From Collinsella aerofaciens (GTDB lineage Bacteria > Actinomycetota > Coriobacteriia > Coriobacteriales > Coriobacteriaceae), in the NCBI RefSeq assembly GCF_028206995.1, contig NZ_JAQLFL010000014.1:1-40485 (forward strand): a stretch of DNA of 40,485 nucleotides. Reading direction: 5' to 3'. This document shows positions 1 to 40,485 of the stretch, in pieces. Positions within the stretch are counted from its first letter, which is position 1; every line of letters starts with the position of its first letter. The notes beneath the pieces are model-generated. The model was given only the letters and a program-made list of their open reading frames with translations. It was not told the origin of the DNA and did not search any database. A program made the position numbers and the translations under genes.

Positions 1-361
1 CCCGTGTACACCTCGGTCACCCTGCGGTAGTTGAACATGTCTCCGACTTTTGGCAGCCCCTTCCGCTTGTAGAACATCAGGCTATGGTCGTCCTCGGAGT
101 AGACGGCAAAGGTCGTTCCGCGCTTCGGGTCGGGGATGTCCACGGGCTCATAGAAGTTCTCGCCCGTCGTACCCGACCCGATCGCCCCCGCCACGAGGTT
201 GAACTGGTTCCCGATCGCAGACGAGACCCACGGCCCTGCTATAAGTATCACCAGGACGATGATCGCGATGATCAGGACGTACTCGACTGTCGACTGCCCC
301 TTCGGGCGGCGGGGGAATCTAGGAGATACCCCCCCCCGAAAGGAATTTCCGCTGCATGCAT
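1..361 (-). CDS. Secreted Flp-type (class III) pilin-like protein, 5' part, frame broken by G9 tract
   Basis: The gene runs off the left end, so only its N-terminal part is seen. The frame ending at base 1 encodes RRPKGQSTVEYVLIIAIIVL, a textbook class III prepilin signal (G, Q, then E at +5, then a hydrophobic helix) of the kind cut by TadV/FppA-type peptidases. A short extracellular segment follows, with motifs TFAVYSEDDHSLMFYKR and VTEVYTG. I associate these with the start of BspA-like repeat surface proteins, but the repeats are outside the window. The best ribosome site (AAGGGAG, 374-368) lies 6 nt before an ATG at 361 and 10 nt before an ATG at 357. Neither start is in frame with the pilin across the nine-G run at 337-329. 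A longer in-frame start at 449 exists but has no ribosome site and gives an atypical Cys-rich leader. The protein is therefore off or phase-variable, unless the G count is a sequencing error. Confidence 0.6.
329..337. repeat. Nine-base homopolymer (G9 on the coding strand)
   Basis: Nine C on the plus strand lie between the ribosome site/start codons and the pilin signal sequence of the leftmost gene. With 8 G the ATG at 357 reads MQRKFLSGGVSPRFPRRPKG into the pilin frame. With 10 G the ATG at 361 reads into it. With 9 G both run to early stops or a wrong frame. Long G tracts at gene starts are classical slipped-strand phase-variation sites. Confidence 0.8.
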
Positions 362-478
362 GTGCGGCTCCCTTCGGATTGGATTGGCTGATATTGCAGA
401 GGATAGACTCGCTCGCGCCGGACGGACCAGTGATGCCGCAGCGGCACATCGCAAGCGCGAAGGCCGAGGCACTGCCCA

Positions 479-537
479 GGTTCTTCTGAAAGTGCCGTAG
501 CCTCGCCGCCCGCTACCCTATCGAGCTTCCCGAGGAC
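479..537 (-). repeat. Diverged repeat, copy 1 (upstream of pilin-like gene)
   Basis: About 55 bases are similar to 1794-1850. Both copies share the core GTAGCGGGCGG, then a GGCT.CGG segment and an ACTTTC.G.AGAAC segment on the minus strand. It sits upstream of the pilin-like gene. A short form of the core recurs near 34940 and 35160. The function is unknown. Between 538 and 894 I see no convincing gene. Confidence 0.4.
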
Positions 538-642
538 TAGATGGTCGATTTATCTGCCTAAAGAGGGTAGAATGACAACAGAAAACGATGCATCCCATGT
601 AAGCAACATGGAGTGCGGGCGGCCTAGTTTTCACTCTTTGTT

Positions 643-673
643 AAATGCCCGGGCTCCATCCCGGGCATTCTTA
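643..673 (+). terminator. Possible terminator hairpin
   Basis: AATGCCCGGG and CCCGGGCATT form a perfect 10 bp stem around a 6-base loop, followed by CTTATTT. The T tail is weak and no clear gene precedes it on this strand, so its role is uncertain. Confidence 0.35.
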
Positions 674-894
674 TTTGCGCTTGTGGCTCAAATGCCGTTG
701 AAATCTAGACATCGGCAAATAAGGCACCTATCAGCGGTGTGAAACATTTTGGCGAAAATCTGTGACACAATTTGACGGCAACTTGAAGCATAGAGCGGTT
801 ATCCGTCTCAAACCGCATGCTGACTGTTCGAACTGGTACACATCTGTTATTGTTCATGTTCAACGCCTCGCTGTAATTCAATCACACGTAAATG

Positions 895-920
895 AAAAAG
901 CCCCTTTAACGGGGGCTTTA
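895..920 (-). terminator. Terminator of toxin-antitoxin operon
   Basis: Read on the minus strand, AAAGCCCC(C) pairs with GGGGCTTT across a GTTAAA loop and runs into TTTTTC. It lies about 30 bases after the toxin stop codon. Confidence 0.75.
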
Positions 921-950
921 CTTCTATAGAATTTAGTTGCTAGCCGGCAG

Positions 951-1235
951 TCATAGCCGCGGCATGTTTTTGTAGACACCTTGGCGATGACCGACCCTAA
1001 CGACCTCGATGACGGCTTTCCCGTCCTCGATCCTTGCCAGAATGCGGTAGACGCCGACGCGCCAGCGCCAACCAGAATCGGTGCCCTGAAGCTGCTTTCC
1101 GTTCGGCGCACGGCGCGGGTCCTCGCATCCGTCAAGATGCTCCTGAACCCAAGACAAAATGATGAGCCGCTGCTTCTTCGGGATGCCGAGGAGTTGCTTG
1201 GTCGCCGCCTTGGACCATTCGACGCTATAAATCAT
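951..1235 (-). CDS. RelE/ParE-family toxin
   Basis: This 94-residue protein starts MIYSVEWSKAATKQLLGIPK. It has the RelE/ParE pattern: an early strand, a helix rich in K and L, then the LQGTDSGWRWRVGVYRILAR segment matching the family core (G..WR.RVG.YR.I), and a final strand VIEVVRVGHRQGVYK. RelE members are ribosome-dependent mRNA endonucleases and ParE members poison gyrase. The C-terminal VGHRQ.VY is closer to RelE. Its start overlaps the antitoxin stop by four bases (ATGA), the usual order antitoxin then toxin in one operon. Family call is firm; the exact target is not. Confidence 0.85.
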   Translation of the reverse strand: MIYSVEWSKAATKQLLGIPKKQRLIILSWVQEHLDGCEDPRRAPNGKQLQGTDSGWRWRVGVYRILARIEDGKAVIEVVRVGHRQGVYKNMPRL

Positions 1236-1459
1236 TCGGCCTCCATGGCCATGCGCATGACTTCATCCATCGAGTAGCGGGTGCCGTCGTCATCCGCTAG
1301 CGCCTCGTTGTATGCCTCGATATCGGCCGCTTCTTCGACCTTGTCGAGGGCGGCGTTCCTCACGAACTCGGAAAAGGACATGCCGAGGATGCTCGCATAG
1401 GACTGGATCCAGTCCTTCTCTCCTTCATCGAACCTGATGGCTGTTGCACTCATGGCCAT
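1232..1459 (-). CDS. RelB-like antitoxin (DUF6290-type)
   Basis: This 75-residue protein starts at 1459. GGAG at 1468-1465 lies 5 bases upstream of ATG GCC ATG AGT, so the longer upstream reading is not used. The N-terminal MSATAIRFDEGEKDWIQSYA and the following GMSFSEFVRNAALDKVEE fit a ribbon-helix-helix DNA-binding domain. The acidic C-terminal tail (ADIEAYNEALADDDGTRYSM) is the usual toxin-neutralising segment. A perfect inverted repeat directly upstream is the likely autorepression operator. It stabilises the element through addiction with the toxin at 951-1235. Confidence 0.85.
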   Translation of the reverse strand: MAMSATAIRFDEGEKDWIQSYASILGMSFSEFVRNAALDKVEEAADIEAYNEALADDDGTRYSMDEVMRMAMEAE

Positions 1460-1468
1460 GGCTGCTCC

Positions 1469-1499
1469 AATCAACGTATTACATCGTAGTACGTTGATT
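1469..1499. promoter_or_regulatory. Operator of the toxin-antitoxin operon
   Basis: AATCAACGTA (1469-1478) and TACGTTGATT (1490-1499) form a perfect 10 bp inverted repeat immediately before the antitoxin ribosome site. This is typical of RelB/ParD-type autoregulation. Confidence 0.75.
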
Positions 1500-1609
1500 A
1501 TACCCATACACTGCAGCGGCAGTCATCAAACGTACACATCTCGGCGCCCTAATTCCTACATTTCACCGAAGTTCTGGTCATCAGTTGCGGGAACGCCGCA
1601 GCAAAAAAT

Positions 1610-1634
1610 AAGACCGAGAGTGCAGCTCGGTCTT
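1610..1634 (-). terminator. Terminator hairpin
   Basis: AAGACCGAG/CTCGGTCTT is a 9 bp stem with a 7-base loop. On the minus strand it is followed by ATTTTTTG. The transcript it ends would come from 1640-1900, where I see only an unconvincing 87-codon frame. Confidence 0.65.
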
Positions 1635-1793
1635 TGCAAGTTGAAATCCGCATCGCCTGCGTAACTGGCTAGCAACCTGCGCGGGATTCGCTTCTTTCAT
1701 TGATGATTCCATTTGTTGGAGTTGCGCTTTTGCAAGCGCTTCACCGTTTTCTTCGGGTATTGCAGTCACCGCGTGGCCTGCCTGCTGTCGGGG

Positions 1794-1850
1794 TTCTACC
1801 GAAAGTACCGAAGCCCGACCGCCCGCTACCCCATCGAGTCTCATGAGGGC
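1794..1850 (-). repeat. Diverged repeat, copy 2
   Basis: This is the partner of 479-537, with the shared core GTAGCGGGCGG on the minus strand. In this copy the downstream frame continues about 70 codons to 1581 but has no family I recognise. Confidence 0.4.
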
Positions 1851-1979
1851 TATGGAATGTGTTCGAAAGCCGCATCAGGCTCGCTGTGGGCGTATATGCG
1901 GGGCGATATTGCCTTGGATCGATAAAATATATGGCTGGTATCTAAATAGGGGGTCTAAATCGGCTCTCATTCGATTCGA

Positions 1980-2005
1980 GGGGGAGGGACGGATGTCCCT
2001 CCCCC
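1980..2005. other. Perfect GC-rich hairpin in a long intergenic region
   Basis: GGGGGAGGGAC, loop GGAT, GTCCCTCCCCC: an 11 bp perfect stem without a T tail. It lies in the gene-free stretch 1500-2434, which otherwise holds the repeat at 1794, the structured leader at 2116-2257 and a minus-strand promoter candidate at 2288-2317. Confidence 0.5.
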
Positions 2006-2115
2006 GCTCTCGGGTATTGAGTGGAAGCACGGCGGGCCTAAAAAATCAATTGCGGTGGAAGCCCTCGGGCGACACCTAGAGGGAATTGATGCGTCGGTCC
2101 CCTTTTCTTTTGGAG

Positions 2116-2257
2116 GTTTTTCGGAAATTCCTGAAAAACCTAGGGAGCGGATTAGCTCTATACCGTTTCTATACCCCTTAGGCGGTTCAGTCGGGCATCT
2201 AGTTTCCGGTACTCATCTTATTGTTCAAGTTAAAGAAACGGCTGAACTACACCCGCC
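2116..2257 (+). promoter_or_regulatory. Structured RNA leader with pseudoknot-like helices
   Basis: Several strong complementary segments are present. AGGTTTTTC (2116-2124) pairs with GAAAAACCT (2134-2142). CCGTTTC (2163-2169) pairs with GAAACGG (2235-2241). GTTCAG (2185-2190) pairs with CTGAAC (2242-2247), extended by GGCGG/CCGCC. The last two helices interleave, so they form a pseudoknot or two exclusive states. The element lies 180 bases before the acidic protein gene on the plus strand. A TTGACA box on the minus strand (2317-2312, followed by TAGAAG 18 bases on) leaves open an antisense transcript. It is not a riboswitch class I recognise. Confidence 0.5.
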
Positions 2258-2434
2258 TAGGCATCGGCCTGAAAACTATTAGTCTGTCTTCTAGTCTATA
2301 TTCCAGCAGAATGTCAAGCGTTTTGCCATCGAGTGCTCAACATGCCCTGCCGCTTCTATATCTGTCCCACGGTCTCTTTGCTGTCCGTCTGCCCGACAAA
2401 CTGAAAGGTAGGCAAAACGGCTATTGGAGGCACC

Positions 2435-3337
2435 ATGGAAAAAGACAAGCACGTCATCTGGAATAACAATTCTTTAGCGCATGATGGCTATGAGGAAGGC
2501 ATTAAGGAGGATTGGATTCAAGAAGTCCAAGCCAAACTAGGGCTTTGCGAACCAAACGATTACTGGGTTCCCTCGGGCCTCGTCGATGCCGTCAAGGAGG
2601 CAGCTATCGATGATGCCATCGCCAACGCCATGGAGAACCACGAGGAAACTATCAATTTCGTCGAGGCCTATCGCGAGTTCGCTAATGAGGAAAACATCGG
2701 CGCTATCATCGACGAGCAGTTCGAAGACGATTTGGCCGAGCAGGCCGATATGAACGTAAGGGACTGGCTCGGAGACGAGAAGGCGAACCTCTCCGACATC
2801 GACGTTCATCGCTCTATCCCGTTCATCAGGGACGATGACGGATATTGCTTTCTCGACGGTTACCGTGAAGATTCTACCTACGATTCTATCTACACTGCGG
2901 GCGATTTGCTTGAAGCCCTCTACAGGAAGATGGACGGATACACTATCGAGCTGTCAGTCAAGGGCGGCGAATTAGTTGCGAGCGAATCCGTCGGTTACAT
3001 CGGAGAGATGGAAGACCATATCGTAAAGCTCGTGGATAAGGATTTCGTCAATGAGACCGAAAGACTCGTCGAAGGAGAGTTGGAAAAGTTCTTGCAAGAC
3101 AACGGGTTCGACAAGAATGCCGTTCTCGATGATGTGATCATCGCGCTTGCGGAGAAGCAAGGTCATTTGCAGGACATCGTGCCTGCAATCTGCGAGGTCT
3201 ACGGCTGGCCAGTCGACAATGCGGAATCGCAGGAGGCCGGCGAGTCGCTCGGTGATATCTACGATGCGAAAAGCGCCGAGGCGGAGTTTGACCACGAGGA
3301 TTGCGAAGGCATGCCTAGCGAGCAGGAGCGTGGGTAG
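2435..3337 (+). CDS. Highly acidic 300-residue protein next to the CRISPR array
   Basis: The start is supported by GGAGG five bases before the ATG. By my hand count about 77 of 300 residues are D or E against roughly 22 K or R, giving a net charge near -55 spread along the whole length. No family is recognised and I see no signal peptide or membrane helix. It is cytoplasmic by appearance. It lies about 140 bases before the CRISPR array on the same strand, separated by a hairpin terminator. The charge profile is like that of DNA-mimic proteins that inhibit restriction or CRISPR enzymes, but this is only a resemblance. A structured leader precedes the gene. The call as a real gene is firm; the function is open. 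Confidence 0.8.
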   Translation: MEKDKHVIWNNNSLAHDGYEEGIKEDWIQEVQAKLGLCEPNDYWVPSGLVDAVKEAAIDDAIANAMENHEETINFVEAYREFANEENIGAIIDEQFEDDLAEQADMNVRDWLGDEKANLSDIDVHRSIPFIRDDDGYCFLDGYREDSTYDSIYTAGDLLEALYRKMDGYTIELSVKGGELVASESVGYIGEMEDHIVKLVDKDFVNETERLVEGELEKFLQDNGFDKNAVLDDVIIALAEKQGHLQDIVPAICEVYGWPVDNAESQEAGESLGDIYDAKSAEAEFDHEDCEGMPSEQERG

Positions 3338-3379
3338 GGTTTCTGCCGAGTGATGTGTTTCTGCCTATGTGTGGTGCTG

Positions 3380-3411
3380 CGGGGAGCTCTTTGGGGGCTC
3401 CCCGTTTGCTT
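3380..3411 (+). terminator. Terminator after the acidic protein gene
   Basis: CGGGGAGC/GCTCCCCG forms an 8 bp GC stem followed by TTTGCTTT. It separates the acidic protein gene from the CRISPR array. Confidence 0.65.
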
Positions 3412-3432
3412 TGCGGGATGAGTGGTGTTCGG

Positions 3433-3776
3433 GGAGATGGTAGAATACTGTCGTTATCGGTACCGCAGCGGCAATAGCCCTAGCGGAGTGCCATTCCTTG
3501 AGGTGCTAGAATGTAGGCTGAGGGCTGGATGTAAGACGCAGTGCCCTAGCGGAGTGCCATTCCTTGAGGTGCTAGAATTGGCGTTGTCCGACAACTGCGC
3601 GATCTTTAGCCCTAGCGGAGTGCCATTCCTTGAGGTGCTAGAATCCTTCTCATACACACCCAGGGTGTAGTTGAGCCCTAGCGGAGTGCCATTCCTTGAG
3701 GTGCTAGAATTTGTCTCGATTATGTACAAGAAAGGTATTAGCCCTAGCGGAGTGCCATTCCTTGAGGTGCTAGAAT
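3433..3776 (+). CRISPR. Type II-C CRISPR array: five 36-nt repeats plus a degenerate half-repeat, five 30-nt spacers
   Basis: Five identical 36-base repeats begin GCCCTAGCGGAGTGCC and end CTTGAGGTGCTAGAAT, at 3477-3512, 3543-3578, 3609-3644, 3675-3710 and 3741-3776. The four spacers between them are each exactly 30 bases. Exactly 30 bases before the first repeat is GGAGATGGTAGAAT (3433-3446), which matches the repeat 3' end at 11 of 14 positions. It looks like a degenerate terminal half-repeat framing a fifth spacer (3447-3476). The repeat resembles the Neisseria II-C repeat in layout (G...TAGC at the 5' end, GTGCTA.AAT at the 3' end). Its end TGCTAGAAT is an extended -10 box, so each repeat may carry its own promoter. 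Confidence 0.97.
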
Positions 3777-3787
3777 ACTCTCCGCTG

Positions 3788-3818
3788 AAAAAGCCCCTCT
3801 AGCAGGGGCTTTTTCATT
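3788..3818. terminator. Bidirectional terminator after the CRISPR array
   Basis: AAAAAGCCCC/GGGGCTTTTT is a 10 bp stem with loop TCTAGCA, with T runs on both strands. It closes the array on the plus strand. From 3819 to 4099 there is no gene; that stretch must hold the cas1-cas2 promoter, but I see no strong -35/-10 pair. Confidence 0.8.
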
Positions 3819-4099
3819 TTCAAATTCTGTAAAACGGCTTTCGGTACCTTTAATCGCCTTTCAAGAGGGACGCTTTTCAAGAAAAGATTCGCGGAGAACA
3901 ATTTCGATTTTTCGCTTTTTCGGATGAAAATCGCCATTTCGCCTCGCCCTCTTTCCTCGGCTTTATAAAAATCGCCCAATTATATGTGGTGTATCGGTGA
4001 ATAAAGCCTGCCGGTTCGGCAATAACATTATCGATTAGTTGTCTACATACGTAAAGACCCAGTCCATATCTCACAAGATACCAGGAAACGGAGCCACCT

Positions 4100-5029
4100 A
4101 TGTTATTGACAGTCACAATCGGCACACCTAAGTACCTTTGCGTTCAGGACAATTGTCTTGTCATCAAGGCTCGCCATGAGGATAAAGTCCTCGACAAAAT
4201 ACCCCTGTGCGATATCTGGGTCATCATAATCGACAACCCCCAAGTCTCGATCACGGCATCGCTTATGGGGCAAGTCAATGATGCAGGGATAGGTGTTCTT
4301 TTCTGCGGCTCCAACCATATGCCCAACGGCTTGGCACTCCCGATAGGTGCACATTCAAGACATGCGGAAATCGTGGAGCATCAGTTGGCTATCTCGAAAC
4401 CACTCAGAAACCAACTCTGGGCGAAAATCGTCCGCAGAAAAATAGAAAATCAAGCGCGTGCCCTGGAGTTTTGCGGCGGTAAGCCATGCGATGTCGAGAA
4501 AATCCTCAGCTATGCCAGGGGCGTCCAGAGCAATGACAAGACACATCGGGAAGGTGCGGCAGCCAGCGAGTACTTCTCCAAATTGCTTCCCTACGGGTCG
4601 CGATGGACGGGTCCCATGACCGCACCACTGAACTTCGGGTACGCAATTCTCAGGACAGGCATCGCACAATGTGCCGTCTCGCATGGATGGCTCGTATCGC
4701 GCGGCATTCATCACCATAGCGCCGAAAACGCCTTCAACTTGGTCGATGACCTCATCGAGCCGTTCAGAGCAGCCGTCGACCTTTTGGTGGTCAAGGAGAA
4801 CATCTTGGCCCCACTATCGAGGATGAACAAGGAGACGCTGACGAAGGTCACCTCGGTTCTCGTCCTGTTAGACGACAAGGAAATGCCTGTCCAGACAGCT
4901 ATCGATGTCTATTGTGAATCCCTGAGAAGGGCAATCGAGCTTAAAGATTCAGATCAACTGCTGCTGCCCACGCTCATCGGTTTGGAAATGGCAACACCGG
5001 ACAACTTGAGAACGAGAGGAAGGCTATGA
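4100..5029 (+). CDS. cas1: CRISPR integrase Cas1, type II
   Basis: This 309-residue protein is the metal-dependent integrase that, with Cas2, inserts new spacers. The active-site triad is visible: E151 in KTHREGAAAS, H204-206 in RGIHHHSAEN and D216/D217 in NLVDDLIEPFR. The length fits type II Cas1, about 300 residues. The start has GGAG seven bases upstream. The stop overlaps the cas2 start by four bases, so the two are translationally coupled. No csn2 or cas4 follows, as expected for subtype II-C. The array lies 320 bases upstream on the same strand. Confidence 0.97.
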   Translation: MLLTVTIGTPKYLCVQDNCLVIKARHEDKVLDKIPLCDIWVIIIDNPQVSITASLMGQVNDAGIGVLFCGSNHMPNGLALPIGAHSRHAEIVEHQLAISKPLRNQLWAKIVRRKIENQARALEFCGGKPCDVEKILSYARGVQSNDKTHREGAAASEYFSKLLPYGSRWTGPMTAPLNFGYAILRTGIAQCAVSHGWLVSRGIHHHSAENAFNLVDDLIEPFRAAVDLLVVKENILAPLSRMNKETLTKVTSVLVLLDDKEMPVQTAIDVYCESLRRAIELKDSDQLLLPTLIGLEMATPDNLRTRGRL

Positions 5030-5352
5030 GAATCATGAGACTCCTGGTGATGTTCGACCTCCCTACGAAGACGAAGTCAAATAAAGACGCCTACATCAAG
5101 TTCAGACGGTTCCTGGAAGATGACGGCTATATCAGGGAACAGAACAGCATCTACTCCCGTAATCTCCTCAGTAGAGCTTCTGCCGAGGCTCATACGGAGC
5201 AGCTGAGGAAAAACCTTCCTCCTGCAGGACATGTCGTGGCGATGCAGTTCACGGAGAAGCAATACGTCGACAGGGAAATCCTCGTCAACACTGGAACCTC
5301 GGGCTCTGGAGGAAATGAGACACCGGGAACACAGCTCTTCCTGAGTTTTTAA
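5026..5352 (+). CDS. cas2: CRISPR adaptation protein Cas2
   Basis: This 108-residue protein has the ferredoxin-like Cas2 fold signature: MRLLVMFDLPT with the conserved Asp, then the RRFLEDDGYIREQNSIYSR segment and a VVAMQFTEKQY strand. Cas2 forms the structural core of the Cas1-Cas2 integrase complex. It starts inside the last codons of cas1 (ATGA). The C-terminal tail after the fold (TGTSGSGGNETPGTQLFLSF) is Gly/Ser rich and probably flexible. It ends just before a strong two-way terminator that isolates it from the convergent cas9. Confidence 0.96.
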   Translation: MRIMRLLVMFDLPTKTKSNKDAYIKFRRFLEDDGYIREQNSIYSRNLLSRASAEAHTEQLRKNLPPAGHVVAMQFTEKQYVDREILVNTGTSGSGGNETPGTQLFLSF

Positions 5353-5355
5353 CAT

Positions 5356-5387
5356 GAAAAGGGGAAGGCATTGCGCCTTCCCCTTTC
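5356..5387. terminator. Bidirectional terminator between cas2 and cas9
   Basis: GAAAAGGGGAAGGC pairs with GCCTTCCCCTTTC across a short loop, with T-rich flanks on both strands. It ends both convergent transcripts. Confidence 0.85.
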
Positions 5388-5406
5388 ACATAGTTCCCGC
5401 TATCTA

Positions 5407-8400
5407 CTAACAGTGATTCGCCCGTTCGGTGAGGAGCTCAAGCCAGCAGAGACCCAAGCAGTCCTCCTGCATGATCTTCAGTTCGTCAGTCCACTTCGTT
5501 GGCGTTGGAAACTTCTCGGCTGCGAGCGGGCCGGTTTTCTGGAAGGAAACTTTTCCAGAGGATGACAGCTTTACGCTATTGTGTGCTATGTCATATCCAT
5601 AATAACGCCCAACGATACCGTCTTGAATCAGTACAACACCGCGCTTCAACAAAAGGCTCGGCTCGTTTCCGGTCAGCGGAATCTTCTCCCAGTAGTCGAT
5701 TGAAAGATCCTTGGAGAACTTTCGAATGAACGGTTCCTCGGCCTTCCGCTTCTGCACGTCGATGTAATAGAGGGGATCCAAAAGCCAACGCGCGGCAGAT
5801 TCATCATATACGGCAAGCAGACCGTACTGCTCGTCATAAGCCCTAGCAGTACCCTTGCCATCCTTCCATGCGGTGGTGCAGGGGCCCAATGCGCCCTTTT
5901 TCTTCTTGATGAGGTCCTTGCCCTTTCCATCAATGCCCTTGTAGGAGAAAGTATTGTCTTTGAAAAGCGCCCCCGTTGCGGTGCGGGTCGGTGAATAGGT
6001 CGGCACGACGCAGGGAATCCACGCCTTGACCTGATCTTTGTACTCGGGATATGGCAGCGAGCCATTCAGCAGACGGTCGGCATCTCGATTCGTGGCGTGT
6101 TCCTCGCTGATGAGGGCAATGTCCTTGACAATCGAGGGCGTGCAGGCGGCGATTACCGCGGCATCGACAGCATAGTGGCGGTCATCCTCTCGGTTCTTCT
6201 TGCCGTTATCGTCGAGAATGCCGATGCGCCAGACTCCGCGCATGAAGGCCGTCGCCGCACCAGAGACGCAGAAGACGTGTTTTCGTCCGTCCTCGGGGAA
6301 CGGGAGGCAGTCGGCAAGCCATTTCGCGACATCCTTGGACATGTAGCGGGTATCGTTCAGGTTTCGGCTAATGAAGGAGTCGATGTTATTCGCGAAGCTA
6401 TCTTCCTTCAGCTTCGCGAGTTTCGAGGAATAGTAGTGCTTCGGCTCCTTGCCGCTAGCCCAGACATCCATACGGATGCAGAATTCATCCCAGTTCGGTG
6501 CGGTAGGCTCGCCCGAGGTCATCCACTCGTATGGCGTACGGTTCGACTTGTCGCGATTCGACTTCGTCAGGACGAGAACCTTGTTGGTTCTAGCGTTATC
6601 GCAGGAACGCGAGAACGGAAGGATGTGGTCGATCTCGACATAGCCCTTTTCAGTCAGCATCCGACCGAAATCAATGCCCTGACCCGTGTAGGGATCCTTG
6701 CCGCCCTGCTCGTTGTACAGTCGAACCTTATCGATGTCACGGCCCCTCACCTGATTGGCATCGGAAAGACCGAGATATTCAACGATATCGTCAACGGCCT
6801 TCTCCTTTTCCCTCTTGTTGTACTTGTTGCCGTCATCGACGAGTTCCTTTTCGTGTTTTGTACGCTTCAGCTCTTTAGCAACCTCCACGCGGATCGTATC
6901 GGGTAGACCGTAATGCCTGATAACCGAGTTGATAATCCTGCGGAGCCGAGCGCAGGAACGCAGGACGACCGGGTTGGTACAGATCGGGGAATAGCTCGAA
7001 TAGGGTTTCAGGAGACCGTCATCGGTTACGTTGCGCTTGGCCGAAAGGGCTTTCCGCGCATCGTATAGCCCCGTTGCGACCTCGGCATCATACAGGCGAT
7101 TGATGTTCGTGTCCTCGAACGCATCGCGGAGCATCTGGAGCGCCTTCAGGCTCGTCGAGCCGTATCCCGTAAAGAGCTTCGAGCCATAGGGCAGTTCGAG
7201 GAGCGCATCCACATCCTCTTTCGAGAGCCCGTCGGTGAGTTCGGCAATTCGCGTGGCGAAGGCCTCCGATGAGGACGCGAACGTAGCGGCGGCGCATACC
7301 GCATCCGCGAGATCGGTATCATCGCGCAGGCGGTTGAGCAGGACCGGATTCAGGTCATGGAGCGTCGAGCAGAGCGCGTTCCATGCGGGAACCTTGACGC
7401 AAACATCCTTCGCCTCGTCCGATTGGCGGACTCCCGCGAACGTGTCGGTATCGGCCAGGGCGAGTTTCTTGCGCAGCTGGGACCATTTCAGCGGCTTCGG
7501 GTTCTTGGAGACCTTGAACAGGTCGTGAACGATTTGGTTGCGCGTCAAGGGCGAAATCTGCGTAGCGACTGACCCGATATGCTCGATCTTGACGTTCGCT
7601 AGCGTCTGGTAGGCGCGAACCATCTCGGATGAGATGGATGATTTCGGTCCGCGTTTAATCGGCTCGCCGAGATAGGTGCAGTAGCCCACCTTTGAGTAGA
7701 TGATTCCGTCTCGCCTGGTCGTGTCTGTGAGCCAGCGCAGCGCGGCGAGATACTCCCCTTCAAGGGATTCAGTGGCAAGCCCGTTTCCAAGTTCCCGCTG
7801 ATGGCGGAAAATCGCGTGGACTTCGTCCACAACCATGTCGATATCCACGCAATGGATGTAGTCATCTTGACGGTTGCGGCTTTTCGGCTGCGTTATGAGG
7901 TATTGGGCGAATGTCTCGTAGCCGTTAGCATCCATAATCTCGGCGTTTTCCTTCAGGGCCTTCTTCACCTTGCCGGCATCCTTGTCGTTGTCGGCCTTGC
8001 CGTGGTCGATGTAGCCGCGGCGACTGGCGAATCCGTAAAGGACGCGGGCGAGCTCGCGACTGGAAAGGATTTCGCTCAGGCCCTTCACTCGCAGCTGGAT
8101 GTTGTCCTGTTCGCCCTTGCGTACGGAGAACCATTCGGAAGACGCGCCCTCGGGAATGACGCTGTGAGCCATCAGAATCTTGCGGATATGCTTCTTCCTC
8201 GCCGCGCGGCGGGCGATATTGCGGCGCTGCGACCTCGCTTGGCGTCTTGCCGATGCCAGGCTCGTCTTGTTTTTCGGATTCCACGGGCAATCGAACAGAT
8301 GGGTTGCCATGAGGACGATTTCTTGGTTCAGCTCGTCCATGAGACAGACTCCGATGCCGGCGATTTCCATGTCGATGCCGAGAACCAATTTTCGGGGCTT

Positions 8401-8487
8401 GGAGCCGAACTGCTCGCGCGACATCAGGGCCGTCTTCACGAGCTCGGGGTCGAATCCGCAATCGCACGGATCTTTATAAGCTGCCAT
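5407..8487 (-). CDS. cas9: Cas9 endonuclease, subtype II-C (1026 residues)
   Basis: This is the RNA-guided DNA endonuclease. RuvC-I is LVLGIDMEIAGIGV (D39). The arginine-rich bridge helix is at about 78-105 (ARRQARSQRRNIARRAARKK). RuvC-II is RVEVAKEL (E535), HNH is EKGYVEIDHILPFSR (D620, H621, N644) and RuvC-III is DDRHYAVDAAVIAAC (H771, D774). All catalytic residues are present, so it should be active. The length and HNH wording match short II-C enzymes such as that of Neisseria meningitidis. I chose the ATG at 8487, seven bases after AGGA; a GTG at 8493 is too close to that site. The 5' leader carries the shared UACCCCAAG hairpin (8508-8526). Unusually for the family, cas9 is convergent to cas1-cas2. 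Confidence 0.97.
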   Translation of the reverse strand: MAAYKDPCDCGFDPELVKTALMSREQFGSKPRKLVLGIDMEIAGIGVCLMDELNQEIVLMATHLFDCPWNPKNKTSLASARRQARSQRRNIARRAARKKHIRKILMAHSVIPEGASSEWFSVRKGEQDNIQLRVKGLSEILSSRELARVLYGFASRRGYIDHGKADNDKDAGKVKKALKENAEIMDANGYETFAQYLITQPKSRNRQDDYIHCVDIDMVVDEVHAIFRHQRELGNGLATESLEGEYLAALRWLTDTTRRDGIIYSKVGYCTYLGEPIKRGPKSSISSEMVRAYQTLANVKIEHIGSVATQISPLTRNQIVHDLFKVSKNPKPLKWSQLRKKLALADTDTFAGVRQSDEAKDVCVKVPAWNALCSTLHDLNPVLLNRLRDDTDLADAVCAAATFASSSEAFATRIAELTDGLSKEDVDALLELPYGSKLFTGYGSTSLKALQMLRDAFEDTNINRLYDAEVATGLYDARKALSAKRNVTDDGLLKPYSSYSPICTNPVVLRSCARLRRIINSVIRHYGLPDTIRVEVAKELKRTKHEKELVDDGNKYNKREKEKAVDDIVEYLGLSDANQVRGRDIDKVRLYNEQGGKDPYTGQGIDFGRMLTEKGYVEIDHILPFSRSCDNARTNKVLVLTKSNRDKSNRTPYEWMTSGEPTAPNWDEFCIRMDVWASGKEPKHYYSSKLAKLKEDSFANNIDSFISRNLNDTRYMSKDVAKWLADCLPFPEDGRKHVFCVSGAATAFMRGVWRIGILDDNGKKNREDDRHYAVDAAVIAACTPSIVKDIALISEEHATNRDADRLLNGSLPYPEYKDQVKAWIPCVVPTYSPTRTATGALFKDNTFSYKGIDGKGKDLIKKKKGALGPCTTAWKDGKGTARAYDEQYGLLAVYDESAARWLLDPLYYIDVQKRKAEEPFIRKFSKDLSIDYWEKIPLTGNEPSLLLKRGVVLIQDGIVGRYYGYDIAHNSVKLSSSGKVSFQKTGPLAAEKFPTPTKWTDELKIMQEDCLGLCWLELLTERANHC
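5838..5865 (-). ncRNA. Candidate tracrRNA anti-repeat nested in cas9
   Basis: On the minus strand AAGGA-TGGCA, eight bases, then GCTAGGGC(T) is complementary to the CRISPR repeat parts (A)GCCCTAGC, TGCCA and TCCTT in the right order. This gives an 8-9 bp lower stem, an internal loop (GGAG against AGGGTACT) and a roughly 10 bp upper stem. That is the architecture of the Neisseria crRNA:tracrRNA duplex. It lies in the cas9 sense strand near the 3' end, over codons for DGKGTARAY, with an AGG arginine codon. I found no other anti-repeat of comparable quality in intergenic DNA. No clear terminator follows, so it is a candidate only. Confidence 0.45.
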
Positions 8488-8507
8488 ATTCACTTCCTGT
8501 CTTCTTG

Positions 8508-8526
8508 AAGCGCTTGGGGTACGCTT
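8508..8526 (-). promoter_or_regulatory. UACCCCAAG-loop hairpin, copy A (cas9 leader)
   Basis: AAGCG, loop TACCCCAAG, CGCTT, followed after nine bases by ACAGGAAGTGAAT and the cas9 ATG. It is one of five copies in the window that share the loop and differ in compensating stem bases. Confidence 0.6.
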
Positions 8527-8544
8527 TCCGATACATCAATAATA

Positions 8545-8576
8545 ATATAGCCTCCCGCATCGGCGGAAGGCTATAT
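8545..8576 (-). terminator. Terminator-like hairpin upstream of cas9
   Basis: ATATAGCCT/AGGCTATAT with an inner CCGC/GCGG stem. On the minus strand a TATTATTATTG tail follows. It probably ended the former lemA transcript and now overlaps the region that must contain the cas9 promoter. Confidence 0.6.
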
Positions 8577-8601
8577 CAAGGTCAGGATTTACGGTCCGAT
8601 A

Positions 8602-8748
8602 TCAATTGAAGTCGACAACGGGGGCGTTCGCGGCAGCGGCGTTCGCCTTGTATTGGCCGATGCCGTCGAAGCCGAAGGCATGGGCGAGGAAGTTCATCGG
8701 GAAAGAGGTCACCTTGCGGTTGTAGGCCGCGACATCGTAGACGTTACG
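8602..8748 (-). pseudogene. lemA: 3' fragment of a lemA gene
   Basis: The frame reads RNVYDVAAYNRKVTSFPMNF, then LAHAFGFDGIGQYKA and ends NAPVVDFN-stop. This is the C-terminal end of LemA proteins, whose hallmark is a YN..VTSFP segment followed by FGF and a final VDF. About 48 residues remain of the family's usual length near 185, with no start codon and an in-frame stop directly before the first preserved codon. It lies 20 bases after the stop of the upstream membrane protein gene. The fragment marks a deletion or insertion boundary between the cas9 locus and the genes to its right. Identification is by motif only. Confidence 0.75.
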
Positions 8749-8769
8749 CTAGAGATTGAATTTACTTCC

Positions 8770-10326
8770 CTACCCTGCGTTCTCAAGCAGAACGAGCGTA
8801 TCCGTGGCATTGACAACCTTCAGGTTCAGGCTCTTCTCATACCAGTGCGCCGAATCCTTCGAGACGATGTAGTAGTCGAAGCCATTGGAGGTTAGGTAGG
8901 TCAGCTTTGCCTTTTTCGGTTGCATGGCGTCCACGTAGTCGCGGTAGGGGGAAGTTACTCCCATGACGCCCTTCTCATCCCAGAGTTCGGGGCGCAAGTC
9001 AAAGGGAACTTTCATCCCCTTCCATTCCAGGTAGTTGTAGATGACGGGATCCTCGGCGTATACGACGGGGTCGTAGAAGCCACCTTCGTCAATCTCTTTC
9101 ACCAGGGAATCCGCAGAGCGTTCGGAGGATATCCAACAGGACTGCCCACCGTTCGTGGCACAGACATAGCAGTTCGCAGCTATCGGGCCGATTGCAGCAA
9201 GGAGGGCTATCAGGGCGATGAATTTCGCCGTCTCCGGCGATTTCAAGGGTGACGGGTCCTCCGTTTTCGGAAGCATGCTCGCAAACGCGAGGGCGCATGC
9301 AATCGAGAAGGTCCATACGTTTCGCCAATGGAGCATCGTCGCGATGAAGGTGGCGAGTACGATTACGAGCATAGACAAGTCTATGCGCCTATGGCAGAAG
9401 GCCGCCACCAGCGCCGTAGGAATGATGCCAGCCGCAAAGAAGATTACGCAGAAGCCTTTGGTCGCCTCGAAGGCGGGCTTCATCTCGGAAATCACGTTGC
9501 CGTACGATGCAGCCCCCATCGACGTTATCACGTAGCGGGCGCCATCAACTCCGTAGGGATTCGCAAAGGATGCGACGAGCATCGCGACCAAGGCGAGGCT
9601 GAGGGGGAAGATCTCGCTGAGCATCTCCTCGGGGGTGACGGTTTTGAATTTGGCGAGATCGTCGGGCAGCAGGAAGCAACCAGCAAGGAAGACATCGAGG
9701 AGCCACATGGCAGACTGCATGTTGACGTGCAGCACCGTGATTGCGGGCAGGGCGATAAGGTAGCGCCAGTCGCCGGTTCGCCGCCAGCGGGTGCAGACGC
9801 CGATTGTCAGGCACATGCATGCCATCGACCATGCCGTAGGACGGACTGAGATGTAGATTCCCGCCCCGAAAAGGGCGAGGCCTATACAGAAGAGCAGGCG
9901 GGCTAAAGTGGGGCGTTTATCGTCAAATCCTCGGATTGCGAAGGCTATAGAGAGTGCGACGATGGCAGCCAGGAGAGCCTGATAGAGTATCGTGCCGGCG
10001 TAGCCCGCTAGGATATACGAGCCGTAGAGCAGGACATCGTGCAGCCACTGCTGGACGACAATCGGCTTGTAGGAAGAGAAGGACCACGGGTTCGTGTACG
10101 GGATGCCCTGCTTGACGATTTCCCTTCCCGTGGCGAGCAGGAACCAGCCGTCGCTGTCATACGATCCGTTCCCCTGCATGAGGAAGCCTGCCGTCAACAT
10201 GATGCAGGCGAGCAGGATGAGCAGCAGGCGGTCACGCTTCCTGTTTTCCACGAACGGTAGCAGGAAGACACGCAGAATAGGGATGCGGAACGGCCAAGCA
10301 AGCGGGGCTTCACTTTCAGTTGTCAT
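8770..10326 (-). CDS. Polytopic membrane protein, GT-C glycosyltransferase-like
   Basis: This 518-residue protein has about ten hydrophobic helices after a short cytoplasmic N-terminus. The first loop after helix 1 reads YDSDGWFLLATGREI, then TNPWSF and VVQQWLHDVLLYG. This acid-containing loop and the W/H-rich second loop are the pattern of GT-C lipid-phosphate-sugar transferases and their relatives. A soluble extracellular C-terminal domain of about 120 residues follows the last helix. It overlaps the upstream gene by 11 bases, so the two are co-translated. The substrate cannot be inferred. Immediately downstream is the lemA scar. Confidence 0.6.
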   Translation of the reverse strand: MTTESEAPLAWPFRIPILRVFLLPFVENRKRDRLLLILLACIMLTAGFLMQGNGSYDSDGWFLLATGREIVKQGIPYTNPWSFSSYKPIVVQQWLHDVLLYGSYILAGYAGTILYQALLAAIVALSIAFAIRGFDDKRPTLARLLFCIGLALFGAGIYISVRPTAWSMACMCLTIGVCTRWRRTGDWRYLIALPAITVLHVNMQSAMWLLDVFLAGCFLLPDDLAKFKTVTPEEMLSEIFPLSLALVAMLVASFANPYGVDGARYVITSMGAASYGNVISEMKPAFEATKGFCVIFFAAGIIPTALVAAFCHRRIDLSMLVIVLATFIATMLHWRNVWTFSIACALAFASMLPKTEDPSPLKSPETAKFIALIALLAAIGPIAANCYVCATNGGQSCWISSERSADSLVKEIDEGGFYDPVVYAEDPVIYNYLEWKGMKVPFDLRPELWDEKGVMGVTSPYRDYVDAMQPKKAKLTYLTSNGFDYYIVSKDSAHWYEKSLNLKVVNATDTLVLLENAG

Positions 10327-10738
10327 TCTGCTCCTCCTCTAGGGGCATTCGGACAATCTGGACGCCCGAACCGCGGCGACAGCGAATGGAGGAGCCATCC
10401 TCGAAGTGAACGATCGGGGCGTGACCGGTCGCGGTGGATTCGATTTCAATTGAGTTGACATAGAGCTTCGCGCCGTCGGGCAGGCGCAGCTTCATGTCTG
10501 GGATGATGACGATGCCGTCATCGGTCTGAGGCAACTCGATCAAGCCGCGATCGATGGCCTCGAGAAGCGTCGAGGCTGCCTTGGCATTCGCCTGCGCCTC
10601 CTGATCTTCGTAATAGAACTGGCTGCGAAGCTCTCCATAGGCCGCGAGGAAATCGTCGATTGCCTCCTCGAGCTCTGCCGTGTCACCATACTTGCGAAGT
10701 CTGGCTATAGCCTCGCTCACCTTGACCGCCGACTTCAT
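10316..10738 (-). CDS. Unknown 140-residue protein upstream of the GT-C-like gene
   Basis: I start it at ATG 10738, five bases after GAAGTGG. A longer start at 10810 has its ribosome site touching the codon. The first 75 residues are mainly helical and acidic (AIARLRKYGDTAELEEAIDD). The C-terminal half is strand-rich, with KLYVNSIEIESTATGHAP and a final RRGSGVQIVRMPL. No family is recognised and there is no membrane segment. It overlaps the downstream membrane protein gene by 11 bases, implying a functional pair. The leader contains the shared CCCCAAG hairpin (10932-10951) and a second GC-rich hairpin. Confidence 0.65.
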   Translation of the reverse strand: MKSAVKVSEAIARLRKYGDTAELEEAIDDFLAAYGELRSQFYYEDQEAQANAKAASTLLEAIDRGLIELPQTDDGIVIIPDMKLRLPDGAKLYVNSIEIESTATGHAPIVHFEDGSSIRCRRGSGVQIVRMPLEEEQNDN

Positions 10739-10931
10739 CGGAACCACTTCGATTCGATTCCGGCAACCTCTTGCATTCGTGTCTCTTCGCGCTTCTGCAA
10801 AACCTGTCATCTCCTGTCAGGACGAGCGGAGAGACGAGTCGAGTCATACCGAGTCAGTCATATGTAATCAAGTTGGGAATAGCTGGCCGCGCCTCGCGCG
10901 GTCGGGCGGTATATTCGTCTCTCCTGTTTCA

Positions 10932-10951
10932 TGGCGCTTGGGGTTACGCCA
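10932..10951 (-). promoter_or_regulatory. UACCCCAAG-loop hairpin, copy B
   Basis: TGGCG, loop TAACCCCAAG, CGCCA, then GAAACAGGAG. Compared with copy A two stem pairs are changed on both sides (AAGCG/CGCTT to TGGCG/CGCCA). It lies about 195 bases before the chosen start at 10738, and no start codon directly follows its AGGAG. Confidence 0.55.
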
Positions 10952-10992
10952 GTACACTCAAAATATCATGAACAAGGCCGCCGTGGCAAATG

Positions 10993-11766
10993 TCAGACGT
11001 CGAACAAGGAGTCCTCATCGTCATCGAAGGCATCATCATCGTCTTCCACGGCGAAATGCTTACCAAATGACGCATCATCGCTAGATGAATCGTCGTGGTC
11101 CAGTACCTCGGAGTCGTGTGCCGATTGGAAACTGTCGCTGGCATCCGATTCGATGAGTTCGGCGCCAACCACGCCCTCCGCATTCTTGGCTTCGTCGAGC
11201 TGAATCTCCCTGTAGGCTTCAAGCGGATATCCGATAAGTCTGCAAATCTCCTCGTCCGTCATCATCGGATTGGCCTTTTTCATATATTTGAAAACGAAGA
11301 TTGCTTGGGAGTTCATTGAGGTCACATTCGCATCCGTATATGAAAGTACACGCTGCGCTTCAAATTTTGCACCGTTAATCAGCCAGTCGCCCGAACCCTG
11401 ACGCCAAAGGGCGTCAACCGTGCCGTTGGCACGCTGGACGATGATTCGGGAAATCTGCTCGATGCCCCTTGAGGTGCAAAGAAGAACGGAAGTGCCCAAA
11501 CGCCTCGATGCAGCTGTAAGGCATACCGGGTTGCCTTTTGAATCCATGAGACCGGGGATTTCGACTCGCTCTCCTTGCGGAGCCGCATCGTACCAATAGA
11601 AGTCAAGTCTCAACCCGACAGTTTCAACGAGATCGAGGCGAAGATCCAGTTCTGTCATGACGTTCCTGGCTGTCTTGTCGCCGGCGCTCATCGCGTTTGT
11701 TGTCGTGAAGGAACTCGTGTCGAACTCCTTCATACGACCGTTCTTGTATTCGATGGCAATAATCAT
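10993..11766 (-). CDS. Unknown acidic-tailed protein of the mobilization operon
   Basis: This 257-residue protein starts at 11766, five bases after AAGGAG. It begins nine bases after the relaxase stop, so it is the third gene of the mobC-relaxase operon. The N-terminal two thirds are mixed alpha/beta (MIIAIEYKNGRMKEFDTSSF; LRLDFYWYDAAPQGERVEIP). The last 50 residues are strongly acidic and low in complexity (DHDDSSSDDASFGK; EDDDDAFDDDEDSLFDV). No family is recognised. Its position suggests a role in DNA processing or regulation of transfer. The acidic tail could bind basic proteins such as the relaxase, which is inference. Confidence 0.75.
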   Translation of the reverse strand: MIIAIEYKNGRMKEFDTSSFTTTNAMSAGDKTARNVMTELDLRLDLVETVGLRLDFYWYDAAPQGERVEIPGLMDSKGNPVCLTAASRRLGTSVLLCTSRGIEQISRIIVQRANGTVDALWRQGSGDWLINGAKFEAQRVLSYTDANVTSMNSQAIFVFKYMKKANPMMTDEEICRLIGYPLEAYREIQLDEAKNAEGVVGAELIESDASDSFQSAHDSEVLDHDDSSSDDASFGKHFAVEDDDDAFDDDEDSLFDV

Positions 11767-11775
11767 GGTCACTCC

Positions 11776-13392
11776 TTAATGGTGCTTAGATTTTTGAATC
11801 TCGGCAGCGTCCTCTTGCTGCTGTCCGGAATTGGACTTCGTAGTCGAATTCGTTGGGTTGTTCGCAGCGAGACCGCCAAAACCTTTCTCATCGCGTATAT
11901 CTGCCATGGCTTCGAGGATTTCCTCCTCAGTCATCTTCTTTCGGCGGCTATCCCCGACAGTAGAAGGTTTGGGATATTCGATGCCTAGCGAATTTGCTAG
12001 AGAAGATGGATACTCTACTCCCATACCGTGACGAATCTCATCGCGGGCAGCGGAGTCATTCTGCTCTATGGTCGATTTTAATCGACCCATCAATTCGGCA
12101 CCTTCACGCGTACACGGGATGGCTGCTTTTGCGATCGCTAGTGCTGCGGCACGCTCGTCATCGTTCATCCAGCGCTCACGGCTCGGTAGACTTTGAGATC
12201 TTTGGCGTTGGCTTGTGTGCTTTTCCGCAATCACCTGTTCTATCGATGTCGCAGCATACTGCTTACCGAGCGTTGAGCCTTTTACTTTGCGTGATGCGGG
12301 GTCGCTCGGATGATGGTAGACAAGATCTCCTTCGCGGTTGTAATTAACCTTGATGCCGAGTTCGCCCAACTTTGACGCAAAATCCGCAGGCCCCTTGGAA
12401 ATTCTCACCGCTACATCAACTCGATCGCGAATGTCGTCCTTCCAAGACCAGCCTTCGCGGGTTTCAATCTGCCGCTCCGCCATGGTTTCAGAATCGCCGA
12501 ATCCATGCGGGACAACAAGGCGCATCACTCGCCCGTCTTCAGTTCTCATGGTCGTGTACGAAAAACCGGAGACTTTGTCGGAAGCGATCGGGTCACCCTC
12601 GCCGACCTTCGGCTGTGAACTAGGAGCAGCTCCGACCGTAAATGTCTCGGGTATCAGCTTGTCGATCGGATGACGTTTATCCAGCAGGTCTTGCATCGCC
12701 TCGCTGAAGTCCTCGATTTGTGCGCCCTTTGCCTCGTTCGCGAGGACTCTATCGAGAGCCGACATAGCACGATCGAGTCTCTTGCCGCGGGAGACTTTCA
12801 GACCCTTTTCGTCCATCTCGGCCTGAGTGTAGGACTTGCCATCAGTTGCAAACGCATGCCAGCCTCGTTCGAGCGACATGGTTTGCAGGTCAGCTCGCAT
12901 TGCCTGGACGACCTTGGTGGTGCGCAGACCAGAGATGCGTCGTTTCGTCTCGAGCTCGGTGTTGTTGATGACGAGATGGGCATGCAGGATGCCCTGCTTG
13001 CCTTGGACTCCGCGAGCCTTATTGTCATCGTGGTAGGCAATGGCCACCTCGAAGCGGCCGATGCCCTGTCCTTCCGGACCGCGCGAGTCAAACCATTTGG
13101 ATGCCCACTCGTTCACGAAGTCGCGGAAGTCATCGAGTTCAACGCCGTCGTCCTTTTCGTCCAATGAGATGATGAAGTGTTCATAGGTGCGGACCTTGGT
13201 GTCCTTTTTGACGGGAACGTTGTTGCCGAAAATCTCACGGGTCCTGTCCATGACTTTCGCCCAGTCCCTCCCCTTCCAATCGCGATCTGTCAGGTTGAGG
13301 AAGTCTTTGTCGAGGGCGCGGTCGTTTTTGAAGAGGTAGTAGCGTATCCACTTGGCAGAACTATGTCCAGAGAGAATCTTCATGTAGGTCAT
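11776..13392 (-). CDS. Relaxase / mobilization nuclease, MOBP-like
   Basis: This 538-residue protein nicks and attaches to the transfer origin. The N-terminal domain has a Tyr-rich start (KWIRYYLFKNDR), the strand RTYEHFIISLDEKD, and the metal-binding histidine motif QGILHAHLVINNTE, which is the HxH motif III of MOBP and related relaxases. Residues from about 180 on are charged and helical, with a probable accessory region (PADFASKLGELGIKVNYN; DLVYHHPS) seen in other Gram-positive relaxases. The C-terminus is low complexity. It overlaps mobC by four bases (ATGA). With no coupling protein or type IV secretion genes here, the element is mobilizable as far as this window shows. Confidence 0.9.
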   Translation of the reverse strand: MTYMKILSGHSSAKWIRYYLFKNDRALDKDFLNLTDRDWKGRDWAKVMDRTREIFGNNVPVKKDTKVRTYEHFIISLDEKDDGVELDDFRDFVNEWASKWFDSRGPEGQGIGRFEVAIAYHDDNKARGVQGKQGILHAHLVINNTELETKRRISGLRTTKVVQAMRADLQTMSLERGWHAFATDGKSYTQAEMDEKGLKVSRGKRLDRAMSALDRVLANEAKGAQIEDFSEAMQDLLDKRHPIDKLIPETFTVGAAPSSQPKVGEGDPIASDKVSGFSYTTMRTEDGRVMRLVVPHGFGDSETMAERQIETREGWSWKDDIRDRVDVAVRISKGPADFASKLGELGIKVNYNREGDLVYHHPSDPASRKVKGSTLGKQYAATSIEQVIAEKHTSQRQRSQSLPSRERWMNDDERAAALAIAKAAIPCTREGAELMGRLKSTIEQNDSAARDEIRHGMGVEYPSSLANSLGIEYPKPSTVGDSRRKKMTEEEILEAMADIRDEKGFGGLAANNPTNSTTKSNSGQQQEDAAEIQKSKHH

Positions 13393-14219
13393 ACGTGGCC
13401 TTCTTCCTCACTTTGGTCAGGACGCGATGAACCGTGCTTTTTACCGCGGATACGGCGGCGACGTTCTGGTTCGTATTTATTGATAGGGGCCTCAGATTGG
13501 GCGAGACCGACGGCAGTCAGGTTTACGGACGGTTTGGCGGACAGGGCCTCGACATCTTCGGCGAGAGTCTTGAGGCGATCGTAGATCGCCTTGTTCTGTT
13601 TCGAGAGACGTTCGTAGAGCCCAACGATTTCTGTGCGCTCATCTTGCGAGAGGGCGCGATGGTTGCCGTACTTCTTGATGATGCGGTTGAGGGCGCGAAC
13701 CGCCTGATTGTAGTTCACGCCGATGGCGCGAACCTCGTTGGAGATGGATTCGAGCATGCTGTCGGTGATGGTCTGCACGGCCAAACTTTCCGTTTGGTCG
13801 ACAGAGTGCATGAGGGCGAGGTCTGGGCCGAGCGGACGGGCGAGGGATTCGGTGCCCGGTGTGGCGCGGCGGATGGATGTCAAGTCGAGTGTGACGGGGA
13901 GTGCAACTAGGGTGCGGAGGTAGTCGCTTCGACTGGCGTTAAGGGCGGCGGCGCGGGCATCGAGGGCGGTAAGGTCGGCGGTCGGGAGGCGGACTGTGAT
14001 GCGGCGGGTGGCGGACTGACCGCCGTTTGGGGGCGGCAAAATGTCTGACAGGCTGGCTGGCGGCGTTTCGCACGGCTGGTTGGGCTGCGCCTGGGGCGAC
14101 ATGGGAGTCGGCGTTTGGGGCTGCAAAATGTCAGACATTTGGGATATGCGGGGGCTAATGTCTGACAAATTGGGCGTGGCGGTCTGGGGTTCATTTTCAT
14201 CTGGCGAAATGTCTGACAT
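13389..14219 (-). CDS. mobC: MobC-like relaxosome accessory protein with repeated SDI motifs
   Basis: This 276-residue protein starts at 14219 with AAGGAG seven bases upstream; a further upstream frame is open but lacks support. Residues from about 90 form a ribbon-helix-helix-like DNA-binding part (RRITVRLPTADLTALDARAA, NASRSDYLRTLV). Near residue 175 comes the MobC hallmark EVRAIGVNYNQAVRALNRII, followed by a coiled coil. The first 90 residues are Pro/Thr/Gln rich and repeat SDI four times. Each SDI is encoded by a TGTCNGACA palindrome, so the DNA sites lie inside the gene. It is expected to bind the transfer origin and assist the relaxase. Confidence 0.88.
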   Translation of the reverse strand: MSDISPDENEPQTATPNLSDISPRISQMSDILQPQTPTPMSPQAQPNQPCETPPASLSDILPPPNGGQSATRRITVRLPTADLTALDARAAALNASRSDYLRTLVALPVTLDLTSIRRATPGTESLARPLGPDLALMHSVDQTESLAVQTITDSMLESISNEVRAIGVNYNQAVRALNRIIKKYGNHRALSQDERTEIVGLYERLSKQNKAIYDRLKTLAEDVEALSAKPSVNLTAVGLAQSEAPINKYEPERRRRIRGKKHGSSRPDQSEEEGHV

Positions 14220-14748
14220 TTCGTATCTCCTTACATACGGCCGATAGTGAGCTTCGCGAGCAAGCCGTCCGTCAAGCGGATCTAAATGTCTGACAGCCTG
14301 TCGGACATTTCGCTTGGCGGGAGCGAGCGGAGCGAAGCGATTACAGGCCGCTAGCGACCCCAGCTGCGGCTTTGCCGCAGGTTCAATGTCTGACATTTCT
14401 AATGTCTGACGTTGAACGCAGCTGGCGTGCAAAATGGCCTTTATGGGTAGTTTGGGGCACGTATTTTGGCTGGGCTGGGTGTTGCCGCAACGGCATCCAC
14501 AATTGGCAAGGCCGTTTTGCACCTGCCGCCTGTCCGTAGGGCAGGCGGCCGCGCCGCGGGGTGATTCGGCTCTACTCGGGGCGATTTTTGGCCGCGCGAT
14601 TGATTATTCCGATACCTGTGACGTGGTTTTGTGAAGTCGGGAAATGTCTGACAGGTTGCTATCGGTCGATGGGTCAGTGTCCGACAATTCCCCATCTGTG
14701 GAACGCAAATGTCTGACAGACTATAGGAATTCTAATGAATGTCCGACA
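14042..14748. repeat. Twelve TGTCNGACA palindromes (iteron or operator array)
   Basis: Perfect sites start at 14042, 14129, 14159, 14210, 14287, 14299, 14387, 14645, 14678, 14710 and 14740, plus one with a final G at 14403. Four lie within the 5' part of mobC, including one over its start codon, and the rest upstream. Many are extended to AATGTCNGACATT. The clustering suggests a dimeric protein binding site array acting in mobC autoregulation, transfer origin assembly or replication control. Confidence 0.85.
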
Positions 14749-14760
14749 AAGCAACAGGTG
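14220..14760. other. Probable transfer-origin region upstream of mobC
   Basis: This gene-free stretch lies directly upstream of the mobC-relaxase operon, where MOBP elements usually carry oriT. Besides eight of the palindromes it contains hairpins CCGCCTG..CAGGCGG (14526-14548) and TGCGGC-TTT-GCCGCA (14364-14378). I cannot identify the nick site. Confidence 0.45.
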
Positions 14761-16105
14761 AGAAATAACGTTTATAAAGGGGATTAACGCGATGATTCAG
14801 AGCACTCCTTGGGAGCGTTATCGGTGGGCTGATTTGGTGGTTCGGAACTTGAATCCGATGCGCCTCTTCCATATCCGATGAACAGTTTTGAGTCTGCTAA
14901 ATTAGTTTTTAAAGTGTTTGCAGTGAGTCCACTGACTTTAATTTACGATCGACACGACATCAAAAATGAATTGATAGCAAACTATTTGTAAGGGAAAACT
15001 TATTGCGGCGATTTAATCTGAGCGATGATTCGGTTGTTTTTCGGATGCGAAATATAAAAGTGCAAATGCCTCGCGATGTAATTGGAAAGCCGTTGACCGT
15101 TTTCCGTGCAACCTGAAATGGAAGTGCGGGCTGCTTTCAATCGCTACCGATTGACAATTCGAAAGCCCGTTTCGGCGTTTTGCAAAGTGCAATCGACCGT
15201 AAAAATCAGATAGAGAACGGCAGAATTGAAACGAAAATTACCTTTGCAGGTCTGTCGACTTGTATTCAAATAGGTATCAGTCGGAAGTCGTTGCGGTAAA
15301 TATACCGTCAGATGTAAGGGAAACCGACCGCGCTAAATTCTTTTTATTACACGGCGCTAAAGTTAATTTCAGTCAATCCATGCCGTCGCCTGCACCTCTC
15401 GAAAATAAGAATGAAAACAAATAGCGATACGGCACAGCTCCACTAAAGGCGCTGTGGAAGTTCTACCAATTGCTAAATTCTTGCTTGGAATAATCCCTGT
15501 AGCCTTAAATTGAAAACTGAATCGAGCGCACAATAGGCATTAGGATCACTTTGGATTCGTAAAATCAGTCGGCAAACATGTAAACGAAACTGAATCCTTA
15601 GGCGTCCTGCTTCGTCTTTTTGGACATGATCAGTATCCCAACTGAGCATCTAAATGGCAATAGCAAAAGGCAATCCGTATGAAAGGATGATTAGATTCCG
15701 TTTGATTCGTAGAAATCAAACGGGCTGAATTGCCGAAATATCTTTTCTGATTGAGTGTCGCAATCCAGTTGAGACTGTCCTTCTACTTGAGCGAAGGATG
15801 AGAATAATAACAAGCAGCGATACCGCGGAGCGCCATTAAAGGCACTCCGCATGCCTTTCAATCTGATTCCCGGTTTGATTTTGAATGTTGTCGTGACGAT
15901 GATTTGGGGTCATAACATATTCCGATTCGTAAGACTCTCGGTCTAAAAACAACTTGCACGCTCTGCAAGTATGGACTTGCAAAACCAAAATGGAGCCCTT
16001 TGTAAAAGTCTTCGCATATGACTCGATTGGTAATTGCGAAGGTCGTCGAGCTTGTTAGGAACTGGAAATCAGGCGATGAGGCCGATGAAAATCATTTCTA
16101 AAGTA
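14761..16105. other. AT-rich non-coding region with diverged hairpin repeats
   Basis: There is no open frame of 60 codons on either strand over about 1.3 kb. Three hairpins share the sequence GATTCGTA: near 15556, the perfect CCGTTTGATT/AATCAAACGG at 15697-15722, and near 15923. Two related hairpins near 15444 and 15824 share an AGCGATAC..C flank and a TAAAGGC loop side. GTAAGGGAAA occurs at about 14988 and 15315. A short frame near 14791 begins MIQSTPWERYRWADLVVRN and stops after 29 codons, perhaps a gene remnant. The region could be a replication origin or decayed DNA. Confidence 0.5.
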
Positions 16106-16112
16106 ATAAAGA

Positions 16113-16143
16113 AAAGGGCCAATCCATATCGGATTGGCCCTTT
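16113..16143 (-). terminator. Terminator of the 16187-17386 operon
   Basis: AAAGGGCCAATCC/GGATTGGCCCTTT is a 13 bp stem with a 5-base loop. On the minus strand TTTTCTTTATTACTTT follows. Confidence 0.85.
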
Positions 16144-16186
16144 AACCTGACACTGAAAGCACTTTAGAAACAGGAGTTCCGAAGGT

Positions 16187-16936
16187 CTATAGGAAAAACT
16201 TATCGTCCTTCTCTTCCTCTTCAGATTGATTTTCAAGTTCAAAATCTGCCTTGTAATCGCCGCGAACAACGCGAACGATGATCAAGCCGATCGTGAACGC
16301 AACGATAACGAAGACATAAATCGCCTCGAACATAAATAGTTTTTGGAAGAGATAGACCGCTGCAAGCGCCTCGGCTTTCGCAGCAGATGCCAACCACTCG
16401 AACTTGATGATCTCAAAGAAGATAATCGATGCAATCGAAAATACAATCGATCCGATTGAAACGCCACTGAGAAGTTTGCAAAGGATACTCGTGCGCACGG
16501 CGGCTAAAATCTTTTCGGTAAATGTTTCGATGCGCGCACGGAAGTTGTCGAAGAATCGCTTTCTCTTCTCGACTCGCTCCTGCTTCTTTTTTAGGGCTTT
16601 TTCTTCTCTAATTCCCTTAGCTTCGAGTCGTTCTGCTTTCTTATTTGCAGCTGCTTCTGCACGGCGTTTCTCATTGAGACGCTTTCGTTCGGCTTCAATA
16701 CGATTGATGATTTCACGGTACTCATCAACCGAGACGATCTTCAAATCGCTCGTGCCTGGATGCTGCATGCCGGGGCGGCAGTCTGCACACGCCTTGCCGC
16801 AGGAGAAAAGTTCCGAACGGGAACATCCTCGCTCACAACGGCCGCACGGGGAATAGAGTCCATCGCGGCTGGTCTTCTCAAGTTCGGACTCCACAATCGC
16901 CCTGAGATTTAAATCTTTAAGGTTGTTGCGCTTCAT
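16187..16936 (-). CDS. Membrane protein with N-terminal Cys cluster and coiled coil
   Basis: This 249-residue protein has three parts. Residues 28-55 hold seven cysteines (SPCGRCERGC, LFSCGKACADC), suggesting a zinc-binding module. Residues 75-130 form a Lys/Glu/Arg-rich coiled coil (EAERKRLNEKRRAEAAANKK). Residues 150-225 contain two transmembrane helices (VSIGSIVFSIASIIFFEII and AIYVFVIVAFTIGLIIVRVV), followed by an acidic tail. No family is recognised. It follows the 16943-17386 gene by six bases and shares its transcript and terminator. The topology would put the zinc module and coiled coil in the cytoplasm. Confidence 0.75.
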   Translation of the reverse strand: MKRNNLKDLNLRAIVESELEKTSRDGLYSPCGRCERGCSRSELFSCGKACADCRPGMQHPGTSDLKIVSVDEYREIINRIEAERKRLNEKRRAEAAANKKAERLEAKGIREEKALKKKQERVEKRKRFFDNFRARIETFTEKILAAVRTSILCKLLSGVSIGSIVFSIASIIFFEIIKFEWLASAAKAEALAAVYLFQKLFMFEAIYVFVIVAFTIGLIIVRVVRGDYKADFELENQSEEEEKDDKFFL

Positions 16937-16942
16937 CTGTAA

Positions 16943-17386
16943 CTACTCCGCCTTGCCGAGGTCGATGCAATACGGAGAGATGCGATAGCCGTTGGGAGCT
17001 TCTTTAGATCCGACCTTGTCCTTGTATTTGAAAATAATGACGCGGTGCCCGACCAAATCTCGTTGCCAAATCTTCTTTACAGCATCCTTGTGATTGGCAT
17101 CCGTTCGCTCAGAACGCACGCGCTCTTCCTTGTCTCCGTTGTCTGCCAGGAACTTAATCAGATAGCGCTGCGAGGTTTCCTCGAATTCAACCGAGTTAAT
17201 AGTTGCCGCGATTCTCACTGAATGAGCAACCATGGACGGCAGTGATCGCTCGGTGGTGAGACGGTCTATTTTCAGCATCTCCTGAGCGACGGCAAGCTCA
17301 AGGTCATCGTACTTTCGGCCGCTCAAGAGCAGGGCAAAATACGCCATGCGAATGGCTGCCGGATCGAATTGGGTGTCGTTATCCAT
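16943..17386 (-). CDS. Unknown 147-residue cytoplasmic protein
   Basis: The start is well supported by AGGAGG five bases upstream of ATG. The first half is helical (AAIRMAYFALLLSGRKYDDL). The second half is basic, with KDAVKKIWQRDLVGHRVIIF and KYKDKVGSKEAPNGYR. No known motif is seen. It is the first gene of a two-gene operon with the membrane protein at 16187-16936. The gene-free 17390-17600 stretch upstream contains its promoter and that of the divergent HTH gene. Confidence 0.7.
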   Translation of the reverse strand: MDNDTQFDPAAIRMAYFALLLSGRKYDDLELAVAQEMLKIDRLTTERSLPSMVAHSVRIAATINSVEFEETSQRYLIKFLADNGDKEERVRSERTDANHKDAVKKIWQRDLVGHRVIIFKYKDKVGSKEAPNGYRISPYCIDLGKAE

Positions 17387-17600
17387 CTGTCCTCCTAATG
17401 TTGGAATTGGCTTCTACATCTTGGGACAGCCTGTATATATTCAAAACGACATGCCGCAGCGGCAACGGAAAGAGGGATCCATCCGCAACATGGCTGTAAA
17501 TCAGCGCCGTTTACTGCACTGAATCGCTTTGACGCGTCTAGAACATTTATAGATTGGCTATAATCGAAATAGACTATCGTATATCTGAAAGAGGTTTTCA

Positions 17601-17870
17601 GTGCTTGAACGGATCGGTTCGTCCGACGCTATTCGCTATATGGTGCAAGACTGCGGCATGACGCTTGCGGATGCATCCATTAAAACCGGCAAGCAGAAAG
17701 GCAGTCTGTCGACGCGCCTGCACAACAATACGCGATTCACTATCGATGAATTCGTCAAGATCTGCGATGCGTGCGGCTGGCAGCTCGTGCTTAAACGCGG
17801 AAACAAACAGTTCGACCTGCGCGGAATCGATGAAAACAAACCGCGTGAGGATGTGAAAACGCGACGCTAG
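17601..17870 (+). CDS. Small helix-turn-helix DNA-binding protein
   Basis: This 89-residue protein has a GTG start six bases after GAGG. A TATAAT box lies about 35 bases before the start. The sequence RYMVQDCGMTLADASIKTGK, then GSLSTRLHNNTRFTIDEFVK has the spacing of a Cro/C1-type helix-turn-helix, with T/S-rich recognition helix and the following FVKICDACGWQL helix typical of phage-like repressors. It is divergent from the 16943 operon and convergent to 17873, so it may regulate neighbouring genes. It is the only plus-strand gene I support between 5353 and the right end, apart from a doubtful 39-codon frame at 32886. Confidence 0.75.
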   Translation: MLERIGSSDAIRYMVQDCGMTLADASIKTGKQKGSLSTRLHNNTRFTIDEFVKICDACGWQLVLKRGNKQFDLRGIDENKPREDVKTRR

Positions 17871-17872
17871 GA

Positions 17873-18130
17873 TTAGTCGTCGATCCGCTTCTTCCAGTAA
17901 TTGCATCGGTTCGAATGGGCAGTCTCGAATTCGTGGCCATCCCTGCGGTGGCATAGATACTCGACTGTAGTGTCTTCGGGACGGTGCAAATCGTCTCGGA
18001 CGTTACCGTCGCAAGTGCAGTAGAGACAGTTCGCGCACTTGCGTTTTGCCTTTTCTGATTGCTCCAAAGTCCTCAACTCAGCACGAATCATCCCATCGCT
18101 TATGGTCATAGCAAGATCACTTTCATCCAT
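17873..18130 (-). CDS. Small Cys-rich protein
   Basis: This 85-residue protein has five cysteines in two groups: KRKCANCLYCTCDGN near residue 32, and YLCHRRDGHEFETAHSNRCNYW at the end. The H and C content of the second group suggests metal binding. The N-terminal third is helical. No family is assigned, although C..C with a final C-x-x-W occurs in many phage and plasmid proteins. It converges with the HTH gene at a spacing of two bases, so one shared terminator cannot lie between them. Confidence 0.6.
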   Translation of the reverse strand: MDESDLAMTISDGMIRAELRTLEQSEKAKRKCANCLYCTCDGNVRDDLHRPEDTTVEYLCHRRDGHEFETAHSNRCNYWKKRIDD

Positions 18131-18209
18131 TCAGTCACTTTGACGTATCGATATGCTTCACCTTAAGCTTTTCCGTTAGGCTCCAATTGCCTAAAGCTCA
18201 CCAGCAAAA

Positions 18210-18980
18210 CTAGACGTATGCGAAATCGACAACGGTCTTGCCGTCGCTCATGATTTGCTTTGAAGCCGCCAGGGCCGCAAGGTTATCGATTCTGTCTTGC
18301 TTGGGCAACGTCCCCAAACGAGTCATGGGATGGTATGGCATCGGATTGGGCTTGCTTGCGAGCAGTTCGGAGGTGCGGGCCTCGATCTCGTCGGCGCAAT
18401 CATCCAGGAAGTTCCATGCATCGTCTACCGGCAGCATCCTCTCGCGCTTCGGGTTCTTCCAGTCTTTGACAGACCGACCCGTAATGCCCAAAGCCATCGC
18501 AATCTCTGACGTCGGCACTCCCAAGATATCAGCCTGGGCGGTAAACTCGGCCTTCGGATCGATATCGGGGAAGTCATCTAGGTGTTCCTCAATCCACTCA
18601 TCATCACGGCATGCATAGACAAACGAGTACTCCATATCCTTCGCATCGAGCTGATTGGCAACCAAACTGCTTGCGAGATTGTAAAGGCCCACCGGTTCGG
18701 TCTCGGGCAGGTCTTCGTCTCGATACCACGGGAGAATGTATTGACCGAACTTCTCGTGGGATTCATTCGCCTCATTCAGGCATTGCATCGTAAGGTCACC
18801 GAGCTTCTCGGTTTGGCCATACACCCAGTCAAAGGCATCCTTGACCGGTACGCAATCGAGCTCGGGGTCGAGCCACTTACGTACGCTCGACACACGGATA
18901 TCGAGACCACGGGCGAGATCTTCCGGCTTGAGCCATAGGTTATCGAGCTGGCTCTGCATTGAACACTTGAAATCGAACAT
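18210..18980 (-). CDS. Putative regulator with two related HTH domains
   Basis: This 257-residue protein starts at 18980, with AAGGAAC before ATG TTC. Two segments about 155 residues apart share a pattern. The first is LKPEDLARGLDIRVSSVRKW, then CVPVKDAFDWV. The second is VPTSEIAMALGITGRSVKDW, then MLPVDDAWNFL. Each is a helix-turn-helix followed by a conserved (V/L)PV.DA(F/W) helix, so the protein looks like an internal duplication able to bind a bipartite site. The linker is acidic. No family name is known to me. A role in controlling the small-gene array to its right is possible but unproven. Confidence 0.65.
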   Translation of the reverse strand: MFDFKCSMQSQLDNLWLKPEDLARGLDIRVSSVRKWLDPELDCVPVKDAFDWVYGQTEKLGDLTMQCLNEANESHEKFGQYILPWYRDEDLPETEPVGLYNLASSLVANQLDAKDMEYSFVYACRDDEWIEEHLDDFPDIDPKAEFTAQADILGVPTSEIAMALGITGRSVKDWKNPKRERMLPVDDAWNFLDDCADEIEARTSELLASKPNPMPYHPMTRLGTLPKQDRIDNLAALAASKQIMSDGKTVVDFAYV

Positions 18981-19089
18981 GTTTGTTCCTTCCTGTAGCG
19001 GGGTTGCATGACTCACCTAAGTCATGCCTTTTGGTTGATTCTACCAGTAACATGGAGCATAATCCCCATTCAAATTCACGCTATAGACC

Positions 19090-19150
19090 TATTGCAATCA
19101 CAGAGAAAAAGAATTGAGTGGGCAGGAGCGAGCGTTGCCCTCCCCTGCCC
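19090..19150 (-). terminator. Terminator after the DUF2786 gene
   Basis: On the minus strand GGGCAGG and CCTGCCC pair around an inner loop, followed by ACTCAATTCTTTTTCTC. It lies just downstream of the stop at 19161. Confidence 0.55.
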
Positions 19151-19160
19151 GTGCCGTTCA

Positions 19161-19877
19161 TTAGGCGCAGGTTGCAATACGGTCGCCTTGGCCGAAGCCG
19201 TAGCCGTCTGCCCTGCCGGCATCTCCGATCGACTTGTCGGAGGAAACGGTAATGGACTGGCGCTTCATCTTCTTGAGCTTCAGCTCCTCGTCCATGTAGC
19301 GCATGACGCTCTCGGGTACCACAATCGCCAGAGCCATAGTCTCGTCATGCTCGAGCTGCTCGCGATAGGAGCTCTCGAGACCCTCGATGAACCCGAGGCA
19401 ATAGCTGTTCTTCACACCCGCGCGCCGCCCGATTTTGGTTCCATACTCCTCAGCACGCCTGTCACAGAACTTCTTGAAGCAGTTCTCGATCGCATGCTTG
19501 GTGGCACGGAAACATCCGGACGCGACCACGGCATCCTGGCTTTCGCCGACGAAAACGAAGCGGGTGCCGGTCACGGGGTGGCGACCGGTCCAATAGTCAT
19601 AGGCGCCGTAGCTCGTCTGCATATAGTAACGGCAACGGTAGTTCTTCGCGATAACGTACGCGAGGAGCTTGACCCACTCGGGGACGCGCTTACCGAGTTC
19701 CTCGGCGGCCTCGTTGACCTCGGGGGCATCGTCGGTGAGGTCGATATCCTCGATGGTCATATTGTTCGCCGCGAGGAGGCGCTGGAGGGCAAGGGATGCC
19801 GCCCTGGCTTCGCCCTCGGAGGTCGCGCCGTCAATCATGGCGAGAATCTTCTTGAGCTTGGAATCGATGGGGTTCAT
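19161..19877 (-). CDS. DUF2786 domain protein
   Basis: This 238-residue protein starts at ATG 19877, after AAGGGAG in the shared leader. The N-terminus (SKLKKILAMIDGATSEGEAR, AASLALQRLLAANNMTIEDI) is the DUF2786 helical pair, recognised by its K-I-LA and A.QRLLA..NM elements. Residues 65-200 match the C-terminal domain that often follows DUF2786 in phage and plasmid proteins (VAKNYRCRYY-like; FVGESQDAVVASGCF; SYCLGFIEGL). The biochemical role is unknown. It is the leftmost member of the array of units with the common promoter-hairpin leader. Confidence 0.75.
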   Translation of the reverse strand: MNPIDSKLKKILAMIDGATSEGEARAASLALQRLLAANNMTIEDIDLTDDAPEVNEAAEELGKRVPEWVKLLAYVIAKNYRCRYYMQTSYGAYDYWTGRHPVTGTRFVFVGESQDAVVASGCFRATKHAIENCFKKFCDRRAEEYGTKIGRRAGVKNSYCLGFIEGLESSYREQLEHDETMALAIVVPESVMRYMDEELKLKKMKRQSITVSSDKSIGDAGRADGYGFGQGDRIATCA

Positions 19878-19898
19878 GTGGTATCTCCCTTCCGGTTT

Positions 19899-19945
19899 GC
19901 GGAACGCCTCTCGTTCCGCTTGTTGAGATATATTATAGTTGGATT
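19899..19945 (-). promoter_or_regulatory. Shared promoter-hairpin leader, copy 1
   Basis: Minus-strand TATAAT (19937-19932), with TTGTGG 17 bases upstream. The transcript begins near hairpin GCGGAACG/CGTTCCGC (19899-19919), then AAGGGAGATACC and the ATG. It drives the DUF2786 gene. Confidence 0.85.
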
Positions 19946-19982
19946 GAATTATGTCCACAAGATCCGCTTGGATAAATTGGCA

Positions 19983-20010
19983 GAAAAAGGCGACCATTGC
20001 CAATCGCCTC
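19983..20010 (-). terminator. Terminator of the 20051 gene
   Basis: On the minus strand AGGCGATTGG..CCATGGTCGCCT-like arms are followed by TTTTTCTG. Most units of the array end in a similar GGCGATC-type hairpin. Confidence 0.65.
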
Positions 20011-20050
20011 GACTCGCTGCCGACGGGAACAATCCCTGTTGCCGCCCGAA

Positions 20051-20647
20051 CTACTTCGATTCGAACTGGTATACACCGTTTTCGTAATCGGCGAGGAAGC
20101 GGCTCTTATCGACAAAATGCCCGTCCTTATTGCAGCACATGATGTGCGTCTTGATGTTGCCCGGCTGAAGTTCAATGCAAAGGTCGCTGCTTAACTCGCT
20201 CCCTTTGACATAGAGAACGGGATCTTTCTTGCTCATGTTCGTTCCGACGAAAATATCTTCTGGTAGTGCCCAATTGATAGCAAGAAATACATCCTTACCG
20301 TTGATGTTCATTCCATCTAGGGTATCGATATTGTCATGGATGAGCTCGACTACGATTTCGATATATGTATTGACCGTCTCATCGAGTAAGTCCCTGCTGC
20401 GTCGATATACTTGCGTGCAAGACGCCTCGGCTTCGTCCGCGATCCTCTCGAGTTCGGGTAGGCTTCGCTCCGCTTCTGCGGAATACTCCTCCATCGCCCT
20501 CATGACCTCCCGAAGCGCCTGGCACGATGCCTCGTGTGCTTTTTCCTTCTCCTCCTCGAACGGGAGGAGTGCCTTCATCTGGCCCTCGTGCTTCTCGACG
20601 AGTTGCTTGAAGCGTTCACCATCGGTCTTCAACTTGATTGCATTCAT
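20051..20647 (-). CDS. Coiled-coil protein of unknown function
   Basis: This 198-residue protein starts at ATG 20647, preceded by GGAAGGTG. Residues 10-100 are a long Glu/Lys/Ala-rich helix (EEEKEKAHEASCQALREVMR, AEERSLPELERIADEAEAS-like composition) likely to form a coiled coil. The C-terminal 80 residues are strand-rich (DVFLAINWALPEDIFVGTNM; LCIELQPGNIKTHIMCCNKD). No family is recognised. The unit has its own shared leader upstream and terminator downstream. Confidence 0.7.
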   Translation of the reverse strand: MNAIKLKTDGERFKQLVEKHEGQMKALLPFEEEKEKAHEASCQALREVMRAMEEYSAEAERSLPELERIADEAEASCTQVYRRSRDLLDETVNTYIEIVVELIHDNIDTLDGMNINGKDVFLAINWALPEDIFVGTNMSKKDPVLYVKGSELSSDLCIELQPGNIKTHIMCCNKDGHFVDKSRFLADYENGVYQFESK

Positions 20648-20671
20648 TGTCGTCACCTTCCACTAGGGTCT

Positions 20672-20735
20672 GCGGGACGACTATCGCCCCGCTTGTCCGC
20701 ATATAGTATAGTTGAATATGGGTCGGGATGCAAGA
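20672..20735 (-). promoter_or_regulatory. Shared promoter-hairpin leader, copy 2
   Basis: TTGCAT, 17 bases, TATACT on the minus strand, then hairpin GCGGGGCG/CGTCCCGC (20672-20692) with a G-U pair. It drives the 20051 gene. Confidence 0.85.
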
Positions 20736-20756
20736 TCTAGCTGGGAAAATACGCAA

Positions 20757-20795
20757 GAAATAAGGCAATCGTCGCCGATCGCCCTATTTGAATCT
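20757..20795 (-). terminator. Terminator of the 20828 gene
   Basis: On the minus strand AGGGCGATCGG pairs with CGATTGCCTT and is followed by ATTTCTTG. Confidence 0.65.
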
Positions 20796-20827
20796 TCGGT
20801 ATGGGATATTCGGCTCGCGTGACCGTT

Positions 20828-21130
20828 TCAGCGCCTCACCGGCACCAAAACGGTCTTGGACAGCTCGGTCAACTTGATATAGGCATAAGGGTCCCAATCG
20901 TCCTTTCCGTCCTTGCAAGCGAGCAGCTTCTTGAGCCGAGTTTGGGCTTTTGCCTGTACCTCGCGCCTGTTGTATCCATAGGCATCGCAAAGGTTCCCGA
21001 CTATATCGAGAATCTCGCGCCTCTCGTTCGCACGGTTCTCGAGGTCTTGAAGCATTTCGTTCTCCAACTCGATCCCGTAGAGCTCATCACCGAGAAGTTT
21101 TACCAGCGCGTCCTTCTTAAGAACCAGCAT
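20828..21130 (-). CDS. Unknown 100-residue helical protein
   Basis: The start at 21130 (MLVLKKDALVKLLGDELYGI) follows AAAGGTGG by ten bases; upstream in-frame starts are possible. It is predicted mostly helical and charged (LENRANERREILDIVGNLCD; VQAKAQTRLKKLLACKDGKD). No family is recognised. It lies 80 bases after the 21211 gene with no terminator or shared leader between, so the two are probably one transcript from leader copy 3. Confidence 0.6.
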   Translation of the reverse strand: MLVLKKDALVKLLGDELYGIELENEMLQDLENRANERREILDIVGNLCDAYGYNRREVQAKAQTRLKKLLACKDGKDDWDPYAYIKLTELSKTVLVPVRR

Positions 21131-21210
21131 CGGTCTAGAACCACCTTTCTTTTGCATGGTAAACATCCCATGAGCGCGCCTGCATCGTCCATTGCACACG
21201 GGATTGAGAA

Positions 21211-21411
21211 CTAGTACAGGTCTGCCGCGCGGAATTGGGACTCGGCGAGCCAGTAACCGGCTGTATGGCCGAGTTCCTCGGCGGCCTGGCTGGCGATTTG
21301 CATGGCGCTGTGTTTGGCCGCCTTACATGCCGCTTGATTGCCCTCGTCGGTGGCGTACCAACCGTCGGCGATGAAGGTTGCAATCTTCTCGATATAATCC
21401 TGCCTCTGCAT
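21211..21411 (-). CDS. Small unknown protein of the array
   Basis: This 66-residue protein starts at ATG 21411 behind AAGGAG in the shared leader. The sequence (MQRQDYIEKIATFIADGWYA, then QAACKAAKHSAMQIASQAAE) is a chain of amphipathic helices. No family is recognised. It is the first gene of a likely pair with the 20828 gene. Confidence 0.65.
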   Translation of the reverse strand: MQRQDYIEKIATFIADGWYATDEGNQAACKAAKHSAMQIASQAAEELGHTAGYWLAESQFRAADLY

Positions 21412-21434
21412 TTTAGGGAACTCCTTACGGGTCT

Positions 21435-21495
21435 GCGGAACGCTTACCGTTCCGCTTGTACGCATATAGCATAGTTGAATAACGAACCGGAAGCA
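21435..21495 (-). promoter_or_regulatory. Shared promoter-hairpin leader, copy 3
   Basis: TTGCTT, 17 bases, TATGCT, then hairpin GCGGAACG/CGTTCCGC (21435-21455). The -10 is weaker than in the other copies. It drives 21211. Confidence 0.85.
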
Positions 21496-21513
21496 AGATC
21501 CGTTTGGGAAAAT

Positions 21514-21545
21514 GAAAGAGGCGATCTCGCGACCGCCTTTGGTTG
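21514..21545 (-). terminator. Terminator of the 21551 gene
   Basis: Minus-strand AAAGGCGGTCG/CGATCGCCT-type stem followed by CTTTC. It belongs to the hairpin type found after most units here. Confidence 0.6.
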
Positions 21546-21550
21546 GTGGG

Positions 21551-21934
21551 CTACTCTCCGAAGATAGGCCAGTTGTCGATGTTCTCGGTGTCGTAGCCCG
21601 TATATACGTCGTATTCATCGGTTACGTAATACTCGAAGATATCGGAATATCCAAACTTTTCCATATCAGGCTTGATCCATTCCATGATCTCATCTACGCA
21701 GGGAATATGCCTAGCTTTGATAACTATGCTGTAGTCCAGATCGCAACTATCGGCAAAGCCGACTACAATGAAATAAGCCCCATTGTAGGAAACTGGCTCG
21801 ACAAAATTACCCTGCAGATACAAACCGCGTGTACCCTTCTTTCGCTGCTCGGATAAATAGCTCTCCGCCTCGTTCCAGTCCAAGAACTGGAAGCCGTTGA
21901 TCTGCTCGCCTTTACCGTTGACCAAAGTAATCAT
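21551..21934 (-). CDS. Acidic unknown protein of the array
   Basis: This 127-residue protein starts with ATG 21934 after AAGGGAG. It is rich in aromatic and acidic residues (YFIVVGFADSCDLDYSIVIK; YSDIFEYYVTDEYDVYTGYD). No motif, signal peptide or membrane helix is seen. It is a single-gene unit with the shared leader and its own terminator. Small acidic proteins in such arrays are often inhibitors of host defence enzymes, which is only a possibility here. Confidence 0.7.
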   Translation of the reverse strand: MITLVNGKGEQINGFQFLDWNEAESYLSEQRKKGTRGLYLQGNFVEPVSYNGAYFIVVGFADSCDLDYSIVIKARHIPCVDEIMEWIKPDMEKFGYSDIFEYYVTDEYDVYTGYDTENIDNWPIFGE

Positions 21935-21955
21935 GGGGTATCTCCCTTCGGGTCT

Positions 21956-22018
21956 GCGGGACGCATCTCATCCCGCTTGTCTGCATATAGTATAGTTGAA
22001 TATGGGACAGGATGCAAG
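21956..22018 (-). promoter_or_regulatory. Shared promoter-hairpin leader, copy 4
   Basis: TTGCAT, 17 bases, TATACT, then hairpin GCGGGATG/CGTCCCGC (21956-21976) with a G-U pair. It drives 21551. Confidence 0.88.
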
Positions 22019-22034
22019 ATCTAGCTAGGTAAAT

Positions 22035-22070
22035 GGCGTGAAAAAGGCAATCGTTCGGCCGCTCTTTCAT
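22035..22070 (-). terminator. Terminator of the 22072 gene
   Basis: Minus-strand AAAGAGCGGCCG..CGATTGCCTTTTTC stem and T tail directly after the stop. Confidence 0.6.
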
Positions 22071-22071
22071 G

Positions 22072-22368
22072 CTATTGCTCCCGATCCACCAAGGAAGACA
22101 GCACGACCTTTCGAGCCTCGCCTTTCAACTCCCTTTTGGCTATAGCTCGGAAGTCCTCGGTATAGTCGGGGTCACCCTCACCTCGCCACTCGTCCGGCAC
22201 CTCATGCCAAGCGCTTTCGTATTCATCCGATGTGCAATCATCCACGTAGGAATAGAAGCCATTCGTATCCTTCAATGCACGCATGGTCTCATTGAGGTCT
22301 GCATCTTCTGCCAGATTCAGTTCAAAGAACCACGTCCTGGCCTCGGTGTACATCACGGTCTTCTTCAT
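22072..22368 (-). CDS. Unknown protein, paralogue of 24469-24762
   Basis: This 98-residue protein shares its plan with the gene at 24469. Both begin MKK, have TEAR(T/S)W(F/Y)FEL(N/D), then a G(F) segment with Y..(D), a DEYES(A/V)W(H/D)EV core, an (R/K)ELEGEAR-type stretch and end in a basic-acidic tail. Both are acidic and single-domain. Function unknown. Its leader differs from the ten shared ones: two large palindromes at 22424-22463 precede it, suggesting separate control. Confidence 0.75.
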   Translation of the reverse strand: MKKTVMYTEARTWFFELNLAEDADLNETMRALKDTNGFYSYVDDCTSDEYESAWHEVPDEWRGEGDPDYTEDFRAIAKRELKGEARKVVLSSLVDREQ

Positions 22369-22423
22369 TTTCGATTCCTCTCAGTCGGCTGTATAGTTCT
22401 TTACGTTTGAGGCGTGTCCTCAA

Positions 22424-22463
22424 CTAATGCAATTACATTAGTTCTCAAATGCAATTGCATTAG
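22424..22463. promoter_or_regulatory. Two tandem palindromic operator-like sites
   Basis: CTAATGCAATTACATTAG (22424-22441) and AATGCAATTGCATT (22449-22462) are palindromes with centres about 23 bases apart, two helical turns. They lie in the leader region of the 22072 gene and are likely sites of a dimeric regulator. Confidence 0.6.
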
Positions 22464-22609
22464 TTTCGGTGAGTATGGCGATTAGAAAGGAATACTCAGG
22501 CTAGCCTAACTCAGCAATCACGTTTCATGCGATTACACCCGATCGCGTCTAGCAGTCTTAGATGGTCCCTTGTTGCCGGTTCGCCCTTCGGCAAGTTGAA
22601 AAGCATAAA

Positions 22610-22642
22610 AATCGGGGCGGCATCCTCACCGCCCCGCGCGTA
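22610..22642 (-). terminator. Terminator of the 22643 gene
   Basis: GGGGCGG..CCGCCCC stem followed on the minus strand by GATTTTTATG. Confidence 0.75.
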
Positions 22643-22897
22643 CTAGCAATACACGGGCTTGACGTTCCATTTCCAGGAAACGGCGCCGCCGTAATAGCAG
22701 TCCTTTCCTCCTAAATAAACGTCAACATCCTGCCCGCAATCATCGATATAGGACGCAAGACCCGATTCATCGACTAGGGTATGGATCCTGCAAAGCATGA
22801 ATTCACGGGCATCCTCGTACTCCTCAAAGAGCTCGACCGGCGTGAGTTTGGCATCCTCGACATGAACGCCGACTACCGCCCAGTTGTATGCAGTCAT
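22643..22897 (-). CDS. Small unknown protein of the array
   Basis: This 84-residue protein starts MTAYNWAVVGVHVEDAKLTP and ends in a strand-rich part (VDVYLGGKDCYYGGAVSWKW). Four cysteines are spread without a clear metal motif. It is acidic in its first two thirds. No family is recognised. A complete unit: shared leader, ribosome site AAAGGAG, one gene, terminator. Confidence 0.7.
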   Translation of the reverse strand: MTAYNWAVVGVHVEDAKLTPVELFEEYEDAREFMLCRIHTLVDESGLASYIDDCGQDVDVYLGGKDCYYGGAVSWKWNVKPVYC

Positions 22898-22918
22898 AGG
22901 ATATCTCCTTTCGGGTTT

Positions 22919-22982
22919 GCGGAACGCCTATCGTTCCGCTTGTTGCATATAGTATAGTTGGATATGATGCAGGATACAAGAT
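22919..22982 (-). promoter_or_regulatory. Shared promoter-hairpin leader, copy 5
   Basis: TTGTAT, 17 bases, TATACT, then hairpin GCGGAACG/CGTTCCGC (22919-22939). It drives 22643. Confidence 0.87.
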
Positions 22983-23002
22983 CAGATAAGGAAAATAGTA
23001 TG

Positions 23003-23034
23003 AAAAGGGCATCGGATAAACCGATGCCCTTTGG
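23003..23034 (-). terminator. Terminator of the 23041 gene
   Basis: AAGGGCATCGG/CCGATGCCCTT stem followed on the minus strand by TTCATAC. Confidence 0.65.
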
Positions 23035-23040
23035 CTGACA

Positions 23041-23280
23041 TTAGTTGTCAAACATATCGCGGTAGTCCGCATCGCTCCACTCGCCTATCGAATCGTCGGT
23101 CTCACCATCCGTCTCGACCTCGGTGCTAAGGGAATACTCGCTCCCATTCTCGAAGTCATTCCAGAAGCAGTCGGTGTCGATTATCCGGCCCAAGCGCTCC
23201 AGGGCATCGTTCTCGTCCTCGGCCTCGACAACGAACAGACCTTCCCTGTGCTCGGTAACCTTAATCGTAAACTTCTTCAT
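23041..23280 (-). CDS. Small acidic protein of the array
   Basis: This 79-residue protein begins MKKFTIKVTEHREGLFVVEA, a beta-alpha-beta-like start, continues EDENDALERLGRIIDTDCFW and ends in a very acidic stretch (TEVETDGETDDSIGEWSDAD). The first half resembles the small DpnD/PcfM-type or DUF-like strand-helix modules in which xxDA..R.G..I repeats occur, but I cannot place it. It is a single-gene unit with shared leader and terminator. Confidence 0.7.
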   Translation of the reverse strand: MKKFTIKVTEHREGLFVVEAEDENDALERLGRIIDTDCFWNDFENGSEYSLSTEVETDGETDDSIGEWSDADYRDMFDN

Positions 23281-23301
23281 GGGGTATCTCCCTTCGGGTT
23301 T

Positions 23302-23365
23302 GCGGGACGCCATTCGTTCCGCTTGTTGACATATAGTATAGTTGAATAGCGAGCAGGATGCAAGA
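23302..23365 (-). promoter_or_regulatory. Shared promoter-hairpin leader, copy 6
   Basis: TTGCAT, 17 bases, TATACT, then hairpin GCGGAACG/CGTCCCGC (23302-23322). It drives 23041. Confidence 0.88.
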
Positions 23366-23384
23366 TCTAATTGGGAGACCGGCA

Positions 23385-23416
23385 TGAAAAAAGGCGATCT
23401 CTCGACCGCCTTTAAT
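23385..23416 (-). terminator. Terminator of the 23428 gene
   Basis: AAAGGCGGTCG/CGATCGCCTTT-type stem with a TTTTTTC tail on the minus strand. Confidence 0.7.
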
Positions 23417-23427
23417 ACGAAATGAAG

Positions 23428-23841
23428 CTATTCCAGACTCCAAACGCGCTTCTCACCGAACTTTTCGAGCACCTTCTCGGCCAAGTCATCCCTTACGTAA
23501 TCGAGTACGTCGCGGATCTCCGAATCATGATATCCAGGCTGCTGGCTGGTCTGATACTCGTAGCACTGGATGCAGCCGTACTTCTCTCCAAGGGTGAACG
23601 GCTTCCCGTCCTGCTTCTGCGTGAGCTTGAACTCATGGGCGCGGATATGCTTGCCTTGGTGCTCGCTGACGGCAGCGTAGTTGGCATCGAGGAGCATCTG
23701 TCCGACAATCTCACCGCAAGTCGCGGGGTCGTACTTGATGCCCGTCTTTTCGTCCTTCAAGCCAGCGGGCTCGAAGTCGCAGTCTGCCATTGCGGCAACG
23801 ATTGCGGAAATCGTAAGATCGGAAACGACGTAGCAGCTCAT
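23428..23841 (-). CDS. Unknown 137-residue protein of the array
   Basis: It starts at ATG 23841 with GGAGG seven bases upstream. The N-terminal half is helical (MSCYVVSDLTISAIVAAMAD; CGEIVGQMLLDANYAAVSEH) and the C-terminal half mixed (CIQCYEYQTSQQPGYHDSEI). No family is recognised and no membrane segment is seen. It is a single-gene unit with shared leader and terminator. Confidence 0.7.
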   Translation of the reverse strand: MSCYVVSDLTISAIVAAMADCDFEPAGLKDEKTGIKYDPATCGEIVGQMLLDANYAAVSEHQGKHIRAHEFKLTQKQDGKPFTLGEKYGCIQCYEYQTSQQPGYHDSEIRDVLDYVRDDLAEKVLEKFGEKRVWSLE

Positions 23842-23863
23842 ATGAGTACCTCCAAAAGGGTTT

Positions 23864-23927
23864 GCGGGACGCCTATCGTTCCGCTTGTTGACATATAGTA
23901 TAGTTGAATAGCGAGCAGGATGCAAGA
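23864..23927 (-). promoter_or_regulatory. Shared promoter-hairpin leader, copy 7
   Basis: TTGCAT, 17 bases, TATACT, then hairpin GCGGAACG/CGTCCCGC (23864-23884). It drives 23428. Confidence 0.88.
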
Positions 23928-23944
23928 CCTACCATGGAAAATAA

Positions 23945-23978
23945 CTGAAAACGGACGGCCTTTCAGCCGTCCGTCTAC
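23945..23978 (-). terminator. Terminator of the array ssb
   Basis: GACGGACGGCTG/CAGCCGTCCG-type stem with TTTTC on the minus strand. Confidence 0.65.
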
Positions 23979-23984
23979 TGGTTC

Positions 23985-24322
23985 CTACTGATCTCGGCGA
24001 CGAGCCATGAGCTCGATATCCTCGACAATCACCTCGAGTTTGGTACGGTGCTGACCGTCCTTCTCCCACTGGCTGAAGCGGAGCTTGCCGTCTACGGCAA
24101 TCTTGTCGCCCTTCGCCATGTGCTTGGAGATGCCCTCGCCTCGAGTACCGAACATGGTGCAGTCAATGAAGTTCGGGCAATCCTCCACTCGCCGGTCGCG
24201 GAATTGCGGCGTCGATCGTTGACGGCAAGGCCGAACGAAAGGACGGGAGTCCCGCCCGCAGTCATGCGAACCTCGGGGTCACGGGTGATGTTGCCAGAAA
24301 GCATAACGTGATTGATAGACAT
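23985..24322 (-). pseudogene. ssb: Single-stranded DNA-binding protein gene with a one-base frameshift
   Basis: The first frame reads MSINHVMLSGNITRDPEVRM, then FGLAVNDRRRNSATGEW, the usual SSB OB-fold start. From about 24186 the match moves to another frame: EDCPNFIDCTMFGTRGEGIS, then DKIAVDGKLRFSQWEKDGQH and VEDIELMARR. Adding one G after GAGTGG restores a continuous SSB of about 112 residues. So the gene carries a single-base deletion, or the read has an error. The usual acidic D-D-D-I-P-F tail is absent even in the restored frame. It sits in a unit with the shared leader. The intact ssb at 37371 could supply the function. Confidence 0.85.
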
Positions 24323-24345
24323 GGGATGTTCCTTCCTCTAGGGAT

Positions 24346-24410
24346 GCAGGATGCCTTTCATCCCGCTTGTTAGCATATAGTATAGTTGGATATAGACTGA
24401 AATTCAAGAT
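24346..24410 (-). promoter_or_regulatory. Shared promoter-hairpin leader, copy 8
   Basis: TTGAAT, 17 bases, TATACT, then hairpin GCGGGATG/CATCCTGC (24346-24366) with a G-U pair. It drives the ssb. Confidence 0.85.
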
Positions 24411-24468
24411 TTATCTTGGAAAACGGGACGAAATAAAGCGGCATGGAAGCCATTGAACAAAGTGCGAT

Positions 24469-24762
24469 CTATTCGCTTTCGCGCAGCGATTTCAAAACTA
24501 TGTCACGGGCCTCCCCCTCGAGTTCCCTATCTGCTACCCTTCGAAAATAGTCGGTAGCATGATCGCCGCACGTACGCTTTTCGTCTGCTGAAACTTCATC
24601 CCAGACGCTTTCATATTCATCCTCGGCGCGGTCAGTTAGATAATAATTAAAACCCTCGGTTCCAACCAATGCCGATAGAGCCTTCTCGACCTGCGCCCCA
24701 TCGTCAATATCGAGTTCGAAGTACCAAGAACGAGTTTCAGTGAACTTAAAGACTTTCTTCAT
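24469..24762 (-). CDS. Unknown protein, paralogue of 22072-22368
   Basis: This 97-residue protein reads MKKVFKFTETRSWYFELDID at the N-terminus, TEGFNYYLTDRAEDEYESVW in the middle and ADRELEGEARDIVLKSLRES at the end. It aligns along its whole length with the gene at 22072. Acidic, no known domain. It has no shared leader of its own. It follows 24829-25149 by 66 bases, so it may be third in a transcript starting at leader copy 9. Confidence 0.72.
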   Translation of the reverse strand: MKKVFKFTETRSWYFELDIDDGAQVEKALSALVGTEGFNYYLTDRAEDEYESVWDEVSADEKRTCGDHATDYFRRVADRELEGEARDIVLKSLRESE

Positions 24763-24828
24763 GGCTGTTTCCTTTCCGATATCAGGTGTTCATGGAGTTG
24801 AATGAGCATCCACTAAACCTGATGCACT

Positions 24829-25149
24829 TTAAAACTCCTGTAGCTGCCATAGGTCAATTAGGGTGTCCAAGACGGCGATTTGTTCTTCCAGAATATCCAA
24901 GTCATGCTCCACCTTCTGATATATATACTCCCCAAAGTCACGGTCTTTGGAGTGCAACCTGACCTCAAGCAAAAGTCCAACTCTCTCCATCGCCATGCGC
25001 ATCCGCTCGTAGTTCACAAGGATGCGATCTCGAAAAACGCCCTCCTCGGGCTCCTCAAGCGCCTTAGTCTTTTTAATCATGCGAAGCGCCTCGTGATTTA
25101 AGCCCCGAACCCTGGCAATCGTCTCAATCTCCTTGCGATTCTGCTGCAT
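24829..25149 (-). CDS. Small coiled-coil protein
   Basis: This 106-residue protein starts at the second of two adjacent ATGs, five bases after AAAGGAGG. It is almost entirely helical (NRKEIETIARVRGLNHEALR; VEHDLDILEEQIAVLDTLID), probably a helical hairpin. No family is recognised. A perfect hairpin CCGTATGTGC/GCACATACGG (25164-25187) sits between it and the 25198 gene, just before its ribosome site. It may tune translation within one transcript. Confidence 0.65.
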   Translation of the reverse strand: MQQNRKEIETIARVRGLNHEALRMIKKTKALEEPEEGVFRDRILVNYERMRMAMERVGLLLEVRLHSKDRDFGEYIYQKVEHDLDILEEQIAVLDTLIDLWQLQEF

Positions 25150-25163
25150 CATGTCCTCCTTTC

Positions 25164-25187
25164 AGCCGTATGTGCCAAAGCACATAC
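25164..25187 (-). promoter_or_regulatory. Intercistronic hairpin
   Basis: CCGTATGTGC, loop CAAA, GCACATACGG: a perfect 10 bp stem with no T tail, ending a few bases before the ribosome site of 24829. It is more likely a processing or translation element than a terminator. Confidence 0.5.
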
Positions 25188-25197
25188 GGCCATCAAT

Positions 25198-25413
25198 CTA
25201 CTCGGCGGTTCCGAATATCAAGGCACCGACGCCGGCGGTGTAGTGGGAATCGAACCAACGCCAAACTCCCTCGATACGAGGCTCCCCCTTCTTGAAAACG
25301 AACCAGTCCGTCCCCAGAACACCATCGGGCTGCTCGGGGTCGTCGTAGTCGATTGGAACGTCTGCCAGCTCGCGCCACTTAAGCTCGAGGAATCGATCCG
25401 TATAGTCACTCAT
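25198..25413 (-). CDS. Small acidic protein of the array
   Basis: This 71-residue protein (MSDYTDRFLELKWRELADVP, then GTDWFVFKKGEPRIEGVWRW) has six tryptophans or more and an acidic N-terminal half. No family is recognised. It has the shared leader and appears to head a three-gene transcript with 24829 and 24469. Confidence 0.68.
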   Translation of the reverse strand: MSDYTDRFLELKWRELADVPIDYDDPEQPDGVLGTDWFVFKKGEPRIEGVWRWFDSHYTAGVGALIFGTAE

Positions 25414-25434
25414 GGTGTATCTCCCTTCGGGTTT

Positions 25435-25500
25435 GCGGGATGCCTTTCATCCCGCTTGTTGGTATATAGTATAGTTGTATATGGGGAGGCATGCAAGATC
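25435..25500 (-). promoter_or_regulatory. Shared promoter-hairpin leader, copy 9
   Basis: TTGCAT, 17 bases, TATACT, then perfect hairpin GCGGGATG/CATCCCGC (25435-25455). It drives 25198. Confidence 0.88.
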
Positions 25501-25516
25501 TAGCTGGGAAAATAGC

Positions 25517-25549
25517 ACGAAAAAAGGCGATCTTGCGACCGCCTTTTGG
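25517..25549 (-). terminator. Terminator of the 25556 gene
   Basis: AAAGGCGGTCG/CGATCGCCTTTT stem and T tail on the minus strand. Confidence 0.7.
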
Positions 25550-25555
25550 TTGAAT

Positions 25556-25903
25556 CTAGTTGTTCTGCTTCAAGACCTCTACTGCAGCGTCGATAGTGTG
25601 TGAAACATAATTGCCGTAGCCCGTCATTTTGTAGCCGGAGAAGTCATGCGCGGGAAGACGGTCGAGCAACATGGCGAGGCATTCAAGGTTCTCGATAGCC
25701 TCGGCGCGATTCATACGCCTCACGTGCTCAAATCGGGCCCTCAGGTCATTTTCGCTCTCCATGGCATCAAGTTGAGTCCGCATGGATTCAAGGCTCTTCT
25801 CCCCGATGAGCGTATCAATATCCCTGCCCTCATCGGACTGGCTTGCAAAGGCTTTGGCGGCCTGCTCGCAATCCTCCAAGGCTTCCTCAAGGCTCATATC
25901 CAT
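25556..25903 (-). CDS. Unknown helical protein of the array
   Basis: This 115-residue protein begins MDMSLEEALEDCEQAAKAFA behind AAAGGACGAG. It is acidic and helical throughout (LESMRTQLDAMESENDLRAR; EAIENLECLAMLLDRLPAHD). No family is recognised. It lacks the shared hairpin leader and must use its own promoter in 25905-25960 or read-through from 25996. Confidence 0.65.
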   Translation of the reverse strand: MDMSLEEALEDCEQAAKAFASQSDEGRDIDTLIGEKSLESMRTQLDAMESENDLRARFEHVRRMNRAEAIENLECLAMLLDRLPAHDFSGYKMTGYGNYVSHTIDAAVEVLKQNN

Positions 25904-25960
25904 CTCGTCCTTTGCAGTTTCCTTTCTCTCTAAGGTATAACGGTCTTAAAATCGGTAAAT

Positions 25961-25988
25961 CGGGAGGGGTGAAGTTACACCCCTCCCG
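25961..25988 (-). terminator. Terminator of the 25996 gene
   Basis: CGGGAGGGGTG/CACCCCTCCCG, an 11 bp perfect stem, followed on the minus strand by ATTTACCGATTTT. Confidence 0.75.
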
Positions 25989-25995
25989 GACGTGA

Positions 25996-26205
25996 TTAAA
26001 GCGAGTAGCGGTATGCCATAACCACCTGGCGTGCGCACTGGATCCCGTGGCTGGCAAGAAGGCAGGCGGCTGGCACCACGATGCAATTCAGATACAGGTA
26101 GTAGAACTGACAGAACCAAACGGCGAAAATGAACGCCGACAGCCCGATGAGCGCCATGACGATCCTCGGAAAGTAAAAGAAGAATGTATCCAGTTTGCGA
26201 TTCAT
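25996..26205 (-). CDS. Small membrane protein
   Basis: This 69-residue protein has a basic N-terminus (MNRKLDTFFFYFPR) and two hydrophobic helices (IVMALIGLSAFIFAVWFCQF and YLNCIVVPAACLLASHGI), ending in a short basic tail. It is probably an inner-membrane hairpin with both ends in the cytoplasm. No family is recognised. It is the rightmost unit with the shared leader. Confidence 0.7.
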   Translation of the reverse strand: MNRKLDTFFFYFPRIVMALIGLSAFIFAVWFCQFYYLYLNCIVVPAACLLASHGIQCARQVVMAYRYSL

Positions 26206-26227
26206 GGGGTATCTCCCTTCCGGTTTG

Positions 26228-26290
26228 CGGAACGCCATCCGTTCCGCTTGTCGACATATATTATAGTTGTATATGTGGCGGGATGCAAGA
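26228..26290 (-). promoter_or_regulatory. Shared promoter-hairpin leader, copy 10
   Basis: TTGCAT, 17 bases, TATAAT, then hairpin GCGGAACG/CGTTCCGC (26228-26248). The -10 matches consensus. It drives 25996. Confidence 0.88.
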
Positions 26291-26321
26291 TCAAAATGAG
26301 AATAATAACAAAGAGATTTAC

Positions 26322-26351
26322 AAAAGGGCATCCATTAAAGGATGCCCTTTC
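26322..26351 (-). terminator. Terminator of the nuclease-lepB operon
   Basis: AAAGGGCATCC/GGATGCCCTTT perfect stem with TTGTAAAT following on the minus strand. Confidence 0.75.
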
Positions 26352-26380
26352 GAGTTAGCCTAAATGCCAAGCTATATGTC

Positions 26381-26953
26381 TTAGAGTAGGTCGATACGGT
26401 TCAGGGGCAAATAGCGCATGACGCAGATACCGATCACGCTGTCCTCGGGAATCGCGCCGAAATAACGTGAATCGGCGGAGTTCTCCCTGTTGTCGCCCAT
26501 GACCCAGATTTCGCCCTCGGGGACCTTATAGGGATAGGATATCCGCTTCGCTTTCCCGATGTACAGGGGATAGGAATCGCCCTTCGCGTAATCCTCTACG
26601 ATTCTCTTTCCGTCGATATAGACCGATCCGTCTCTCAGATCGACCGTCTGCCCGGCCCGTGCGACGACACGCTTACATAGCACGTCTTTCTCGGGGTCCT
26701 TCTCAGGGTTCTCGAAGACGATGATATCGCCCTGCGATACAGTTCCCCCGAGCTCCAGAGTAATCTTTTCGGCCAAGACGCTATCGCCGACCTGAACCGT
26801 GTCGCACATCGATTCAGTGGGTATATTGAATGGCTCAATCACGAACGCCCTTATCAAAAGAACGGTCCCGATCGCCGCCAAGATTATCGTTGCGTAGATA
26901 ATAGCGCCCCACGGAAGGAACGACCAAGACTTGTTTTCAGTCTCTTCCGTCAT
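26381..26953 (-). CDS. lepB: Signal peptidase I
   Basis: This 190-residue membrane protease removes signal peptides. One N-terminal helix (WGAIIYATIILAAIGTVLLI) is followed by the catalytic Ser in FNIPTESMCDTVQVGD, the catalytic Lys in DVLCKRVVARAGQTVD and box E (WVMGDNRENSADSRYFG). All family boxes are present at normal spacing. Its start overlaps the stop of the nuclease gene by four bases, so it may serve mainly to process the secreted nuclease or the pilin-like and other exported proteins of the element. Confidence 0.95.
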   Translation of the reverse strand: MTEETENKSWSFLPWGAIIYATIILAAIGTVLLIRAFVIEPFNIPTESMCDTVQVGDSVLAEKITLELGGTVSQGDIIVFENPEKDPEKDVLCKRVVARAGQTVDLRDGSVYIDGKRIVEDYAKGDSYPLYIGKAKRISYPYKVPEGEIWVMGDNRENSADSRYFGAIPEDSVIGICVMRYLPLNRIDLL

Positions 26954-27705
26954 TTAACCTTCGCCGCCTTTCCCGTGGCGTAGTCAATCTTGTAGCCGGG
27001 CTGGACGTTATAGCAATACACATCGAAATCGATGCTCTTCCCCTTGTCCGCAAGGGAATATGCTTGGATGCGCACGCCGCGGGCAACCAGCTCGCCCGAG
27101 CGGAAATCGGGCGTCACCCTGTAGTAGACGCACCCGCCGCCGGCGAAAATAAAGTCGCTCACCTTCGCCTCATAGGGCAACATGCCCTCGACATTCATGT
27201 AACGGGTTCCCGTAATCAGATTGCGTTTCTCGGCGTTCATGCCAGACAGGCGCCAAGCGATTAGGTGACAGCGGTTGTACAGGTACTTGCCGTCGAGCGA
27301 ATCATCGCGCACCGTGTGCCAGCCGGAGGGCTTAACCATGCCGATCGAACCGCGCTTCTCCCCTCGTGTGGGAGCAGTCTCGAGGGATACGACCATCTCT
27401 ACCGAACCGCAACGGCCGCTTGAATCAAGATCCGTAAGGATTGGATTGTCAGGTGCCGATTTAGGCGACAAACCGCTCGTGTCCGAAAGAGTTACGGATG
27501 GGTTGCCGGCGTATTCGGGAATCGAAATCGGCTGACTTGAAGTCGAGGTTCCATCGGGTGTCTGAGTCGACGTAACAAATTGATCGGCTGCAGAGCCACC
27601 GAAGTATTCGACGGCGACATGCGTTAAAAGCGGAGCGCCGACGGCAATAGCGAGGGTAATTCCGAGTTCCAGTAAGCGTCTGATCTTCTGGCTAGAGTTT
27701 TTCAT
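26950..27705 (-). CDS. Secreted DNA/RNA non-specific endonuclease (EndA/NucA-like)
   Basis: This 251-residue protein starts at ATG 27705. An N-terminal helix (LLELGITLAIAVGAPLLTHV) anchors or exports it. A Ser/Thr/Pro linker follows, then the nuclease core: SSGRCGSVEMVVSLE, KPSGWHTVRDD, YNRCHLIAWRLSG and EKRNLITGTRYMN. This is the beta-beta-alpha-metal fold of DNA-entry nucleases, with the catalytic His in NRCHL and the metal-binding Asn in KRNL. It should act outside the membrane, degrading DNA during uptake or competition. It is coupled to lepB downstream. Its start overlaps the stop of a 55-codon leader frame. Confidence 0.88.
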   Translation of the reverse strand: MKNSSQKIRRLLELGITLAIAVGAPLLTHVAVEYFGGSAADQFVTSTQTPDGTSTSSQPISIPEYAGNPSVTLSDTSGLSPKSAPDNPILTDLDSSGRCGSVEMVVSLETAPTRGEKRGSIGMVKPSGWHTVRDDSLDGKYLYNRCHLIAWRLSGMNAEKRNLITGTRYMNVEGMLPYEAKVSDFIFAGGGCVYYRVTPDFRSGELVARGVRIQAYSLADKGKSIDFDVYCYNVQPGYKIDYATGKAAKVK

Positions 27706-27869
27706 AGGCGCCGCCCTTTTCGGAACACGGGGAACAGCATTTGGCATCCTTTCGTACATGCATTAAGGATGCGTCCCCGCGGACCGATTGGGCAATTCCT
27801 CGGCATTCGAAGCCGTGCCAACAGCTCCGGTAGAGCCGAAAAGGCTCTCCTGGAACCGCATCGATTCAT
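27702..27869 (-). CDS. Possible 55-residue leader peptide coupled to the nuclease
   Basis: ATG 27869 follows ACAGGA closely in the shared UUCCCCAAG leader. The frame (MNRCGSRRAFSALPELLARL ... RKGRRL) ends in TGA overlapping the nuclease ATG. The protein is basic and Cys/Pro/Arg rich with no family. It may exist only to couple translation. Real expression is uncertain. Confidence 0.4.
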   Translation of the reverse strand: MNRCGSRRAFSALPELLARLRMPRNCPIGPRGRILNACTKGCQMLFPVFRKGRRL

Positions 27870-27881
27870 TTCCTGTCTTCG

Positions 27882-27898
27882 GCGCCTTGGGGAAGCGC
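27882..27898 (-). promoter_or_regulatory. UACCCCAAG-loop hairpin, copy C
   Basis: GCGC, loop TTCCCCAAG, GCGC, followed by CGAAGACAGGAAATGAAT, nearly the same downstream sequence as in the cas9 leader. Confidence 0.55.
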
Positions 27899-28107
27899 AA
27901 TTAACTGACGTCAATCTTAGCACAGCAACCGGCAGTCCATTAGCTTTTGGTAGGTTTAACGGCGTATCGATATATGGCGTATATGAAACTTACGTGGCTG
28001 AGGAGCTGCAGTATGAATCGACTCTGATAACCCTTAGCGAATTGTCGAACTCCTTCGCCAGGGCGAAGCTATGGGCGGTGCCCTTGCTCGTGCCGTCCCA
28101 AATGGCA

Positions 28108-28142
28108 AAAGAACATAAATAAGGCAATCTCGCGATCGCCAC
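28108..28142 (-). terminator. Terminator of the 28172 gene cluster
   Basis: Minus-strand AGTGGCGATCG/CGAGATTGCCTT stem followed by ATTTATG. Between 27924 and 28105 I see no supported gene. Confidence 0.55.
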
Positions 28143-28171
28143 TTTTGAGGACCGTGTAGGCCCAAGGGCAT

Positions 28172-28732
28172 CTATCGGAAGTCGTATTCGCCCTGCACGA
28201 TACTTCCCTTGGGGACATGTATGCAGACTTCCCGTCTATCAAGGAGGCACCAGTCACGCACCCACTCTCCGATGATAGGAAACCTATAGGTACAGCGGAT
28301 TATCGAACAGCGCTTGACCGTATCGACCCTTGCCTCGTCGGCATCCACATCCTCATACACTGCCGTCGAATCAGCTGAGTAGCATTTCCTTCGATACCCG
28401 CCATCGCCTTGCCTCACCATCAGGACATACGCATCTTCCTCGTTGAGGTAGCCGAAAGATACCGCCTCCTTTCCTGAAAGGCGAGAGTCCGTCTTTAGCG
28501 TGGCAAGGGAGTGCGTCTCGGTAACCTCGTCCTTCTCACCGACTACCTTAAAGTCAGTCGGAACGACTGCTTGGAACAGGATGCAGATGACCACGCACGC
28601 AGCCACAACGAATCCGATATATAGGTGAAAACGTCTATCGGATGCTTTGGGATCCGGCACGGCCATACTGAACAGGCTGACTACGCAGGCGAGAATAAGT
28701 GCAAGGATTCCGTATCTAATGAACCAAGCCAT
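28172..28732 (-). CDS. Membrane protein with two N-terminal helices
   Basis: This 186-residue protein starts at ATG 28732 (MAWFIRYGILALILACVVSL). A second helix is LYIGFVVAACVVICILFQAV. The rest (120 residues) is a soluble domain with strands (SFGYLNEEDAYVLMVRQGDG; VPKGSIVQGEYDFR), probably outside the membrane. No family is recognised, although the tail resembles extracytoplasmic domains of small phage-encoded proteins. It overlaps the end of the Lar-like gene and is last in the cluster. Confidence 0.65.
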   Translation of the reverse strand: MAWFIRYGILALILACVVSLFSMAVPDPKASDRRFHLYIGFVVAACVVICILFQAVVPTDFKVVGEKDEVTETHSLATLKTDSRLSGKEAVSFGYLNEEDAYVLMVRQGDGGYRRKCYSADSTAVYEDVDADEARVDTVKRCSIIRCTYRFPIIGEWVRDWCLLDRREVCIHVPKGSIVQGEYDFR

Positions 28733-28985
28733 GGGCACCGCCCCTGTCCGAGGTCCATCTCGTGTTCCATTGACGAATCAGCCCATCCTGTGCTGCGCTT
28801 TCGGCATCGTCTATCGTCTCGGCCACCCCGTCGGGACCGATCATATGCATGTTGCAATTACCGCAGTTCATTATCATGCGGACGAAATAAAGGGTGTTTC
28901 CGTCCTTATCGTCCCAGATGTCGACATCGTATCGGGTCGGCTCTATGTCAGTGTTGCCGCAAAAGGGGCATGGAAGTATATCCAA
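28716..28985 (-). CDS. Lar-like restriction alleviation zinc-ribbon protein
   Basis: This 89-residue protein begins MDILPCPFCGNTDIEPTRYD, with a second pair NCGNCNMHM and a C-terminal AIDDAESAAQDGLIRQWNTR-type end. CPFCG, CxxC and a final WN.R are the signature of the Lar family and its many phage and plasmid relatives. Lar itself relieves type I restriction; whether this one does is unproven. The start is TTG 28985 behind AGAGGAAA. It overlaps the membrane protein downstream. Confidence 0.75.
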   Translation of the reverse strand: MDILPCPFCGNTDIEPTRYDVDIWDDKDGNTLYFVRMIMNCGNCNMHMIGPDGVAETIDDAESAAQDGLIRQWNTRWTSDRGGAHGLVH

Positions 28986-28998
28986 AAACAGTTTCCTC

Positions 28999-29214
28999 TC
29001 AGCAGGGTCTTGATTGGCAGACTATCTCCCGCAGGCGTTTGGAGATATCGTTTCCCGCGCCGCAGATAGCCCTGCCCTCCCAGTACACCGTACTCGTTAT
29101 CGATTCAAGGTATTCGGCGAGTCCGATGAGCACGGCGGGGTCTACGATGACCGAATCGCCATGCATTCTATGGATACGGTCACAATCAGCAGTATCAAAC
29201 ACTTTCCACTCCAT
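28999..29214 (-). CDS. Small unknown protein
   Basis: This 71-residue protein (MEWKVFDTADCDRIHRMHGD, VIVDPAVLIGLAEYLESITS) has no recognised motif. Its start overlaps the end of the 29195 gene and it lies 13 bases before the Lar-like gene, so it is part of the same transcript. Scattered cysteines include a final CQSRPC. Confidence 0.55.
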   Translation of the reverse strand: MEWKVFDTADCDRIHRMHGDSVIVDPAVLIGLAEYLESITSTVYWEGRAICGAGNDISKRLREIVCQSRPC

Positions 29215-29638
29215 TCATTATCAAGACAATCGGATCTTCGAGCTTGTATGTCATATAGTTGCAGCACCATGCCCGCCAGGCGCGGTAAAACGGCTGGCTG
29301 TTGACCGAGTCAGCCCAGCCGCAGAAGCCGATGAAGCCGTCGGAGTTGAAACTGACCGCCTCGCGGCCGTTCCACTGGCCAGGACAGTCGATTTTCAGGT
29401 ATGCCCTTAGGATGCCGCCGTCGGGGTTCACCTTGCAGCAGAGGCTGTCGTCCTTGCGACGGGGAATCGTGTAGCGAGGGGTCTCGCCCTTGCGGCACGA
29501 TTCGGCACACTCGATGGCGATATAGCCCTGCAGGGCATCGAGATCATATGGCTCGATGTCCGTATATTGAAATTTAAGAGCCTGCCATAAGGCGCGACAT
29601 TCCTGAGATGTCATTGCGTTGGTTTCCTCCGACACCAT
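29195..29638 (-). CDS. Unknown 147-residue protein
   Basis: It starts at ATG 29638, overlapping the stop of the upstream zinc-ribbon gene (T-G-A-T-G). It is rich in Trp and Cys (ECAESCRKGETPRYTIPRRK; QPFYRAWRAWCCNYMTYKLE). No family is recognised and no membrane segment. Tight coupling on both sides places it in the zinc-ribbon gene run. Confidence 0.65.
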   Translation of the reverse strand: MVSEETNAMTSQECRALWQALKFQYTDIEPYDLDALQGYIAIECAESCRKGETPRYTIPRRKDDSLCCKVNPDGGILRAYLKIDCPGQWNGREAVSFNSDGFIGFCGWADSVNSQPFYRAWRAWCCNYMTYKLEDPIVLIMNGVESV

Positions 29639-30246
29639 CACCCCACCGTCTTCTCGATTTTGCGGCCGCAGATGGGGCAATGGCGGTAGAAATAGGCGCC
29701 GTACTCCCCCTCATCGTGACCGCATCTGTTGCAAAACCAGACAGGACCCGCGAAGTTATGCGATTCGTTATCTTTGCCGCGGACATAAATGCATGTCTGC
29801 ACGTCGATTTCGTCGGCGAAGCCAGCCGCCTCGGATTGTGCGACGGCGGGGTATTCCTCGTTGTAATACTTAACGTCCAACCCGAGCGCCTCGGCAAAAT
29901 CGCAGAGGTCGAGCAGACCACGTTCACCACAAATATCGCCGTCCCGCAAAAGTTCCTTTTCTCCGGCGGCGGCCTTGGAAACGGCTTGTCGCAGGGACAT
30001 GGCGATATCGAACCTGAAACGTTCCGCATCATCGGCATCGCCGGCAGGACGATCGATATAGTCTGCGAGGGCAAGCGTTTCGCGCTCGCCGATGAAAAGC
30101 GCTCCCCCAAGGGGTTGGCATTTGATTCCGAGCTTAGCCAATGCGGTGACCACGTCGACGCGGCCAGCCATCGAGCTATGGTCGGTGACGGCTAGGGCGC
30201 GGAGCGCGTTCGCCATCTCTCGGTTTATATTTATCGGATTTTCCAT
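29638..30246 (-). CDS. Zinc-ribbon protein
   Basis: This 202-residue protein ends in a zinc ribbon: WFCNRCGHDEGEYG, then HCPICGRKIEKTVG. The first 60 residues (NREMANALRALAVTDHSSMA) are helical. The middle (EFAEALGLDVKYYNEEYPAV-like) is mixed. Proteins with a C-terminal C..CG/CP.CGR ribbon are common in phages and plasmids of gut bacteria. The function is unknown. It follows 30268 by 21 bases. Confidence 0.72.
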   Translation of the reverse strand: MENPININREMANALRALAVTDHSSMAGRVDVVTALAKLGIKCQPLGGALFIGERETLALADYIDRPAGDADDAERFRFDIAMSLRQAVSKAAAGEKELLRDGDICGERGLLDLCDFAEALGLDVKYYNEEYPAVAQSEAAGFADEIDVQTCIYVRGKDNESHNFAGPVWFCNRCGHDEGEYGAYFYRHCPICGRKIEKTVG

Positions 30247-30267
30247 AGAGCGTCCAGTCTTTGTGGC

Positions 30268-30705
30268 TTAGTCTCGTGGGGCTTTGGAGCCACCCTGAAT
30301 TATTTCCAGAAACGACCTTTTGGGAATTACGACCCTGCGACCGCAATAGGGGCAGTTGTTTATAGGTACGACCCTCCATCCTCTATCGCAGCCGTCGTCG
30401 GGTATGCGTACCTTGCCGAGCGGTACATCCGCTCCGCAAACGGAGCAGGTGAAGTGTCCCGCCTGCGGGCTGTTGACGTTCTCGCATACGCCTGGGTCAG
30501 TCAAACCCGCAAGCACACTTGCCGTGTCCATATCGGTAAAGGGCATCTCGTCTGCAATGGTCTCCTCGATGATGCCGGCGATGGATGCGTGACCAGTTGG
30601 GATGCCCGCCGCTCCATGCAGGCGAGAGTTATAGCGCAGCCTCGCGGCGAACGATATTTGGGAGTCACAATCAGGTAAGGGCATGGGCGATTCGTAGATA
30701 TTCAT
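30268..30705 (-). CDS. Zinc-ribbon protein
   Basis: This 145-residue protein starts at ATG 30705; an upstream in-frame ATG at 30750 would place the CCCC hairpin inside the coding region and has no ribosome site. The C-terminal ribbon is FTCSVCGADVPLGK and NNCPYCGRRVVIPK. The N-terminal part (FAARLRYNSRLHGAAGIPTG; IIEETIADEMPFTDMDTASV) is unknown. It is first in the run of five coupled genes down to 28172. Confidence 0.72.
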   Translation of the reverse strand: MNIYESPMPLPDCDSQISFAARLRYNSRLHGAAGIPTGHASIAGIIEETIADEMPFTDMDTASVLAGLTDPGVCENVNSPQAGHFTCSVCGADVPLGKVRIPDDGCDRGWRVVPINNCPYCGRRVVIPKRSFLEIIQGGSKAPRD

Positions 30706-30727
30706 TTCGGCTTCATCCCGTCCATCG

Positions 30728-30746
30728 GAGCGTTTGGGGAACACTC
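30728..30746 (-). promoter_or_regulatory. UACCCCAAG-loop hairpin, copy E (variant)
   Basis: GAGTG, loop TTCCCCAAA, CGCTC (one G-U pair), directly after an ATCATAACTATAGTTAA stretch like that before copy D. It lies before the 30268 gene. It is weaker than the other copies: the ACAGGA segment is absent. Confidence 0.4.
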
Positions 30747-30843
30747 TCATTAACTATAGTTATGATAACTAATCAAAGTCATGGTTATCGACAGAGCGTA
30801 AACCAATTAGAACTATGACGGGGTGCCGAACCCTTGAAAGCGG

Positions 30844-31836
30844 CTACCGAGTGTCTCGCTGTTGAAACTCGTTCGCCCACCACGGCTTATCGACCGAACT
30901 TCCATGGGAGCATGGAAAGGACCGGTAGACTTCAAGCTCCCACTGTCTGCGATCCGACTTAGCCACGGCATCCAGAATCAGACCGGTAGCAAGCGACAGG
31001 GCGCAGAGGAACATCAACGCGACAGTGAGAATCGCGGTCGGGAAACGAGGCACGAGACCGGTCGAAATAAACTCGCGAACGACGGGAATGCCCAGAACCA
31101 GTCCCGTCGCGAAAAACACAAACGCGACCAGGGAAAAGAACTTCAGAGGGCGATAGTCCTTGAAAAGGGTGCCGACCGTGGTAATAACCTTGATGCCATC
31201 GCCCAAGGTATCCAGCTTCGATTGCGATCCCTCGGGTCGATCTCGATAGTCAACCGGAATGCTTTGGATGCGCCAACGGCGGTCGACGGCGTGTATAGAT
31301 AGCTCGGTCTCGATCTGGAAACCCTCGGAGAGGACGGGAAACGTCTTCACAAAGGGCTCGGACATGGCTCGGTACCCCGTCATGACGTCGGGATATCCGT
31401 ATCCGTAAATCCATTTGATCATACCGCGGACCAGGTTGTTTCCAAACCCATGGAACGCCCGTCCATTCGCTCTAGCATATGTCCCGTTGGAGAGCCTATC
31501 GCCGACCACCATATCGGCTTTTCCGTCAAGAATCGGCTCGCAAAGCGATTTAGCCGCCTCGGCCGGATAGGTATCGTCGCCGTCCACCATGAGGTAGCAG
31601 GCGGCATTGATATCCCGAAACATCTGGCGGCAGACATTTCCCTTGCCTCGACGCGGCTCATAGCGAACGGTCGCCCCATGCTTCATCGCAATCGCGGCGG
31701 TCGCATCGGTCGAGTCGTTATCGTAAACGTAGACCGTCGCCTCGGGCATCTCGCGGTGGAAATCATCGACCACCTTGCCGATGGTCAGTGCCTCGTTATA
31801 GCATGGAATGATGACCGCAATCTCGTCTTGATTCAC
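30844..31836 (-). CDS. GT2 family glycosyltransferase with C-terminal membrane helices
   Basis: This 330-residue protein starts at GTG 31836 behind AGAGGGAAG. The GT-A core shows IAVIIPCYNEALTIGKVVDD, the nucleotide-binding YVYDNDSTDATA, the DxD-like YLMVDGDDTYPAEA and the acceptor region DVMTGYRAMS..F. Two transmembrane helices follow (FFSLVAFVFFATGLVLGIPV; AILTVALMFLCALSLATGLI). This plan is that of polyprenyl-phosphate sugar transferases of the DPM/ArnC/GtrB group. Together with the GT-C-like protein at 8770 it could modify a cell-surface polymer or protein. The final 40 residues are basic and cytoplasmic. Confidence 0.85.
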   Translation of the reverse strand: MNQDEIAVIIPCYNEALTIGKVVDDFHREMPEATVYVYDNDSTDATAAIAMKHGATVRYEPRRGKGNVCRQMFRDINAACYLMVDGDDTYPAEAAKSLCEPILDGKADMVVGDRLSNGTYARANGRAFHGFGNNLVRGMIKWIYGYGYPDVMTGYRAMSEPFVKTFPVLSEGFQIETELSIHAVDRRWRIQSIPVDYRDRPEGSQSKLDTLGDGIKVITTVGTLFKDYRPLKFFSLVAFVFFATGLVLGIPVVREFISTGLVPRFPTAILTVALMFLCALSLATGLILDAVAKSDRRQWELEVYRSFPCSHGSSVDKPWWANEFQQRDTR

Positions 31837-31852
31837 CAGCCACTTCCCTCTA

Positions 31853-32080
31853 CTAGATATCGAGATAGATGCACGGAGCGTCACATGCGCCGCCCGACCG
31901 GTTCGCAAGGCGAATCCGGCCGCACTCTTCGCCAACAACCTCGGCCCTGGCTATAGAGGGCGGCAGGCGAAATAAATCCTCGTGGTCGATAAAGGCCGCG
32001 CACGTCACCCACCCGCCTTCTCGGATGATCACGAGTTCGCTCACATTAGTTTTTTCACGGCAATACTGGATAACGGTCAT
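31853..32080 (-). CDS. Small unknown protein
   Basis: This 75-residue protein (MTVIQYCREKTNVSELVIIR, EGGWVTCAAFIDHEDLFRLP) starts at the A of the preceding stop's following base (TAA then ATG), so translation is coupled to the 32081 frame. It is strand-rich with a late Cys pair (GGACDAPCIYLDI). No family is recognised. It lies 16 bases before the GT2 gene. Confidence 0.6.
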   Translation of the reverse strand: MTVIQYCREKTNVSELVIIREGGWVTCAAFIDHEDLFRLPPSIARAEVVGEECGRIRLANRSGGACDAPCIYLDI

Positions 32081-32335
32081 TTATCTATCCTTCCGAAAAT
32101 TTCGCCCGCAGATCGGGCAATAGTTGATAGGAATCCAAGCGCGGTCGATATCGTTATCGTGGGACATCGTCAAATGCACCCCGTGCTGGTCGCTGACATC
32201 GAGCGCAAGGTCTACCCCCTCGATCAGGGCCATATCGCCGCAGACGGTTTCGATATCGTTGAGGAGTTTCGGGTGGTATGGGGAACACCATGGGCAATAA
32301 CCGAGGGAAATACACTTCTTTCCATAGAGATAAAT
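32081..32335 (-). CDS. Zinc-ribbon protein without a standard start codon
   Basis: The frame encodes IYLYGKKCISLGYCPWC, a mixed middle (DLALDVSDQHGVHLTMSHDN) and WIPINYCPICGRNFRKDR-stop, a clear zinc-ribbon protein of the local type. Upstream it is closed by the in-frame TGA that ends the 32348 gene, and the only codon able to start before the first Cys is ATT at 32335. The first ATG (32233) would lose the first Cys pair. So it starts at ATT, is read through or re-initiated from the preceding gene, or is a remnant. The next gene follows with no gap. Confidence 0.5.
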   Translation of the reverse strand: MYLYGKKCISLGYCPWCSPYHPKLLNDIETVCGDMALIEGVDLALDVSDQHGVHLTMSHDNDIDRAWIPINYCPICGRNFRKDR

Positions 32336-32347
32336 GGCGGTGCCCGA

Positions 32348-32662
32348 TCAGATGCCGAAAACGGCACCGCATGTAGGACAGTTCGCGGCGAACCGGACGT
32401 GATATGGGATGCCCGTCCCGCAATTCGAGCAGGCGGAATGACCGTTCCTCGACACAACCGTCGCAATCGGTCGCGCAATATATGCCGCCAGCAGCTCATA
32501 GCAGCTGCGCTGGCTCATCGGGTCGAAATCGTCATCGCAAGTTTCCTGCAGAATATCCTCTAGGGCACGAGGTGCCGAACTCGATTCGGACTCTTCCTTC
32601 AGGACATCGGCAAGTTCGAATCGATCGCTATCGGAAATATCGACAGCAGTCAGTTGGCTCAT
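32348..32662 (-). CDS. Zinc-ribbon protein
   Basis: This 104-residue protein has an acidic N-terminal two thirds (ADVLKEESESSSAPRALEDI) and a C-terminal ribbon SACSNCGTGIPY and NCPTCGAVFGI. Same class as 29638 and 30268. It is first in the transcript leading through 32081 and 31853 to the GT2 gene. The C-terminal ribbon is followed, in the same frame, by the next zinc-ribbon frame after one TGA. Confidence 0.68.
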   Translation of the reverse strand: MSQLTAVDISDSDRFELADVLKEESESSSAPRALEDILQETCDDDFDPMSQRSCYELLAAYIARPIATVVSRNGHSACSNCGTGIPYHVRFAANCPTCGAVFGI

Positions 32663-32885
32663 ATTAGACCACCAATCTAGTAGGGGTAACTTAGTTCGCC
32701 GACACGCTCGGCGCGATGGACTCTATGGCGTGTCGAGAAACCACTGTTTGTAGGGATAAATGGGGAGAACAGTGAAGTTCGAACAGAGTCCACCGCGCTG
32801 GGCGTGTCAACCCATCTCTAATGAAGGGGCTGCGGTGCCGCCTCTCGCTCAATACGTGAATCACACACAGAAAGGAGGAAAAAAG

Positions 32886-33005
32886 GTGCCAAGGAAGGTC
32901 GGGAAAGACGGAAAAACCCGATGGAAAAGGAGAATCAATATCCAAGATGATCGAGACGGCACCGCGGCCCCTTCACCAGCCAAGGGCAAAGAAGCAGGGC
33001 AATAG
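32886..33005 (+). CDS. Possible 39-residue basic peptide
   Basis: GTG at 32886 follows AAAGGAGG by seven bases, one of the best ribosome sites in the window. The peptide (MPRKVGKDGKTRWKRRINIQ, then DDRDGTAAPSPAKGKEAGQ) is strongly basic. It runs antisense to the small membrane frame at 32935-33063. No family is recognised; expression is uncertain. Confidence 0.35.
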   Translation: MPRKVGKDGKTRWKRRINIQDDRDGTAAPSPAKGKEAGQ

Positions 33006-33063
33006 CGGCGGCGTAGCAGGTTATAACCGCCGCCAAAAAGAGAAGCAACCCTAGCAGAGACAT
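32935..33063 (-). CDS. Possible 42-residue hydrophobic peptide
   Basis: ATG 33063 lies four bases after the stop of the IHF gene, with GGAG eight bases upstream. The peptide (MSLLGLLLFLAAVITCYAAA, IALLLCPWLVKGPRCRLDHL) has a single long membrane segment and a basic end. It may be a small membrane protein of the parA transcript. It overlaps the antisense basic frame at 32886-33005. Confidence 0.4.
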   Translation of the reverse strand: MSLLGLLLFLAAVITCYAAAIALLLCPWLVKGPRCRLDHLGY

Positions 33064-33066
33064 GGT

Positions 33067-33393
33067 TTAGACTCCGCGCTTCGGGAGGTTCTCGATGATG
33101 TATTCGCGCTGGCGGCAACCGAGTCCCTTGACTCGACGGGTCGGTGAAACGCCGGCTTCCGTCATGAGCTGGGTCGCCTTTGCCTTGCCGACGCCAGGGA
33201 CGGCAATCAGCAGGCGAACTACGGGAATACGCCAGTATTTCGGGTCGGCAGATGCCTTCTCGAAGCTGACGGTCCCCTCGCGGATAAGATCGAGCAACGC
33301 CTTGCGTTCCTTGCGGGCTGCCGCAGCCTTCTCCAAGTTCTTACGGCGCTGCTCATCTGTCATAACAGGCAAGGTGTTAACGGAATCAGCCAT
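33067..33393 (-). CDS. Integration host factor, actinobacterial type (mIHF)
   Basis: This 108-residue protein matches the actinobacterial IHF family: an N-terminal basic helix (EQRRKNLEKAAAARKERKAL) and the helix-two-turn-helix IAVPGVGKAKATQLMTEAG, then TRRVKGLGCRQREYI. It bends or compacts DNA, here probably assisting partition, replication or transfer. The family is confined to actinobacteria and gives the host clue. I start at ATG 33393; an ATG at 33411 overlapping the preceding gene is possible. Confidence 0.88.
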   Translation of the reverse strand: MADSVNTLPVMTDEQRRKNLEKAAAARKERKALLDLIREGTVSFEKASADPKYWRIPVVRLLIAVPGVGKAKATQLMTEAGVSPTRRVKGLGCRQREYIIENLPKRGV

Positions 33394-33397
33394 AGAG

Positions 33398-33688
33398 TCA
33401 CTCACTTTCATTGTCGAATAGTTCTTCATATTGCTCGGGGGCTAACTCGCAGATAATCGACTTGATTTCAGAACGGTTTTTACGCGAGACCGTGATAAAG
33501 GCCCGGAACGGCTCATCGGGGTCATCTGGATTCGGGCTGGTGGCAACCGCGAGCAGCTGCCCCGCATGGCGAAGGGTCTTGGCGATAGTCTTCATCCCCT
33601 TCGGAATCAGGGAATCTTTCGGCTCCAAGACGCGCTCGACCTGCCATTCGCGATCGATTGCCTCATCAATATCTTCGTTCTCGTCCAT
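33398..33688 (-). CDS. Unknown acidic protein of the partition operon
   Basis: This 96-residue protein (MDENEDIDEAIDREWQVERV; GMKTIAKTLRHAGQLLAVAT) is acidic at both ends with a mixed centre. No family is recognised. It lies one base after the partner of ParA and just before mIHF, so it belongs to the same transcript. Confidence 0.65.
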   Translation of the reverse strand: MDENEDIDEAIDREWQVERVLEPKDSLIPKGMKTIAKTLRHAGQLLAVATSPNPDDPDEPFRAFITVSRKNRSEIKSIICELAPEQYEELFDNESE

Positions 33689-34051
33689 CTAGATACCTTC
33701 CCTATCGAGTTCATCGAGCGCCTGGATGACGATATCGGTCGCAATCGCCCAGAGGTCGCGCATGCGGATGTGGTGAGTGACGGCAGCGACCTTCATGCGG
33801 TCCACCGCCTTCGAGTCGATCTTGAAGGAGACCTGGGTCTGTCGCGGGAAATCAGCCGCCGCATACTCCTTCGAGTAGGCGGCCTTGATTGCGGTCGCCA
33901 TCCCCTTCACGCACTCGTCACCGAAGGGATATGGGCCGGTCGGCTTGACGGTCTCAGACGTGCGCGGAGTCGCGCGACCGGAACGGCGGTTCAGCATGGC
34001 GCGTTTCGCATCCGCGGTGAGGTCCATGCGGTTCTTCGCTGATGCAGCCAT
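33689..34051 (-). CDS. Ribbon-helix-helix partner of ParA (ParB-like centromere binder)
   Basis: This 120-residue protein has a basic, disordered N-terminus (TADAKRAMLNRRSGRATPRT), of the sort that stimulates ParA ATPase, and a C-terminal ribbon-helix-helix: QTQVSFKIDSKAVDRMKVAA, then IRMRDLWAIATDIVIQALDE. This is the plan of small centromere-binding proteins (ParG/ParR-like) in type Ib partition systems. It starts two bases after the parA stop. The centromere site is probably in the repeat-rich region 35000-35070. Confidence 0.75.
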   Translation of the reverse strand: MAASAKNRMDLTADAKRAMLNRRSGRATPRTSETVKPTGPYPFGDECVKGMATAIKAAYSKEYAAADFPRQTQVSFKIDSKAVDRMKVAAVTHHIRMRDLWAIATDIVIQALDELDREGI

Positions 34052-34053
34052 GG

Positions 34054-34854
34054 CTACTCGCCACCCAGATACTCGTCCACGAACTTGCGGAACTCGGCCA
34101 CGGCGGCATCGTTGGGACGGAAGCCGAATAGCGGCTCCTTATTGTTCGCCGCATCCTCAATCGCCTTATGCTTCATCGGGCGTGCCGCATAGAGCTTTGT
34201 ATGGCCGAGTTCGGCGATGGCGGGGAGCTGTTCATCGGCGGCACGGGAAGCGACCTCGTCCCTGCTGTACTTGTTGAGCAGGATGCCGTCGATTTTGAGA
34301 TCGGGATTGAATGCGTAATCGACCTTGATGGACTCGACGAGGTCGTAGACGTTGCCGAAGCCGTTAATCGAGAACATCGACGGCTCGGTGACGATAATGA
34401 CGTCATCCGCCGCGACGAGCGCGTTCAAAGTGGAGAGACCGAGAGACGGAGGGCAGTCGATGACGATGTAGTCGTAGACATCCATCGCCGGCTCCAAGGC
34501 ACGCTTAAGGCGAAGCTCGCGACCGAGACCCTGGGAGAGTACCGAGTCGAGGTCCTTCATCGCGATATCGCCCGCGATGATGTCGCATCCGTCCATGAAC
34601 TGCACGCAGTCGGACAGAGGCATCTTTGGCTTCTCGAGCAGGTTGAACACCGTGAGAGCATCGGGGGCGGTCTCGGCCTTCACCCACGTCGTGATGTTCG
34701 CCTGCGCATCCATGTCGATCAGGAGGACATTGAGACCGCGCTCGGCCATGCCCTCGCAGAGAGCCTTGCTGGCAGTGGTCTTCCCCACTCCACCCTTGTT
34801 GTTGATTACTGCAATAGTCCTTGCGACCTGCGCCACGCCATCGGCACCCATCAT
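34054..34854 (-). CDS. parA: ParA-family partition ATPase
   Basis: This 266-residue protein has the deviant Walker A IAVINNKGGVGKTTASKAL, Walker A' NVLLIDMDAQANIT, and Walker B YDYIVIDCPPSLG. It lacks a long N-terminal DNA-binding domain, as in small type Ib ParA proteins. It segregates plasmid copies on the nucleoid together with the RHH protein. The start is ATG 34854 behind GGGAG. The 5' leader of about 130 bases contains the shared UACCCCAAG hairpin, a six-codon leader frame (MTWRHL) and a promoter near 35020-35050. Confidence 0.95.
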   Translation of the reverse strand: MMGADGVAQVARTIAVINNKGGVGKTTASKALCEGMAERGLNVLLIDMDAQANITTWVKAETAPDALTVFNLLEKPKMPLSDCVQFMDGCDIIAGDIAMKDLDSVLSQGLGRELRLKRALEPAMDVYDYIVIDCPPSLGLSTLNALVAADDVIIVTEPSMFSINGFGNVYDLVESIKVDYAFNPDLKIDGILLNKYSRDEVASRAADEQLPAIAELGHTKLYAARPMKHKAIEDAANNKEPLFGFRPNDAAVAEFRKFVDEYLGGE

Positions 34855-34986
34855 CGGACTCCCTTCGGTTTCATGCGACCCCGAACGAAATCACAGACAA
34901 TGGATAGCCCGAGTAGCGGCCAGAATACTGCCCGCTACCATGCGATATTTATAGATGTCGCCAAGTCATCTTCCTGTCCGTCATAC

Positions 34987-35003
34987 AGCGCTTGGGGTAC
35001 GCT
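34987..35003 (-). promoter_or_regulatory. UACCCCAAG-loop hairpin, copy D (parA leader)
   Basis: AGCG, loop TACCCCAAG, CGCT, followed by GACAGGAAGATGACT. The AGGA leads into ATG ACT TGG CGA CAT CTA TAA, a six-codon frame, about 100 bases before parA. Confidence 0.6.
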
Positions 35004-35009
35004 TTTGAC

Positions 35010-35060
35010 TTAACTATATGATAACATGCTATCGGCATAATGCAAGCATTATCTTATGTT
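35010..35060 (-). promoter_or_regulatory. parA promoter and repeat region
   Basis: Minus-strand TTGCAT, 16 bases, TATCAT, then TATAGTTAA. The stretch is built of GCATAATGC-like and CTATCGGCATA elements. CTATCGGCATA recurs near 38305 and a related CTATCGGCGTTATGC near 37070, so a regulator or centromere protein may bind at several places. Confidence 0.5.
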
Positions 35061-35107
35061 TGTCGGCACGTCGATTTTTGATTACCTAGTCGATTCGCAA
35101 GTAAAAG

Positions 35108-35142
35108 CAAAGTCCCCTGCGGCTAGGATGGCCGCGGGGGAC
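35108..35142 (-). terminator. Terminator of the flotillin operon
   Basis: GTCCCC(C)GCGGC/GCCGC(A)GGGGAC stem followed on the minus strand by TTTGCTTTTACTT. Confidence 0.75.
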
Positions 35143-35174
35143 GAATAAGGGGTCAGGCTCTACCGCCCGCTAAC

Positions 35175-35552
35175 TCAGAAGAAGATGAACCAGATCGTTC
35201 CCACCAATAAGGAGATATACCCTACAGCCGTCACGAATAGATCAATTAGTGCGAGGCAGGCTACCGTGTTGGCCTGCGCGGTGCCATATGGCGTCATATT
35301 CGATGCGAACCCATGCACGGGATAGATCGCGCAGGAAAGGCAGATGGATTCGAGACCCACCTTCAACAACGGGTTCACGCCTACCAACTCCCGAGGATAC
35401 AACGACCCCATCAGGATGGAAATGCCCATAAGCGCCATCCAAAGCAGAAATACGCCGACCTTGAAGGCCCTAGCGTCCTCCATCCATGTCAGAGGAACCG
35501 CGCAGCCAAAAATATCGAGCAGCAGGGCCGAGGCTATCAAAGAGACAGCCAT
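35175..35552 (-). CDS. Four-helix membrane protein coupled to flotillin
   Basis: This 125-residue protein has four hydrophobic helices (VSLIASALLLDIFGCAVPL; FLLWMALMGISILMGSL; a central segment near ICLSCAIYPVHGF; LFVTAVGYISLLVGTIWFIF). Its ATG overlaps the flotillin stop by one base. No family is recognised; its position recalls NfeD-type partners of flotillins, but the NfeD domain is not seen. Confidence 0.65.
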   Translation of the reverse strand: MAVSLIASALLLDIFGCAVPLTWMEDARAFKVGVFLLWMALMGISILMGSLYPRELVGVNPLLKVGLESICLSCAIYPVHGFASNMTPYGTAQANTVACLALIDLFVTAVGYISLLVGTIWFIFF

Positions 35553-36940
35553 CAGTCTGCCAGACTCTCGGCGGAACCGGCATCCATATCGGATTTTGCC
35601 AGCAGGCCGCTTAAAAGCGACGGCAGGTCGACCCCAGTACTGTCCTTCAGACCGGATGCGACCTGGTCGACAATCGTGGTGGTCTCCTTCACGAGTTTCT
35701 GAGCGTTGCCCGATCCGTACATCTTGATTGAGTCGACTGCAGTAAGGGGCTTCGCGACCTCCTCTGCGACCTTGGGCATGATGTCGATGTAGCGGTTCGC
35801 GAGGAGGTAGGGGTTCTCCATGCCGTTGTAGGCCTCGGCCTGGGCCTTCACGCCAGCGGCGATACCCTCTCCCCTGCTCTTCTCGGACGCACCGTCGGCC
35901 TCGCCCTTCAGGCGCGTAGCCTCGGCCTCGGCCGTGGCCTTAGCCTTGATGCCCTCGGCATCCTTCTGGGCGGAATACAGCTCGGCATCGGAGGCGTTCT
36001 GGCGCTCGATGCGGGCGGCCTCGGCCTGCTTCGTGCGCTTGTAGAGGTCGGCCTCGGCCGCCTGCTCGGCTGCATAGCGGTCGGCCTCGGCCTGCTTCTT
36101 CACAGTCGCGTTCAGCTCGCGCTCCCTCACGTCCGCCTGGCGCTCGGCGAGCTCGACTTTCTTGGTCTCCGCAGCGATCTCTGCCTCCTGCTGGGCAATG
36201 TAGAGCTCGCGTTGCTTCTCGGCCGTCACGGTGGCCTTCACCATATCGGCCTCGGCTGCGGCCTTATCGGCGAGCTTCTTTAGCTCGGCCTTCTTCAGGT
36301 CGAGTTGGTTCTGGCGCTCTGCCACTTCCTGATCGGCCTGAATCTGGGCGAGCTCGGCCTCCTTCTTGATTTCCGCCGCCTGGTCGGCACCCATGGAGCG
36401 GATGATGCCCTGGGAATCGGAGAAGTCCTGGACGTTGAAAGTGCGCAACTCGAGACCGAGGTTGGCAAGGTCGTCCTTGGAGCCGTCGAACACCTTGGCG
36501 TTGAAGCTCTCGCGGTCGCGCATGAGCTCCTTCAGGTCCATCTGGCCGATGACCTCGCGCATCTTGCCGAGCATGACCTCGGTTACCTGACGGGTCATCT
36601 CCTCCTTGTCCATGTTCAGGTAGTTCTTGGAGGCAGTCTCGATCAGTTCGGAGGTCTGCCCGATCTGAAAATTCGCCACGGCGCAGGCGTGAATCAGGAT
36701 AGCGTCTTGGGTCGGGATGTCGTTCTCGGTCGCGAGCTGGACCTGCACGGCACCGAGGGCGAGCATATCGACACGCTGGAAGCCGGGGATGACAAAGGTT
36801 CCCTTGCCGGAGACACTGCGCATCTTGCCCGCGCCCGAAACTATCATCAACTTATCGGGCGGACACTTTCGCCAGCACGACTCGAAGACGCAGACCACGA
36901 TCACCACGACCAGGGCAATCGGCAGCAAATCACTGAGCAT
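35552..36940 (-). CDS. Flotillin-like SPFH protein
   Basis: This 462-residue protein starts at ATG 36940, eight bases after AGGAG. It has one N-terminal helix (LLPIALVVVIVVCVFESCW), then the SPFH domain (CPPDKLMIVSGAG; GKGTFVIPGFQRVDMLALGA; NLGLELRTFNVQDFSDSQG), then about 180 residues of Ala/Glu/Lys heptads (KTKQAEAARIERQNASDAEL-type) and the C-terminal NPYLLANRYIDIMPKVAEEV segment typical of flotillins. Such proteins form membrane microdomain scaffolds. Flotillins are usually chromosomal, so its presence on a mobile element is notable. Confidence 0.9.
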   Translation of the reverse strand: MLSDLLPIALVVVIVVCVFESCWRKCPPDKLMIVSGAGKMRSVSGKGTFVIPGFQRVDMLALGAVQVQLATENDIPTQDAILIHACAVANFQIGQTSELIETASKNYLNMDKEEMTRQVTEVMLGKMREVIGQMDLKELMRDRESFNAKVFDGSKDDLANLGLELRTFNVQDFSDSQGIIRSMGADQAAEIKKEAELAQIQADQEVAERQNQLDLKKAELKKLADKAAAEADMVKATVTAEKQRELYIAQQEAEIAAETKKVELAERQADVRERELNATVKKQAEADRYAAEQAAEADLYKRTKQAEAARIERQNASDAELYSAQKDAEGIKAKATAEAEATRLKGEADGASEKSRGEGIAAGVKAQAEAYNGMENPYLLANRYIDIMPKVAEEVAKPLTAVDSIKMYGSGNAQKLVKETTTIVDQVASGLKDSTGVDLPSLLSGLLAKSDMDAGSAESLAD

Positions 36941-36987
36941 ATTATTATCTCCTGTCTCTTTCGGGCGTTCGGGTGCGCCCTTATGAA

Positions 36988-37021
36988 AATAGCCGTGGAT
37001 GCCGATTTGCATCCACGGCTA
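36988..37021 (-). terminator. Terminator before the flotillin operon
   Basis: ATAGCCGTGGATGC/GCATCCACGGCTAT, a 14 bp perfect stem with TTTTC on the minus strand. It ends the 37105 transcript. Confidence 0.88.
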
Positions 37022-37104
37022 TAAGGATAGCTTATTATCGGCAGGGCGATAATTATCAATCGGTACTATCGGCGTTATGCTATGACAGTCCAACACGGGA
37101 AGGA

Positions 37105-37278
37105 CTATGTCAGGAGCTCGACCAGTCGGGCAATCGTCACAACCAGCGTGCCGATACAGGCAAGAATGCCACATACGGCGGCAAAGGCCCACGCACGCCA
37201 TAGGATCTCGACCTGCTCGGAGCGACTGCGGGTGCCACTACCATTCAACGTATCGCGAAGTTTATCAATAAAGGGCAT
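37105..37278 (-). CDS. Small membrane protein
   Basis: This 57-residue protein starts at ATG 37278 behind AAGGAAGG. It has a polar N-terminus (MPFIDKLRDTLNGSGTRSRS) and one long helix (WAFAAVCGILACIGTLVVTI). No family is recognised. It overlaps the end of a 30-codon frame upstream, suggesting coupling. Confidence 0.6.
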   Translation of the reverse strand: MPFIDKLRDTLNGSGTRSRSEQVEILWRAWAFAAVCGILACIGTLVVTIARLVELLT

Positions 37279-37357
37279 TTAGTCCTTCCTTAAAGATGAA
37301 CGAGAATACGGATTCGATAGGTGCCTGACCGCTCGCCGAGGCCTTGCCAAATCGCAT
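37265..37357 (-). CDS. Possible 30-residue peptide upstream of the small membrane protein
   Basis: ATG 37357 follows GGAGG by three bases. The peptide (MRFGKASASGQAPIESVFSF, then IFKEGLNALY) ends inside the next gene, an arrangement that would couple translation. The function and reality are uncertain. Confidence 0.35.
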   Translation of the reverse strand: MRFGKASASGQAPIESVFSFIFKEGLNALY

Positions 37358-37370
37358 CGACCTCCCGACC

Positions 37371-37793
37371 TTAAAACGGGATATCTTCATCAAAGGTATC
37401 GACTACGGGCGGCATCGGTGCCTGAGGGGCGGCGGGCGCCTGCGCGGGCTGGGCTGCTCCCTGGCGCTGACCCAAGAACTCGATTTCATCGACAATCAAG
37501 TCAAGTTTGGAATGGCGCTGACCGTCCTTGTCCCATGTCGCGTAGCGGAGCTTGCCCGCGATAGCGACCTTCTGCCCCTTCGCGAGAAAATTCAAGAGAG
37601 CCTCTGCTCGCTTCCCGAACATGGTGCAGTCGATGAAGTTGCCGCGCTCATCCCACTCGCCCGTCTGCCTGTTGCGCACCGAGGTGTTGAAGGCCAAGGT
37701 GAATGAGAGGAGCTGTGTGCCCCCCGCCGTGACTCGCAATTCGGGATCGCGCGTCAGGCGACCCGTCAGGGAAACGTTATTGATGTCAGACAT
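37371..37793 (-). CDS. ssb: Single-stranded DNA-binding protein
   Basis: This 140-residue protein has an intact OB-fold (NNVSLTGRLTRDPELRVTAG; GEWDERGNFIDCTMFGKRAE; KVAIAGKLRYATWDKDGQRH), an Ala/Pro/Gln linker and the acidic protein-interaction tip ending DEDIPF. It coats single-stranded DNA in replication and after conjugative entry. This full-length copy contrasts with the frameshifted, tail-less copy at 23985. Confidence 0.96.
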   Translation of the reverse strand: MSDINNVSLTGRLTRDPELRVTAGGTQLLSFTLAFNTSVRNRQTGEWDERGNFIDCTMFGKRAEALLNFLAKGQKVAIAGKLRYATWDKDGQRHSKLDLIVDEIEFLGQRQGAAQPAQAPAAPQAPMPPVVDTFDEDIPF

Positions 37794-37814
37794 GTCGGTT
37801 CCTTTCTGGAAACG

Positions 37815-38171
37815 TTAATCGATAAGGCTGGCCACGCGGTTCGCACGCCCGACGCGGCCCGCCTGCTTCAGCGCTTTGTTTCGCGCCACCTCGACACGGC
37901 GCACTGCGGTGGAAATCTGGTCGGATATGCACGCGCCGCTCGAGATATCGGCATAGCGGACGCTCACGACGAGATTGCGCTTGTTGCCGTTCACCCGTCG
38001 GCCGATGAAAAATGCGGGGTACGCTTGGACTATCATCATACGCACGGTCTCCAAGCCGTGGGCCTTGAACGGGGACGGCATCGCCACGTCCACGATTTCG
38101 CCCACCATCGACTCGACCGCCTCGTGGACACGGGTGCCATCATCGTGCGGCTCTTCCTCGAAGCGGAACAT
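37815..38171 (-). CDS. Unknown 118-residue protein next to ssb
   Basis: It starts at ATG 38171 behind AGGAAG. The sequence (MFRFEEEPHDDGTRVHEAVE; GLETVRMMIVQAYPAFFIGR; RNLVVSVRYADISSGACISD; basic C-terminus KALKQAGRVGRANRVASLID) suggests an alpha/beta domain. No family is recognised. It lies 21 bases before ssb and is probably co-transcribed. A perfect GGAGGCGGA/TCCGCCTCC hairpin (38207-38230) sits in its leader. Confidence 0.65.
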   Translation of the reverse strand: MFRFEEEPHDDGTRVHEAVESMVGEIVDVAMPSPFKAHGLETVRMMIVQAYPAFFIGRRVNGNKRNLVVSVRYADISSGACISDQISTAVRRVEVARNKALKQAGRVGRANRVASLID

Positions 38172-38328
38172 ACGGCTTCCTATCGGTTTTTCGTTTCGCA
38201 AAAGGGCGGAGGCGGATGTAGCTCCGCCTCCTGCAAACAGAGTGTTCAAATCGTCATCCTATCTGTCCAGCAGGCCGTTTGGGGTGCGACCTGACAGCTA
38301 GGATAGTAGCATAACTATCGGCATACCG

Positions 38329-39555
38329 TTATATGTTTCTAGTGTTATCGGTGGGCGGTATGCAATTACGGACATCTGAGGGCGCTTTCGGACATTTTCG
38401 GGGCGTTTGCGGACATTGACAGAGGATGTCCGCGGAAGGCAAGACCTTCGTTTTTAACGCCTGCTTGTGCCTTGCGGTCGAAGAAGATAAGACCCCGTTG
38501 AAGCTCGCGATAGATTCGGTGATGACCTCCGATGACAATTTCTGCGAATCCACAGAAGAGCAAAGGGATTTGAGATGCCTACGATAACGAATGAGCGTGA
38601 CTTGGGCAAGGCGGCGGCGGGGCCGGCCATCCGTGCTAGAAAATCGAATTTTAAGAAACGTCAACTCCCGATTCAAGCTGGAGGAGAAACAGGCTTTGGC
38701 ATTCGGCTGAAGCCCCAGGGATACAAGGCACTCTAAGAAGAGACCTCGAACGCGCGGTAAATCCCTGGCAGTACAAAACACGTACCCGTCATCCATATAG
38801 CGTCCAGCCGTTCCCTGCCTGAGACACTCATGAAAGGCATGGTCCATCCTATTCAGATAGGCAATGGCCGCAAGCTGGTTTATCTGGTTGCCCAATGTCA
38901 GATAGCCCGCCTCGCAGCTATAGATTGCCGCGATATCAAGTATCCGTGCCATAGGATTCGATTCGGGAAGTCCGCTATATGGTCTCAGGATGATTTCCGA
39001 TAAAACGGCATGTGCGCGTTCAGAGGGGATACTGCCGAAATAATTCCTGACATCGTATTGGAAGACCCGAGCGTTGGCTCCATGCTTTCGAACCGCTGAA
39101 AGCATGTCCCGTTCAAAGCGCTTTCGGGCGAAGGAAGTTCCCTTGCCCGCCAGGCTAGCCGAGTTCGAATAAACAAGGGATCGCGAGAGTATTGGGGTAA
39201 TGAAATTATCACATAGGCAACGCTGAATGACGCGATCCCTATATCGCGGTCCCACGATATGCCTGATCTTGCCTCGTTCACAAAGCGTGAACCGGACTGG
39301 AGGCTGCCGTCGATAAGCACCGGAGAGGAGGGCCTCACGCAAGCGAACGCAGTTGACGGCGCGGTATCTATCGAACTTCATCGCACCTGATTTCCATAAG
39401 GTGCCTTTAGCGCATACGCGGGCCGCCCTATACAGGTTTCCGAAAGAGAATACGCCTTCCGGTGTCTTCGGTACCGATTCAAGCGAACGGCACCTCCGCT
39501 CTTTGCGGTATCGACTCCGACGTTCACGACGTCTCGCCCGTTGAGTGCGGTTCAA
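38329..39555 (-). CDS. Reverse transcriptase of a diversity-generating retroelement
   Basis: This 408-residue protein copies the template RNA with adenine errors for transfer to a variable gene. I start at TTG 39555 behind GGGGAGGGAG. The long open frame further upstream crosses the template repeat and is not coding. An Arg-rich N-terminus (RRRERRSRYRKERR) and EGVFSFGNLYRAARVCAKG lead to the RT domain: LCERGKIRHIVGP, YDVRNYF with catalytic D168, LGNQINQLAAIAYLN (residues 221-235, the DGR-type motif 4 with Gln, but N where most DGRs have S), GRYMDDGYVF (D255, D256), and LTFLKIRFS. The tail is low complexity, over CGGACAT repeats. Confidence 0.88.
   Translation of the reverse strand: MNRTQRARRRERRSRYRKERRCRSLESVPKTPEGVFSFGNLYRAARVCAKGTLWKSGAMKFDRYRAVNCVRLREALLSGAYRRQPPVRFTLCERGKIRHIVGPRYRDRVIQRCLCDNFITPILSRSLVYSNSASLAGKGTSFARKRFERDMLSAVRKHGANARVFQYDVRNYFGSIPSERAHAVLSEIILRPYSGLPESNPMARILDIAAIYSCEAGYLTLGNQINQLAAIAYLNRMDHAFHECLRQGTAGRYMDDGYVFCTARDLPRVRGLFLECLVSLGLQPNAKACFSSSLNRELTFLKIRFSSTDGRPRRRLAQVTLIRYRRHLKSLCSSVDSQKLSSEVITESIASFNGVLSSSTARHKQALKTKVLPSADILCQCPQTPRKCPKAPSDVRNCIPPTDNTRNI
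38369..38432. repeat. CGGACAT repeats in the 3' end of the reverse transcriptase gene
   Basis: CGGACAT occurs at 38369, 38389 and 38410 (spacing 20 and 21 bases) within a GGGCG.TT.CGGACATT unit, and inverted at 38426-38432. The regular two-turn spacing looks like iterons or a protein-binding array. It is the half-site of the TGTCNGACA-type palindromes near mobC only in part (GACA). Confidence 0.55.
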
Positions 39556-39785
39556 GGAACTCCCTCCCCTCGTAAATAAACAATAAGCCCCGGCTGCACC
39601 CGTTTTGATGGTGCCGATTCCGATGTGCCTGAAAACCGCCGAAACGGTCCAGATGCCGTCCCGTTTGGGAGGCAAGTCCGCCCATCTTGCATCACCGGGG
39701 CCCGTATTCGCAGCGTCGACTGAGACGCCGGCCGGTGGGTATCCCCTTTTCTCCTTTACTATTCCGTTTTCACGTACGACGCTAC

Positions 39786-39929
39786 TCAGACCAAATGGAG
39801 AAAATCGGGGCAGACGCAATTCGAGTTCGTCGCATTGTTGTTGTTCGACGGATCGCCGTTGCTGTTGGCATTGAGGAAGTTGTTGGAGTTGTTCGGATTC
39901 GCCGAGCGCTCCCACCAATTGTCGCCAAT
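39786..39929 (-). repeat. DGR template repeat (Asn/AAC-rich)
   Basis: Between avd and the reverse transcriptase the minus strand reads, after a stop, IGDNWWERSANPNNSNNFLN, ANSNGDPSNNNNATNSN, then CVCPDFLHLV-stop. Fifteen of 47 codons are Asn, mostly AAC, in the WW.RS...NN.N..N form of C-type-lectin-fold DGR targets. There is no start codon, so this is the template, not a gene. AAC codons are the ones varied by A-to-N copying. Exact ends need the matching variable repeat, which is not in the window. Confidence 0.85.
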
Positions 39930-39993
39930 CTACGGATGCCCACCTCTCGACACTCCGCAGGGTGAGCATCGAGAGGTAAACAGCCACAGGGAA

Positions 39994-40467
39994 CTAGGAT
40001 TTGGATTCAAATAGTTCTAGGCGCCGCCGCTCGGACTTGATGGCGCCCTTGGTTACCTTCATGGCATTCGATACGGAACCCGCTAGCGAAACGAGCCTTT
40101 CCATCTTCACGAACGGTTTTTCGACCTGAATTTCGATGCCATCACGTTCCCTTTGCGTGTAGACAACATGAGGCATATCGTCTAGCCATGCATCGACAAA
40201 CATCGCAATCAGGCAAAGACGACCGTAGGCATCATTCAGACAAGAAAGTCTCTGGGCGGTCTCGACTCGAGTCATTGCATAGATTCCATCGGCCTCAGCC
40301 GCCGCCTGCATCAGGTCGTAGCCCGCCCGACAGATATACTGCGTTTCCGTGAGGGCACGTGATTTCGGGAGCTTCTTGGCTATCGATATGAGTTCACGCC
40401 AGACAATCCGCGCCTGTCGGAGATACTCAGTCGAGACCGATTCGGTCTGCCTGCTCTTTGGAACCAT
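39994..40467 (-). CDS. avd: DGR accessory protein Avd-like (four-helix bundle)
   Basis: This 157-residue protein starts at ATG 40467 with GGAGG four bases upstream. It is all helical with basic N- and C-termini (TEYLRQARIVWRELISIAKK; LMQAAAEADGIYAMTRVETA; LNDAYGRLCLIAMFVDAWLD; NAMKVTKGAIKSERRRLELF). Avd proteins are pentameric four-helix bundles that bind the template RNA and the reverse transcriptase. The position directly before the template repeat and RT is the standard one, which supports the call more than sequence alone. In that order the target gene should lie immediately upstream, beyond 40485. Confidence 0.75.
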   Translation of the reverse strand: MVPKSRQTESVSTEYLRQARIVWRELISIAKKLPKSRALTETQYICRAGYDLMQAAAEADGIYAMTRVETAQRLSCLNDAYGRLCLIAMFVDAWLDDMPHVVYTQRERDGIEIQVEKPFVKMERLVSLAGSVSNAMKVTKGAIKSERRRLELFESKS

Positions 40468-40485
40468 GGGGCCTCCAGCTGGGAA

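Follow-up and report, generated by a model that had tools for sequence, protein, structure and literature searches.

An array of ten short control modules lies in the window, the stretch of 40,485 nucleotides of Collinsella aerofaciens DNA analysed here, and there is very little doubt that these modules constitute a real, standardised promoter-hairpin unit carried by a mobile element, with genes that turn over unit by unit. The modules, each of about 85 bases, are all found on the minus strand between positions 19882 and 26294 and share one order of elements, in which a sigma70-like promoter is followed by an 8-bp hairpin that has a 5-base loop and lies close to the predicted start of the transcript, then by a Shine-Dalgarno sequence and an ATG. 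Read on the minus strand, this corresponds to TCTTGCAT, 17 bases, TATACT, a few bases, ACAAGCGGRAYG-N5-CRTYCCGC, the Shine-Dalgarno sequence and the ATG, with 21-24 bases between the end of the hairpin and the ATG (by inspection for M6 and M7); the promoter spacing places the predicted transcript start about 5 bases 5' of the stem. The original prediction of ten copies is confirmed, each having its promoter, hairpin, Shine-Dalgarno sequence and ATG; the copies had also been called identical, which they are not, since mean column identity is 83% for the ten window modules (80% for 17 modules when those of a related element are included) and TTGCAT and TATACT are exact in only 6/10 and 7/10 of them, respectively. 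The core pattern, with at most two mismatches allowed, gives 9 matches for 0.01 expected from shuffles, and the covariance model R1, built partly from the same ten modules, recovers 10/10 of them with scores of 86.6-104 bits.

Along the minus strand, the array opens with M10 (26210-26294, hairpin 26227-26247; here and below the higher coordinate is the 5' start of the hairpin), which heads genes at 25996-26205 and 25556-25903, and M9 (25418-25502, hairpin 25435-25455), which heads three genes at 25198-25413, 24829-25152 and 24469-24762. M8 (24329-24413, hairpin 24346-24366) precedes an SSB gene that is frameshifted in the window into ORFs 24092-24322 and 23985-24188. Single genes follow M7 (23847-23931, hairpin 23864-23884; gene 23428-23841) and M6 (23285-23369, hairpin 23302-23322; gene 23041-23280), while M5 (22902-22985, hairpin 22919-22939) is followed by a first gene at 22643-22897 and, after a terminator-like hairpin, by a second one at 22072-22368. 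The remaining modules are M4 (21939-22023, hairpin 21956-21976; gene 21551-21934), M3 (21418-21502, hairpin 21435-21455; genes 21211-21411 and 20828-21130), M2 (20655-20739, hairpin 20672-20692; gene 20051-20647) and M1 (19882-19966, hairpin 19899-19919; gene 19161-19877, assigned to DUF7168/DUF2786 and phrog_421).

Turnover of these units becomes apparent by comparison with an 86,831-base contig from Collinsella aerofaciens D31t1_170403_C12, which is collinear with positions 8840-40485 of the window (74-83% identity across the main blocks) and carries eight full modules plus a degenerate one. Six of the window's ten modules have positional partners on this element (M1-C1, M3-C2, M4-C3, M8-C4, M9-C6 and M10-C7), the SSB gene behind M8 having an unbroken frame there and the stem of the M9 partner being broken. 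M2, M5, M6 and M7 with their genes are restricted to the window (for M5, the module and first gene), and C5, C8 and the degenerate C3b to the relative. The M2 unit is simply missing from the relative, which carries one gene of 200 residues behind C3b where the window has M5 to M7 and the first gene of each; C5 with its gene lies as an insertion between the SSB and M9/C6 units. New genes were expected between conserved modules in relatives, and it is indeed whole module-plus-gene units that are gained or lost. Among metagenome protein fragments, P0118 and P0123 seem, on inspection, to run through sequence resembling a module beside an M7 homologue, and P0116 and P0122 are chimeras that combine portions of array genes, the junctions lying inside genes. 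The gain, loss and swapping of whole cassettes is most simply put down to recombination between the repeats of the control region.

The stem of the hairpin covaries within its pairs. Across 17 modules from both elements, 97.1% of cells pair, versus a shuffled mean of 92.3% with 0/500 shuffles as high; with partners dropped, the 12 remaining non-orthologous modules pair in 97.9% of cells versus 94.4%, a value reached by 1/500 shuffles, although the relatedness of the modules weakens this test. The compensating stem changes of the original prediction are thus real, and RNAalifold run on 12 modules returns the same stem. Among 19 stems, pair 5 is A-T in 9, G-C in 8 and A-C in 2, whereas pair 7 is C-G in 12, T-A in 4 and T-G in 3; as C8 has G-C at pair 5 together with C-G at pair 7, the two pairs are not locked into two fixed haplotypes. 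C1, the partner of M1, displays a double compensating change in which one pair is altered on both sides. The 8-5-8 geometry is kept in 19/19 copies and the outer arm bases are near-invariant. Against the stem stand an A-C mismatch common to M6 and M7 and, on the relative, two broken pairs in C6 and one in C3b; M2, M4 and M8 of the window each contain a single G-U. The tally of G-U versus A-C departures does not discriminate between an RNA and a DNA role.

The 15 array genes encode proteins of 66-238 residues with hardly any recognisable family. Matches above a Pfam cut-off or with a strong E-value are limited to M1 (DUF7168, phrog_421) and to the broken SSB of M8; at the curated cut-off 14/15 genes have no family match, the exception being the DUF7168 of M1. 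PADLOC returned nothing for the candidate regulator described below and nine array proteins, and NCBIfam nothing above cut-off for eight array proteins. No named Acr occurs among the Pfam, PHROGs, PADLOC and NCBIfam matches of the scanned genes, these libraries not being Acr collections and not every gene having been put to each of them. The genes had been described as mostly acidic, which is true (pI below 5.5 for 11/16 array ORFs) and hardly distinctive (16/30 other window genes), so that acidity is rejected as a mark of DNA mimicry. Likewise, the claim that units usually have their own terminator stands for 8/11 stops examined by rule (one stop per unit, two for M5) and fails after the stops of M9, M5b and M1. 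In an all-against-all BLASTP of the array proteins, relatives are found only between element partners, plus M5b and M9c, neither of which is a first gene; a 20-residue match between M5a and M5b (E 0.003) is taken as chance. Since the modules head mutually unrelated genes, tandem gene duplication does not account for the array, and a recent tandem duplication is rejected on this ground and because pairing exceeds that of shuffles; the original prediction had set its reading against duplication without conserved pairing, of which no sign was found. The common control of different genes put forward in the original prediction is supported; that these genes are effectors, obey one trans-acting factor or are collected by a dedicated mechanism is hypothetical.

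The array is part of an element that is probably a plasmid or a similar conjugative or mobilisable element. The window encodes a relaxase (11776-13392, minus strand), a MobC/RHH-like protein (13389-14522, minus strand; this gene lacks a module), ParA, two SSB genes and a reverse transcriptase; DnaB, ArdC and a T2SSF protein are further products of the D31t1_170403_C12 contig. No terminal overlap marks this contig as circular, and plasmid status is therefore deduced from ParA, DnaB, the relaxase and the absence of tRNA genes from both the window and the contig. A cluster of 11 TGTCNGACA palindromes (14042-14748), lying inside and before the MobC-like gene, with 10 such palindromes in the corresponding stretch of the relative, may be a transfer-origin or replication region. 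The window also matches the Rfam family Collinsella-1. As for the host, Collinsella is a genus in which Cas9 is present.

Under strict filters that lose weak matches, the module is found in 1/43 genomes of the genus and 1/65 of the family; among 396 genomes of the class there are two, the second (G117) contributing one hit at E 0.001 that, by inspection, lacks the 8-bp stem. Module and regulator occur together in the same single genome of the 65 (G001), and the system thus belongs to the element and not to the host. The genome-wide search proposed with the original prediction therefore leads to one mobile element, and a host regulon is rejected. Plasmid and phage collections contain no module match. 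A pattern scan of genome contigs gives 15 stretches, of which L010 alone keeps the stem; five stretches in viral contigs do not keep it, and neither protein nor pattern scans turned up a relative among viral contigs. Among array proteins searched in the 65 family genomes, M7 has no match and M9c is found only in G001. M1 homologues are present in 5/65, and those of G004 and G011 (56% identity) have a different hairpin leader, indicating that array genes also live without the module.

Just downstream, adjoining the array, a gene on the minus strand (18210-18980) encodes a candidate regulator of 256 residues that is 86% identical in the relative. The protein, identified as HTH by family search, consists of two homologous halves, each with a predicted Aca2/YdiL fold; the prediction is of two tandem copies of the fold of the anti-CRISPR repressor Aca2. 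The fold match is middling, and the Pfam family Aca2/YdiL (DUF1870) is absent from the 7 families listed for it with E values up to 1. Aca2 itself is reported to bind RNA as well as DNA. Public protein data contain 90 relatives of the regulator, and 6 of 297 genomes of the order are matched, full length only in G001, the other five being short HTH matches (E 2.8e-7 to 4.5e-6). Its own gene is preceded by a leader hairpin, GCATGACT-N6-AGTCATGC (19006-19027, minus strand), whose arms are conserved and whose loop is changed in the relative, and which resembles the module hairpin in layout and differs from it in sequence. Stems of at least 8 precede 4/36 non-module genes and occur in about 11% of random 60-mers, so that a hairpin by itself is nothing unusual and it is conservation that counts. 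Co-occurrence of regulator and module in one genome (G001) and the window hints at a link between the two, and control of the modules by the tandem Aca2-fold protein is put forward tentatively.

We favour, with a probability of roughly 45%, a regulon of several operons, carried by a single Collinsella mobile element, in which the palindrome is read by the tandem Aca2-fold protein and the genes form an establishment or counter-defence set. In this scheme, whose transcription start, protein fold, hairpin reading, direction and timing of control and gene roles are predictions, each cassette combines its own copy of the standard control region with one to three small genes and usually a terminator, and transcripts would begin, from a sigma70-type promoter, within a few bases of the 8-bp, 5-base-loop hairpin. 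The palindrome would be the recognition site of the 18210-18980 protein, as a DNA operator, an RNA stem-loop or both. In an established host the repressor would hold the cassettes down, and entry into a repressor-free cell would release a burst of cassette expression, perhaps helping the element to settle there; this establishment role is itself suggested with some reserve. Quite unlikely, taken as a whole, is the fullest version, in which a single-chain tandem Aca2-like protein governs at least 10 separate transcription units on one gut plasmid through a palindrome serving as both DNA operator and RNA stem-loop in a counter-defence programme triggered by transfer.

Hairpins at the predicted 5' end, with pairs that covary, would also be expected of a constitutive cassette devoid of any dedicated regulator, in which a strong promoter is coupled to a 5' hairpin that protects the mRNA or frees the Shine-Dalgarno sequence. 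Hairpin leaders of unrelated sequence upstream of the regulator gene and of the M1 homologues that another element carries fit this picture, which we nonetheless regard as somewhat unlikely, as generic protection requires neither a constant 8-5-8 geometry in 19/19 copies nor near-invariant outer arms, even if common descent may partly explain these. The palindrome could instead act as a double-stranded DNA operator only, bound by a repressor, either the tandem Aca2-fold protein or some other product of the element, with the RNA hairpin a by-product. Its position just after the start site, the adjacent HTH protein and its 21 bp, against the 20-bp inverted repeat that Aca2 binds in the accessible text of PMC8434428, all agree with such an operator; it is made improbable by within-module pairing that goes beyond half-site conservation and by the matched double change of M1/C1.

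Two further readings concern the movement of the element. Modules acting mainly as recombination sites for integron-like cassette capture, with a secondary promoter role, would account for unit-wise gain and loss and for the chimeras P0116 and P0122; as these chimeras join inside genes and not at modules, and as conservation is centred on promoter, stem and Shine-Dalgarno sequence, this is very improbable. Single-strand promoters firing from the entering strand are suggested by the location of the array on the far side of relaxase and MobC from its own 3' neighbours, with genes pointing toward the candidate transfer origin, and by the presence of SSB. The array shares with Frpo/ssi and leading-region anti-defence islands, as far as they are covered in the accessible text of PMC11541004, repeated promoters and small genes near a (candidate) transfer origin and SSB, and differs from them in lacking promoter hexamers paired within a stem of the single strand: -35 and -10 lie together in a stem in 0/8 single-stranded DNA folds (4/10 modules, both strands). 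Identity with Frpo is rejected on this structural ground, and firing of this kind is extremely improbable.

The favoured multi-operon regulon works like two known systems, EGeRS2 and acr-aca, and is a member of neither, as defining features of each were looked for and are not found here. EGeRS2 is, according to the accessible text of PMC8708921, the establishment regulon of the Bacillus plasmid p576 and other clade II plasmids of the pLS20 family; it likewise has several copies of one promoter-bearing sequence, each before small, variable and mostly unknown genes, a repressor encoded by the element (a candidate here) and genes swapped between relatives. As described there, it has 4 copies versus 10 here, direct heptamers before the -35 versus a palindrome after the -10, an autoregulated RHH repressor whose own gene is preceded by the same site versus an HTH protein whose leader hairpin is a different one, and ardC in the regulon, whereas no ardC lies under a module here. 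The EGeRS2 dual heptamer TTATCCCnnTTATCCC has 3 matches in the window, with 3 mismatches each and 2.67 expected, none of them in a module. EGeRS1 of pLS20, in the same text (PMC8708921), similarly has a repeated structured leader directly before the Shine-Dalgarno sequence of variable establishment operons, spanning 420-751 bp without a constitutive sigma-A promoter, compared to about 85 bp with a clear promoter-like sequence here. With acr-aca and Aca2, as presented in the accessible text of PMC8434428 and PMC9410906, the array has in common an HTH regulator (here with a middling, predicted match to the Aca2 fold), a palindrome at the promoter and small unknown genes; it differs in its tandem single-chain protein encoded by a separate gene, its many transcription units, a palindrome located after the -10 and not within the core promoter, and the absence of a named acr among the scanned genes. 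The SAS/ESAS of cluster K mycobacteriophages, according to the accessible text of PMC3203893, also constitute a multi-copy inverted-repeat motif just before the starts of many small unknown genes, with another sequence, 17-bp repeats, a phage setting and no promoter claim in that text; the 13-bp motif GGGATAGGAGCCC has one match with 2 mismatches for 1.19 expected, which is chance level. No such array is described for Collinsella in the openly licensed PubMed Central papers searched.

If the favoured reading is right, the module would be a sequence tag listing establishment or counter-defence genes on a gut plasmid family where homology lists almost none, and the array would offer a simple system for asking how one small palindrome acts on DNA and RNA and how plasmids hold many swappable genes under one control. 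Should the quite unlikely full version also be true, any gene inserted behind a module would join a two-level counter-defence programme, the one-operon acr-aca switch would become an open, element-wide regulon, and every module-headed gene would be a candidate inhibitor of host defence.

The DUF7168 gene that follows module M1 of the array has homologues on another element, common to two Collinsella-family genomes (stretch L100, 7901-9623; stretch L101, 1715-3450), and in both stretches these lie near a repeat region with an 8-base period; in L100, an SSB homologue also lies close to them. In two metagenome proteins (P0116 and P0122), part of the M7 protein is fused to part of either SSB or the family of M9c (the third gene behind M9) and M5b. 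These chimeras reflect either cassette-cassette recombination or assembly errors. In the window, the M8 SSB gene (23985-24322) carries a frameshift that may be a sequencing error; the frame is intact in the relative, the collinear element of Collinsella aerofaciens D31t1_170403_C12. Also within the array, an AT-rich near-palindrome with 18-nt arms that are 94% complementary (22422-22465) precedes the M5b gene (22072-22368) and resembles none of the modules.

Outside the array, 11 palindromes TGTCNGACA are present at 14042-14748, several of them inside the MobC-like gene, and the corresponding segment of the relative has 10; they are candidate transfer-origin or iteron sites. The interval between MobC and the array contains non-coding hairpins, GCGGAGTGCC...GGCGCTCCGC and then TTGTTATTATTC (15420-15862), of which the relative keeps two conserved copies. 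Type II CRISPR-Cas genes encoding Cas9 (1028 aa) and Cas1 occupy 3450-8493, in a portion of the window without collinearity to the relative; the Cas2-like ORF and repeats at this locus were called from the ORF list alone.

A reverse transcriptase and an adjoining small, helical-looking ORF are found at 38329-40467 of the window and at G001:C2 78901-79925 of the relative. When a template-like stretch of the relative is compared with a nearby copy (79781-79925), 22 of the 25 mismatches fall at template adenines. This region looks like a diversity-generating retroelement.
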